NCBI RefSeq assembly: GCF_029962835.1
Contig: NC_080584.1
Location: forward strand, 82,426,862-82,490,861
Direction of reading: 5' to 3'
DNA: 64,000 bases
From: Magnolia sinica
Lineage: Eukaryota; Streptophyta; Magnoliopsida; Magnoliales; Magnoliaceae
How positions within the stretch are numbered: position 1 is the first letter of the stretch; each line of letters opens with the position of its first letter. A model generated the notes under the pieces. The model did no database searches. It was not told where the DNA came from and worked only from the letters and a program-made list of their open reading frames with translations. A program made the position numbers and the translations under genes. Shown one piece after another: positions 1 to 64,000 of the stretch.

Positions 1-1034
1 TATTTAGGGCATGGTGTTTTCTACTGTATCATAGATATTGATATGTCCTGTCTATGGTGGGAATTGTTAGATGAATGGTTTGGATAATCATGTTGTGGTA
101 TGGAAGTTGTTGGATATGATTTACAAGATCTTCTTAATCTGTTGCCCCATTTGCAATTATTTGCTATTTTGAGTACAACGTCTTTTGTCAATCCTATGAT
201 CCTCCGAAAATTCTATATATGGTGTGATCCAACATTTGAGTCAAGTTGTGACCAATATATTACATCTCCAATTATGAATTCATTTCAATCTCTAATAATA
301 ATGGTGGATGTGGCGCAAAGAGGACAATGGAAAGATTAAAGAAGATATGTTGGGTGCGAATGAAATCATTTATGTGTTGGCAATGGTTGCCATTAGTTGC
401 TGGCAATTAGAAGAAGGTGGAGAAGGGAGGTTGTTATAACCGTTTTAATTTTAATTTTTAAAAAATAGAGATCTTATATGAAAAAGTTTTGTTAATCTCT
501 ATAGGTTGGACATGTGTTGTTGTTTAGGTGGAGTTTTTGTTAATGAAAAAAATCACAAAGAAGAAAAGGAATAATTGTGGGTTATTTTTAAATGTCGGTT
601 AGAATCATCTATGCTAACTGTTTGTGGGTTTATTCTCCTGTGAGTTTGCTCTCGTAGGCAACCTTTTACTACTTTAGCAGAGCACCGTCATTCATATACA
701 TGCACTCTATAATTCTATATGCTATATGTCGTTGGATAATCTAATTCGGGCCCAACTTTTGGTGATTAAGACTATTCAACTAATATGCCAGACCATGTAT
801 AATTTGTGTCACCAAAATATTTCCCCATTGGACAATCTTACATGTCCAACTAGTGGACTGCAAGTGGATGGTTTACTGTCCACTTTATGTCTAAGAAAAT
901 CAGATGAGAGATTTTGGAAGATTTTTTACCTCCACTGATGGTGGGTGGCATAAGGGTGCATGATCTGGATCGTGAAAAGATGGAGCCTTCTATATGTTAG
1001 TGGTAGAATAAAATATAACATGTCATTTTGATCA
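1..1034. other. No gene recognised
   Basis: AT-rich DNA with only short open frames on both strands, none of which I recognise. It borders the truncated copia element on its right and may be further decayed repeat, but I see no terminal repeat or domain to name it. Confidence 0.5.
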
Positions 1035-2628
1035 GTTGCAAATAAATCTATTTTTTAGAAAACAAACCCACACTTTCCTAGAGTAACATTTATGAGTGAG
1101 ACAAAAAACGATAACCCCTAGAGGGAACAATGGGAGACAGGCCCCATACATATGAATGCACATATTCAAGTACTCATTTACACACATGTTTTCTTGTCTT
1201 AAAAGTTAGTTAATATTATTTACCATATATACAATGCTCACATATATGAAAAATCAACTCTTTTAAAAACATGAATTAAACTACGATAAAAAAAAGTACG
1301 TTTATATTGCACTCACTTATGTGGCATAGACGTGCATGCCACAAACGTGCTGATGTGAACTCTGTTACAAATGTTACAGCTCCACCCAATACAGTATTCT
1401 TGATCAACTTGTAAAAATTGTTATTCCTCTACACTTTTATCACTATGAGTGTCCTTTTAGAAACTTTAATGACCCGATCAAAACTAGTAAACTTGTACCC
1501 AAGTGTCTCTAATGCCCCAAGAGAGATAAGATTCTTCCTAAGGTCAGAAGTGTCTCACATCTTCACCCCATCGAACATCCTGATGCATACCGAACCAATT
1601 CCAATAACCTTACAGGCAATGTCATTGCTTATAAATACTTACCTACTATCGCACTCGTTGTAACATGTGAACTTATCTCCCAGAAAAGTCATGTAATATG
1701 AGGCCTTTATTTTTAAAACTCACTCATTGCAAAGATACACAGATTTAGATATGGTAAGAATATCACCACCATTTACTTTCTCACTGGATTTCATTGTGTC
1801 AACTTTCTTCGGCGTATTATCATATTTTTATCATTTTTGAGCTTTAGGATTCAGACAATTATTTTTCTCGTGTTTTGTCATGCCACAATTCCAGCATTTC
1901 ATTTGGCATTCCCTTTTAATTTGGATCTAAATTGAGAATTTCACTTCTCCTATTCAGAATTACTTCCCCTGGCAACCAACACGTCTGTAGAGATACCCTC
2001 ACAACTGTCTTTTCTTCTCAACTGCTTCTCATGAAGGGTTGAGATGATAATTTCAACATCGATGGTATTACTACTGTGGATCAAAGTGCCTACGAGATTC
2101 TCATAAGATGGTGGAAGCGAATTCAGCAAAATTAAAGCTTGATTTTTATCTTTGATCTTAACTTATGCATTCATCAATTTATAGAGCAATTCACCGAACG
2201 TGCTCATGTGTTCGTTGATACCAGATCCCTTTGTCATCCGAAGATTATAGAGTTGTTTCTTAAGATATAGTCGACTACCCAGGGTTTTCTTCATGTACAA
2301 ATTGTCAAGTTTTGTCCATACCCCTGTGGCAGTCTTTTGATTTAGGACATTGTAGAGAACGTCGTCTCCTAAACACAATTGGATTGAGTTTGTAGCCCTC
2401 TCATAAAGTTCGTCCCACTCTTCATCACCCATAGATGTAGGACACTTTGCCTTACCAAGGAGAGCGTATTGTAATCTTTGTTAAACTAAAAGGCCTCTCA
2501 TCTTCACATTTCATAGTTTAAAATTATTTTTATTAGTGAACTTCTCCGTTTCATTCTTCACATTAGACCCTTTCATTGATATATTTCATATTAGAAGTCG
2601 AAACCCCAACGTTAGCTCTGATACCATG
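1035..2628 (-). mobile_element. Ty1/copia internal region, truncated (gag to integrase start)
   Basis: Read on the minus strand, this stretch carries the front half of a Ty1/copia polyprotein of the Tork/TNT1 type. A gag segment lies at 2163-2432 (contains SRLYLKKQLYNLRM). A CCHC zinc knuckle, CWNCGMTKHEKNNC, lies near 1860-1905. Protease-linker sequence including LRKNLISLGAL lies near 1480-1560, the GAG-pre-integrase motif LWHARLCHIS near 1320, and the start of the integrase core near 1060-1150. Reverse transcriptase, RNase H and the second LTR are absent from the window, so the element is cut off at about 1035. It is a fossil with several breaks. The order of the parts and the neighbouring primer site and LTR fix the orientation. 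Confidence 0.85.
2615..2626 (-). other. Copia primer-binding site
   Basis: The minus strand reads TGGTATCAGAGC, the standard copia primer site matching the 3' end of initiator methionine tRNA. It sits two bases inside the LTR boundary (…CCAACA, CA, then the site), which fixes the LTR edge at 2629. Confidence 0.8.
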
Positions 2629-2745
2629 TGTTGGAGATCACACGAAAGCATACTCGAATCCAATTAATCAAAATAAAATAAAATGTAAACCAAACACGTA
2701 GAGAACACATGAATTTTACGTGAGAAAACTCTCATGGAAAAAAAC

Positions 2746-5410
2746 TGTCACGACCCAGATTTTGGGTACTTTGCGTATACTTTGGACCCGGGATTCACGT
2801 CATGACTTATACACTAAGTTTACTTAAACTATTAAATATGCCTACACAAATTCACGTAGCTAGTAGTTCTAGTATAGATCTAAGTTTTACTCATACTCAA
2901 CAACATCTCATAAATAAGAAATTAAGCATCCATTCCAATCATCAGTTATGAACATAGTTAAGGACCCTCCCATTCAGGGTCTTATGAAGTGAAATAAACT
3001 TTGTCCAACAACTTAAAAGAAATAATCAACAATCTAAGAATATCAAATATAATTAAAGTAAAAAATCATGGCTAGTATAGGGCAGTAACTTCTTCCTCTG
3101 TCAAGTAGGGCCATATGTCCCTTAAGTCCTTTTTCGCCTTGACCACGCTTTCCTGTTCTTGAGCCACCAACTCACCTTCAATCACATCTGTACGGTTTTA
3201 CACCAATATAAGATAAGGTGGTTAGGCCTAGTGAGAAGTTCCAATATGGTTCTTCACATTAAATTAGAATACAATAACAATAATACAGAATATAAGTTCA
3301 AAAAGAAAATTCAAATATTGTACAGTGCATGAATGCATCAATGTATTAAGTGGGAATCCATCCACTTGCTTGAGTTGGAAACCCATCAACCCACATTTGC
3401 CCTTAGCAGACTTTTAAAAGCATAAGCAAGGTCTGCATCTACTCCTTGAATAGGCTTCCATTAATATAGTGGGCTTCTGGACGATTCTACCAGGTATACC
3501 ATCTAGGGATGTCCCTTATGAATTCGGCATATATTGTGCATGCAAATGATAGATGCACAAAACATATGAAGTAATCATAAATCATGCATTGTATAGATCA
3601 TTTCGATTTTCAGATTTGAATCAACACAGTCACATACTATCCAGTAATATCAGTGTATCATTCACTTCATGTCTAATTAGTAATTCATCATATAAGTTGC
3701 ATCAATACATAAAATCAGATAGTTGATTATACTAACACATCAATCAAATCATATCATTATTAGTATATTAATATATAAATTACATGTTCATCTAAATCAA
3801 GTAAGAGTACATGCCAACTACATCAAGATAAGTACACAATATATTAAACGATTCATCTACTTTAACTTAATAGACGGAAACACATCGGGATCACTCATCT
3901 TGATGCGGTAGAGATGATTCTATAACCAATGGTTTGATTTGAATGTAGAATTTTCTAAAATCACATAAATGAAATTTATTTTTAATCTTACTAGTTCACA
4001 TGGTGGTGCCCACCTTTGATTGATCTAAATCCATTTAAGATGTCTCATTTAAATGAATTTATAAATTAGAAAATAATATTTCAAATACTAAGGTGCTGTT
4101 AGAATTAGCCCCCTGGAATATCTACATATTCGGGCTGTTTTCAGTAACAGTTTTAAAACCTAAATTTTCTGAAAGTTCGGGTGGCATTCTATAATATTTT
4201 GAAATATTATACTAGAATCGCTGGATTTGCAAAAAAACCTGTTTTAACCCTGAAATTCTGAATTTTTATGCAAATTGTGATTATTTATATGAATTTTCAG
4301 GAATTTATTTACTTAATAATTTAAGGTTCGAATTACCTTTAGTAGATGGATCAAGGCCAACCATTGATTATAACTTGATCAATTTAAAGGGACAACCGAT
4401 GATCATCTTGATTTGACTATCTATACCTTAATTAATTACAATTATTAATGCTCACATTGATTGATCGATGCGGCCCACTAGATGGTTAGATTGATCATCA
4501 AATCTGGATGTCATCATCATTTGATATTCAGATTTTGATAATCGACTCAGATCGAGTTAGATCTCAACCATATAATGGTTCCACATAATGAATCAACAAA
4601 TGATTCATTATCTACAATTTCTTCATATTGATGTGGTCCATCCAATAGTCCGATTGGTTTGGAATTTAGGATTTTAATTTATTTTATTTTTAAGAATCTA
4701 ATAAATGGTGATGATTTAATCACACATTTTAGATTATGTTATATAATTATCTGTCTCTATGCCAAGTTGTAGCTTGCATAGAGAATTACTCTTCGGTATT
4801 AATTCAATTTCGTTAGATTAATAGAGAATATTTGTAGATCTATAATCGATACAGCCCATTGAGGCGTCGAATTGGTCTGATTCTTATAAATATTATGTAA
4901 TTAAGTCTCCGAATACCCATGAACCGTACAGATCATATTGATTGTTGTCCATTATGGAAAAATCTCACATTCTGCACATCAGCTCTAAAGCCATGCACAT
5001 CAGTGTACCTTTCTACATGGATGAATTAGACCTACACAATGGACGTTTGATTGATCCAATCCGTCTAGTGTGTAGATCAATGCCATATTAACCTACTACA
5101 AAACAAAAAAAAAAAAATCATTATACTAACCTGAATAGATGAATTTCCAAAAACTTCCTTCCCACTTTCCCTTTCGTTTTTTTCCTACGAGTTTGTTTCT
5201 TTGGTTATTTGAGTTTTGGTACGATTCTCGCTCTCACATGCTCCCTTTTTAAGAAAGAGGATTTATTGGGAAACTATAAGGCACGAGGAGAGTTTTAAAT
5301 AAAGAGAGAAAATGGGAAGATTGATGAGATCAATGCATCTTTTTCTCAAAAATTAAATTTAAAAATTTCAAATTTTAGTTTTTTTTTTTTTTTAAAATAC
5401 AGGCGTTACA
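2746..5410. mobile_element. Solo LTR, chromovirus-like, 2.67 kb, nested in copia LTR
   Basis: The element starts TGTCACGACCC and ends AGGCGTTACA and is flanked by a perfect 5-bp duplication, AAAAC (2741-2745 and 5411-5415). Ends of the type TGTAACRCC…GGYGTTACA are common on LTRs of plant Del/Tekay-type Ty3/gypsy elements; the family call rests on that resemblance. There is no internal coding region, so it is a solo LTR left by recombination between two LTRs. A related copy in the opposite orientation lies at 26163-28370 (compare the block at 3340-3560 with the reverse complement of 27555-27720). Confidence 0.75.
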
Positions 5411-5574
5411 AAAACTATAGCTTAAATTGACAAACAATCCACTATGAAATGATATTATAAGAGATGATGCACTTACAATGATGAGAACCTCCTTTGAATC
5501 TCCCATAACCTTGGCTTTTCTTCTCTAAAACCCTTAGGAACATCTCATAAGTACCCTAATCCTGATTACACCCG

Positions 5575-5576
<2 letters not shown>

Positions 5577-5618
<42 letters not shown>
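5577..5618. repeat. (CA)n microsatellite
   Basis: About 20 uninterrupted CA units inside the copia LTR, running into a short TATATAT. The family member at 54221-54258 has the complementary run at the equivalent place, so the microsatellite was probably present in the source element. Confidence 0.95.
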
Positions 5619-5622
<4 letters not shown>

Positions 5623-5958
5623 CATCACAACTCAAATAGGAAACAAATAATGCACTTACGCAATTCCATGCGCGTTGTATATCTTAATATCGATCGATCA
5701 ACACTAATCAAGCACCCTTTAATCGATCGAGCAAACCAAAGCTCGAGCGATCAAACTAGTCCAAAACTGTCCGGAGAATAAAAAGGATTTATTCGAATAT
5801 TGTTGATCGACCAACTCAAAGGTTTGATTGATCGAGCATAGTCCAAAATAGTCCAACGAGCAATCTACCTAATTCCGGAAGGGTTCGATCGATTGAACAA
5901 GGTTATCGATTGATTTATGTCCCCTGATACTGCGTAGATTGAAGACATCTATTCAACA

Positions 5959-6802
5959 ATTTTATTTTTTAAAAGATGAAAGTTTTATTAATAACAACAA
6001 AGTCAAAAATAAAAATAGCAGTAATAAAAAGTAGAAAAATCAAAACAACATAAATTGCAAGTACCACTCCCTAATATAGGAAAACACTTTTCTAATGGTG
6101 GATCCAGCAGTACCACTCCTATCCTTGAAGCATCTACCAGTCCTTTTAGTCATATTATAACACCACGTACTTTTTAGTACTCGGGTGTCACCACGGAGAT
6201 ATAAATTAGTCCGACACATGTAACTTACCTTGCATGCCATTATCCAATGATTCTCAATCTATCCATTTCAATCATCTAGTACAACCTTCATTCGTATAGT
6301 AGGTCATCCATCCGATTGATTTTTTAAGATGGACGCCACATTAACAGAGAAACCTAGCTTCAGATTTCCATATCTTGATAGAAAAATCTAATCATTCCTT
6401 GTAGATATAGAAGCCTAAACCACGAGATCCACCATTCATCAGATCGACAACATTTTTGACAATCGCTCTAACACTTGATTTTCCCTAATTCAACCATCAG
6501 GTCACACTGAAACCAAACTGCGAATCACCATAATTGGGACCAAACGTATGGGTCTACCGAACATTTAATTCATAACTAGTAATAGAAACCAATTAACCAT
6601 TGGATTAATATGGATTGACATCTTGAACCCGATCAACCCACCAGATCTCAAAGACTTGTAACTAACTACTATGGATCTTGATTAAATCATATCGTGGCTC
6701 ACGTATTTACGTAATCCACCTTAAACTAGGACCTTAAGCTCAAGAATTTTAATCATTAAACTACCAAAATCTCCACACATAAAAATTTCATTAAAAACAT
6801 TA
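5959..6802. other. No gene recognised
   Basis: AT-rich sequence between the copia LTR and the next LTR-like element. Its left end reads on the minus strand as …TAATAAAACTTTCATC…, which resembles the 3' tail of a non-LTR retroelement, but there is no domain to support that. Nothing else can be assigned. Confidence 0.4.
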
Positions 6803-8228
6803 TGTAACCATCCCAATTGAAGCATTTAACCACTAATTTATCGATAATACTCATTTAAACTCGACCAGGGACCCTTAGGAAACTTGCAGGACAAGTATGA
6901 TGGCGATCCGACCGTAAGGTTGACAGGAATTAGCAAATAGAACCCAAATTCGTTTGTGAGGCCCACTAAATCTTAGATCAGCCTGATTGTTGGTTTGAGA
7001 CCCTAATTTGGGACCTCCAGAGAAAATGGATGGAGTAGATTTAGAGATTACATCATGGTGGACCCCACACATGCGTTGCATGTGCACCAGGAGTGGTGCA
7101 CTCGTTGTGCACCGGACCGAAGGACTCGGTCAAATTGCATTAACCCGACCTTGTACGAAAAAGAGAAAATCTTCTCTTCTTTTTCTTCCCGCCAGCAACG
7201 ATGTTTGAAAAACGCCATCAACTATGTTGATCATGGCCCACCAATGATTGATCCAAACTGTGAATCTGGTTCGGAATCACGTTTCGTCCAAAAACCAAGT
7301 TTTCTCACATGGAGGGAGACATGCGTATGGGCACAAATCTAGACGCACCTGGCCTGTGTGCAACCATTTTACGAAAATGGAAAGCGTACCTTACTACTAC
7401 CAGGTTGGTGATCCGCGTGAGGAGAAATCCTCCAATCCTATCCTTCCACTCACGCAGATCCCACACGTCCATTTGCTACTCATGTGTTAGGGTTTTCTGT
7501 GGGAAACCGACGCCAAAACCGCCATTGTATTAGCTGCTTTTCAGAAAACCAGATAGCGGAATTAGATCCTAGCTTTCTAGTCCAATCCAACAGCCTACAT
7601 CTCTCCCATTCTTGCAGCAGCTAAGAAAATATGTCGTTTTCTCCTCCATGCGACCCCACTAGCCAAATCTCTCCTAAGCTTTGTAAGATCTCGTCTAAAA
7701 GCTTCTTAGGGTCCATAAGGACCTTTTGTAAGCATTGGATTGGGGGAAGAAGCAGTGCTGTCCAAGACGGCATTAATAGCCGTCTCCTTCTTCCCCGTTC
7801 GAATCGCATTAAGGCAACTCGAGTCCGGGCGAGTTCTGGTTGGGTTAGAGATGCTGCTGGACAGGGTTGAAAGAGAGAAAGAAAGGAGAGAGGAAGATGG
7901 ACAGATGAAGAGAGAGTGAGAGAGTGACTGCAACTGTCGCACTCGCTGCCAAGTCGAGACTCGCTGGTGCAATCGAGTCGAGTGGCGTGAGTCGAGGCTG
8001 CTGCCTGTATGAGTTTTATGGCCGGGGTTGGTTAAAATCCGACCATGCTGGTGGCTCCTGAGGTAGTAGAAAAAGAAGGAAGAAAGTAAAAGAAAGATAG
8101 GATAGAGAGAGAGTGGGTTCAGACCCCACTCGCTGCCGGGTCAGCCAAGTCTGGCTCGAGTCACGTCGAGCTGGGTGTCCATTGCTAGATGTTCCAGCAT
8201 TTGAAGAAAAGAAGGGACAGATATAGGG

Positions 8229-8229
<1 letters not shown>

Positions 8230-8272
<43 letters not shown>
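8230..8272. repeat. (GA)n microsatellite
   Basis: About 21 GA units within a longer purine-rich stretch. The open frame across it is an R/E-rich artefact of the repeat. Confidence 0.95.
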
Positions 8273-8275
<3 letters not shown>

Positions 8276-9744
8276 GGTCACGAGTTGTTGTCGGGTCTCT
8301 CGCTGACTCAAGTTGAGTTACGGACTCATTCTAGGGCCTGGGTTTTGTATAGTATTGCTGGGTTTCCAGCAGGGAAGAAAGGAAGAAAGGAAGTAAAAAA
8401 AAAGAGAGGAAAGAAAAGGAAAAGAGAGAGAAGGAGAGAAGTTAGAGAGAGAAAACTGAGTCAACTCAGTTGGGACCGAGTTAACTCGGCTGGAACTGAG
8501 TCTAGCTAGGTCGGGTTAGGCTTGGGGCTAGTCCAAGCCTGGCTGGAGTTCCAGCAGGAAGAGAAAAGGGACAAAGAAGAGGGGAGGAGATAGAGGATTC
8601 TTATGGGTCGAACCAAGTCGACATAGGTGAGTCAACACTTTCTTCCCATACTAGACTCATTTTAATGTATTATTACCATTCTTACCACTATTTTATGAGG
8701 ATTGATAACATTAGATATGGATAACCATTAGTAGATTATTTGTGCTCAACTTAGTTATTATAAACAAAATTGTAATTATCAAATAGTAGTATTTTATTTA
8801 ACTCTCTTAAATATTATCCTTAATGGTAGATCACAATATTTATTATCATGACTGGATTCATTATTAATAACTATTACTATTATTATTAGAAAATATTATC
8901 ATTTTCATTTTGGGATTAGTATAATTCTTGTTAATATAATTATTAATATTAGTCCTTATTATATTATTATTAGTAAAAAAATTTATTATTATTACTTGTA
9001 TTATTTAATAGATTATTAGTTATTATAAGAATATTAGATAATGTTGGTATATTTAAATATGAACGTGTGAATCATCATTATTAATATTGATTGATTAATA
9101 CTTCTATTATGAATATTATTTCATTCATGGCATAAAAAAATAATAATCAGAGTTCAAATACTAAAAATTTAAGTCTAAGACTAAATTCTAGGATGAAACC
9201 CTAGTTCTACATCAAAACCCTAAAAATAATTAATCCAAACCCTAGGTTATAATCTCGACCACGAATAATTATAGAAGATTAATCTAACCGTATGATTTCA
9301 TAATTCATGGTAGGATTCAATTCTAAGGGTGCACGTGCTTCCTACCAACATTAATTGGCGATTCGACTCGTGAGGTGATGATTTCTTCCCCTTGAGCTTT
9401 CCACTTTTCTATTAGTTTAAGTGATAGTTTCTGTTTTATTTATAGTTAATAATTAATGTCTTTATTACTTGAGCTAGTTGTTGAATTTGATCTCTAACTT
9501 ATATGCTCAACGTTTATCTTGTATAGGCATATATATGTTGCACTTGTATACCTTCTCATGCTTGTGGATTACCTGTGGATTGCTTATGGAACTTAAACTG
9601 GTACCTCTATCAGTGGAAAATCCCACTTGTATATGTTCATCCATACTAGGGATGTAACTTAACTGATTGTGACTATAATGGGCCCCCAACCTAGTGGTCA
9701 TTTTACCTAAGTTGTTGTGAACTTACCATCTTGTGGATCCTTAT

Positions 9745-10030
9745 GCCCTTTGTGGCTTTGATGTGATATTTGCCTTTTACGCATTTGATTTGATATCTGC
9801 CCTTTGCGTCTTTGATGTGATATCTTCCCTTTGTGGCATACATTGATATGATATCTGCCCTTTGCGCCTTTGATGTGATAATAACCCTTTATGGCTTTGA
9901 TGTGATATCTGTCATTTGCGCATTTAATGTGATATCTGCCCTCTGCACCTTTGATGTGATAATTACCCTTTGTGGCTTTGATGTGATATCTGCCTTTTGT
10001 GTTTGATATTTGCCCTAAGTGGCTTGATGG
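9745..10030. repeat. 27-bp minisatellite, about ten units
   Basis: Imperfect tandem copies of a 27-bp unit built on TTTGATGTGATATCTGCCC followed by TTTGCGCC or TTTGTGGC. Because 27 is divisible by three, the minus strand stays open and encodes a nine-residue repeat (…GRYHIKGAK…). That frame is a by-product of the repeat and shows no sign of being a gene. The array sits inside the probable 4.26-kb LTR. Confidence 0.85.
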
Positions 10031-11061
10031 ATTATTCATGTACATCTATGCGATGGTAAGATCGACTCATGGCACTATGATTGGCCACTAGTCGACGAGG
10101 TTACCATTACACATCCCAATGTTGGAGTCTCATGACCCGGGGATGGTAGGAATGGGGCATTATGTTCGAGCTGTCGGCCTACGCTGGGTGACAAACCCCC
10201 CGTAGTGACCTTTGAGCTTTCTTAAATTGGTTGGTTGTAATTAGAATAATAATGGATGGGTTAATCATAGATTCATAGCATACTGGTGATGACGGGTGGT
10301 TAATTTTATATGCTGTAGCACGTGCCCTTAGGCTTAATGGGGTATCATTTTGCTAGCTCCCAGACCATCGACTATCGACCTACGTACGTGATGTATGATG
10401 GCTTGGTCGTTATGCTGTACATGATGTACGCATGTGATGTGCTGCACTGATGACCAGTCATACGCATGGGTGACTAGCCCAAGTCCGACTGGATGAGCAT
10501 CCTCAGGTCGATGTGCATTCATGCATCCATGCATTTAAACAAGACTATATCATGTATTGTTTTGAATGCTTTATTCTTTAAAACTATGCTTGACTAATGC
10601 AGCGGTGTGTAATCTTGAGGAAAATTCATACTGAGTTGGTAACTCATTCATCAAATATATAACTGTACAGGTAGTATAGGTGGCTTAAATGATGTGCATG
10701 TTCAAACTTGATGAGGAGCAGGGTACAAGTGTCAGAGATGGATGGTTGTATCTGCCAAGAGAAGTGCGATCTTGTGGCTTAAATTTATGTGCATTTTATT
10801 ATTTCTTATGTGTAAAATATGTAATTATTGTATTTGTTAATATAGAAACATTGGTTTGTATAAGTCATTATGGGCAGCCACTCGTATATTCCAAATGTAA
10901 ATAATATTTTCCTTTATATTTGATTTGTCCATCTTTTGCTAAATTGCTAACTTTGAAAGAAAAAGAAAAAAATACCTAATTTTGACTATCTTTAAAAGTT
11001 AACAATTAGGTTTTTGGAGAACGAGTCACATACTCGGGCTTTGAAAACTCGGGGCGTTACA

Positions 11062-11528
11062 CATATGCACCAGAGAATGGTCAGCAAAGCCAAACTCCAT
11101 TCCCTCCTTTAATTAGAAGGGCCCTCTATATGCCAGGTGAGGAAAAGATTGTCCATAACACTCGGCATACCCAAGGTTTCTTAAAGGCTGATGCAGTCCC
11201 ACACACCTAGATTATAGAGGCAGCTGAGGAAGAGATGCACCATTCATTTCTCTATTTTTTTCTTTAAAAAGTGGAGATTCAAGAATTGTGGGCCAATGTG
11301 ATATCTGTTTGACATTTAATCTATCCAACATATTATTTCTCACATCATTTCAGGGGTGGTCCCATGAATATAGCAAACCGATTCACATTATAGGATGTGG
11401 ACAAATTACAATATACTATAAAGTTTCGATTGAACCTACTCCTAGTTCTAGTGAACTCATGCTCTCGGCATTAGATTCACCACTTTAAAGTTTCGTTTTC
11501 CCCATAGTCGTCGATTGGAAGTTCTAAG
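11062..11528. other. No gene recognised; possible MITE debris
   Basis: Between the LTR-like element and a hAT-type MITE. The part at 11285-11400 faintly resembles one half of the GTGGGCCCCACC-type foldback elements found elsewhere in the window. Nothing else is identifiable. Confidence 0.4.
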
Positions 11529-12032
11529 CAGAGGTGGGCATTGAGTCGAGTCAGACCGAGTTACAATTGATCCGACTCAATCCGGTTTTGAAATAGGCCT
11601 GACTCGAACTCGACCCGACTCGGTACCGAGTCCAGCATGCCTAACCCTATCCAAGTCCAGGTCTGGCTTGGACTAATCTGGATCGAGTCCGACCTCATCA
11701 CAAGTATCGAGTTGAGTCGAGTGCAGTGAGTATCCACAAGCTAAAATCACAACTCAAAATATAGATTCACTTGCCAAAATTGCAACCTCTCCCTCACAAC
11801 TTCTCTATCAACTCAAAACATTTTTTAAAATATATATGTATGAGTCGAGTTAGTACCAAGTTGGAATTCGGGTTGAGTCGAGTCGAGTTACTGGGTGACT
11901 CAAACTCGATTCGGTTTAAGTTTGGATTGGATGAAGTCGACTCGATTCAGATCGAGTCATCCACTTGGTTCGAATCAAGTTAGATCTAAACGAGTCAGAT
12001 GAGTCGAGTCATCCCATGCCTAGCTAGCTCTA
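11529..12032. mobile_element. hAT-type MITE rich in GAGTCGAGTC
   Basis: The left end is CAGAGGTGGGCATTGAGTCG; the right end reverse-complements to TAGAGCTAGCTAGGCATGGG. Flanking octamers GTTCTAAG (11521-11528) and TTTCTAAG (12033-12040) match at seven of eight positions, as expected for the 8-bp target duplication of hAT elements. The body is full of GAGTCGAGTC/GACTCGAC motifs, shared with the elements at 12816-13968 and 33776-34467. No transposase is encoded. Confidence 0.75.
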
Positions 12033-12389
12033 TTTCTAAGGGACCCATAATTGCAATTAGTGGAGGAAATCACAGCTATAGCAAACCAATTTGAAATGAC
12101 CCTTGCACAAAACTTGAAATTCGAAGTGCATAATCTATGAAAAGAACTCAATATAGCCACTCGGAATCCTCAAGAAATTGGACCGCCCAAATATAAAATG
12201 AACTATCAGGTAATAACTTCCTATAGCATTTTAGTTAAGAGACATGGAAATTCGAGATTTGCATAGCTACTGAAAATGTATCTAGAGCATAAGCAATGGA
12301 AAAGCTGTAATTTCTATGGCTTTGAATCCGTATTCTAAGTCCCATCATAAAAAATCCAAATCTCGTGCATGGTTGCATTTGCGGGAAAA
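12033..12389. other. No gene recognised
   Basis: Single-copy-looking AT-rich sequence between two small transposons. I see no domain, promoter or repeat in it. Confidence 0.5.
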
Positions 12390-12793
12390 GGATTGGCTAG
12401 TGTACCACACCACTAACCTGGATGGTGTGTTGAGATATGTGTTATATCCAAACTGTCTGTCCATTTTGCAAGCTCATCTTAAGTCTTGAGAAAAAAATAA
12501 TACAGATCTAAAGATCAAGTGGACCACACCGCAAAAAACAGTGGGGGATTGAATGTCTACCATTGAAACCCTTTTTGGTGTCACAAAAGTTTTGGATCAA
12601 TATGATATTTGCTTTTCCTCTTCATCCAGCTCTGTGTGACATTACGAAGACATTGGCTCAAGCCTTACGATGAGCTCACCAAATGGAAGGACGGTTAAGA
12701 TATAACACATATCTCATGATGGGACCTGCATATATAACTTGGTGATGTCAACACACCAGCTATATCGGTGGTGTGTGGTACACCAGCCAATCC
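12390..12793. mobile_element. MITE, GTGGGCCCCACC-type foldback family, 404 bp
   Basis: Inverted termini: GGATTGGCTAGTGTACCAC at the left and, reverse-complemented, GGATTGGCTGGTGTACCAC at the right. The interior has the family layout: TTATATCCAAACTGTC, then AAGTGGACCACACC, then AGTTTTGGATCAATATGAT, then mirrored parts. No clear target duplication is visible. Confidence 0.75.
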
Positions 12794-13062
12794 ACTTCCA
12801 ATTTATTGCCATATGTAGGGGTGTACATTGAGCCAAACCGAGTCGAGCTAGCCTCAGCTTGGCTCGGCTCAGCCACAGGCACACCCAACTCAAACTCGGC
12901 TTGGCTCGTTGACCGAGCCAGCATCTCCAGTTCGAGCTCGGCTTGATCAACAATCAAACCAGTTAGAGCCGAGTTCGAGCCAGTTTCGAGCTTTGAGCTT
13001 TTGAGCCGAGTTTGAGCCACTTTACCTTCCCTTTCTTGATCAATGCCTATGCCAGATTATCA

Positions 13063-13340
13063 ACTGCCATGGCGGTCATCGGGAGCAAGATGGCAGCCAG
13101 GGAGTTTGGGTTGCAGGTCCTGGAGCAGAATGTCCAGGATCAGATTTGTAATTTCAACAGATTCCTATAGCTTGGGTTAGAACCAGCACCCCTGCTTCAA
13201 GGGAAAGAAAAGAAACCTATGGAATGGAAAATGACCGTAGCGTTTTCTTTGGAGAAGGGAGTTTCGGATCTGTTTCAGGCGCTATTCCTATTCCAGAGCA
13301 GGAATGTAACAGTGACGTGAGTTGAGCACCAGCTGTCCAA
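13063..13340 (+). pseudogene. Arogenate/prephenate dehydratase fragment captured in hAT element
   Basis: In one plus-strand frame this reads as the junction between the dehydratase (PDT) domain and the regulatory ACT domain of plant arogenate dehydratase, the plastid enzyme making phenylalanine. The segment with FGLQVLEQNVQDQ followed by NFNRFL corresponds to the family's YGLxILAExIQDD…NVTRFL. The segment with MTVAFSLEKGVSDLFQALF corresponds to the family's TSIVFSLEEGPGVLFKAL, and it is followed by a degraded RDINLTKIE-like stretch. A stop lies between the two parts and there is no start codon or transit peptide. It covers less than a third of the roughly 400-residue enzyme. I assign it from remembered family motifs; the gene identity is likely but not proven. 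Confidence 0.65.
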
Positions 13341-13718
13341 ATAGCCGTAATTTTCAATGGCATTAGATCAACTAGCTCTCAAATGGAAATCATCTTCCCT
13401 ATCACCGTATTCATTTATCGTTTATTTTGGACTGGGTTTTCAAACCCTTGTTTTGGGGGGACTCAATTCCTCTGAGTTCGAGCCACTTTACCTTCCCTTT
13501 CTTGATCAGTGGTGACGGCTGGGAATGGAAGGGCCACCGTGTGGCAGGGACGCTAGACGAGCTGCGGGTTAGGATTTTTTGAGAGAGTGAAGAAGGAATG
13601 GCGTGCGGGTTAGGGTTTTTTGAGAGAGAGAGAGAAGTTTTTTTTTTTTTTTTTTAAAGGGAGAACGAGCGCTGAGCGGCTGAGGAATGGGATGGGAATT
13701 AGGTTAGGGTTTTAAAAG

Positions 13719-13720
<2 letters not shown>

Positions 13721-13798
<78 letters not shown>
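13721..13798. repeat. (TA)n microsatellite
   Basis: About 39 TA units inside the hAT element, close to its right end. Confidence 0.95.
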
Positions 13799-13799
<1 letters not shown>

Positions 13800-14056
13800 T
13801 CGCATCGAGTTGAGCCGAGTCATGTCGATCTGGGTCAAGCTCGAGCTTGGCTCGAATGCATTTTCAAGCTCAAAAAAATAGCTCGGCTCGGGACTCAGCT
13901 GCGAGTCGAGCTTTTTCGAGTCGAGTCGAGTGAGTCAACCAAGCTAGCTAAATTCGTGTACACCCCTAGCCATATGGCTATATGGCACACCTGATCATGT
14001 CATGCAAGACTGCATTAAGGCTTTCATTATTTGAGGCCTCTGTGTAAACCTGAGAT

Positions 14057-14286
14057 GGGACGCGGATTGCGTATTAACGCCACCTTTCCCCAACTTGGAA
14101 TAGGTTGTAGCTCTTAGGTTCCCTCGATGATTTATGGGTACTTATCAACCCCGTTCATCCATTTTTCATATCATTTTAGGATATAAGCCCCAAAAAGGGG
14201 CAAACCCAAGGATTAAGTGGATCACAACACTAGAAGTATAAGAGTTACTGACGCACACCATTGAAAAAATTTTAGGGCCCACTAGG
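14057..14286. mobile_element. Left half of a MITE split by nested insertions
   Basis: Starts GGGACGCGGATTGCGTATTAA, like the terminus of the intact copy at 28760-29268, and follows the family order (CCGTTCATCCATTTTTCATA, TCATTTTAGGATATAAGCCC, AAGTGGATCACA, ACCATTGAAA) up to GGGCCCAC, where it is cut. The continuation, starting ACGTTTATTTGCCATCCAAC, is found 14 kb away at 28371. The two halves were separated by a solo LTR and an Athila-type element. Confidence 0.75.
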
Positions 14287-16531
14287 TGTTGAGGGTCAAA
14301 TATTGCATATCAGACCCAGTTGTTGCCTAGATTTATGAACATGGTACCGTTTAATAGCCCATTTTAATCATGTTTCTGTTGCAAGGTGGAATTGCGAGCT
14401 GAGACTGGATCGGGATGCTAAAAGCATGGAATTAACGTTCAGAATGCACCAAGGCAAGGGACGGACTCCAGGGGACCAAGATCAATGAAATTTCACACCA
14501 GGGGTCCGCGAAAATTGAGAAACTGAAGCTCAAGCGGCCTGAAAGTCAGCCAAAATGCAAGATCACTGGGTTTCCATCATCTGTTTGGCTCAAAAATTCA
14601 TACATGGCTTGAGGGCCATAAATTAACCGTATACGTAAAATTTCAGCCATTGGATGCCTCTGGAAGTGGCACAACTGACAGATCAGTCACCAAAACAGTG
14701 ATATGGGGCCCACCTGATCTCTGGATGCGCTTCAGTTTTGGACTCAACGTCTTAAATTAAAAGGGAAAGAAGATGGACGGAGAGGATTATATAGATACAT
14801 CACGAGTGGACCCCATTGACATCGCCAGTGCACAGTGCATAAGTGTACTCGAGGTGCACTGAATCAAGACGATCGGTCAGCGCCGCTGACCTGATCCATC
14901 TCGCACACGGAGAATAGCGGACGGACGCTGTCCATCCGTTTTTGTGTAGTGGGCCCACTAATCATCCAAATCAGTGATCTGGACCGTCCATCATATTCCC
15001 ATGGTCCATATTACCAAGCCCTAGGTGACAAAATTCCAAGAAACAGTACGGATGGGTTCCTGGTAGTTCAAACGGAAGATGGACGGTGGACTGAACCCGC
15101 TTGTGGGCCACACCAAAATCAAACTGAAACTGTCCCTTTCCGAACGGTTCTTCGTCCTGAATCTAATGGACGGCTTGGATTTCTCAAAACAACAGTGAAG
15201 TGGGCCCCACCATCGTCACAGCGTCAATGACGCTACTCTGTTTCGCGGTCTGGAAGAACCGGACGTTCCGAATCGTCCTGGCCCACTGGCGATGATCAGA
15301 TGTCCGATCTTAACCGCCCATCATACAGAGGGGCTCGCTTTAGCCAAACCCATGTTGTCTTTATGCACTCATACATGCGCAGGTGCTGGTTTCAATGATC
15401 ACAAACGGACTGTCTTACAACTGTTGCCGCTGATCTCTTTCACGGGTCACGCTGAATCTGATCCAAAACCGACCATCTCCGGTCAAAATTTTGAGGAGAA
15501 TCTGGTGAATGGAGTGGATCTCCTGTCTGAATTCAAGAATGGGCCCCACCGGAAAAACAGCGTAAGAATTCTATTCCTGCTACGATTCGGACTGCGAAGA
15601 AAGGGCGGTTCTAACTCCAGCAGCGTGCATGAGGAGCTTCTGCTCTCTTCGAGCGGACGTCCTTTTGGCCTATAAAAGAAAGAAAAAGAGAAAAGAGAGG
15701 GGGAGCCGTGGGAGGAAGATCATGCTCGGATTGGACGATTGCAAGGGAGAGAGAGAGAAGATAGAGAGTTTGTTTTTCTTTTTCTGATTATTTTATTTTA
15801 CTTTGTTTGATTTATTTTTAAGAGAATCAGTCATCCATGTCTGGCTGAACCCCTTAGCTAGGGCTAAGGGGTGAAGCTTGTAGCGTGATGGGAAGAATTT
15901 TATGCCTTTAATTCTCGTTTAAACTGAATGGATTTGGTATTGGGTTGATTGTAAGGGAATGTTTTCAGTTTTTTTAATGGTCTGTTGTGACTAAAATTAC
16001 AATAGGTCTGCAATGGCTTTGAGCATGTTTTTCCATTATTTTTTTTTATGTTTACGACGTCAGGAAGTCCTGTTGTTCACCATTGTCTCATGGGCATGGT
16101 CGGATGACGGTACCCTTCCTAACCTTCACAGCATATTGATTGGTTGGTAATTAGTTTAATTCTGTTGTTTACTTTGTCCCCTGGGCAAGGTTTGGTGATG
16201 GAATCCATTCTAATTCATATACCTTTCATCTCGTGAAAACTCGATCAAATAAGTTCAGTTTGATTTCCATGATTCTTGATGCAGGTATAAGATCTCCCTG
16301 ATCTCTACAAGTGGATCCTCTGAACCCCTAGTTTCCTTCCTCTGAATTCCTTACGTTCTACATTAATCTCTCACAATTATTCATCAATTTATATTTAATT
16401 TAGATTTCATCTTAGGCTAGTTCTATTTCTACCTAGTTCCAGATTACGTACAGGTTGCAGTCCCTTGGGATTCTACCTCAGTCTCATCGAGTTTATTACT
16501 ACATCACAACCCTATACTTGGGGAGTGAACA
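14287..16531 (+). repeat. 5' LTR of the Athila-type element
   Basis: Long terminal repeat starting TGTTGAGGGTCAAATATTGC and ending GGGGAGTGAACA, nearly identical to 23912-26159. A TATA box lies about 1.38 kb in, so the U3 part is long. A 127-codon open frame at 15292-15675 recurs in the other LTR and has no recognisable domain. Confidence 0.95.
15671..15678 (+). promoter_or_regulatory. LTR TATA box
   Basis: TATAAAAG follows GGCC and is followed by a purine-rich leader. The same sequence is at the matching place (about 25300) in the 3' LTR. It is the only strong TATA box in the LTR and probably sets the U3/R boundary. Confidence 0.6.
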
Positions 16532-16537
16532 AGTTTT

Positions 16538-16555
16538 TGGCGCCGTTGCCGAGGA
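16538..16555 (+). other. Primer-binding site (tRNA-Asp type)
   Basis: TGGCGCCGTTGCCGAGGA starts six bases after the 5' LTR. It matches the complement of the 3' end of plant tRNA-Asp with one difference, and it is the primer site usual for Athila/Tat elements. Confidence 0.85.
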
Positions 16556-17138
16556 TTGACGACTACGTTTTCTGAAATAAACTAGTTTTAGGATTAGTTT
16601 AAGATTAGGATTCTTTTTTAGCAAGTTTCTAATTCTAAACTCATTTAGACTCTAACTTTGATTCTTTCTACTTGTAGACTTTTAGTTTAAAAACTAACTT
16701 TCCTATTTTGTAGGCCTTTAAGATAGAAATTTCTAATTCGGTAAGTTCTTCCCCTACTCTTTCTATTTTTAGAATTAGGTTTTGAGTTTTAGAAGTTTTC
16801 TAATTCTAGTTCTCTTTTAATTATAGAATTTTCTATTTTCTATTTTTTTTTATAGTTTTCCCTTTTTGGAAACTAACCCAACTCTTTTGTTTTGTAGGTT
16901 GGTAAATTCTTTCTTAAATTCCTCCTTGCTATTTCTAGTTTAGGATCTTCTTCTTTTAGAAACTATTTTACTTCTATCTCTTTTTTTTAAAGATTTTCTA
17001 ATTCTAGACATTCTCTTTAGAAACTGACTTGTTTGTTTTCTTTTGCAGGTCTTTAACTTAGGGACTTCAATTTGGTAATTTCTTTCCAACTCTCTCTCTC
17101 TTTCTAGATTTTCTTTTCCTTAGGATTAGGTTTCGAAT

Positions 17139-20100
17139 TTGATTAAGGGCTACGAGTGTTTCATGCCCAAGTGGGCCCGTGACAACACTCGACGTCTCTT
17201 GACTGAAGGAGGATTGGTTGAGGGGTTGACTATCCATCGCAGGACTAGACACCGCTCGAAATCCCCTGAGTTAACTGAAGTTATGGCTGAAGACCAACCT
17301 CCTCTACTTCCACCCAGGGTGGAGGATACCCAAGATGAGAATGAGGTGCATCAGGCACCCCCGCCTCGTACTTTACGAAATTATCTACAACCGGCGGGAG
17401 TGAGTACGCCCTCATGCATGATTTTCCCTGAAAACACAGGACAAATGGATATCAAGCCAGGAGTTATCCAACTCTTTCCCAAATTCCATGGACTTGAATC
17501 AGAAAGTCCATATTTACATTTGAAAGAGTTCGATGAGATTATAGCTACATTATATTTTTCTAATATATCTGAGGATACAATCAGGCTGAAACTCTTTCCT
17601 TTTTCCTTAAAAGAGAAAGCTAAGACGTGGTTACATTCACTGCATCCTAGATCCATTGGCACATGGAACGACATGCAGAGGGAATTCATAAAAAAATTCT
17701 TCCCACATCATAAAACGATTACCCTCAGAAAAGCAATCATGAACTTTGCCTAAAAGGAAGATGAAACATTCTTCCAATGTTGGGAAAGGTTCAAAGATTT
17801 GGTCAGTTCATGCCCACAACATGGATTTGAAACGTGGCGCATTACAATTTTTTTTTATGATGGACTGACATCTTCCATGCGCTAAATGGTCGAGACAATG
17901 TGTAATGGAGAATTCATTAATAAAAACGTTGACGAGGTATGGGATTACCTCGATAGTCTTGCTGAAAAAATACAATCATGGGACTATTATCCAAAGTCGA
18001 ACATCACATCTAAGCCGACTCAATTAAAGGAGAAATGTGGATTATATCTCTTGAAAGAAGAGGATGATCTCAAGTGTAAAGTGACTACGCTCATAAGGAA
18101 AGTTGAGGCCATGGAAGGAAAGAAGGATAAGGTCAATGAAATTATTTGCGGCATCTGTGATTGCAACATTCACACAACTGAAAACTGTCCTACAATACCT
18201 GCCTTTCGAGGAGTATTGAATGAACAAGCCAATGTCGTAAACAACTATCAAAGATCTTTTACTGGACCTAGCTCCAATACGTACAATCCTGGTTGGAAAA
18301 ATCATCCAAACTTTAGTTGGAGGAATGAACAAATGGCTACCCCTCAAGGTTTTTTCAATCAAAATCCAAATCAAGTGAAACCTCAAGAGGAACCGGTTCA
18401 AAATTCCATACAAGAGCTGGCTCAGGCAATGTGAGAAATTACAGATTTTATGCAAAAGATAGATTCTCGTATGATGGTTATAGAAAAGGGGATGCTTCCT
18501 GCACAACCTCTCCCCAATCCTAAACCACAGTACGAGATTAGTGATCCCAGCTCTTCAACTTAGATGGGGCACGCTAAATCCATCACCACTCTTAGGAGTG
18601 GAAAGATCATTGATAAAACTCTTCCGGTTAGGCCCGAAAAGCCTCAAGAACAAGAAGAGGACAACAATGATGGATCTAGTGATGCCCCACAAAAATTAGA
18701 ACCGAAACTTCTAGAGAAGCCAGTTGCTCCGTTCCCCCAACGGTTGGTTACACCAAAACGTCTTTCTAACTCTCAGGATATTCTGGAGGTGTTGAAATAA
18801 GTGAAAGTTAATATTCCTCTACTTGATGTCGTGAAACAGATTCCCTCATATGCCAAATTTTTGAAAGACTTATGCACGACCAAAAGACGGCAAAGTATTC
18901 AAAAGAAAATCTTCTTGACTGAGAAAGTGAGTGCCATCCTGAAGCAAGATGTGATGCAGAAATTCAAGGATCCCGGTAGCCCAACTATATCATGTGTAAT
19001 CGGGAACCATCGAATTGATCACGCACTTCTTGACTTAGGAGTGAGCGTAACTCTGATTCCCTACTCGGTATACAAACAGTTAGGTTTGGGTGAATTAAAA
19101 CCCACCTTGACCACACTACAACTTGCTGATCGCTCTGTTCGTGTACCAAGAGGGATAATTGAGGATGTGTTAGTCCATGTCGATAGATTTTATTACCCTG
19201 TAAATTTTATCATCCTGGACACCGAACCCATCAATAACATGAGCACTTAGATTCCCGTCATTCTTGGTCGCCCATTCCTTACCACGTCAAATGCAATTAT
19301 CAATTGCAGGAATGATGTCATGACTATGTCTTTTGAAAATTTGACATTGGAGTCAAACATCTTTTTCAATAACGGCAGCAACTTAGAGGATGATGACGAC
19401 TTCCACGACATTAACATGATTGACTCTTTCGTGGAAGATACGACACCTCTAACCTTATCTTCCGACCATCTAGAGACGTGCCTGGCCCACTCCTATGATT
19501 TTGATGATGACATGATTAGGGAGACGTGCGCATTGCTTGATACTGCACCGGTACTTGAAGTTAACCGGTGGAGGCCACAATTTGAAGAATTGCCACAAAT
19601 CGATGTAGTGCCTCTACCGTCTAACCTCAAGCCGCCAAAGCTTGACTTAAAACCTTTGCCCTCTGATTTGAAATATGCCTATTTAGGTCAAGATGAGACA
19701 TACCCGGTGGTGATCTCCGCCCACCTGGAGAAAGAATAGGAGAGTATGCTCATATCTACTCTCATTGAGCATAAAGGAGCCCTGGGATGGATGATAACGG
19801 ACCTCAAGGGAATCGATCCTTCGATTTGTACTCACCGCATATATCTTGAGGATAATGTAAAAATCGCTCGGCAACCACAACGTAGACTAAGTCCAAACAT
19901 GAAGGAAGTGGTTAAGGCCGAGGTTCTTAAACTATTTGACGTGGGTATTATATACCCTATATCTGATAGTCAATGGGTGAGTCCAACTCAAGTGGTCCCT
20001 AAGAAGTCCGGAATCACCATCGTAGCTAATGTTAATAATGAACTCGTGCCAACTAGAGTCACTACTGGTTGGAGAATGTGCATTGACTACAGGAAGTTGA

Positions 20101-22533
20101 ATACCGTCACGAGGAAAGACTACTTTCCTTTACCATTCATTGATCAGATCTTGGAAAGGTTAGCTGGTCATTCCTATTACAGTTTCCTTGACGGGTATTC
20201 GGGCTACAACCAGATAGAGATAGCCCCTGAAGACCAGGAGAAGACCACATTTACATGTCCCTACGGCACCTTTGCCGACCGAAGGATGCCATTCGGACTA
20301 TGTAATGCCCCTAACACCTTTCAGCGATGTATGCTTAGTATCTTTTCTGATATGGTGGGGCAATATCTAAAGGTCTTCATGGACGATTTCTCTGTTTACG
20401 GTCCATCTTTCAGCAAGTGCTTGGAAAGTCTTAAATGTGTGCTGAAAAGATGTGAAGAAAAGAACTTGGTACTTAATTGGGAGAAGTGTCATTTCATGGT
20501 TCAGAAGGGAATTGTCCTTGGGCATATCATCTCGTCCAAGGAAATCGAGGTAGATAAGGCAAAAATCGATCTTATCTCTAGCCTACCTCCACCTAAGAAC
20601 ATCAAAGATGTGCGATCCTTCTTAGGACACGCAGGATTTTACAGGTGATTCATAAAGGACTTTAGTCTCCTCTCTTGTCCTTTATGTAATCTTCTTCAAA
20701 AGGATGCTCCGTACGAGTGGACTGAGCAATGCCAGGAAGCTTTCACCAAACTTAAGGGCACGTTAAACACTGCACCTATCATGCAGCCACTCGACTGGAG
20801 CCTTCCTTTTTAGCTTATGTGCGACGCTTCTGATTATGCTCTTGGAGCGGTTTTAGGCCAGAGAAAGGATAAGAGACCCTACGTCATCCATTACGCGAGT
20901 AGGACTTTAAATCCGGCCCAAATGAACTACTAACTATGGAAAAAGAACTCTTAGCTGTAGTGTTCGCCTTGGACAAATTTAGGTCCTACCTGATCGGATC
21001 CAAGATCATTATCTATACAGATCATACGGCACTGAAGTATCTTCTTTCTAAGAATGATTCTAAGCCCCGCCTGATACGATGGATCCTTCTACTCTAAGAA
21101 TTCGATTTGAAAATTAAAGATAAAAAGGCAGTAGAAAACGTTGTGGCCGATCACCTTTCTCGCCTTAATACCTCTGATTCCCTTAAGACGACCCATATCA
21201 ACGACATGTTCCCTGATGAACAACTGTTCAGAGTCTCCCATTCACCTTGGTTCGCTGATATTGCTAATTATCTTGCTACAGGTGTCATACCGACATAGTG
21301 GACTGCACAAGATAAGAAGAAATTCTTCACCGAGGTGCGCAACTTTTTCTAGGATGATTCTTATTTATTTAAATATTGCCGACACCAAATCCTAAGGAGA
21401 TGTGTACCAGACGATGAGCATCAGAGCATCATCTCCTTCTGTCACTCACAGGCCTGTGGTGGTCACTTTTCTGCTAAAAAGACCACGGCCAAGATTCTGC
21501 AGTGTGGCTTTTACTGGCCCACTATGTTTAGGGACACTCATGAGTTTTGCAAAGCTTGTGAGCGTTGTCAGAAATTAGGAGCATTGTCCCGTCGAAATAT
21601 GATGTCTTTGAATCCCATCCTTATCATTGAAGCATTTGATTGCTGGGGCATCAATTTCATGGGACCATTCCCCCAATCATTTGGAAATCTGTATATTTCG
21701 CTCACTGTGGATTATGTTACTAAATGGGTCGATACGATTCCATGTCGAACTAATGACCATCGCACGGTCATTAAATTCCTAAAAGAAAACATCCTTTCTC
21801 GATTCAGAACGCCTCGAGCCATCATTAGTGATGGGGGCTCACACTTTTGTAATAAATCATTTGAGAGCTTAATGAAGAAATACGGTATCTCTCATAAGGT
21901 GAGCACCCCGTACCACCCATAGACAAGTGGGCAAGCTGAGATTTCTAATAGGGAAATTAAACACATCTTGGAGAAAATGGTTAACCCTGATCGTAAGGAT
22001 TGGTCAATCCGATTGACCGATGCCTTATGGGCATACCGTACTGCCTTTAAAACTCCTATTGGAATGTCTCCCTTTAGACTTGTCTATGGGAAAGCTTGTC
22101 ACTTGCCTGTGGAGCTGGAACATAAAGCGTACTAGGCGATCAAAAATCTTAATTTCAATCTGGACAATGTTGGCTCGCTACGCAAACTTCAATTGAATGA
22201 ATTTGAGAAAATTCGGAATGATGCGTACGATAATTCGAGAATTTACAAGGACAAGATGAAAGCATTTCATGACCAACACATTTTACGAAAATCATTCACA
22301 CCTGGTCAGAAGGTCCTTTTGTACAATTCTTGATTACATCTCTTTCCGGGTAAGCTTCGATCTCGTTGGACCAGCCCTTACATTGTTGTTACGTTTTTTC
22401 TCATGGGGCCGTTGAGATAAGAGATCCCGACAATGGCAAGGAGTTTAAAGTCAATGGACATCGATTGAAACCATTTGTTGAGAAATTTGATTCAGAGGAC
22501 ATGTCCATGCCTCTGACTGCTCCTGTTTACTAG
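17139..22533 (+). pseudogene. gag-pol region of the Athila-type element (fossil)
   Basis: Parts in order: the gag capsid-like region at about 17280-18430 (contains PGVIQLFPKFHGLESESPYL and LKLFPFSLKEKAKTWL); aspartic protease at about 18960-19250 (LLDLGVSVTLIPYSVYKQLG, a D-[LS]-G type active site); reverse transcriptase at about 19760-20640; RNase H at about 20690-21110; and integrase at about 21400-22500, with the zinc-binding HX…CxxC region near 21520-21580 and the catalytic core near 21640-21900. The reading frame is interrupted repeatedly, so no functional protein is expected. Orientation and domain order place it in Ty3/gypsy. Confidence 0.88.
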
Positions 22534-23911
22534 GATTGATCTCCTAGTCTGATGGAGGTATAGGTAGGTTTATTGTTTCATAGGACTAGGGTAGTTGCTT
22601 TATTTGTCTGGCTGAAAACGGTAAACTTAGCGCTCTTGGGAGGCAACCCAACTCTTCATTTTATTTCGTTTTTATCATTAGTTAGTTCAATGTTTGTGGG
22701 TAACATTGCTGCAAACCCTCACGAGACTACAACTCGTCCACTAGGGGCAACCTAGGGGTTTAAAGGCTTGTTGCATACGCTAAATGCAATCGAGAGTACC
22801 TACGAAAGTGGTGTAGGTAGGATTTCATTTTTATTATTTTTATTTTATTTTTGTTGGTTTCTCTCTTGTGTTGACCCGCTCTTACGTAGATATCTTTGGA
22901 AAGCCTCTTGATTCTTTCATCTAGGTACTATCTTTCCATCACTCCTCTTCTATTTTCGTTGTCCCATGTACATTGCATGTTTATTTCTTTTACATTGAGG
23001 ACAATGTAGATTTTCGGTTGGGGGTGGGAGATTAGGTTTCCTAATCAGTGTTTTCTTGGTCTTGAGCAAAAATTGTGAAATTTTTTAATTTTTCTGGACT
23101 TCCTTGTGAATTCGAAGTGATTTTGGTAGCCATCTAGGGCACTTGGAACTTCAAGATACGTGATGTTAGTAATTTAAGACGCTTGGATTCAATATCTGTT
23201 AGATTTCAGAGTTAACTTGAATTGTTAATCCAGAATTAGAAGTTGTAAACATTGATTGAGTTATGATCTCATATGTTATATCTCGCTTTCACGTTAAGGT
23301 TTCAGTCTGATATTGAAGAATTGACGTGGTACTCACTAAGCATGAAAAAAACCAGCCTGAGAAAATTGAAAGGATTGGGCGAATAATCTTCACCATAGGT
23401 TTGCTCCCTATAGGTGAAGGTTTAAGTTCCCAAAGTAACCAGTCGGAAAGGGGTAGGCAATGGTCTTCACCATAGGTTTGCTCCCTATAAGTGAGGATTC
23501 GATTCCCCTTCTTGGCGTTACTTTTAATCAAAAAAAAATATCAAAAATTAAAAGAATAAAAAGATAATGTGTAAGGCAAAGTTGGGTTATCGTGAATTCT
23601 CTTATTGGTTACCGATAATATCTTTAAATAGAGGTGAATCTTAATGTTGATAAGTCGAGATTAGACTATACATCCATGGAATTCAATGTTTAGAATTTTT
23701 CTAATTCCTGGAATAATACTTTGAACTTGATTATGAAGTTTACCGTGCGCCTGAGTCTAGGAGAAAGTAATACCCAACATTCATGAATCTGAGAATTCTC
23801 ATATCTGGCTTATTCTGCAAAAATCACTCGAATTTATAGAAATTGTTCTGTAATTCTCAACTTACTTTTCGCATATTTTGCTCGGACTAGCAAAATGCTG
23901 GTTGGGGGTTG
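22534..23911 (+). other. Non-coding 3' region of the Athila-type element
   Basis: Between integrase and the 3' LTR. No env-like domain is seen. It contains a doubled 30-base motif (TCTTCACCATAGGTTTGCTC… at 23388 and 23464) and ends in a G-rich tract, GGTTGGGGGTTG, just before the LTR, which is the likely polypurine tract. Confidence 0.6.
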
Positions 23912-26159
23912 TGTTGAGGGTCAAATATTGCATATCAGATCCAGTTGTTGCCTAGATTTATGAACATGGTACCGTTTAATAGCTCATTTTAATCATGTTT
24001 CTGTTGTAAGGTGGAATTGCGAGCTGAGACTGGATCGGGATGCTAAAAGCATGGAATTAACGTTCAGAATGCACCAAGGCAAGGGACGAACTCCAGGGGA
24101 CCAAGATCAACGAAATTTCACACTAGGGGTCCGTGAAAATTGAGAAACTGAAGCTCAAGCGGCCTGAAAGTCAGCCAAAATGCAAGATCACTAGGTTTCC
24201 ATAATCTGTTTGGCTCAAAAATTCATACATGGCTTGAGGGCCATAAATTAACCGTACACGTAAAATATCAGCCATTGGATGCCTCTGGAAGTGGCACAAC
24301 TGACAGATCAGTCACCAAAACAGTGATATGGGGCCCACCTGATCTCTGGATGTGCTTTAGTTTTGGACTCAACGTCTTAAATTAAAAGGGGAAGAAGATG
24401 GACAGAGAGGATTATATAGATACATCACGAGTGGACCCCATTGACATCGCTAGTGCACAGTGCATAAATGTACTCGAGGTGCACTGAATCGAGACGATCG
24501 GTCAGCGCCGTTGACCCGATCCATCTCGCACACGGAGAATAGCAGACGGACGCTGTCCGTCCGTTTTTGTGTAGTGGGCCTCACCAATCATCCAAATCAG
24601 TGATCTGGACCGTCCATCATATTCCCATGGTCCATATTACCAAGCCCTAGGTGACAAAATTCTAAGAAACAGTACGGATGGGTTCCTGGCAGTTCAAACG
24701 GAAGATGGACGGTGGACTGAACCCGCTTGTGGGCCACACCAAAATCAAACTGAAACTGTCCCTACCCGAACGGTTCTTCGTCCTGAATCTAATGGACGGC
24801 TTGGATTTCTCAAAACAACAGTGAAGTGGGCCCCACCATCGTCACAGCGTCAATGACGCTACTCTGTTTCGCGGTCTGGAAGAACCGGACGTTCCGAATC
24901 GTCCTAGCCCACTGGCGATGATCAGATGTCCGATCTTAACCGCCCATCATATAGAGGGGCTCGCTTTAGCCAAACCCATGTTGTCTTTATGCACTCATAC
25001 ATGCGCAGGTGCTGGTTTCAATGATCACAAACGGACTGTCTTACAACTGTTGCAGCTGATCTCTTCCATGGGTTACGCTGAATCTGATCCAAAACAAACC
25101 ATCTCCGGTCGAAATTTCGAGGAGAATTTGGTGAACGGAGTGGATCTTTTGTCTGAATTCAAGAATGGGCCCCACCGGAAAAACAGCGTAAGAATTCTAT
25201 TCCTGCTACGATTTGAACTGCGAAGAAAGGGCGGTTCCAACTCCAGCAGCGTGCGTGAGGAGCTTCCGCTCTCTCTGAGCGGACGTCCTTTTGGCCTATA
25301 AAAGAAAGAAAAAGAGAAAAGAGAGGGGGAGCCGTGGGAGGAAGATCATGCTCGGCTTGGACGATTGCAAGGGAGAGAGAGAGAGAAGATAGAGAGTTTG
25401 TTTTTCTTTTTCTGATTATTTTATTTTACTTTGTTTGATTTATTTTTAAGAGAATCAGCCATCCATGTCTGGCTGAACCCCTTAGCTAGGGCTAAGGGGT
25501 GAAGCTTGTAGCGTGATGGGAAGAATTTTATGCCTTTAATTCTCGTTTAAACTGAATGGATTTGGTATTGGGTTGATTGTCAGGGAATGTTTTCAGTTTT
25601 TTTAATGGTCTGTTGTGACTAAAATTACAATAGGTCTGCAATGGCTTTGAGCATGTTTTTCCATTATTTTTTTTTATGTTTATAACGTCAGGAAGTCCTG
25701 TTGTTCACCATAGTCTCATGAGCATGGTCGGATGACGGTATCCTTCCTAACCTTCACAGCATGTTGATTGGTTGGTAATTAGTTTAATTTTGTTGTTTAC
25801 TTTGTCCCCTGAGCAAGGTTTGGTGATGGAATCCATTCTAATTCATATACCTTTCATCTCGTGAAAACTAGATCAAATAAGTTCAGTTTGATTTCCATGA
25901 TTCTTGATGCAGGCATAAGATCTCCCTGATCTCTACAAGTGAATCCTCTGAACCCCTAGTTTCCTTCCTCTGAATTCCTTAAGTTCTACATTAATCTCTC
26001 ACAATTATTCATCAATTTATATTTAATTTAGATTTCATCATAGGCTAGTTCTATTTCTACCTAGTTCCAGATTACGTACAGGTTGTAGTCCCTTGGGATT
26101 CGACCTCGGTCTCACCGAGTTTATTACTACATCACAACCCTATACTTGGGGAGTGAACA
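23912..26159 (+). repeat. 3' LTR of the Athila-type element
   Basis: Same start, same end and same internal TATA box as the 5' LTR. It abuts the left edge of the solo LTR at 26163. Confidence 0.95.
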
Positions 26160-26162
26160 CCA

Positions 26163-26310
26163 GGTAACACCTGTGAAAGAAAAATGAATTTATCTAAAAC
26201 TATCTTATTTCCTATCTTATATCTAATGTTATCTTCTATCTTGTCTCTGTCTTATCTTTTATCCTATCTCTATTTTATATCATATCTTATATCTATTCCT
26301 AATCTATCTC

Positions 26311-26407
<97 letters not shown>

Positions 26408-28370
26408 CTTTTTGAATCTCTCAAATGAGCCTTCTTTGAAGGAGTGTGTTGTAAAAGGAGTTTTACTCCAAGTTAGATATTAACAAAAAAATAATCCGCG
26501 ACAATTGAGAAAGGGAGAGATGATTTTGGAGAGCTTAGATTTAGTAAATTTATTATCATTCTTTCAGTTTTTTTATGCATTTAATATAATTTGACTCAAT
26601 CTATGTAATGAATGGTATGGATCAGCCACATGTTCATTGCATTAATCTATGGATAGATTTGATGTAAAGATGATGGAAGTCTAAAATTCCTTGCAAAGTT
26701 TCTAGTCGTAAAAATTGATTGGTTTGCATCTGGTCGAATCAGATTAGATTTGTATAGATCATACGATCTCTAAGGCCAAAATATACAAGGGCCCTAACTT
26801 CCAGATCAATCTTACCATTGAATAGGCCACATTAGTTAGATTTTGAAGTGTTTAATAAGAAAAGCTTAAATTTTTGTACAAGTGTTCGCATCACTTAGCG
26901 TAGAAGGTTGAGATGGGTCATCAGGGTATGTGTGGTTAAATCTACCCATTCATCCAATGTGTAGAGACAAAATATGCCAAGACCTCAAGAATCTGTATAA
27001 TACAATCATTTGGTGGGCTACTTTGATCAATCATTTGCCATATAATTTTAGAATCTTACAAAAAGAAAAGAAAAAATTTAAATTTTGATAATTAAATTTA
27101 ATGAACATATTATTTCAATTATTTGGTCATTTAGGGTTTGGCCACCTAGGATGATAACCAAAGGTAGGCCCCACCATGTAATATAATCGGATGAATAACA
27201 ATTTTGTGGATATAATTAATAGGATTTTCGAATTTAAACCAGCCTGATTACCATATTAATTATTCACTGTTAGACCCAGATGAGTAATCTCAATGTGATC
27301 ATGTTCATTGGAATTAAAATAAATTATTTGTGATGGTTTGATTGATTGATATATTGATTGGAGTGTTTTGTTATGATGTTGTTGACTTAACTATTGTAAA
27401 TGTCTGCTACGGTAAATCCCATGCTAATTTATGCTAAATTGTATGACTTATAATAATTGTACATTAAATTCACATATGAATGTTTTGATCAAGACAACTA
27501 TGAAAGTTATAAAAATGATGTATTCATATATCATTCATCATTCATTGCATTTGTATAATGCATAGTCGATCCTAGGGGCCATCCCTGGAAGAAATATTTT
27601 TTATGATAGAGCGTTACCAGATGCGGGTTATACCCAAGCCTACTATAAGGTGGAAGCCTACCCAATGGGTGGATTCGGGTTGACGATCTTCAACCCAAGC
27701 AGATGGATGATCATCCCATCTAATGCATTCATATATCATTTGCAGTCATATAATTGTGCATGCATTTTTTGTATTCAATGCTTTATATTATTTCAATTCA
27801 TATAATTACGAATCATGCTGACTTATTTCATTAAGCCTAACCAGCTTACATCTTTTATTGATGGAAAAATCATACAGATGAGCAATTAGTTGATAAGTTA
27901 GCGCAGGAATAAGAAGTTGTGACTGAACTAGTGCACGGTACACGTAAGACGTGGTCGTACCTATCAGAAGAGGAAATGCCCGCATTTTGACTGTTCCTAA
28001 TTATTTAATTTGAATTTTATTTGTTAAGATGATCTGATTTATATATAATGAATGGTGGTATTATTTGTAAGATTTTAAACATTTGATTGGTTTTATTTAA
28101 TTGAATTGTTCTAGATCTGTAGTAATTATTTATTTTTAATCTTTATTGACTGATGAATGATGCCTAATTTATTCTAATTGAATATTTATGAATGTTGAGA
28201 ATGAATGAATGTTTTGTGTGAATGATTATAAATGTACTGTAAAAATAAATATTACTTCTACCTCTAAATAATAGTATAATGAAATAAGTTAATACACAAT
28301 ATACAAGTTACAACTCAAAATTCAGGCTGAACGGTGAACACTTTGTACTCGAATTTCAAAGCGTGATACA
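26163..28370. mobile_element. Solo LTR, chromovirus-like, 2.2 kb
   Basis: Starts (G)GTAACACCTG at 26163 and ends AAGCGTGATACA at 28370. These mirror the ends of the solo LTR at 2746-5410, to which it is related in opposite orientation (shared block at about 27555-27720). It lies inside a split MITE whose right half resumes at 28371, so the right boundary is firm. The left boundary was disturbed by the Athila insertion, which duplicated its first bases. No coding domain is present. An ORF at 26184-26483 is only the TA-repeat read through. Confidence 0.65.
26314..26403. repeat. (TA)n microsatellite
   Basis: About 45 uninterrupted TA units near the left end of the solo LTR. Confidence 0.95.
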
Positions 28371-28610
28371 CCATAACGTTTATTTGCCATCCAACCAGTT
28401 GATAATGGCGATGAAGGCAAAAGCACTTAACAGCTTGATCCAAAACTACTACTGCTTCGAAGAAGTTTTCAATGGTGTATGTTTAATCTCCATTGTGTGG
28501 CCCATTTGAGCCTTGAATCTGTATCATTTATGGCATTATATCCTAGACTAATATGGCAAAAATGGATAGATAGTGTTGATAAACCCATAAATCATGGCGG
28601 GCCCCTTGGA
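28371..28610. mobile_element. Right half of the split MITE
   Basis: Begins CCATAACGTTTATTTGCC and continues with family blocks: AGCTTGATCCAAAACTAC, GTTTTCAATGGTG, GTGTGGCCCATTTGAGCC, and TGGATAGATAGTGTTGATAA ending near CATGGCGGGCCCC. It completes the half found at 14057-14286. A clean right terminus and target duplication are not visible; 28611-28750 is unassigned. Confidence 0.7.
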
Positions 28611-28759
28611 GGCCCAACCTGTTCTAAGCTCCGACCAGATGGGGTAGTACCTAATCCCCGTTTTAAGGACTACCTGCAAGATCGGTCTGCTTACAAGGCG
28701 ATAATTGTGGTGCGGCCCATCTGCGGCGACGCTTGAGAAGGAGCGTTGTACATAAAATA

Positions 28760-29268
28760 GGAAATCGAATTGCGTGCCGAGTTACTCAGTACGCTCTTAT
28801 CGTACTGGGTAAACTCTTTTAGGCCCACTGTGAATTCATGTGATTTATCCATGTCGTCCATCCATTTTTGCAGATCATTTTAGGGGTTGAGCCCAAAATT
28901 GAAGTATATCAAAATCTCAAGTAGACCATACCAAAGGAAACAATGGAATTATTGATTTCCACCGTTGAAACCTTTCTAAGGCCCAAATTATTGATTATTG
29001 ATGTTTATTTGTCATCCAAAATGTTCGTAAGATCACACAGACATGGATGAAGGGAAAACAGATCTAAAACTTCTGTGGGCCCTACGAACTTTTCAACGGT
29101 AGACTTCAATTCATGCTATTTTAGGTGGTGTGGTGCACTTGAACTTTGTATATGATTAATTTTTGGTTTAAAGTCGTAAAATTATATGACAAAACGTATG
29201 GACGAAGTTAATATAATGCATGAATGACGGTGGGCCCCACATAATTTACTCAACACGCAATCCTATTC
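28760..29268. mobile_element. MITE with 9-bp target duplication (MULE-like), 509 bp
   Basis: Termini GGAAATCGAATTGCG and, reverse-complemented at the right, GAATAGGATTGCG, flanked by the perfect 9-bp duplication CATAAAATA (28751-28759 and 29269-29277). A 9-bp duplication is typical of Mutator-like elements. The two halves are near mirror images of each other. This is the best-preserved copy of the GTGGGCCCCACC-type family in the window. Confidence 0.85.
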
Positions 29269-29280
29269 CATAAAATAGTG

Positions 29281-29345
29281 CTTTAGTACACGGAAGTTGA
29301 CCGTGCATAGGAGACTTTTGTGGGGCCCACAATAACTGCAGCGTC
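29281..29345. repeat. Fragment of a second small repeat family
   Basis: The block GGAAGTTGACCGTG…GGGGCCCACAATAACTG…CGTCGTCCAG recurs at about 53285-53352, where it reads GTAAGTTGACCTTG…GGGACCCACAATAATTG…CGTCGTCCAG. This shows a repeat family distinct from the main MITE. Its boundaries are not visible. Confidence 0.5.
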
Positions 29346-29463
29346 GTCCAGCCTGTCGAGCACTAATAAAATAGCACGACATGGAGTAAAATGGTCGCCC
29401 ATTTGGTGGATCATGTAGGGAATTTTGGGATGCGGGTCCATCACATTATTTATTTTCGGGCGC

Positions 29464-29951
29464 GGATTTCGTGCGAAAGCCTTTGTCAGGAGGTTCCTAC
29501 GATGGAAACCTAGGTGGGGCCCACTATGATGTTTGGAGAAATCTACCCCGTTCATCCGTTTTGTGAGATAATTTTAGTATTTGAGACCAAAAGTAATCAC
29601 GATCCAAGACTCAAATGGGCCGAACTAAAGGAAAAGGTGGGTAGGGAAATTACTACCATTGAAACCTACCTGGGTCGATAGTGATGTTTAAATGCCATCC
29701 ATACCGTTCATAACATCATTCCTACTGGGATGAACTGAGAATACAAATATTATACTGATTCAAAACTTTTGTGGCCCACGAATATTTCATCTGTAGATGT
29801 TCAATCCTCACGCTTTTGGCCTACTTGAGTAATGGATCTGGCTCATTTTTGGGCCCATTCCTTATAATGAGTTCACAAAACGGATGGGCGGAGTGAGTTT
29901 CTCAAAAACATCAATGTGGGCCCACCTAGGTTTTCAGCCCAAGAAATCCAC
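29464..29951. mobile_element. MITE, GTGGGCCCCACC-type foldback family
   Basis: Left end GGATTTCGTGCGAAAGCC…GGAAACCTAGGTGGGGCCC; right end GTGGGCCCACCTAGG…AAGAAATCC, which is its inverted partner. The interior holds the family blocks CCCGTTCATCCGTTTTGTGA, CCATTGAAACC, GATGTTTAAATGCCATCC and AAACGGATGGGCGGAG. No exact target duplication was found. Confidence 0.65.
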
Positions 29952-29980
29952 TTCCCTTATTTTCCATTCAATCTGATTGC

Positions 29981-30369
29981 AGAGGTGTCAATGGGTTGGG
30001 TTGGCCCAGGCCTGGTCCCTCCTCGGCTCAGGTTTAGTACGAACCCTGATGGGAACGGGCAGGCGCTTTGAGTGGCCATCTTGATGTATGGATTTTATCC
30101 ACACTGTCCATCCATTTTTCCGTATCATTTTATATTGTAGGACAAAATTTAGACAGATCCGAGGCTCAAGTGGACCACACCTCATGAAGCAGCAATGATA
30201 ATGATTCTCACCGTTGAAACTTTTTTAGGCCCACTTTTATGTTTATTTGCCATCCAACCTATTCAGAAAGTTACGTAGACATGGATGAAAGAGAAAATAC
30301 AAATATCAGCTCCATCCAAAACTTCCTTGGCCCCTAAAGTTTTCAACAGTAACAGATTAATCCCCATTG
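29981..30369. mobile_element. hAT-like end followed by a MITE cut by a CACTA element
   Basis: At 29981 CAGAGGTGTCAATGGGTTGG is a typical hAT-type terminus, followed by about 70 bases of its GC-rich subterminal DNA. From about 30065 a GTGGGCCCCACC-type MITE runs (GATTTTATCCACACTGTCC … AAGTGGACCACACC … TGTTTATTTGCCATCC) and is cut at 30369, where CACTATAAG begins. The missing remainder of the MITE was not found downstream. Confidence 0.6.
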
Positions 30370-30775
30370 CACTATAAGAAAAGGTGGCTTTAGCGTCGGT
30401 ACAAAATTGTGGCTAAAAAGGTTAAAAACTAAGGTTAAAATGACTTTTATAGTCTCGGTTCTTCAAGTGAAGCTAAAAAAAACTTTTTTATCTTAAGTTT
30501 TCTCAAAATGAGGCTAAATAAAAAATTTAGCCTCCATTGTTTCCAAGTGAGACTAAATCCAAATTTAGCCTCAATTGACTCCAACAAAAGCTAAAACTAT
30601 TTTTAACCTCGGTTCTCAACAATCAAGGCTTAAAGCCTCTAACTACGGGAGTTGTAGTCTCTATTTAGAAAACTAAGGCAAAACTAAGACTAAAGAAGGA
30701 TTTAGCCTCTTTTGGCATCAATCGACGCTAAATTCAATTTTTAACCTCATTTCTCTATCAACAAATGATTGAACC
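30370..30775 (+). mobile_element. CACTA-type transposon, one end
   Basis: CACTATAAGAAAAGGTGGC at 30370 is the CACTACAAGAAAA-type terminus of En/Spm (CACTA) elements. It is followed by repeated subterminal motifs such as TTTAGCCTC, GAGGCTAAA and AAGTGAGACTAAA in both orientations, as expected for transposase-binding sites. The partner terminus is not identified, so the element's length is unknown. It interrupts a MITE on its left. Confidence 0.75.
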
Positions 30776-30954
30776 TGTGCATATTTCACCCATTTAACAT
30801 TCATCAAGACAATAATCAACACAATATCAACAAAACAATTAATTTACCAAAACAAATTACAAATATCTTCCTTTCGTAGCCTTCCACCCACAACATCTTT
30901 GAGAGAATAATATGAATTTACCTAAAAAAAAGAAAAAGAGTACAAGCAAGTGAC

Positions 30955-31284
30955 TTGTAGCATCTTGTTTATGAACCTTATAGCATTAGTAATCTCAGTT
31001 ACTGTTCTGATTTCTTCCAATGTAGCACCCACTTTACCATATGCGATATTCTCCATTATAGTAGTTGTAAGTAAGATGGGCTCTTGGCTAACAAGACCGA
31101 TTTTTTCTCTGATCCATCCAAGCTGTAGCTTCTTCAAGTTGATGCCATCTATGAGCACTTCACCAGCTTGGGGGTCATAGAACCTCTCCAACAGGATGAT
31201 CACTGTCGACTTCCCACTGCCACTCTCTCCAACTAGAGCCACGGTCATGTTGCTTGGAACATGCAACGAGAACCCAGAAAATAC
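30955..31284 (-). pseudogene. ABCB (P-glycoprotein-type) transporter fragment
   Basis: The minus-strand frame encodes about 110 residues of an ABC transporter nucleotide-binding domain of the plant ABCB/MDR type. It starts at [11 protein letters not shown] and contains the Walker A motif [26 protein letters not shown] and the Q-loop block [12 protein letters not shown], ending at NKMLQ. The LSGGQ signature and Walker B would lie in the next exon and are absent. The segment ends at a plausible exon edge (CAA then GTCACT), so the source was genomic DNA and not a processed transcript. Membrane domains are missing. It lies 200 bp inside the CACTA terminus and is probably a captured fragment. It is not a working transporter. 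Confidence 0.8.
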
Positions 31285-31470
31285 ATGAATGTAGGCACAC
31301 CTGCCGGGTCTCAGCATCCGATCCATCTCAAGCATGATGCTAGAGATGTTGCATTTGAGACACAACAGAGAAATTGTTAAAAAGGGTTGTATGCTATTGA
31401 ACATGCTCGGCCAAACCTCGCAATTTCCCAGTCCATCCAGTGGACTGCAATGTAGCTGTTGGATGGCTAG

Positions 31471-31815
31471 AGATTAGCTAGCCCCATATGCACCCTGTCC
31501 AAAAAGCACCTCCATATGCAACATTGTGCAAAATCAGGTGAGTGTGGGGCAAGATGGCCCCCACCATGAGAGTAACATAAGAACAAAACCTAGCTGCATG
31601 GTTTTAGAAGAAGGAAAAAACAAATGCTAAGCATTGACATCCAACATACCCGTGTCACCAGCTCGATGAGTGAACTATCCTGATTTTTGCATATGATGTT
31701 TCATTTCAATGTGTGGTCCACCCTATATGTCCCATGCATTATCTGGTTGGCACTTTCGCAGTGTGTAAAGGTGCTTGTGGAGAGAGCTACACATGGGGCT
31801 GGCAAGCTTCTGGAT
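31471..31815. mobile_element. Probable MITE with imperfect inverted ends
   Basis: AGCTAGCCCCATATGCAC near 31475 is mirrored by CTACACATGGGGCTGGCAAG near 31790, and AAAGCACC near 31503 by GGTGCTTG near 31770. The arms enclose about 250 bp. No target duplication is apparent and the family was not otherwise seen here. Confidence 0.5.
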
Positions 31816-32329
31816 GACTGATTACATTCATCACATAATCCCACCTATCAGATAGGTGTGCTTTTGGGTACATGTGGAATGTTGTGTTTATTTTTTAATC
31901 GTCCATCTGCAGGCTAACAATCAGATGGATGGGATTGCATGACATGACATATTTTTGCAACATCCCCCAAACTTGGTAAGATCCTTGTACATAACGCTGG
32001 TGAGAACCGAAAGCTACAAACATGGACCAATTGTACGCTAAAGCCTGGAATTGTGTACTAAAATGACACAGAGAAGACAAAAAAATTAACAAATTTGTCA
32101 TATATGCTGGCATCCCACATTTAATGTAAGGGTAAGCCTACCGTTTTTGCTCGATGGCCAAGAGGCCGGATGCATGCAAGAGATCGTGAGTTCTTGGGTA
32201 TGTGTCAAACAGCTCGCACTTGAAGAAGCAAGTCATGAGAACTAGTATGGGGCGCCATTGGCAGAAATGTGTCATGCAATAGAGAAACACGGGAAAAAAA
32301 TACAATGATTTCAAAGTGAATAGACAAAA

Positions 32330-32430
32330 TCTATCTTAATTTTGAGCTTATATATTAAAATGATACACAAAAAATGAATGGACGGTGTGGATAAGACCCA
32401 TACATCACCGTGGCCAGTTAAAGCTCCTGC
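32330..32430. repeat. MITE fragment (right end)
   Basis: TTAAAATGATACACAAAAAATG then AATGGACGGTGTGGATAAGA then CATACATCACCGTGGCC is the right-hand end of the GTGGGCCCCACC-type family. Its left part is missing. The stretch between 31816 and 32330 has no recognisable gene or repeat. Confidence 0.55.
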
Positions 32431-32703
32431 ACGTCACCTCAACCCAGGCCCGCCAGGGTTTACACATTTTCTTCACAGGAAATGTTTGTTTACTACTTAA
32501 TATGCTACGAAAATCTTAAAATCAGATTTCAGTCCTTCAATGTGCTATTTTGAGTGTTTGTTTAACATGCTTTAAAATATACTTAATGGAAATTAATTAC
32601 TGAATTAACTCGGATGTGATGTATGCACCCAACACAATAAATAATTTTGACGGAATGCGGTAACCGGTACGTGCTTTGCGTTAGTTTTTATTTTTCTCTC
32701 TCT

Positions 32704-33143
32704 GGGACGCCGCGGGCAGTGCTCCATGGGGCCCACAGTGATTTAAGTGTTTCATCCACTCCGTTCATATCTTTTATCAGATCATTTTAAGGCATGATCC
32801 TAAAAATGAGGTAGGTCCAAGGCTTAAGTGGACCATAAAATGGGGATTGAACGTCCACCGTTAAAAACTTCTTAGGAGCTAGAGAAGTGTCGGATCAAAG
32901 ATAATATTTGCGTTTTCACTTCATCCACGTCTACATGACATTATTAATATGTTGTATAGTGAAAAAAAAAATCACCGTGGCCCTTAGAAAGGTTTCAACG
33001 GTGAGTGTCATTACTGGAGGTGGGGACCATCTCATTTTTAGTATCATACCTTAAAATGATATGAGAAAATAGATGAACAGCGTGGATGAAACAATTACAT
33101 CATGGTAGGCCCCACAGAGCCTGCCCGGATGGATTACTATCCC
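32704..33143. mobile_element. MITE, GTGGGCCCCACC-type, 440 bp
   Basis: Ends GGGACGCCGCGGGCAGTGC and, reverse-complemented, GGGATAGTAATCCATCCGGG, flanked by TCTCTCTCT on both sides (32695-32703 and 33144-33152). The 9-bp duplication fits a MULE-like element, though a dinucleotide run could give this match by chance. The interior has mirrored family blocks (GGTCCAAGGCTTAAGTGGAC; TTTCAACGGTGAG). Confidence 0.7.
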
Positions 33144-33235
33144 TCTCTCTCTCTTACTAAAATATTCTTAATTACTAAATGACAACTTGGCCTCTCTTTT
33201 TTTCAAGTGACTTTGGTGAAAGCTTTGATGTAGCA

Positions 33236-33700
33236 AAGATTTATGGCCCCACTATGGTGAATGATTTATATCAACACTGTTCATCTATTTTGACAAATTA
33301 TTATAGGGCATGAGCCAAAAAATGTGGTAGATCCGTAGCTCAAGTAAACAATACCATAGGAAGTAATGGGGTAAGCCACACCACAGGAAGTAATGGGGTA
33401 TTGACACACACACCATTGAAACCTTCCTCAGGCTCATCATGATGTTTATTTGTCATCTAACCAGTTCAGGAGGTCACACAAACCATGATGAAAGGAAAAA
33501 CTTATTAGCATGATCTAAAACTTCTATTGCCACCAAGAAGTTTTTAGTTTTCAATTGTAGGCATTAAATCATCACTTGTTCATGTAGTACAGTTTACTTG
33601 AGCTATGGATTTGCCTATTTTTTGACTCATTACTTAAAATAATATGACAAAATAAGTGGACAATTTAGATCTAACACATACATATATTGAGGTCCATAGA
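33236..33700. mobile_element. MITE copy, GTGGGCCCCACC-type
   Basis: Family blocks in order: GGCCCCACTATGGTG, CAACACTGTTCATCTATTTT, GGGCATGAGCC, AAGTAAACAATACCA, TGATGTTTATTTGTCATC, TTGAGCTATGGATTTGCC, ACACATACATATATTGAGG. A short internal duplication (…CAGGAAGTAATGGGGTA… at about 33358 and 33384) is specific to this copy. Confidence 0.65.
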
Positions 33701-33775
33701 ACCTAACCATGTCAACATGGTGCTTACAAAGGTATTGTCTTACACACTCGCAAATGCATTCCGATTAGACAGGGA

Positions 33776-34467
33776 TAGAGCTGGGCATGAACTAACCCGA
33801 CTAACTTGACTTGTTCGACTCGACTTGAACTGAATGGGTGAGTCGGTCCGAACCGAGTAGGCTTTACCCAATCCAAGCTCAAATCGAGTCAAGTTCTAGT
33901 TACCCAGTAACTTGACCCAAAATTTGATCTGGTAATACTTAACTTGATCCGAAACCGACTCGATTGGGATTCGGGTATGTATATAATAAAAAACTCTAAT
34001 TTTTAAGTATCTCTAACCCTATACGCCGTACTTGACCCTACCCAACTCAATTCCAAACTCTCTTCCTCCCTCATCCTCCTCCTCTTCCAAGCCCGGCAAC
34101 CACCCTACTCCTCCACCTCTCTCTCTGTCTCCTCTCCGCTCCCTCCCACCCTCCTTTTCCAAGCCCGGTATCCACCCAATAGCCACCCACCACCATCACT
34201 GGATTCACCACTGTCCTCCTCTCTCTCATCTCCACTCCCTCCCTCCCTCATCTCTCGATCCGAATTGATGCTAACTCGAACTGACTTGGTACTTTTTACC
34301 GGGTCGGACCCAGTCCGGATTAGTCGAGGCTAGACCCGGATTCAGATCAATTCAGGCATGCTAGACTCAGTACTGAGTCAAGTCGAGTTCGGGTCAGGCC
34401 TATTTCAAAACCGGATCGAGTCGGGTCAGCCCTAACTCGGTCCGACTCGACTCGAATCCCAATTCTA
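33776..34467. mobile_element. hAT-type MITE with pyrimidine-rich core
   Basis: Termini TAGAGCTGGGCATG and, reverse-complemented, TAGAATTGGG, flanked by GACAGGGA and TAGAGGGA (six of eight match). The outer arms are GACTCGAC/GAGTCG-rich, like the elements at 11529 and 12816. The core (34030-34260) is CT-rich with a partly duplicated segment (TTCCAAGCCCGGC/T). The 78-codon open frame in it is proline/serine low complexity. Confidence 0.65.
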
Positions 34468-34769
34468 TAGAGGGATGCAAGCGCAGCACTACAACACGGC
34501 CAGCCTCACCGCATAGCAGCAACATAGGCAGTACGTCCATGCGCATGCACGACAGCACGGCCGCATCGCCCATGTATTTCTGACATTTTTATTAAATAAA
34601 ACTTTTTGAATTTAGAACTAAATTTTAGTATTAAGGAATATGTCTAGACGTTTTAGCAAAATGGCATTTCAGCAGGGACCTTAACTTAAAATTCAATACA
34701 TCATGGATCCAGTAATTAAATTAAAATTTGACTTTTTCTACTCAATTTACCAAACGCTCGCTAAGAGGG

Positions 34770-35480
34770 ATTAGGTACCGCAGGGTTTGTGTTTACGAAG
34801 ATCCCTAGTAGGTGAGGCCCTGACTGTTGGGCCTATCTTGACATATGTGTCCATCCATTTCGCCATATCATTTTAGATAATGGTCGAAAAATGAGGCAGG
34901 TCCAAATCTGAGGTGGATCACCCGAGAGGAAGTTAGTGGTAATTGAACTCTCACTACTAAAAACTTCCTAGGCCCACTATAATGTTTATTTGCCATCCAA
35001 CGCGCAGTTGATAGGATAGATGAAGGGAAAATACAATTACAGCTTGATCCGAAAAATTTTTGTGGCCCCTAAGAAGATTTTAACGGTGGGAGTTAAATCC
35101 CTACCGGATGGTCAATTTGAGATCTAGATCTACGTCATTTTTGGGAGAATGTCCTAAATGGATCTGAGAAAACGGATGGAGGGTGTGGATTTACAGAATA
35201 TACATCAATGTGGTCCCTAATGACCCAAGTGGATCGTGCACACACATTATTAACAGGTTGGATTGCAAATAAATACTACTAAAAACCTTACGACAGGCCT
35301 TCGTAATTTTTTATGGTGGGACACTATATTATCACTCTTTTCGATAGGTTGGTCCACCTAAGATTTAAATCTACACAATTTTTGTACCGCGCCCAAAAAT
35401 GAGCTGGAGAAACAGATGAACGGCATGGATATACAACACATCATCAAGGTGGGCCTCATAGTCAGGGCCGCACTGTGTTG
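34770..35480. mobile_element. Two MITE copies joined (one complete, one half)
   Basis: A copy of the GTGGGCCCCACC-type family runs from about 34770 to 35225 (TGTCCATCCATTTCGCC … TGTTTATTTGCCATCC … AACGGATGGAGGGTGTGG). A second right half follows directly (about 35230-35480: GTTGGATTGCAAATAAATAC … GAACGGCATGGATATAC … AAGGTGGGCC). The join looks like a partial tandem duplication or an insertion followed by loss of one half. Confidence 0.6.
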
Positions 35481-35489
35481 GGTGAGGCG

Positions 35490-35720
35490 GATGCGCTTAA
35501 TCCACTCTCCCTAAGTGGGTGTTATGTAACCGTTTGTAAGACCCACCTTGATGCATTTTTTTTGTAAATCCACACCGTCCATATGTTTTACCATCTTATT
35601 TTAGGAAGTGATGCCAAAAATTATGAAGCTCTAAATCACATGTGGGCCATACTAATAGAAATGGTGACAAATAACCATGTGAGCCAAATTGATGTATTTT
35701 ATGTACATCAATATGGTGTT
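35490..35720. repeat. Left half of another MITE copy
   Basis: AAGACCCACCTTGATGCATT, AATCCACACCGTCCATATG and TTATTTTAGGAAGTGATGCC follow the left-half order of the family, then stop where the T-rich tract begins. Confidence 0.55.
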
Positions 35721-35749
35721 CATCTGTTCCTAAAAATCGTTTATATCTA

Positions 35750-36850
35750 GACAAACTATTCATACCCATTTAAAATGTTAAATTTGTTAAACTTATCAAT
35801 TTTCATTTCAAAATGTTAAAATTTTGTCAAAATTACAGTGTTTTTTAAATCTCATTGTTTAATCAATATAAAAAAATTAATTATTTAATTTTCTTTTTCA
35901 AAATGTCAATTTTTTGTCAAAATATCCATTTTTTAATCTTCATTGTTCTATTTTTTTTATTCTCAAAATTTTAAACAAAATCTCATTTTTGTTTTCAAAC
36001 TTTTCAAAAAAAAAAAAAAATTTCAAAATACAAATTTTGATTTTTTTTTTTTTTTCAAAATCTCTTTTTTTTTAAAAAAAAAAAATCACCATTTTTTTTT
36101 TCAACTTTTCAATTTTCTTTTTCAAAATGACAATTTTTTGTTAAAATCTCTAAGTTTTTCAAATTAATTATTTTTTTTTTCAAAATCTCAAATTTTCTTG
36201 AAAATTTTTAAATATTTTTTATATCAAAATCATAATTTTTTTTTTTTTAACTTCTCAAATTTCCTTTTCAAAATGTTAGTTTTTTGTCGAAATTTTGATT
36301 TTTTAATCTCATTTTTTCTTCATATTTTCTATTCTTTCGAACTTCTCCATTTTCTTTTTTTAAAATTTATATTTTTTTTTTTTCGAACTTATCAATTATT
36401 TATTCAAATTCTTTATTTTTTTTTTCAAAATCTAATTTTTGTTATCTTACTTTTCAATTTTTTTAAAAAATACAAAATCTCAATTTCTTTTCCAAAATCT
36501 TTTTTTTTTTTCAAAGTTGCCAATTTTTCACAATTTTTTTTTTTAAATCTTTGCGATTTTCTTTTTCAAAATATCAATTTTTTTTTTCAAAATTATCAGC
36601 TTTATTCAAACTCTTAATTTTTTTTTTTCAAAATCTTTTTTTAAAAAAATTATTAAATCATAGTTTTTTTTTTCAAAATCTAAAAATTTCTCAAACATTG
36701 TTAATTGTTCTTTAAAACTTCTCAACTACTTTTTCCAAAATCATAATTTTTTAAACCTCTCAATTTTCTTTTTCAAAATGTCAATTATTTATCAAATAAT
36801 TAATTTTTTTAATCTCAATTTTTCGAACTTCATTTTCTGAAATCTTGGTT
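35750..36850. repeat. 1.1-kb T-rich low-complexity tract
   Basis: Imperfect, irregular repetition of units like TTTTTCAAAATCTCAATTTT and TTTTTGTCAAAATTTC, with almost no G for about 1.1 kb. Open frames here are phenylalanine-rich artefacts. It looks like slippage-expanded sequence seeded by a short TTCAAAAT word; its origin is unclear. Confidence 0.8.
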
Positions 36851-37059
36851 TTTGATAAAATACTAAGGATGTAGAGTGGGATTTTTCATATAATATTGTA
36901 AAGCATTTAAATATCAGTTTTAAGGCAAAAAATAATAATAATAAATTTCACTTAATTAATACAAAAAAAAAATTTCAATGCATTCAATAAATTAATAAAA
37001 ATAAATTCTCTTATGTAAAAATAAATACAATTAAAGCACTGAAATTCTATTAAAAATCA

Positions 37060-37386
37060 ATTCTTAGATTATAATAAAGTACAACTTTCCACCAAATGGG
37101 TTGGGACAAAAGTGAATTTACGATGGACTGTAATCAGTCGCAAAAGTGGATCAAATCCGACGCTAAATGTCATAGGTAGGGTTTGGCTGGAATTTTGCTC
37201 AAAAATCTTTAATTGCAGTGGACGTAGTTGGTCGCAAATTTCCGACGGAGAAAATCTGTCGCAAAATCTCATTTTATAGCCAAATTCTGGCCTGTATGAG
37301 TTTTTTGATTAGCGACGGACGATGTCCGTCATTAAATCATGTACTTTTTTTCAAAAATCCATTGTAAATTTACAATTTTTACAGTG
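37060..37386 (-). mobile_element. CACTA-like transposon end
   Basis: On the minus strand a terminus CACTGTAAAAATTGTAAA at 37386 is followed by subterminal motifs of the GCGACGGA…TCCGTCGC type (GACGGACATCGTCCGTCG, TTTGCGACAGATTTTCTC, TTGCGACCAACTACG), a layout typical of CACTA elements. It is a different family from the end at 30370: the terminal triplets flanking the two do not match. The partner end is not identified. Confidence 0.5.
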
Positions 37387-38370
37387 CCCATCATATCTAC
37401 TAGCCATGTTAGAATGTTTTGAGGCAGTTTCGTATGACCTTGCTATTCTCATGAAGACGCTCTTCTATTTTCTCACTGAAATTGATATTGCTAGATTGTC
37501 TTGATTACCTGGCTAAAGTTGTGGGCTTTTCTCAACTCTTGTGGTGTGGTACATTTTTATTTATTATTTATTATTTATTTCATTTTTTCTTCCCCCTTTT
37601 CCATTGCACCCAAGGTATGGGTTGCTCCTGTCCTCTTTTTCTTAGGATGCACCCACTTATATATTTCAGGCTTGTCCTGCATTACTAATAAGAGTATCCT
37701 CGTTTGCTTCCCCCTACCCCGTAAATAAAATAAAAATAATAATAAAAAAACCTCATCCAAAGTCTAGTTTGCCTGATAGAAGTTATTAAAATAGAAAACT
37801 CCTAATTAAAGACTTTCCAAAAGTCGTTATTAAGCAAAAGTAAAAAACTTCTAAATAAATAAAACTTCAAAATATGATAAAACTTGGAATTACTAAAAAT
37901 AGTTAATTTTCACTAAATTTTTTATTTTAACCTTTATGGCGAGTATTTTTCGCAAAAGGGAAAAGCACGACCTAGAACGTTGGTTGGTTGATCCCAGATG
38001 GTTTGTTAAGTAAAGATTAATAGGTTATGCATTTCATGAAGATATCTGGATCAAAAGCTATGCTTGTTCTTTTTATGAATCACACTTCGAAGGACAATTT
38101 CTCACTATTGGGAGTAAATTTCTTCATGCTCATGAGCACGCCTAGTGGCTAAATATATCATGCCCTTCATAAGACTGGGTTTAGATCCAATGGATTACTT
38201 CCCCTTCCATTGGGCCTTCTTTTGGTCCAACCATGCTGAGAATGTATACGTGCCACGTCCTACGTCATCAAGCTCATGACATAAACAGTATTGATAATCG
38301 AAATGGACTCCAATCCAAGGGCTAGAGTCCCCTGGGTATCCTATTCCTTATGTTGCCCTAAATTTCGATA
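37387..38370. other. No gene recognised
   Basis: Contains a short plus-strand open frame (37322-37504) whose middle (about 37400-37500, ECFEAVSYDLAILMKTLFYF) looks protein-like, but I cannot place it in a family. The remainder is AT-rich and unassigned. Confidence 0.4.
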
Positions 38371-38374
38371 TCAA

Positions 38375-39160
38375 TTAGCACCTACCCACATCCTCTCCAA
38401 CCACTTCTTTATGAGCACATCAAACACCCAGCTTTGTGATACCGCCATGCTGCGTGCGTAAAATCCACTCATGTGATACCTTTGGTGTTGGGCCCATAAT
38501 GGACCAATTTTGTGGGTAGACCGTGGGCCAAAAATTAGCTGGATCCACAACTCAAGTGGGCCACACTTTAGGGAACAATGGATGGGGTGCCAGCCATAGG
38601 TTTGAGTGTAAGCCAGCATGATATGCGTCTTTCATCCAATGGCAAATTGATGGTAGGCCAACCTTTTGCATGTGACGCCACAATGGAGTGTATCTGTCAT
38701 TAGGACGAAGGGTATATATAAAAACCAGCCTGATTCAGAATCTCAAGTGGGCCACAATGTATAAGGACATTTTGGGCTCAACTTGACACTATTTCTACAT
38801 TATGGATCATTATTGTGGGGAAAGGTGTTATGAGGTCGACCTCATGGGAGTTACCCATGACGTCCAGCTTTGTGGGCCCCACCATGATGTGTGCCGGATA
38901 TATATTGATTTCAGATGGCATGGCGTACCTAAGCTCCAGATATGGGTGATTTTGGACAATATCCCAAGAGGAATTTAACTGTGTCAGTGTAGTAATATAT
39001 GGGACGTTTATTCATTCTGGTTGGCTGGTTGGTGCATCTTCTTGATGGATTGGATTGCATATACAAAACTCGGTGGCCCCCACATACAACCTGAAAGGCT
39101 TTTTAATGGGAAGTTTCACTATCGCAACTGTTCCCTATAGTGTGGCCAGTATTGAGCCAG
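38375..39160. repeat. Cluster of degraded MITE pieces
   Basis: Pieces of the GTGGGCCCCACC-type family: AACTCAAGTGGGCCACACTT near 38550, ATCTCAAGTGGGCCACAATG near 38745, TTTGTGGGCCCCACCATGAT near 38870, and CTATAGTGTGGCCAGTATTG near 39135. They are too rearranged to draw element limits. Confidence 0.5.
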
Positions 39161-39345
39161 CTTCTTTTCTTCTTTTGTTGCTGCCAAGCATAACATGATA
39201 GGGTGCACATGATGGACGGATTGGATGTCATGATGTTGTAGGTTAAGCTCAACCTATAAGGCTTTGAAGTAGATCAGCCTCAGCTAGTTTCGTCCATTCA
39301 CCAGTTCTTGGTATTTTCCAAGGATTCTTTTGCCTTTCCAAATAG

Positions 39346-39420
39346 TGGGATCCTTTACCCTTAAGCAGTCGGTTCCTTTAAGGTTACCTTTAAGCAGGGG
39401 TTCCTTTACCTTTGAGTAGT
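39346..39420. repeat. Short minisatellite, three units
   Basis: Three imperfect units built on GGTTCCTTTACCTTTAAGCAG. The minus-strand open frame across it is lysine-rich and has no known domain. Confidence 0.55.
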
Positions 39421-40069
39421 AGGTCTCACGGACGGGACATAGCTTGTCTAGTATCTTTATTTTAGCCTTTTTCTTTTTTCTTTTTTTCGTCTGCCCTATG
39501 GGCATTACATGTTGATATCCTCGAATTATGGTAACCATCCATATTTTTGGGGCCATCATAGTTGATTATATTGCAATAACCACACTTAAAAATCAACTCA
39601 ACTTTTTGCTTTTGCTAGTGGAATGTGGCAATCCAAAATGTTTTTTTTTTTTGTTTCAATGTTTTATAAGTGATCCGGATGTAGTGATGATCAATATCAC
39701 CATTTTCCCATAGCTTTAGTTCCCTGTCGAGTAGCATCCGTTGGATAGTTCATGTCATTGGACCATTTCTGCATGTGTACTTAAATGAGGTAATACATGC
39801 TGCGGATCCTGAGTCGGGCAAAATGACCTCCAGCCCCGTGGGTGCAAATGGGTTAGGTTGAATGGGTTATTGGACTTGAAATGAAAACTTGTGAGGTTGG
39901 ATTAAAATAAAATAAATTAGACCTATGAGGCTGATCTGGGTCCCCTCAAAGTCAATTGGCCCTAGCCCTACCTAGACCCAATTTTTAAATGGGCTTGTTT
40001 TTGTTCATACTAAAATGGACCAAACCTAGACTCATTTGAGACCTAAGAAAAAATAGTTAATTATGCTTA

Positions 40070-41406
40070 TGTTGAGGGTCAAATAATGCATATTATACCC
40101 CATTTATTACTTAGTTTTATGAACTTGATAATAGTTAATGTTTTATTTTACTTATGTTTGTGTTGCAAAGTAAATTTAAGAGCTTTGATTGAAAAGAGTG
40201 CTAAAAGCATGGATTTGATGTTTAAGAATCACCAAGGCAAAGAATGGATCTTAGAAGGTTAAGATTGAAGAATTCACAAGCTAAAGATCTAAGAAAACTA
40301 AGTGAGAAATGAAGAGTATTGAAGACTTGAAGTGAAGAAAATGAATTCTGAAATTGTCCTGAAAATAAACATATTCCTAAAAGTGTCCTGAAGAAGCATA
40401 TTCTGAAACTTTGGGGCATTCTGTGAAATTGTGCAGAGTTAAGCTTATTTTGAAAAATTGCGTAAATTTAAGGCGATTTTTAGAGTTTTCCAACTAGGTG
40501 CGAAAGTTGAAGTTCCACAACTATAAATAGGACTCCCTAACATGTTCCTAAGCAACTTCTAGGGTTTGTGGAGTGGAGCAAAAGCGTGGAAAAGCCGTCG
40601 CCAAGCATTTTTCTTCCATTTCTTTAGTTGTTTTTATACTTTTCTTAAGAGATTCTAGTTCAATCATGTCTATGGTTGGCTAAACCTCTTAGCTATGGCT
40701 AAGATGTGAAGCTTGTAGTGTGATGGGATGTTTTTTATTACTTTGATTCATGTTTAAGTTGGATTATCTTTGATTCTAGTTTGATTATAAGAAATACTTT
40801 CGGTTTTTAATGGTTCGTTGTGACTTAAATTATAATAAATTTGCGGTAGCTTTGAGTATGTTTTTTTCATGTATTGAGATTGTGAAATTAGAAAATCTTG
40901 TTAGTCACCATCGTCTCATGAGCATGGTTGGGTGATGGAATCCTTCTAATCTTCATGATAATCTTATGATTGGTTGTGGGATTGGTAAATCATGTTGTTT
41001 GCCTTGTCTCATGGGCATGGTTTTGTGATGGAATTACTTCTAATTCTCACACCTCTCATCCATTAAGAATTAGGTCAAAAGAAGTTCAGATTTGGTTTTA
41101 CTGAGATATCTTCCAATTGGATAAGATGAGACTCTAATTCCAGTTGTGTCATTGAATCAAACATAGATCTCCCTGATCTCTACAAGTGAATCCTTGAAAA
41201 CCCTAATTTCCCACATTTGAATTTCTTAAATTTTTTATTAAATCTCTCACAATTACTCTCTATACTTCCAGATTTAGGTTTTCATCTTTTTCTAGTTTTT
41301 CTTCTAGTTGCTTTCAGAATACTCACGAAATTAGTTCCTGTGAATTCGACCTCGGTCTCACCGAGATTATTACTACATCGCGACCCTACACTTGGGGTTG
41401 TGAATA
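40070..41406 (+). mobile_element. Solo LTR of an Athila-type family, 1.34 kb
   Basis: Starts TGTTGAGGGTCAAATAATGC and ends CTTGGGGTTGTGAATA, closely following the order of the 2.2-kb Athila LTRs (shared blocks GCTAAAAGCATGGA, ACCAAGGCAA, TTGTAGTGTGATGGGA, CTCGGTCTCACCGAG). It is about 900 bp shorter, so it is a different subfamily. Flanks GCTTA (40065-40069) and GTTTA (41407-41411) match at four of five. It lies inside the hAT-like element and is therefore younger than it. Confidence 0.8.
40522..40530 (+). promoter_or_regulatory. TATA box in solo LTR
   Basis: TATAAATAG, followed by GGACTCC, at a position equivalent to the TATA box of the longer Athila LTRs. It may still be a weak promoter reading to the right. 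Confidence 0.45.
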
Positions 41407-41977
41407 GTTTACAGATATTTTTGTTCTCATTTGGGCAAAGCTATAGCAATAATTCACCACCTTCTTTTCTAAAACATGGTTCTTCATCCACTTCTTTGTG
41501 CTCATCTAAACAATGCAAGATGGAGAATATATTAAATATCATTCATTCTAGTTGAGCTATTCTAATAATTTGATTTTACCTTTTGAATTTAGACAGCTAG
41601 TCATTTTATCTTTTTAGCATCAAAATTAATAACAACCACTGGTTGAATTTTGTAACATTATTTGTATGAAATATCAACTGTAATTTATATACTTGATTCA
41701 AACACAACCTAGACCATACCGAAACTCAACCTATTTAATAAATGGGTCAGGTCTATGTCACCCAGACCCTAGATTAATCTAATGGGTTGGGTCTAGGTCA
41801 CCCAGGCCCTATACCTGGCCCATTAATTTAATGGGTCAGATTTTATTTTATTTTTTGGCATTTTTTTTGGTACTTTGACCCAACACATACCCAACCCAAA
41901 TTTCATTGGGTTGGGTCTGAATCCAAAATTCCTACCTGATTCTTAAACTGGTTGGATTCCAACCCATTTGCACCCTT

Positions 41978-43170
41978 GCTTACTCCAACTATGACCCTAA
42001 AAATTCTGTAATTTCATGGTGAGATTAGCTAAAGGGCTTTTTACATAAATACGGGCAAGGTAAGGTTCCGTAAGAGTGTGGAAATAGCACCAATTATTAT
42101 TATTATTTTTATATCTTTGAGCGCTGTTTACATTTTTCTCAGACGAAAATGCCTCTAAACACCTTTTTCAATTTTCTATGCACTTGTCCATTCTTTTATC
42201 ATTATTCCCAATCAAACTCTTCTTCTACCACTGTGGCTAGTAAAAAATTTAATTGTAAATTTACTGTCTACCGTGGCCCACACGAACTAATTTGAATTTT
42301 TAAGCGAAATATTTAGGCATAATTTCCAACTTTATGGAAAGCTCGAAAGCTCAAATCCTATACACATATTTCATATTTGCACAGATCGCATCTGTAGATG
42401 TGTACATCTCTATGCACATGAAATTCGCAAACCTCTTTAGTTTGCCAAATTCACGAATTTGCAAATTTTAATTACCAAATTCTTAAATTCGGCAACTATT
42501 GTGTTTGGATTGGGATTGATTGATAAATACAATAATCGCTGAATTAGCCTAAAGGAGCATAAATCATGAACTCGCCAATTAAAAAGAAAAACACACTAAA
42601 ATTCTCCAATTCATGAAGTTGGGAACTCAAGGGCTTCCAAAGGTTAGGTTTGAGAATGTTTCCTCATCCATAACAACGCGTCCATTCGGTCCAATAGTTA
42701 TGCAATTGATCCAAATGATGTCAGGAATAAACAAGCAATAAAAGTGAACCCCACATGATGAAAAGTCCAATCAATGACCCTTAGTGTAATCAATATAGAC
42801 CATCAAATTTCAAAACCATCGACATTAGAATTATCAGGTCAAATTATTTTGAGGGTGATGGGCAATCAAAGATGAACCCCACATATGACAGATAGCAATA
42901 AAACCTGTCTGATACAATAAATATGGACAATCCATTTCCTAGTGTTGATCAATCACAGTTAGGATCACCTGACTAAAAGTAATTTTTTGTGGATGGAATA
43001 ACAATGAAAAGTGGGCCGCACATGATGACAATGAGGAGGTTTTGTGGGCCTATTGGGCTGACCTCGCTTCTGATCGACTTCATGCATGCTACTGGTGTGG
43101 CCCTAATCTGGTTTTTCAGAATCAAATTATTGTTTTAAGTGCACAGGTGACAATAGCATGTTCTAAAACT
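41978..43170. other. No gene recognised
   Basis: AT-rich sequence with short frames only. No domain, RNA gene or element terminus was found. Confidence 0.5.
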
Positions 43171-43446
43171 CCATAAGATTTTAGCCGAGTTGGAATTTGG
43201 TTGTAGGCAGACCTGTTGAGTCAACTCACAGACTTAGTCGACTCAACACGACTCAAAGCGAGTGACTCACTTCATTGATTTTTATTTTTATTTATTTATT
43301 TATTTATTTTTTAATTTATAAAGTAAGAAGGTGGACTCTACAAGATTTTATACGAGTTGGAACTTAGGTGTAAGCAGACTCGTTGAGTTAATTCACTGAT
43401 TCAGTCGACTCAACATGACTCAAAACATGTCACTGGCTTCAGTGAG
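43171..43446. repeat. Direct repeat of about 105 bp, two copies
   Basis: A block with AAGATTTTAGCCGAGTTGG … AGTCGACTCAACACGACTC (about 43174-43278) recurs as AAGATTTTATACGAGTTGG … AGTCGACTCAACATGACTC (about 43339-43446). A TTTATTTATTTATTT-rich spacer of about 60 bp separates them. It resembles the tandem ends of a small repeat element. The following GGGTTTCAAACCCAAGACC is a common repeat-associated motif. Confidence 0.65.
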
Positions 43447-44439
43447 TTCTTCGATAAAGAAGAAAGAAACGGGTTTCAAACCCAAGACCAATAGTAGATA
43501 AAGCGATGTCTCTGACCAAGAGGCCAAGCACTGTGTCTTATGCATCACCTTACATTATTTTTATAGTTTATTATACATAACTCTTTAAAATATTTACAAA
43601 TAATATCAATTTAATTATTAAACATTGAGTCAAGTCCAATAAAGATGTGTCTGAGTCTTCGAGTAAACCCAGCATGCCTAGACATCAAGTTGAAACAAGT
43701 TTTTAAACTATGGTGCAAACTGAAACCCAAAAATAGCAAAAAGTCCCAAAGTTTGGAAAGTTTTCCATTGAGAAAGATGAATGCATACAGGACATTAAAG
43801 ATGGGGCATCACCGCATCTACGTAGTTTCTTACATGGATTATGAAAATAAAAGATATAAGATCTCTATAGCCAGGCACACACAGCAACCCAAACCTCTAA
43901 ATAGATTTGTATGTGTGACAGAAGATCAACATCCAGCACACATGGCAGTGTAGTGCATGTGAATGATCGGATCATTCTAAAAGTGGAATCACTTCAGCAC
44001 GCACTAGCCCAAAATCAGGCTAATTCATGTGCGGAAGAGAAAAAAAAAAATGGATGTTTGGAACAAAGCTTACCATTGGTCGAGATACCCATGTAGCCCA
44101 CCTGATGTGTGGACCTTGATCTTTGAGCAACGAACATGTTTAGGGTGGTGATCCCCACCTGAAGACTAACCAAATCTCACACAAGTTTTGACATGTTGAC
44201 TCATACGCCGCCGAATCACATCTTCTATCTCTTGCCATGCAGCATTTATCATCTAACTAGCAGCTGAGTAGAGATGTTCTTCCCAAGCCTGATTTTCCAT
44301 TGACCCCCAACATTTTTCATGATAAAACTCGCCTTGCAATCTTGGTTCACAACTTTATATAGAGAGAACATGATGATCACTGTAATGAATGAATAATGGA
44401 CACTGATGAATGAATAATGGAACTATATTTAAAATAAGG
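43447..44439. other. No gene recognised
   Basis: Holds a 102-codon plus-strand frame (43645-43953) without any family resemblance I can name and a short A-run. No other feature seen. Confidence 0.4.
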
Positions 44440-44735
44440 TTTGCTAGCAAGGCTCGCTGGGGCTGTGTCAATGAGCGAGGATGGCCCATCTGGGGCCAAC
44501 CTTGGGCTGGAGCACCAAATATAAATGAGGGGTAGGCTCAGGCTTAAAATTCAAGCCCATCCCATTTGGGGACAAGCTCAGGCTGGAGTATCATTAAAAT
44601 TCAAGCCCATCTCCGGGCTCTAGCTGGACTATTTTAGCTAGTCACACGCCCAGGCCAGCCTCGCGCTTATGTTGAACAATGTGGGCCGGGCTGGGAAAGA
44701 ACTTGGCTTGGCCCTTTGATACCTCTAGGCTCCCC
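44440..44735. repeat. GC-rich hAT-like repeat remnant
   Basis: Built from GGGCTGG, CAAGCCCATC and GGCCGGGC words with a right end GGCCCTTTGATACCTCTA whose reverse complement (TAGAGGTATCAAAGGGCC) is typical of hAT-type MITE termini. The opposite terminus is not clear. Confidence 0.5.
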
Positions 44736-45557
44736 AAATCGATTCACCCCTTTTGTTCCACCATGTGATGATCCAAACAGTTTATCTAGGAGTTCCCACC
44801 ATTGATGGTCCATAGAAAATATCAGTCATTAAAGATATCAGATCCACAAAAAGCAACTTTGAAACAACATGGCACAGAAAAGCAATTTGCCAGACACATT
44901 TGTGTGGAAGGTGAAAATCTCCTATTGGCTATCAGTGAATTCTTATCCACATTTTCTTTTTATGACAACAGGGTGTCCCCACCCCATTTTCAGGTGAGAC
45001 TAATCCCTGTGGATGCAAGCAATCACCCGCAAACCATGTGCATTGGGTAAAGCACGGGGAGGGGACTCGATCACATCCGTGGGGAGCAAACCCACGACAC
45101 TAGCCATTCTTCTCCACATGAACCATGTATTATGGGACCTTCTGCAGGAACGGCCTGGATCATCACATTTAGACTTATGTTTTGCACATTCTCTTCAAAG
45201 AAAGACCCACCAAACAATCAATCATGTATCTCTCACCTTTTGATTCCAGCTTGTAGCTTGTGTACTTAGTCCATGATTCCCTGCTGAAAAAACATTGAAA
45301 ACAAAACACATTATCGTAAATCATAATAATGTTGGTTTTTTCAACTTTCTTTTCTGAACTTTTATACGATGTAAGTTGGTAAAACCCAAAAAGAACGTAT
45401 ACTAAACAAAGTACTTGATGCGTTCTGTTAACAAGCGCAGCTCAAGATGAGCAAAACTCGCCGTTTTAGCCACTGAGGTGGTTGGTGCGCATCACCCTCT
45501 TGTTATATACTTTTCCTCATTTGGCATACACTTGAAAACAACACCTAACACAAATAA
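44736..45557. other. No gene recognised
   Basis: Short overlapping plus-strand frames (44802-45050, 45013-45243) with no family resemblance. I find no other support for a gene. Confidence 0.4.
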
Positions 45558-45817
45558 GGGCTGGTTTGGGAGCTTGGAAAATAAGAGGGGAAGTGGCATT
45601 TTCTTTGAAAGTAATTTTCAAGAAAGCATTTGTAGAGAAATAATAATAAGAAAAAAGGTGGCGGAGGAGGGCTAGGAAATTCTTTTAAGACTTTTTCTAT
45701 GAAAACACATTCTTAGAAAATGTTCTCAACCAGACAGTGAACTGCCAATCAAGGGAAAATGTCATTTTCTTAGAAAGTATTTCCACCCAAATACTTTCCA
45801 AGCTCCCAAACAGGCCC
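45558..45817. mobile_element. Tourist-type (PIF/Harbinger) MITE, 260 bp
   Basis: Termini GGGCTGGTTTGGGAGCTTGG and, reverse-complemented, GGGCCTGTTTGGGAGCTTGG, flanked by the 3-bp duplication TAA (45555-45557 and 45818-45820), the signature of PIF/Harbinger-derived MITEs. It lies 75 bp beyond the stop codon of the receptor gene on the minus strand and so probably inside its 3' untranslated region. Confidence 0.85.
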
Positions 45818-45892
45818 TAAAGCCAAGGCTGAAATTTCAAGAGAATGAAACTAAGAACATGAACATGAAGAAGAACTAAAAGCCTTAATACC

Positions 45893-48781
45893 TTAGATTG
45901 AGACCAGCTCTAGTTCCTCTGTTTCTTTGAAAAGAGGTTGGAAGAGGATCTTGGTGTTGTGATGGTCCCAATCCAATGAATCCCACCACTCTCTACTTCC
46001 TTCAATGTCTCCTCTCTGATCCGGTGGTAAGTTGTTGGCTGAGAAAGGGAGCTTCTCAAGTTGAGGACAATTTCTTATAACAATTGTGGTTAGACAGGTA
46101 CAAACCATAGCCTTCTTACAAATGCTCTTCAGCTCTGGTAAACCTATCAAACACATCGCTGTTAAGCATGGGAGTGTAATAGCATCATTGTTGTTGTCAT
46201 CTTCATCCATCTCTTCTTCTCTAGCTTCCAAACCTTCCATATGCCTGCAATACTGAACTTTAATTACTTCAAGATTCGACAATTTCTGCAGCAACCCAAG
46301 TGAGAATAAGCTCTTCAAATCATGACATCCTTCGATGTCCAAAGACCTAAGGCTTGCAAAGGTGCCATCTGGCACAAACCCTTTGCAGATGGTCCTTGAA
46401 CACGGCAACTCCCACAGAACTGACTTCTCCAACGTTGGCAAGGTGTTCTCTTTCATCATCAAAATGCAATCCATCCCGTAGCATTTGTAAATTTCACATT
46501 CTTTCAACTCTCTCAAATTCAGTAAGCCCTCTAATTCCGATAAATGAGTAATGCGTAGATTCCTTGGGTTATTTGGGAGGACTATGGAGGTCGCTTGACT
46601 AGTGAGATCACCATCGTGTATTTCAATAGAACAAACCAAGGGACGAGGGGAATTTTCAGGAGCCGGCCCCACAACAAGGGAGAAATGTTTCAGCTGTTGC
46701 CAATGCCGTGATGCGACGTAGCTACTGAAGCTTCGTAAGTCTGTAAAGTGGAGACTCAGATTTACCAACCTTCCTAGACTTGTAAGTTCCTTCAGGTCAG
46801 CTCCTATCGAATTTGATGTCAATCTCCATCCACTTCCGTACAGTTCCAGGTCTTCAAGAAGAGGAAGGTTGGATATGACCCCAGCTTGAAGCATTCGAAG
46901 TTTTAATGTCCACGACAGGTCAAGACGTCTGAGTTTAACCAATTGTTCCATCCCTTGCGGCAATTGTTCGATGAGAGTCGACGAGAGATCCAACACCCTT
47001 AGTGCCTTCAGCTTTTCCAATGAGGGCAAACTCCTTAATCTCCAACAAGAACCTAATAGCAGTGCATGGAGGCCTCCCAAATCAGAAACTGACGCTGGCA
47101 GCGACTCGATGTTAGTATGAGACAGGTTGAGAACTTTGAGGCTGCACATGTGCTCAAAGAACGACTGCGGAATGTTCTGTAAGACACAGTTGTTTTGCAA
47201 CAGCAATGTTGAGAGTTTTGAACAATTGGGCTGACCTGAGAGCATTTTGATGGAGTTTTGCATCAATGAGATCCTTTCTGCATCCTCTGCCCATTCCTGT
47301 TCTTGCGGTGATTCTTTTAATTCAACACCTGCTTTTATCATGAAACGAGGTCTACTTCTCGTGATATCAATGGCCAGATCCCTAACTAATTCATGCATCT
47401 TAACGTATTCGACGTTATATTCATCAACACCGCCTTCTAACATGCTAGCGTATTTCAGCTCACTCAATATCTTATGCCCCCTGTTGATCTCAACTTCTCT
47501 GTTGCCCATTTCGTCTATTAGGCCCTCCCAAATCCAGTAATCTATTAGCTCTTTAGTGGGGATGGCAAAACACTTTGGGTATAAAGCACAATACAAGAAA
47601 TAAGCTCGAATCTGGTCACTTCTTAGACGATCATAACTGATTTTTAGACGCTCAAAGACATCATCTTCCATGCATTTAATTTTGAGAGCCGAATGTTTCA
47701 ATTCATTCAATGTGTCACTCCACACCCTCACATCAGTTTGGTGCCTCAAAGCTCGTCCTACCATGACAATCGTGAGCGGCAAACGACCACATTCATCACT
47801 GACACACTTTGCAACATCTCGCATGCATGGAGAAATCACAGCTTCACCGCCAACTTTTTCCTCGAACAATTCCCATGCTTCATCTTCAGAAAGGAGATCG
47901 ACTTTAATATCTCTTTGGGATTCAATGTTTCGGCAAAGGCTGAGGTCACGTGTAGTGAATATGAGTTTACATCCATTTTCTCCACATGGCTCAGGAATTC
48001 CTATCATTTCTAAAGGAAATGATTTCCACATGTCATCTAAGATGAGCACAAACCTCTTCCTTCGCATCAAAGCTGCAAAGATTTTCTTTGACCGCCTGTC
48101 GTTGTCTTCATCTTTTGAAAACTCCAACTCAATTGCCTTTGCAATTTCGGCTTGTAACCTCTTCAAATTAAGGGCTTTGGAAGCCGTGACCCAAATAACA
48201 TGTTCAAAATATTGGGTTTCTGTGAGGCGATTGTTGATGTGCTTCATAATGGCTGTTTTTCCCACCCCCCCCATCCCATAGACTCCAATCTTGCGTATCT
48301 CGGCATTCATTAAGCAATCCCAGATCATTTCCAAAGTCTTTTTAGCTGTCGTTTCACCTACCAATGCAGCTGCAGGAAATGCCATTTGAGTATCTTGAAG
48401 AAGATCGAGCAATAGCCCATTGAAAAGTTTGTGTTTCTCTTGAAGCTTGATTACCTCTTCGATTGCCTTTGCTACAAGCATTCCCAAATTAGAACGCAAG
48501 AACCACCTCCTTTCTTGAAGTTCTTCTTCTATGCTGTGAACTTCCTTCGTAATCCTGTTCACATTTTTCAACCACAAGTTTACCTCTCTCTTTCTCTTCT
48601 TTCCCACCTGAATCTCCCCTCTACGCAATTCCGTCTTTACATCATTCTTTAGGCTCTTCAACTCTTCCATTTTTCTTTTCAAATTTTCTACATTTTCTTT
48701 GAGGCTCAGAGAATAAGTAACTTGTGCCCATGGAACCTTTCCAATTTCCTTTGCAATCTCCCAACAAATATCCATAGCCAC
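45893..48781 (-). CDS. CC-NB-LRR disease resistance protein (RPS2-type CNL)
   Basis: Single-exon gene for 962 residues, a cytosolic immune receptor that detects pathogen effectors or their effects and triggers cell death. A coiled-coil region (about 20-120) contains VNLWLKNV and lacks the EDVID motif, as in RPS2-like receptors. NB-ARC runs from about 140 to 465: P-loop GMGGVGKT (169-176), kinase-2 FVLILDDMW (244-252), RNBS-B CKLIFTTR (271-278), GRLPL (332-336), RNBS-D YFLYCALYP (394-402), and MHE (462-464) where most family members have MHD. About 16 leucine-rich repeats follow from about 520 to 925, with an acidic loop EEEMDEDDNNND, then SREWWDSLDWDH near the end. RPS2 is 909 residues, so this is full length. 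The start methionine precedes a typical CNL N terminus. No frame breaks are visible. The partner gene at 54818 carries related LRRs on the same strand. The Asp-to-Glu change in MHD is conservative, but may alter nucleotide control. Confidence 0.95.
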   Translation of the reverse strand: MAMDICWEIAKEIGKVPWAQVTYSLSLKENVENLKRKMEELKSLKNDVKTELRRGEIQVGKKRKREVNLWLKNVNRITKEVHSIEEELQERRWFLRSNLGMLVAKAIEEVIKLQEKHKLFNGLLLDLLQDTQMAFPAAALVGETTAKKTLEMIWDCLMNAEIRKIGVYGMGGVGKTAIMKHINNRLTETQYFEHVIWVTASKALNLKRLQAEIAKAIELEFSKDEDNDRRSKKIFAALMRRKRFVLILDDMWKSFPLEMIGIPEPCGENGCKLIFTTRDLSLCRNIESQRDIKVDLLSEDEAWELFEEKVGGEAVISPCMRDVAKCVSDECGRLPLTIVMVGRALRHQTDVRVWSDTLNELKHSALKIKCMEDDVFERLKISYDRLRSDQIRAYFLYCALYPKCFAIPTKELIDYWIWEGLIDEMGNREVEINRGHKILSELKYASMLEGGVDEYNVEYVKMHELVRDLAIDITRSRPRFMIKAGVELKESPQEQEWAEDAERISLMQNSIKMLSGQPNCSKLSTLLLQNNCVLQNIPQSFFEHMCSLKVLNLSHTNIESLPASVSDLGGLHALLLGSCWRLRSLPSLEKLKALRVLDLSSTLIEQLPQGMEQLVKLRRLDLSWTLKLRMLQAGVISNLPLLEDLELYGSGWRLTSNSIGADLKELTSLGRLVNLSLHFTDLRSFSSYVASRHWQQLKHFSLVVGPAPENSPRPLVCSIEIHDGDLTSQATSIVLPNNPRNLRITHLSELEGLLNLRELKECEIYKCYGMDCILMMKENTLPTLEKSVLWELPCSRTICKGFVPDGTFASLRSLDIEGCHDLKSLFSLGLLQKLSNLEVIKVQYCRHMEGLEAREEEMDEDDNNNDAITLPCLTAMCLIGLPELKSICKKAMVCTCLTTIVIRNCPQLEKLPFSANNLPPDQRGDIEGSREWWDSLDWDHHNTKILFQPLFKETEELELVSI

Positions 48782-49229
48782 TGTATCAAACCAGACATGA
48801 ACAAGAGATTAGTATCCTGAAGATGAGCAGGCATGCGAAAAAGGGAAGTGGCCAAAAAGACATCTGGACCAATGTTTCAAAAATCCAAAAAATATAATTA
48901 AAAAAAAATAATAAAAGGCTGACACGTTCAGATTTCATGAAGAGTTGGAAAAAACTTGATTTCATCACAACTGGCTCACGAATTAGTTGGCTCTGTCAAC
49001 TCAGAAGAATGCAAACAAATTCAATGAAACTTGAAGAAACTCGACTCAGCTCATCAAGACTGCTCAACATTTATAAATTTCAAATATTTATTACTGAGTA
49101 TTGGTGTTCAACGCTTCCAAAAAAAAAAAAAAACAATAGAAATCAAGCAAGTTACTTGACGTCGAGTTTTAAGAGATTTGGACTATGATTAATACAAGGA
49201 ACATACCAGCAGGCTGATTAACAGTTCCT
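48782..49229 (-). other. Upstream region of the CNL gene
   Basis: AT-rich sequence immediately 5' of the receptor gene, presumably holding its promoter. I cannot single out a TATA box with confidence. An A-rich run lies at about 49118-49135. Confidence 0.4.
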
Positions 49230-49365
49230 TAAAAATCATAAGATGGAAAGAATTCCTGATATAAGGAACCCCACAACCAACTCCAGCCTTTGCTAATACA
49301 TCAGCAATGGAATTTCTTATCTAACTCCCTCTCGTACCTGTGATGTGGGATATGTGGGGCTGATA
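49230..49365 (-). mobile_element. LINE RNase H remnant
   Basis: On the minus strand, NSIADVLAKAGVGCG resembles the end of the RNase H domain of plant L1-type LINEs (family form REGNxxADALAKxG). The copy is a short remnant with a broken frame. Confidence 0.4.
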
Positions 49366-50029
49366 AGATGCGGAGGCATTTTCGTTTGTTTATGATGTTC
49401 TGTCCTTGGAAAATCGATGAGGAATGGTTAACTTGGGCTTCATTTTCTAATCAGTTGGTTGGTTTAGAGTGATTTTCCAATTGTAGATTGTTTGGGAAGT
49501 TCGGAAATAATACAAGAGCTGTGTCTTTGAAGGTAAAAATAGTTTAAACCAACACACCATGTAATATCTAGGATTATTCATTATTTGCATCAATTGAAGA
49601 ATGACAGTGGTTGATAGAGAATACAACAAATATGAGAACTTAAATAGATTTCTTGGGTATGAGGTTATGGGAGCTCAAAGGAAGGAATATTTTTCTTATT
49701 GAATGGAGTGCTACTTCTCATGTACTCTGAAGCTCTAAGGGCCTTGTTATAGGATATGTATGTACTGCTGTATATATTACAAATAGCTATATGGGCGGAT
49801 TCAAAACACGTTTCCCATTAGTGGGTTGTACATAGCAATCATCACACTTTTCCATAATCAATTCCCTAGCACAAGATACAAGGTGGGCATTGTCTCAAAA
49901 AATGAGATTTGCACTTGCTATCCAAATAAGGTCCCCAAAAATGGAATGCATGGTTTAGTAGTGCTATGGAATTCTTAGGAATCCATCATTAGATATTCAG
50001 TGCATTTTTAATTTCCCTTCTTTTGTTTT

Positions 50030-50410
50030 ATTGTCGACGGGGCTTCAATAAGTAATCAAGAGATTGGTGGTGGTGGAGGAATTATTTGCAATCATAGAGG
50101 AAATTAGTATGTTAGCTTTTTCAAGCTTCTTTGGTTTTTACACCAATTCGGTGGAAGAAACAAGAGCAATGTTGGAGGGTTTGTTGCTACACCATCAAAA
50201 TAGTATCACTAGGATCATTGTAGAATGACTAGAATCCAATTCTATCGTATTAGTCTATCCATGGTGGAATAGTCCATGGTCATTACGGTATTGGCAGGTT
50301 CAAATTGAAGATTTGAGAAATTTTTTTCAAGTATAAATTTCTATGGAAAGGGAATCAAGTAGTTGACTGTTTGGCCAAGTATGCATGCATCTTCCATCAA
50401 AACTCATTTT
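50030..50410 (+). mobile_element. L1-type LINE fragment, RNase H domain
   Basis: DGASISNQEIGGGGGIICNH matches the start of the RNase H (RVT_3) domain of plant LINEs (family DGASRGNPGxAGxGGIxRD). Later blocks are in shifted frames: EETRAMLEGLLL-like sequence near 50155 and a GNQVVDCLAKYAC-like end near 50350-50385. The element is a broken 3' fragment. The flanks (49370-50030) may contain more of it but are not recognisable. It is the opposite strand to the remnant at 49230, so the two are separate insertions. Confidence 0.65.
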
Positions 50411-52195
50411 TCTACTGTACCTTCTCGCTCCTTATGTCAAGCATGCTCTTTCATGAGATTTCACAAGTCTTCCTAGTCCACGAATTCGATAGTGGTTTTT
50501 GGGAATCAGCCTTTTGTATAGTCTTTGGTTGATGTAGTTTGCTTTTCTTTTCGTATATTTTTTTCCAAGGGTAGAGCCGATATGTCCCTCCTTTGTCTGG
50601 TGTTTTGCTTCTTTTTTCATAGAAGTATAGGTGGTCTGCTCCCACATTTATGCCTTGTACATCTTAGACAACTGATCCCATGGTTTTGATCATTTCACAG
50701 GAGGCATTTGTTGGGTAGGGAACACATAAATGTCACAGAACATTTCGCATCTTTGATTTCTACCTGTTTTAAGGGCACAAATTGGTCAACTAGGATTTGC
50801 GCGATTGGTGTGGTTTTCTGTTGTGGGTCCTCCATGGTTAGCCTCTTCAAACAAACTATCCACATGTATGGTGGAGTTGTGATGTAGCCCGATGTGGTAG
50901 GAATAGACTGCAATGGACAGCTTAAATACACTTTAACTTCAAATAATATATCTTCTTGAATACACACCAATTGAGATTATTCAAAGTCCAAAATGAACCT
51001 TAACGAGTCTTGTTTCAGAGAAAATAAAGAAAAAATAAAGCCCAAACTTAAATGAGGATGATTTTAGGTCTTTTGGAAACCATCCAGAAAATGATCAATT
51101 TCAAGTAGTTGGGATTTCAAGAATTTTAATATTTTTTTCAGGAAATCAAAATGAAATGAAATTTTGTAGGATGACAATATACTTGATAATGAATTACTGG
51201 AAAAATTATAAAAAATCAGTTAGTGACTAGAATTGCCAAAACCGTTGCTAGCAACAGACCTGTCCAAATTGAAAGTTTCTACAATCACAAAGTGGTGCCA
51301 ATGAACCAGGAATCACTTGACCAATATGGGTTGGACTCACTCACAACCAAAAAGGAATTATTCAACTCTTTCTTCCACTGGAAATTTGCAGGAAATAATA
51401 TATATTTTTAGAACTCAAAAATGGATTCCTATTTCTCATTGCAAATCAGTCCTTATATAGACCAATTACACCCACCTCTCATAAATACATTAATAACAAT
51501 TATGGGTTCCCAATGCATGGAACATATTTCTAAGGAAAAAAAGAAAAAGAAAAAAAGAAAAAAGCAAAATCATAAAAAAATAAAATAACAATACATACTT
51601 CAATTTCAAAATTTTCCCTTTCTTATGCATACAACATGATCCTAAAGCCATGTATCATGAATGCACTTGGGCTAAAAATAATCGGCTTGATTTATTGACT
51701 TTGGACTTGATTCATGGTCTGGGCTTTTCTATTGAATTAGGCTAATGGAAGGTGCATCATGTTGCAATGAATTACAAGATGAAGCAATTGTAACCATCCA
51801 ATCAATTGCTTCAAAAATATATGGATGTGGGAAATAAGGCCAAATCAAAGATGGATTAGATCATACAATTAGTAAGATTTTTTGTATGATAGCCTATTAA
51901 ATGTATTCTGAACTTGACAGTTGAGATCGAATCAGTGGACTTTCCAAGTTAACAGATGCAACGGGAGCATTTCTCTCTTAAGAAACCAACTGAATAGAAC
52001 AACACTCAGATAAGCAAATCAAATACTGTGGAAAGAGAAGTACCTGATCTATGGTTGCAACAGCTCTTACAACTCTTTCACAGAAATAAAATCAACACAA
52101 GGGAGTGCAAGGATTCTCAGACTATATTGGTGTTGCTACAGAGAAAAATAATAATATAAATAAATAAATAAGAAGAAAAGAAAAAAGAAAAAAGA
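50411..52195. other. No gene recognised
   Basis: AT-rich with short frames on both strands (for example 50695-50970 minus, 51223-51411 plus) and no domain. An AAGAAAAAG-rich run lies near 51535-51600. Confidence 0.45.
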
Positions 52196-52199
52196 AAAG

Positions 52200-52380
52200 A
52201 ATAGAAAAGAAGGGTGGCAACATTCACACCCTCCCTTGTTGACAGACACAAACCATTTACTAATTTTGGTAATACAGTAGTAGAGAAAAGGGGCGCATCA
52301 TTCACAGCCTCCCTTCTTGACAGACACCCCATTTACTACTTAGATACAAATTACAAAAGGGGTGTATCTATCAAAAAAGG
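52200..52380. repeat. Short direct repeats
   Basis: CATTCACACCCTCCCTTGTTGACAG-type sequence near 52220 recurs as CATTCACAGCCTCCCTTCTTGACAG-type near 52298, each followed by ACAC…CCATTTACTA. A second small pair (GGTGTATCTATCAAAAAAGG, then GTGTAAATATCAAATCC) follows at about 52362-52400. It may be the remains of a small transposon. Confidence 0.5.
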
Positions 52381-52549
52381 TGTGTAAATATCAAATCCAG
52401 AATTATAAAAAAGAAAACTTTATGAAATTGAGTACTTACATGTATTAAAAAGAGGAGCTGGATCTAAATCCAAATAAAAATGAAGAATCTACGAAGCGAG
52501 GTAAAAGGCTGCAAACGCGGGGAGGACGGCCTTTGGTTGGATTTCTAGG

Positions 52550-53355
52550 TCTTGGACAACACACGCATGTGCTTGATACTTTAATGTGTACTCTCACGCA
52601 ACTAGTACATAAGTGTCCACGTGTGAAGTACGTATGAAATCGAAGCCGTCCAGACTCTTGGACCCTCGATTAATAATATCTAAGACAAAAATTACATCTA
52701 TCCACATATCATGTAGGCCACTCTTTAGAAAACTGTTGAAATCTGTGGATCTGATAAAAAGTACATGTGTAGCCCACCTGTTGAATAAATAAAATTTATT
52801 TTATCAATTTTGATTTAAATAGTAGGTTTAAAGTTTTGAATGGTTTGGATGTAAATAATCATGAGACGTTGGCAACAAAGTTATTGTTGGACTTTAACCT
52901 ATTGGTCCAGCGACTTGCACGGGAGACTTCCTAATATTAGCAATGTAGCGTTGCACCGTACGCTCTGCATCCGCATGCGCGTAGCCACTTGAAGGCGTAT
53001 CTATATCTCAATCCAAACCGTCCAGATGATAGATCTGATCTATCATAGATAGAACATATATCAAAATCGGATATGTTTAGAAAAATCCATCCAAACCTAC
53101 ATCATAAAATTTGGATACTCCGTTGATGACCTTGAAATTAATGGATGACTGATGGTATGATTCAACGCAGAAGTGTGGCCCATCTAAGAAGTCAGATGAC
53201 TCCGATGGCTGTAGTTTACAAGGCCATAATTTCTGCGTGGCTGGAGAAAGTTGAGTTGTACAGAAGGTAGTCCCTTCGCATATGTAAGTTGACCTTGTGA
53301 AGGAGACTTTCGATGCCGTGGGACCCACAATAATTGAAGACGTCGTCCAGGCTAA
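52550..53355. repeat. Degraded MITE-like repeats
   Basis: Contains GCCACTCTTTAGAAAACTGT, GTAGCCCACCTGTTGAAT and ATCCAAACCGTCCAGATGAT, words of the small-element families in this window. At 53285-53352 there is a block shared with 29281-29345. Element limits are not resolvable. Confidence 0.45.
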
Positions 53356-53394
53356 GGGTCGTTAACAAAAAATAACTTGAATTTATTTTTATTC

Positions 53395-53510
53395 CCCAAC
53401 CACCGAAAATGACTTTAATTATTTTTACCCCCCCACAAAAAAAAATAAAAAAATAAAATAATAATAATAAAAAAAAATTAAAATTAAAATAAAATAAAAA
53501 AATAAAAAAT
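53395..53510. repeat. A-rich low-complexity run
   Basis: About 80 bases of AAATAAAATAATAATA type sequence beginning after a CCCCCCACA run. It may be an old poly(A) tail, but no attached retroposon is recognisable. Confidence 0.6.
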
Positions 53511-53930
53511 CTGCCTAGTCGATTGGGTTATCCTTCTCCATGCACAATAGGGCCCACTATCTGATGGTTTAGATTCCATAAATGCATACCATGCATTCAA
53601 TGGATGAGCACCACCATTGATCACAGGCCATAGTCCGCAGCCCATGTCTTGAAATTCCTTCTGACCATGTACAGACACGAATGACATGGAAAAGAAACCA
53701 ACTGATGGGGCCAGGCCGAGCTTAACAATGCTGCCGAGCAGTTGTTTAAGGCGCGTATGGTTGCACCAAATATCATATTGAGGGCTAAGCCAAACAATGA
53801 TACCGAGCAGTTGTCAAGATATAAAATATTATGATTTTTTGGTGCACCCAAATGCAAGGTAGAAGAAGAATCATCCAAAGCACAAAGCAAGAAAAGTCAA
53901 TCTTGGAATGGAAATAACATATTTTTTATT

Positions 53931-54218
53931 TGTTATTGATGTATTAAATTTGTCCGTAATAAGGTCCGTTGATGTCATTGATAGACCAGTCAATCCTATC
54001 AAGCAGATGTTGATGCCGTCAATAAATGGTTGATCCCATTGAGAAAATCTGAAAAAATTCTAGTTGATTACTGAATAGTTTTGGATATATTACTTGATAG
54101 TATTGAATGAGGTTTTGATGTCATCGAGAGGTCTTCTATCATGTCGATGCCATCAAAGGTCTCATTAAAGGCATGCACTAAATTGCATAAGTGCACGATT
54201 TATTTCCTATTCCTCTGG

Positions 54219-54260
<42 letters not shown>

Positions 54261-54523
54261 GGTGTGATTAGGATTATGAAAGAAATACGGCTTTCCAAGT
54301 TATTTTCAAGGACATAATTAGGGATTTAAATGAGATTTGAGAGATTGTTCGAATTAATAAGATCATCTATTTCCTGTAATAATTCTTTCATGGTGCATTA
54401 CTCATCGCTTTGTGCCGTGATTTTTTCCTATAAGGATTTTTTCTCATAAAATTTGAATTGTTCTTTGTTTGGATTTGTTTACTTTACTTGATTTTGCTCT
54501 ATGTACTTTTGCGAGTCCCAACA
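53931..54523 (+). mobile_element. Solo copia LTR, 593 bp
   Basis: Starts TGTTATTGATG and ends GCGAGTCCCAACA, flanked by TTATT and ATATT (four of five match). It belongs to the same family as the split copia LTR at 2629-5958: both carry a (TG)n run followed by …GTGATTAGGATTATG-type sequence, and both end in a TTTGGATT…TTTTATTT…CCAACA stretch. It stands about 295 bp downstream of the stop codon of the WRKY-LRR gene. Confidence 0.75.
54221..54258. repeat. (GT)n microsatellite
   Basis: About 19 GT units inside the copia solo LTR. Confidence 0.95.
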
Positions 54524-54817
54524 ATATTGATTATTAGCAGTGCTGAAATATAATATAAAAAGGCAAATGATAGACAGTTCTACCTATACAAACACACTGC
54601 GCAGCACAAACTCAAAACTAACAAGCTATTGAAGCAGCTAAAAGCCATGTTTGGCCATGAATGCTTGGTGCAGTCACACGGTTGGGAAAATCAACCTAAG
54701 TTGTGCTGATTCAACACCTAAGTAATAATGTTACAGAGGCATTTTAATTACACATGGAATGTGCCATTGAATAGGTAGAACAATCAAGAATGCACTTGGC
54801 TTGTTACTGTTATACTC

Positions 54818-56666
54818 TTACAGTTGTACTTTCCTTCTTTTGCTGTCTCCTCTTTCATCATCATCATGGAAACCACCACCATCATCATCCTCATCGTGAT
54901 CATCTTCTTCTGATTCAGATCCAAATTCAGATTCAGATTCAAGATCAGATTGCTCAATAAAAAAAGTTTGGAGAGGAGTCCTAATATTGAGATCATCCCA
55001 TTCCAATGCATCCCACCACTTCCTACTCCCTCTGATTTTTTCAAAAGAAGGGAGGACACCAATAAAGTGAGGAAGCTTCTTCAGTTTCGGACAGTTTTCT
55101 ACTACAATACTGACTAGAGAATTACACACCAGTACCCTCTTAGAAACGCTTCTTAATTCAGGTAAAAATCCCATCCGCAGTTCTTTTAACCTTGGGAGTG
55201 TGATGGTGTCCCTATCGGCCATCACTTCATCTTCTGCTATGATCTCCTCAACCTTATCACACATCCAAAGTCTAACATATTCAAGATTTTGGAGGTGTTG
55301 GAACAACCCAAAGGAAAATAAATTCTTGAGATTATGACAATGTTCGACCGTCATGGTTTTAAGACTTGGAAGGGTGCCAAACTGTGGGACACCTCTGTAG
55401 AGGGTCCTTAAATTGGGAAGGTTATAAAGTATCAACTCCTCCATAGTAGGCAATGTGTTCTTCTCCACCATCAAAATGCATTCCATCCCATCACAATCCA
55501 CCACGCTACATTCTTTCAAGTTCCTCAAATGCGTTATGCATTGCATCTCCGACAAGCAGCCGATACCGTGACAGTTCTTAATGATCAGCTCGAGAGTATT
55601 ATCAGGGAGCATTACGGAGTCCATTTCGTCAACAAGGTCACAGCCTAGGATTTGTACACTGTATTTCCGACTAAAAGAGGCCAGGGGTAGACAATTCAAC
55701 ACCCACCCTATATCAAAACGGAAGCTTTTCAGAGTTCGCCAATGACCGGATCTCATGTATCCAATGAAACTCGGCAAATCTACAAAGCTTATGGCAAGAT
55801 TAGCCAAGTGTGTCGCACTTACGATCTCTTTGATGTCCGCTCCTCCCAACACATCTGACAATGGCCAACTACATCTGCTCTGGAACATCAAGAGGTCTTC
55901 AAGTAGAGGGAGCTTGTGTAGCACCCCAACTGGATATATTTCCAAATTCCTTGTGTAAGAGAGATCAAGGTGTTTTAGGTTAACCAACTCATCTATCCCT
56001 AGTGGCAATTCTTTGATAATGGTATATGAGAGGTCCAACACTCTTAATTCTTTGAGCTTTGCTAGATAAGGGACAATCTTTAGTCTCTCACAGTGATGAA
56101 ATAATAGTTTCTGTACGTTCTTCAATTCAGAAATTGACTCTGGTAGGAACTCAATCTTTGTATGAGATAGATCAAGAACTGAAATCCTGTGTGCGCGCTC
56201 AAAGAGCACATGCGGTATATCATGTGATGGAGAGCTTTTTTTTGAGAATATCACAGAGGATTCAGGGACCAGAAAATCAACTATGGATGTGAATGCGTCC
56301 TCATTTACTTCATCCATGATCCCAATGCGCTCATCAAGCTCACAAGGAAAATCAATTGGGTTATTGGGATTCGAAGGGCCAAGCGATGCTAAAGGGAAGC
56401 AAGATAACGATAATTCCGTGCTTGGAATTTGCACGTCAGTAGATACTTTGGGTTCCATTGGGAAGTGCAGGAGTGTCTGCTGCTGCTGCTGCTGCTCCTG
56501 TTCTTTTACCAATGGCACTAGTGACATTAGACGGGTTGCTTGTTCACAAGTGTGCTTTCCTTGGTATGTGATATCAAGCATCGAGGGGTCGTCATGGGAC
56601 CTGATCAGGACTGTCTTCAAGGCAGTGCATCCTCCTTCGTACCGATCACTACTTCGGTAGTAGCTC
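54818..56666 (-). CDS. WRKY-LRR fusion protein, last exon
   Basis: Exon of 616 codons including stop. It starts at an acceptor (…ACATGCAG, then GAGCTACTAC) in the phase that completes the Arg codon of the WRKY 'PR' intron. The first 39 residues (SYYRSSDRYEGGC…GKHTC) are the second half of a group III WRKY domain, with HTC as the last zinc ligands; the first ligand Cys is Ser (YYRS instead of YYRC) and one extra residue lies between C and H. A linker with a Q-run (about residues 56-63) and serine/proline-rich, WRKY III-like C-terminal sequence ends near SSVIFSKKSSPSHD. From IPHVLFERAHRISVLDLSHT (about residue 150, genomic 56218) the frame continues into about 420 residues of LRR, colinear with the CNL at 45893-48781 and sharing its SRKWWDALEWDD end. 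An acidic tail and SKRRKVQL follow. There is no NB-ARC. The long unbroken frame argues for a real coding exon. Confidence 0.85.
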
Positions 56667-57994
56667 CTGCATGTGTAATAAGTATTAGAAAACCAATACA
56701 CAACGGATGATAGAAGAAAACGATCAGATCTAGGCTCAACTTGAATAGTCGATTTCTCAAGATAGATTTGCTGCCATTTTTTCTGGAAATTCCAATAAAT
56801 GCAAACAAAGGAAATCTGCAAATTGTCTTCAGGATACAATGAACTCTCAATACAATTTTCAACATGAAAATTTGCGCATTTAAGTGTAGAACAGATTTCT
56901 AGTTTTGACCCCGATATGCCTTAAGACGTTCAGAAAAAACTCAGTAAGAGATTAGATCGAGAGTAATTGCACAGAAGATGATATAATGTTAAGAATTAAG
57001 AGTCTATATTTCTGGATTATAGTATCCAGGATTTATATCAACTGAAAGGTTATGGATTTCTTCATGAAGAGGTGCTAAAGAGCCTCTTCAAGAAATCCAT
57101 ACCTATTCACAGCAAATAATTGTCTTTTCATGAAAGGACATGACTCTATGTCATATGACAGTTATTTCTGTACCCATTCAGACAAGAGCAGTTATCCAAC
57201 AGAAAAAACTGAATCCACATCAGTGACACATGGCATAGGTGCCACATGTACAATCATGTCACAATTATTCTTAATCAACAAAGGTTATAAAATCATTAGG
57301 ATAAACCCTCGTTCAATTCCAATTGTATCATAGCTAAAAAAGTTTGAACCATGTGCCAAAAAGATTATCTTTTTGCTCCTTGCGATAATGCGAAGTGCTA
57401 AGTGCGCCTAATAAAGCGCCCAAGAAGCCCTACAGCCTGCGCCACGTGTGCGCGCACCGTCCTTGAGGAGATTTGAACCTTGGTTGCATAAGCAAAAACC
57501 CCTTCTCTTACCAACGGTTATACACACTATTTATGAAAAGTTTAAATAATTAATATATTTATTTACTTTTAAAAAATAACTTTTATTTTTGAAATTTATT
57601 TTTATCTAAAAAATATAACAATAAGCTACAATCAGGAGGAGGAAGGTAAAAACTGGTATGTAACATTGTTGTTGTTTTTTTTTTTTTTTAGTTTTGATAT
57701 TTGTTCAATTCATCACAATGGACTACAAGCTATGCCTTGATTAATGGAAGTAACATATGGCCTGTTTGGCATCCACTAACATATAAGGGAAGATTCTTTT
57801 ATAAATACATCATCATCATCATAGCCTTGTCGTAGCATTACACGACCCCATATCTTGTCCTCCACATCGTATTTAAAGGATTTAGGGACATTTTTAAGCC
57901 ATCCCCATGAATATAGGATTGTTAGAAGTCTCCATGTACATGTGCACAAGCGTGTGTCTGTGGGATTAGCATTGTTCCGAGTTTTAGAAAATTG

Positions 57995-58089
57995 ATGTCA
58001 TGGGACGCTGATTTTTTTTTTTTTTTTGGGTTAGCTTGTTAGTACACACCCATGTCAGTACACACACTCCATGTCATGGGACGCTGATT
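57995..58089 (-). mobile_element. 57-bp truncated retroposon with 19-bp target duplication
   Basis: A perfect 19-bp direct repeat, ATGTCATGGGACGCTGATT (57995-58013 and 58071-58089), brackets a 57-bp insert. On the minus strand the insert reads GGAGTGTGTGTACTGACATG … GCTAACCC followed by a run of As. This is the form of a 5'-truncated LINE or SINE tail inserted by target-primed reverse transcription. Confidence 0.8.
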
Positions 58090-59479
58090 CAGGAGGCATA
58101 AATAATGAACATGATTAAGGAAAAACTTAAAATTCCACAATTCACACAGTTGGGAAATCATAGGCTTTTCATGGTTAAGCTTGAGAATGGTTCCACACTC
58201 AGAAAAAATAAAAAAAATAAAAAAAAAATCATTTTTTTAAGACTTTGGTCCTGGTGACTTTGGTCTTATGGCTATAGGATCGTTAGATCAAAGTCATGTT
58301 TGAGAGGAATGAGCAATCAAAGGTGGAAACCACATGGAGAAAGATCATCTTATCAAAGTAATTTTTTAGCGTGATGGATAATAATCAAACCTTTCTTGTT
58401 AATATAATTATAAATCATCCATTCCCTCCCAAAAAAAATCACTATGATATGCCCATTGCATTTACAAGCAGATACTTGTATTTCTGGCAATAACATAATT
58501 AGCTGCATGCTATAATTATTACTAGCTAACTAAATGGCCACTTTCAACACGAGAAAGCCATGGGTAACGTCCCATGTGAAAAGGAGACCAAAAAGTAAAT
58601 ATTAAGTAACTCCATTGGGCTAATAGTGACTTTTCAGGCATATTATAGAGTATTAACCAAAATTGCCGTGTTTTTGGTAAGTGTACCTCGTGTGGATCTA
58701 ACACAAGGAATTGAGTCCTAGGCCTAGGATACTGGTGAAGAGAAGTATGCAAACTTATTATTGGCACAATTGGACTGAAAGAAGCTTGATTAGAAGAAGA
58801 TGTAGTCTATTAGATCTAGGCTCAATCCTACCTAGGGTATGGTGTATAACTAGCCCCAGGTACATATGCATTGAATAAATTTATTTTAGACATGGAGAAA
58901 TTATCATTTGAAGTGTGTATTATAAATCGGCCATAACTTTTGATCTGAGTATTGTTACAGGACGCACGACATATGAACTTTTATTATAACAAGCCATCTA
59001 GGGTCAATCGACCCACTTTGTAATCACGTCTGTCCATTTCATGAGAAAACACAAGCTTATAATTTAAACACAAAATTTTAGAGAAAATTCATTTTTCGTA
59101 ATTCTAATTTTTTACCATATTTCTTTGTTTTTAGAGTTTTAGATTTTCATCTTTAAAAAAAAATGAAATTACTTGTAATCATGTTAGGACTCATCCAATA
59201 AAGACTTTTTTAGACCTTTTTTTTTTTTTGGCAAATTAGACTTTAGATGAGTTTTATTATTTTAGGTAAATTCCAATTAGTGTTAAAAATTTTCAATTAG
59301 ATTTTTATTTATTAATGGTGCAATGGAGAAATCATACACATTAGATATTATTCAATAAAATGTTCAGATTTTCTCTCTTATTATTTCTTGTGTATTCAAG
59401 CTTTTAATCAGTTGAGGAAGATGGTGATCGTCCTCTTCACTTTTTATGCTCATTCATAGATCAGTTGTTATCCAAGTGC

Positions 59480-59935
59480 GGTTTTTTCTCGATTTGATGG
59501 CATCTAATGATGGTGCGAGTAACAATCTCATAGACAGTGCTTCAGAGAATAATTCTTTGACAATGACGGCGTTTGAAGTTTTCAATGGGAGAATCTATAA
59601 GCCATGCAAGGATTGTAGACAATGATCGACCATTTGCTGAAGGTGTTAGGACAAATATATGTTTGTAATAATGAGAAATATGAGATCGACAATGAAAGCT
59701 TGCAGTTATTATGTTCGTGGTTTGACATTGGTGATGAATCGCAGGCTACAACTCAATAATGGTAAATCGCAATGCCACCACATTGATAATGAAAAAGTTG
59801 CGGTACATGCTAAAGGAAGAGATAGATCTACAATGGAACAACATCCTTCGAACGGGATACACTATGAACCAACGAGTTTGTGATATGATCATAGATAGAA
59901 GGAGTAATGAGAACCTTTTGCCACGACCCACTAGA
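59480..59935 (+). mobile_element. Ty3/gypsy gag-protease fragment (fossil)
   Basis: The frame around 59815-59925 includes LQWNNILRTGYTMNQRVCDM followed by IIDRRSNENL. It resembles the protease region of Ty3/gypsy elements (family form RHNIFRTRC…GKVCNVIIDGGSCEN). The upstream part may be gag but is not recognisable. It is a short, broken piece with no LTR nearby. Confidence 0.5.
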
Positions 59936-60035
59936 GTTTTATATCGAGCTGAAAGTTGAGCTTGTGAGGTTTCAAGGGGTGTCGTACATAAGTGCTCACG
60001 TAAGAAGGTGCGCAGGTGAGCATTCCTCTCTTTCT

Positions 60036-60040
<5 letters not shown>

Positions 60041-60070
<30 letters not shown>
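60041..60070. repeat. (TG)n microsatellite
   Basis: Fifteen TG units just left of the foldback MITE. Confidence 0.95.
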
Positions 60071-60071
<1 letters not shown>

Positions 60072-60092
60072 ATCAAGAGTAATGCTCACCTC

Positions 60093-60430
60093 GGAACCAG
60101 TTCTCATGAGAACTTGTAAGCACTTTCAGAGAACTTATCTCACATGATGTGTATACGAAATCCGAACGGTTCACTAGATGAGTCACCTCATGAAACTCTA
60201 CGGCCAAAACTTTTCCTGATCTAAAAATCTAATGGGCCATTGCAAAGTGAGAGGAAAATTCAAGGGAGGGATTTTCCTCTCACTTTGCTATGGGCCACCA
60301 GATTTCTAGATCAAGATAACTTTTGGACTTTAGGGGTTTCATGAGGTGATTCATTTAGTGGACCGTTAAGATTTTGTGCTCATGCCACAGATCAAAAAGT
60401 GCTCACGAGTTCTAGTGAGAACTAGTTCCT
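60093..60430. mobile_element. Foldback MITE, 338 bp
   Basis: Long inverted arms: GGAACCAGTTCTCATGAGAA at the left against GGAACTAGTTCTCACTAGAA (reverse complement) at the right. They continue through AAGTGCTC/GAGCACTT, CACCTCATGAAAC/GTTTCATGAGGTG and CAAAGTGAGAGGAAAAT/ATTTTCCTCTCACTTTG, so the whole element is almost one hairpin. It lies within the WRKY-LRR intron. No convincing target duplication was seen. Confidence 0.8.
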
Positions 60431-60749
60431 ATACTCTCAAGTCCAATCGTAACTGGTTGTCTAGTCTAACCAACATAGAAATACATAAGCAAATGCAGAG
60501 GGAGAGAACGAAAATGAGTCCTCAGCTGGGTGGAACTCTCCATGGTGTTTATATGCAGTCCACCCTGACCACCATGTGCACCACTCAATGTTAGGCTCAG
60601 GACCCAAAAATCAAACTCGTTTATAATTAAGGGAACCACACAATCAGAAAAAGTGTACAAGTCAAAGCTTATCCTCCAAACTATTTCCCTTAGTTTGGTG
60701 CACCTAAATCACTAATCAGCATGTTTTTTTTTTTGGATGGGGGGAGGGC

Positions 60750-60960
60750 TCCAACACTGTGTTTTAAGTGTGGCATCTAATGGATGGAGTGGATTTAATC
60801 TAATAATCATGGAGGCCCTTATAAAAATCAAGGGTGGACACTCTCTCCCAACCATTTCTATTGTTGTCGCCCACTTGAATCACGAGTTAGCCTGATTTTT
60901 GTTTCTAGGCATAAAATGAGATGACACATCTAATGGTCGGTATATATCTCACATAAAAAT
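60750..60960. repeat. Half MITE, GTGGGCCCCACC-type
   Basis: Blocks GTGTGGCATCTAATGGATGG, CTTGAATCACGAGTTAGCCT and GGCATAAAATGAGATGACAC follow one half of the foldback family. Confidence 0.5.
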
Positions 60961-61324
60961 CAAGAAAGAGTGTTTATAAGATTGTTCGGAAAAAAAATGA
61001 GAAGGTTTAAGGTCCAACTAGTTGGAATAGAGGTCAACGTCCAAGTAGAAATAACTTTCAACTTTCATGTATATGCAACATCCAACTCATGTGATAAGTT
61101 GACCCATCATGATCATTACCTTTTAAAAAACTAGGATGATCATTACCTTTTGTAAAACTAAGCAACATCCAACGACTATTGTGTTTCACTACCAATGTCT
61201 AGATGTTGTTTTATATGATGTGTAGATAGAACTGAACAATGCACTAGGCGAACCTCATGCAGGGCCAACCTTCAAAAAGGTTGGATGCATGTCACATGCA
61301 TTTAATATTTTGAAGGTTATTGCA

Positions 61325-61535
61325 TCGGTGAACTTAAAGCTGCCGAGTTGAATTTGACCCAAGTTTGGTTTGGCCTTGTTTATGTGACGCCTCCTATTCG
61401 AGCTTTACATGAGTTAAGCTTCGAGCCTATCTCTACTGTTGAGCTTGATTTGGTCCAGATTATATAAGCTTGAGTTTGGTTTGGTTTGATCGAAATATCT
61501 AAGCCAAGTTGAGCCGAACCGAACCAAGCTAGGTT
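61325..61535. repeat. hAT-like repeat remnant
   Basis: GAGCTTGATTTGGTCC, GAGTTTGGTTTGGTTTG and AAGTTGAGCCGAACCGAACC resemble the subterminal words of the GAGCTTGG-rich hAT-type elements (compare 12816-13968). No termini are clear. Confidence 0.45.
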
Positions 61536-61539
61536 CAAA

Positions 61540-62030
61540 TGAGGGTCAGGAAATAGTGATCATTAAATGACTACCATTACAATTTTCCTAGGGTCTACCA
61601 TAATGTTTATTCACCATCCAAACCGCTGATAGTGTCACATGAGTATTGATAAAGGTGATTGACCATGCGATACTTTTGTGTGGGTCACAAAAGTTTTTGA
61701 TCAAGTTGATATTGACACTATCATGTGGTATGGCCCACCTGATATTTGGACCTACTTTATTTTTTGGCATATGAGCTGGAAAAATGGATGGGAAGCATGG
61801 ATATGCATCACATACATTGAGGTGGGCCCACCACAGGAAAATAGTATTGATCCGAAACTTCTGTCTCCTAACAAGTTTGGATCCAGTCTCGTGATCTACC
61901 GGAGATTCGGATCTTCCTTATTTTTTTTTATCTCATACCATAAAATGAGCTGAAAATTTTGATGGATGGCCGGATAAAACACATATATATCATGGTGGAG
62001 CCCACGGAGCTTTGACACCAACTACGTGGT
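61540..62030. mobile_element. MITE copies, GTGGGCCCCACC-type
   Basis: Family blocks: CATAATGTTTATTCACCATC, TTTTTGATCAAGTTGATATTG, GTATGGCCCACCTGATATTTG, AATGGATGGGAAGCATGG, GAGGTGGGCCCACC, then a second right half (TTTTGATGGATGGCCGG, ATCATGGTGGAGCCCACGGA). It looks like one copy plus part of another. Confidence 0.6.
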
Positions 62031-62104
62031 GGGTGTTGAGGTCACCAACTAATTCAAATCCCGCCTTAGTGTACCGAGTAAAATTTGTGGGCCTGCCGTC
62101 TTGT

Positions 62105-62335
62105 ATATGTATTATCCACGCCATTCATTTGTTTTTACATATCATTTTAGGACATGATCTAAAATTGAATCATAAGCTCAAGTGGACCAACCCACAAGAA
62201 AACAATGTGCATTTATGTATACGTGTATTGTCCACACCATCCATCCGTTTTTATATATCATTTTAGGACATGATCCCAAAATTGAATCATATCCAAAGCT
62301 CAAGTGGATCATACCACATGAAACAGTGTGGGTAC
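62105..62335. repeat. Tandem duplication of a MITE half
   Basis: Two consecutive copies of about 112 bp: GTATTATCCACGCCATTC … TCATTTTAGGACATGATCTA … AAGCTCAAGTGGACCA, then GTATTGTCCACACCATCC … TCATTTTAGGACATGATCCC … AAGCTCAAGTGGATCA. Both are the left half of the GTGGGCCCCACC-type family. Confidence 0.75.
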
Positions 62336-62507
62336 AATCTATAAGCATAAACAGTTTTGGAATCCTTTACTAAAAATTGAGACATCTTGGCTTGGTACAA
62401 AAGAAAAGAAACAATATCCAATTTTATAAGAAGCAAAGCTTTGTGATTTTCAGTTCTCAAGCATGTAATTTTAGAATGTGTAATAATTTCAATAGTCTAT
62501 GGATAAA

Positions 62508-62780
62508 GGGCACTTTTGGATGCACTTCTGAATTTAATTGCAAATATTAGTTTATAAAGTGGAAACAACCAAATCATAATTTCTTCACAATCTGCATGCA
62601 CCAAGGGATAGGGCTTCAACTCACATTTACGTTACTTTCAAGTTGGAGTTGAAACATCCATAGACATAATTTGAGAGCCTCTTCCTCATTATGGGTGCTA
62701 AGAAACATCAATAATTTGTGATATTTCATCTAAGTAAGCTGAATGTTCACAAATAAACTCACTTGTGCATCCAAACACAG
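62508..62780. mobile_element. MITE adjoining the WRKY exon
   Basis: Left end GGGCACTTTTGGATGCACTT; the right end, reverse-complemented, reads GTGTTTGGATGCACAAGTG. The pair TTTGGATGCAC/GTGCATCCAAA with similar continuation marks inverted termini about 273 bp apart. Its right end is about 25 bp from the splice donor of the WRKY exon. Confidence 0.6.
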
Positions 62781-62805
62781 ACTATATATCCAAGGAATTT
62801 CTCAC

Positions 62806-62928
62806 CTTGGAAATCTACTTCCAGTGATCTCTTTCTGCCCATGTTTTCTCCAGATATAGCCATCATCTGGTGGGTCTGTCTCTGAGCAAACAACACGCAT
62901 TTGTTTTGTCTCCATTGATGGCTTCCGT
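62806..62928 (-). CDS. WRKY-LRR fusion protein, internal exon with WRKY motif
   Basis: A 123-bp exon between an acceptor (TCTTTGTTGTAG, then ACGGAAG) and a donor (CCAAG, then GTGAG). It encodes (R)RKPSMETKQMRVVC, then DPPDDGYIWRKHGQKEITGS, then RFP and AG of the split Arg codon. DDGYxWRKYGQKxI…PR is the first half of a WRKY domain; the order KRRK…VRVCS…DDGY and the intron at the PR position indicate group III. The heptapeptide is WRKHGQK, a variant. The phase (1 + 120 + 2 bases) joins exactly to the exon at 56666. Exon 1 (N-terminal part of the protein) is not found up to the right edge and probably lies outside the window. WRKY group III proteins are nuclear regulators of defence and salicylate responses. 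Confidence 0.88.
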
Positions 62929-64000
62929 CTACAACAAAGACTCCGCAAATTAGATATGAGGAAACTACAAGGGCCTATTTAGTAGACACCTAAAAATAAG
63001 TTCATCTCATTTTAGTTAATCGTTATTTATTGTCTTAGAGATCATGGTTGTTGATTGTCAAGATTATTTTTTATCCTTGCCAAAAAGAAATATAATCCCT
63101 AACCCAAGAAGTTGATGATGCAAGAACTCGATTGACTAAAGAATGAATATAGTCCCTAAATACAAGACAGAGTCCTCAAAGACAACTTTCTTTACAGAAG
63201 ATGCCAGTATTATAGAAAATGCTGCTAGTGCACAGATCACTTGGTATCATGTGAGACAACTTGCTCCTCAAAATAGAAAGGAGCTGGGAGAGATTCATCA
63301 AAACCCGGCTGCGAACAAGAGGCATGACCTTTCAAAAGAATCAAATTCAAAGTCCCTATCCAACAAAGGAGGAGGTCGCAGCCACGGAGAAAAGAGCTTT
63401 CTAAGAAACTCATGTACATATGTGCCAGCATGGTATGATAGGTCCAAGATCCAATCCATCTGCTAGAACAACACCACTGTATTGACACTCCATCAAGTTG
63501 ATTCACTGTTCAGGTGGGCCACAGCTTGTAAAAAGAAAAAATTTATATACAAAAACTTGGATGAAGGTTTCCACCCCATCCACCTATTTCCAATATTGAG
63601 GCCTTTTTTTATTGGGAAAACATGTACAAGGTCAGAAAAACCTGATGGATGGATTTTGGATATCTAGCACATGTGGTGCGTACATGAGATTTATTGGACA
63701 TGGGTGTGCACTTAGCAAAGCAGATGATCTCTATATAAATACTTGTGGTTAACGCACAATGAGATGAACTCATTTTCAGTCGTCCACAAACCATGCCCTG
63801 TCATATTAAGGGAATTTACGAGATCTACATAATTAATATGGAATTTACATTGGTTCCAATCATGTGGTCTACTTAAATCATGGATGGGGGTGCATGAGGT
63901 GATGCGCCTGATGATATTGGTGGATTTTACATAAATATCAATGGGACCAACTTAAGCAACCAACCCATTTACTCACATGCTTGTCTAACCCACTGTTGAA
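62929..64000. other. Probable first intron of the WRKY-LRR gene; no exon recognised
   Basis: Upstream (minus strand) of the WRKY exon. I looked for a group III WRKY N-terminal exon and found none. GGGCCTATTTAGTAGACACC at 62969 could be a MITE terminus. A 107-codon plus-strand frame (63143-63466) looks protein-like but matches nothing I know. MITE words occur near 63840-63960. Confidence 0.45.

Follow-up and report, generated by a model that had tools for sequence, protein, structure and literature searches.

A WRKY domain and CNL-type leucine-rich repeats in one Magnolia sinica gene frame without a detected NB-ARC domain

Can an LRR function in immunity once the NLR switch is gone, and what role is left to a WRKY domain fused to it when DNA binding has probably been lost? 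These questions are posed by a locus in Magnolia sinica, where an earlier note made from the DNA letters had proposed an in-frame fusion of a group III WRKY domain to NB-LRR-type repeats without NB-ARC. We analysed the 64,000-nucleotide stretch that holds it (C12:82426862-82490861; hereafter the window, in which positions are given unless a contig is named). Our best reading, at a probability of about 0.5, is that this would be a genuine chimeric coding gene whose product serves as an NB-ARC-less accessory of the NLR system, with the LRR as the selected part.

Results

Gene structure of the fusion

On the minus strand, an exon at 62928-62806 (123 bp) and an exon at 56666-54818 are spliced in phase at the PR intron (junction codons CCA AG/G AGC, giving P-R/S), with the donor AAG/GTGAGA and the acceptor TTCTAATACTTATTACACATGCAG/GA enclosing 6139 bp (Table 1). 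Exons 2 and 3 joined give 656 codons, stop-free up to a TAA, and all 656 residues are 100% identical to P0001, a public Magnolia sinica model of 759 aa. WRKY exon 1, absent from the window, lies 2 kb past its edge at C12:82493087-82492779 and has a GT donor; exons 1-3 together comprise 758 codons with zero stops, and the splice sites are intact. The 123-bp WRKY exon with its donor at the PR position, and the second exon that takes up the phase, completes the WRKY domain and runs uninterrupted into the LRR, are thereby borne out by translation, splice sites and an identical public model. P0001 carries the name 'disease resistance protein At4g27190-like'.

Pfam placed a WRKY domain (PF03106, E 5.5e-20) at residues 124-185 of P0001 and LRR_RPS2 (E 2.1e-22) on the LRR domain, which at residues 291-715 agrees with the approximately 420 LRR residues proposed. 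The lack of NB-ARC held up as well: no match was found in P0001 at E up to 0.01 and none between WRKY and LRR, and when the intron was searched for a hidden NB-ARC with residues 1-500 of the CNL P0003, matches in the window (E up to 5) fell only in a separate CNL at 48763-47291. A second WRKY zinc half was searched for elsewhere in the window and not found. WRKY and R-protein domains share one gene frame in the fusion. The head of the approximately 0.9-kb insertion in intron 2 resembles a tRNA-SINE, and the SKRRKVQL stretch in the tail is presumably NLS-like. Two in-frame ATGs occur in exon 3, at 56458 and 56317. The same window holds a further chimeric-looking frame at 30925-31473.

Table 1 Features of the fusion and of the neighbouring CNL gene in the window
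Feature	Position	Strand	Basis
Exon 2: end of WRKY N-region and first half of WRKY domain (DDGYIWRKHGQKEITGSRFPR)	62806..62928	-	Translation, splice sites, 100% to P0001 residues 103-144
Intron 2, PR position	56667..62805	-	Segments match P0121 intron 2; includes 337-bp foldback 60093-60429
Insertion of ~0.9 kb directly before acceptor, approximate boundaries	56700..57620	-	Absent at P0121 and at LRR copy
Exon 3 start: second half of WRKY domain, HTC end; first zinc Cys to Ser, one extra residue	56546..56666	-	Translation, alignment
Linker with polyQ run, and junction	56228..56545	-	Longest DNA homology to LRR copy begins at 56319
CNL-type LRR domain, P0001 residues 291-715	54953..56227	-	Pfam LRR_RPS2
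Acidic tail, basic stretch SKRRKVQL, TAA stop	54818..54952	-	Translation; LRR copy also has acidic/basic tail
Neighbouring CNL gene, tandem, open frame	45893..48775	-	Pfam, domain search, tree

State of the WRKY half

The N-terminal WRKY had been assigned to group III, and this stands for the PR-position intron and the exon layout, which the fusion shares with P0121, the neighbouring WRKY gene used for our intron 2 and WRKY comparisons, but the sequence hallmarks are altered. The motif reads WRKHGQK, with His replacing the Tyr of WRKYGQK, and the fusion departs from the CX7CX23HXC zinc finger in having Ser for the first Cys and a spacing one longer. Against P0121, which may itself be decaying (a stop follows HTCIQ, soon past the zinc finger, and its second WRKY is truncated), the WRKY part gave a dN/dS of 1.09 (0.72-1.81, 176 codons); at this ratio of about 1.1, constraint between the two is not detected. 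Gaps between the two WRKY frames are whole residues at the protein level, and the probability that the WRKY part escaped stops by luck is 0.06 under assumed substitution numbers. P0121 was the sole protein returned by the search for the WRKY parent, and no parent could be assigned to residues 187-260; the linker may derive from the WRKY tail. Protein-level homology of the linker was weak (p 0.019, from its upstream part alone), and the DNA-level comparison took over from it.

Relatives of the LRR

The LRR tail had been attributed to the adjacent CNL-type gene, which sits 6 kb downstream of the fusion in tandem and carries P-loop, kinase-2 and GLPL motifs, with MHE in place of the usual MHD; a further neighbouring CNL lies at C12:82534184-82537042. 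The adjacent CNL is not favoured as the donor, since its 44% identity to the fusion LRR is exceeded by two long C1 frames (52%) and by P0003 (51%). A tree of 20 rows joined the fusion LRR and its relative P0002 at 100/100 and left the backbone open; in it, the fusion was the row nearest to the adjacent CNL (path 1.31; P0003, 1.32), and an older link between these two may exist. The fusion LRR is related to RPS2/At4g27190-type CNLs through their C-terminal end.

An LRR copy and the age of the joint

An NB-ARC-less LRR copy with 73% protein identity lies 74 kb from the fusion; its WRKY exon was looked for in the sequence stretches compared and not found. Upstream of this copy, sequence colinear with P0121 intron 2 (nine same-strand rows, equal to eight distinct ordered segments with one row nested, and one weak opposite-strand row) reaches the exon-3 acceptor, which is of the same kind as the fusion's, and the last segment stops at the first base of exon 3. 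The largest segment, of 556 bp, has further matches at L032 and L013 and is therefore partly repeat; of the loci compared, only P0121 and the LRR copy carry the acceptor-adjacent segment, which lies at L010 3937-4431 in the P0121 intron. In the fusion, segments matching P0121 intron 2 follow in order at 62805-62354, 58732-58260, 58240-58093, 57948-57855 and 57828-57720; in a direct comparison of this intron with what precedes the LRR copy, the best two segments (58382-58260 and 58192-58093) are partly dispersed repeats. Since WRKY-intron sequence precedes the LRR copy, the WRKY-LRR joint is most likely older than the duplication that gave this copy.

Constraint on the LRR

The LRR is constrained between the fusion and the LRR copy, and its reading frame is open in both. 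Over residues 291-680, dN/dS was 0.49 (bootstrap 0.33-0.72, 390 codons), an average over both copies that is therefore compatible with a recent death of the fusion. All 6 of the 6 coding indels between the copies had lengths divisible by three, as against 0 of 8 in the 3' flank. Within residues 291-680, the copies differed at 22 of 163 columns conserved among CNLs, compared with 68 of 223 variable columns (Fisher p 8.8e-5). This count was redone because the annotated end of P0002 is divergent, the C-terminus of the model deviating from the genomic frame; the earlier count of conserved columns over all residues from 285 (n=183) had 121 kept in both and 37 changed in both, with changes confined to the fusion in 8 and to P0002 in 17. 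A BLOSUM test gave modest evidence of constraint (observed -0.19, neutral -0.50, sd 0.15; top of 300 simulations -0.09), the tree branches of the two copies were nearly equal (0.14 and 0.15), and the probability that the LRR escaped stops by luck is 0.06 under assumed substitution numbers.

These values bear on the possible though doubtful reading that the locus is a relic in decay, a shuffled pseudogene whose fusion was functional once or never, whose WRKY part drifts and whose LRR frame survives as its death is recent. The LRR ratio below 1, the in-frame indels, the avoidance of conserved columns and the stop-free exons 1-3 with intact splice sites all argue against decay, but it would accommodate the WRKY ratio near 1 with broken zinc and WRKY motifs, the WRKY exon not found for the LRR copy in the stretches compared, the stop and truncated second WRKY of P0121, the insertion before the acceptor of the fusion, and other gene fragments in the cluster such as the chimeric-looking frame noted above.

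It is unlikely that only the LRR works, either from a transcript of its own or with the WRKY exons as leader and promoter, so that an LRR-only protein would start at ATG 56317 or nearby. The P0002 model does begin at the equivalent Met, exon 3 holds two in-frame ATGs, the LRR is the constrained part, and the LRR copy, with no WRKY exon found in the stretches compared, speaks for a dispensable WRKY; yet both halves are united by the PR splice and in the public model, and the WRKY frame is open across exons 1-3 with whole-residue gaps.

Predicting the structure of the joined protein, proposed as a check, gave a model that was poor overall (mean pLDDT 54.2, from an input alignment of five sequences), with the WRKY blocks at 36-48, residues 291-430 mostly at 35-63 and the best part at LRR residues 481-670 (63-93). 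Foldseek ranked the wheat G10 resistosome first and NRG1C fourth, which tells no more than 'LRR'.

Comparison with known systems

The earlier note knew of no description of this layout. Among the matches listed in the open-access literature, with the texts PMC4350883, PMC8724549, PMC8685902, PMC12787737, PMC4207616, PMC12315475 and PMC4759884 compared, WRKY-LRR was not found, but RW8, RW7 and LRR-WRKY models from Asteraceae are related in kind. Judged by its gene frame, the fusion belongs among the R protein-WRKY chimeras, as a putative variant without NB-ARC. Rinerson's series RW1-8 of such chimeras includes Theobroma cacao RW8, WRKY(III)-NB-ARC-LRR, and cotton RW7, LRR-WRKY(III). RW8 likewise has a group III WRKY at the N-terminus and then an LRR, but with an NB-ARC between them where none was found in the fusion. 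A known LRR-first chimera combines LRR and group III WRKY with NB-ARC not listed, but it has several WRKYs and a calmodulin-binding domain, and its LRR stands ahead of the WRKY. P0050, P0053 and P0122 (Helianthus, Atractylodes, Tagetes), known from gene models, have group III-like WRKYs, an LRR that starts close to the NB-ARC/LRR boundary and no NB-ARC match in Pfam; unlike the fusion, they show the reverse order and two or three WRKY matches, with at least one intact WRKYGQK each.

RRS1 (TIR-NB-ARC-LRR-WRKY) and other NLR-WRKY decoys, as their published texts describe them, also hold WRKY and NLR-type LRR in one protein, but are full NLRs with a C-terminal WRKY, WRKYGQK and a zinc-stabilised fold. 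Effectors directed against group III WRKYs might bind the WRKY part in the manner of RRS1, with the LRR signalling on to a partner CNL, and the combination of group III WRKY with NLR-type LRR, the tandem CNL 6 kb downstream and the occurrence of mutated DNA-binding motifs among NLR-ID WRKYs would suit such an integrated decoy. We consider it improbable: published alignments of NLR-ID WRKY regions show zinc motifs that are kept, unlike that of the fusion, His takes the place of the WRKYGQK Tyr through which RRS1 contacts AvrRps4, NB-ARC is missing, and the LRR copy is without the WRKY. An assembly or annotation artefact uniting two neighbouring genes, as an intron of 6 kb in the gene model might suggest, is very unlikely because the joint is common to the fusion and the LRR copy, upstream of which lie WRKY-intron sequence and an acceptor of the same kind, and the WRKY zinc half and LRR lie on one uninterrupted exon.

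Discussion

If the locus is a genuine chimeric coding gene, it would have arisen in a mixed WRKY/CNL cluster when a group III WRKY gene contributed its 3' part and a CNL-type gene, cut near its NB-ARC/LRR boundary, contributed the LRR-coding end, as can be read from the sequence itself. The joined unit would later have been duplicated, and the second copy would have lost its WRKY coding parts while keeping the LRR and tail open, both of which the colinear intron sequence strongly indicates. The fusion protein would be without a nucleotide switch, and could not be a full receptor because NB-ARC is missing. Most likely it would serve as an accessory to related CNLs. The LRR would bind an effector, an NLR partner or a guarded protein, and would either present a WRKY-derived bait or compete with full-length CNLs. 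The second route is suggested by NRG1C, a truncated NLR that, as published, competes with full-length relatives; NRG1C and similar truncated NLRs are likewise LRR proteins without a working NLR N-terminus, but they have no WRKY and keep part of the NB domain, and the antagonism shown there is analogy alone for the fusion. Binding of the WRKY part to W-box DNA has probably been lost, and this part would act as bait, nuclear anchor or passenger.

The sister copies with and without the WRKY half, with LRR constraint in both, offer a natural test. The NLR-fusion survey of Sarris et al., as its text sets out, takes the NB-ARC domain as entry criterion, a domain that the fusion lacks, and NB-ARC-less immune chimeras are uncounted in it because it starts from NB-ARC. 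Tentatively, and with more doubt than confidence, NB-ARC-less WRKY-LRR proteins may represent an overlooked NLR-free class of immune accessories, invisible to NB-ARC-based surveys, in which the LRR would be selected as bait presenter or CNL antagonist and the WRKY, freed from DNA binding, would diversify; such a class would have at least two origins, in Magnolia and, provided that the Asteraceae models are complete, in that family with the order reversed.

Gene structure and LRR relatives of the fusion

The WRKY-LRR fusion has one gene structure, in which NB-ARC was not found. The window corresponds to C12:82426862-82490861, and the models P0001, P0002 and P0121 used for comparison are all from Magnolia sinica. 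The splice between its two exons in the window is in phase and at the PR position, and the public model P0001 (759 residues), which supplies exon 1, is identical to the joined exons across all 656 residues. Because the N-terminus of P0001 aligns, starting at the first Met, with P0121, a WRKY53-like neighbouring group III WRKY gene, the fusion protein starts as a WRKY and not as an NLR. Pfam matched WRKY and LRR models in the protein and gave no NB-ARC match, and the CC-NB-ARC of a CNL compared against the window had the separate downstream CNL gene as its sole match. A structure model of the fusion was too weak to add support.

Coordinates of the fusion exons, the second LRR copy and a retrotransposon
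Feature	Position	Strand	Remarks
Fusion exon 1	C12:82493087-82492779		GT donor present
Fusion exon with first half of WRKY domain at its end	window 62928-62806	-	translation
Fusion exon with second WRKY half, linker, LRRs and TAA	window 56666-54818	-	no stop inside
Second copy, LRR frame (542 residues, locus of P0002)	C12:82407721-82406093	-	similar acidic/basic tail
LTR retrotransposon	window 14286-26159	+	2.25-kb direct repeats (14286-16531, 23911-26159), 96.8% identical

The LRR half spans the LRR domain of At4g27190/RPS2-type CNLs, is cut close to the NB-ARC/LRR boundary, and finishes, beyond a CNL-like WWD stretch, in an acidic tail whose end is basic. In the tree it was grouped with P0002, the model of the second copy (support 100/100; branches 0.14 and 0.15), on an unresolved backbone. 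The other genome frames nearest to it by identity are two on C1 (985 codons each, 52%), with 51% for P0003, a CNL with NB-ARC present, and 44% for the adjacent CNL. The latter (window 45893-48775, minus strand) has MHE in place of the usual MHD motif, and a further CNL of this family (L021 4784-7642; C12:82534184-82537042, plus strand; 55% to P0003) lies 41 kb from fusion exon 1.

A probable old joint shared by two copies

Comparison of P0121 intron 2 (C12:82368339-82372431) with the sequence upstream of the second copy (82411292-82407647) gave nine same-strand rows, representing eight distinct segments in order, and one weak opposite-strand row. The last segment extends as far as base 1 of exon 3. 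The splice acceptors of P0121 and the second copy are alike (TTACA[A/C]ATGCAG|G). The fusion is colinear with P0121 over its intron 2 region (window 62967-62354, exon 2 included; 58732-58260, 58240-58093, 57948-57855 and 57828-57720; then exon 3). Since P0121 intron 2 is colinear with both, an old WRKY-intron/LRR joint common to the two copies is strongly indicated by sequence, and most likely WRKY intron 2 ran into LRR-coding sequence before they separated. One 556-bp segment upstream of the second copy (E 1.4e-95) also matches the stretches L032 and L013 and is therefore partly repeat; the age argument draws on the segment beside the acceptor, 495 bp whose matches among the loci compared were limited to the second copy and the P0121 locus.

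In the second copy the acceptor leads straight into the linker end (R LDNLV MDKETEE) with the frame unchanged, so the WRKY zinc half is gone. WRKY exons 1 and 2 gave chance-level matches only (E 1.2 or more) in the stretches L013-L017. Among the 40 candidates scored out of 239 in a genome-wide DNA search, the exon 2 region was matched over the exon only at its own place and two places in the P0121 array, with a further 69-bp piece on C3. This group III WRKY array (C12:82365555-82373539; L009, L010) comprises P0121, followed by what resembles the end of exon 1 plus exon 2 from a second WRKY copy. Within this cluster region, L032 6463-6781 (C12, about 82.298 Mb) shows an 81% match to part of a P0121 intron 2 segment, and is either repeat sequence or one more copy related to the WRKY genes.

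About 0.9 kb directly 5' of the fusion splice acceptor (window 56700-57620) is absent at P0121 and the second LRR copy, and its head is presumably tRNA-SINE-like. The 6-kb intron also contains a MITE-like 337-bp imperfect foldback (60093-60429; 73% self-complementary). Elsewhere in the window, the retrotransposon has gag, reverse transcriptase and integrase frames and a weak protease match between its repeats, and an open frame at 30925-31473 (minus strand), in which a match to ABC transporters (E 5.9e-16) adjoins a weak, below-cut-off Methyltransf_29 match, is possibly another gene-fragment chimera.

Contrasting selection on the two halves

The LRR is constrained. Between the fusion and the second copy, dN/dS was 0.525 (0.40-0.70) over 506 codons, 0.489 (0.33-0.72) over 390 LRR codons and 0.18 (0.04-0.55) over 35 codons of the C end; the linker value of 1.15 covers 28 codons, too short to tell. 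All six coding indels (3, 6, 6, 9, 3 and 24 bases) keep the frame, and 0/8 indels in the 3' flank (17, 1, 1, 1, 1, 7, 4 and 2 bases) are multiples of three. The copies differ at 22/163 CNL-conserved versus 68/223 variable columns (p 8.8e-5; 21 outgroup rows); of the 163 conserved columns, 119 are unchanged in both, 7 are altered in the fusion only, 6 in the second copy only and 31 in both. Neutral simulation at the observed protein difference (106/418) produced a mean of 6.4 stops across the two copies, and never fewer than 1 in 300 runs. With 62, 78 and 160 substitutions assumed for the WRKY part, the LRR and the whole frame, the probability that a single branch acquires zero stops is 0.065, 0.057 and 0.0018, respectively. 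The evidence above favours a coding LRR in the fusion as well as in the second copy. A recent death of the fusion copy may be compatible with the selection measures, which average over both branches.

The WRKY coding part is not under constraint (fusion versus P0121, exons 1-3, 176 codons: dS 0.263, dN/dS 1.09 (0.72-1.81)). In genomic exon 3 of P0121 a stop follows shortly after HTC, and the gene also carries a second, truncated WRKY, so part of this value may reflect decay of P0121 itself. The fusion WRKY belongs to group III, judged by exon layout and HxC ending. Hand-aligned rows were scored where six or more of the seven reference domains agree. There the fusion WRKY has His for the Y of WRKYGQK, Ser for the first zinc Cys, one extra residue after KTV and a change of the following Q; P0121 is broken at two other such positions and retains WRKYGQK and both cysteines. 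DNA binding by the fusion WRKY is unlikely given these broken positions, the inserted residue and the precedent of slh1, where one leucine inserted into the WRKY of RRS1 is reported to reduce DNA binding strongly.

Known chimeras and possible function

Rinerson et al. list chimera types RW1-RW8, of which RW8 (WRKY(III)-NB-ARC-LRR) and RW7 (LRR-WRKY(III)) neighbour the fusion layout. The survey of Sarris et al. started from NB-ARC proteins, and therefore could not include this NB-ARC-less type; functional zinc motifs are described there for all WRKY regions aligned. A 2025 survey of 305 genomes counted domains inside NLR proteins, and a magnoliid NLR survey mentions WRKY once, as a fused-domain example. 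Models from three Asteraceae genera (P0050, Helianthus; P0053, Atractylodes; P0122, Tagetes) have an LRR and WRKYs in the reverse order; as gene models alone, all start close to the NB-ARC/LRR boundary and contain no NB-ARC match. We would place the locus among the R protein-WRKY chimeras, as a new form of that kind, rather than with NLR-IDs or working WRKY factors.

Lacking NB-ARC, the fusion would not be a full NLR and, if active, would work through binding. Two models are consistent with this. As a bait, its WRKY part or LRR would capture an effector to which a CNL responds. A bait acting via the WRKY surface is weakened because Tyr is replaced by His at the position of WRKYGQK that AvrRps4 contacts in RRS1, and because the second copy is without WRKY. 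As a competitor, the fusion LRR would take up a CNL's partner, by analogy with NRG1C, which a commentary describes as outcompeting NRG1A for EDS1-SAG101. We see a slight edge for an LRR-centred accessory or competitor role.
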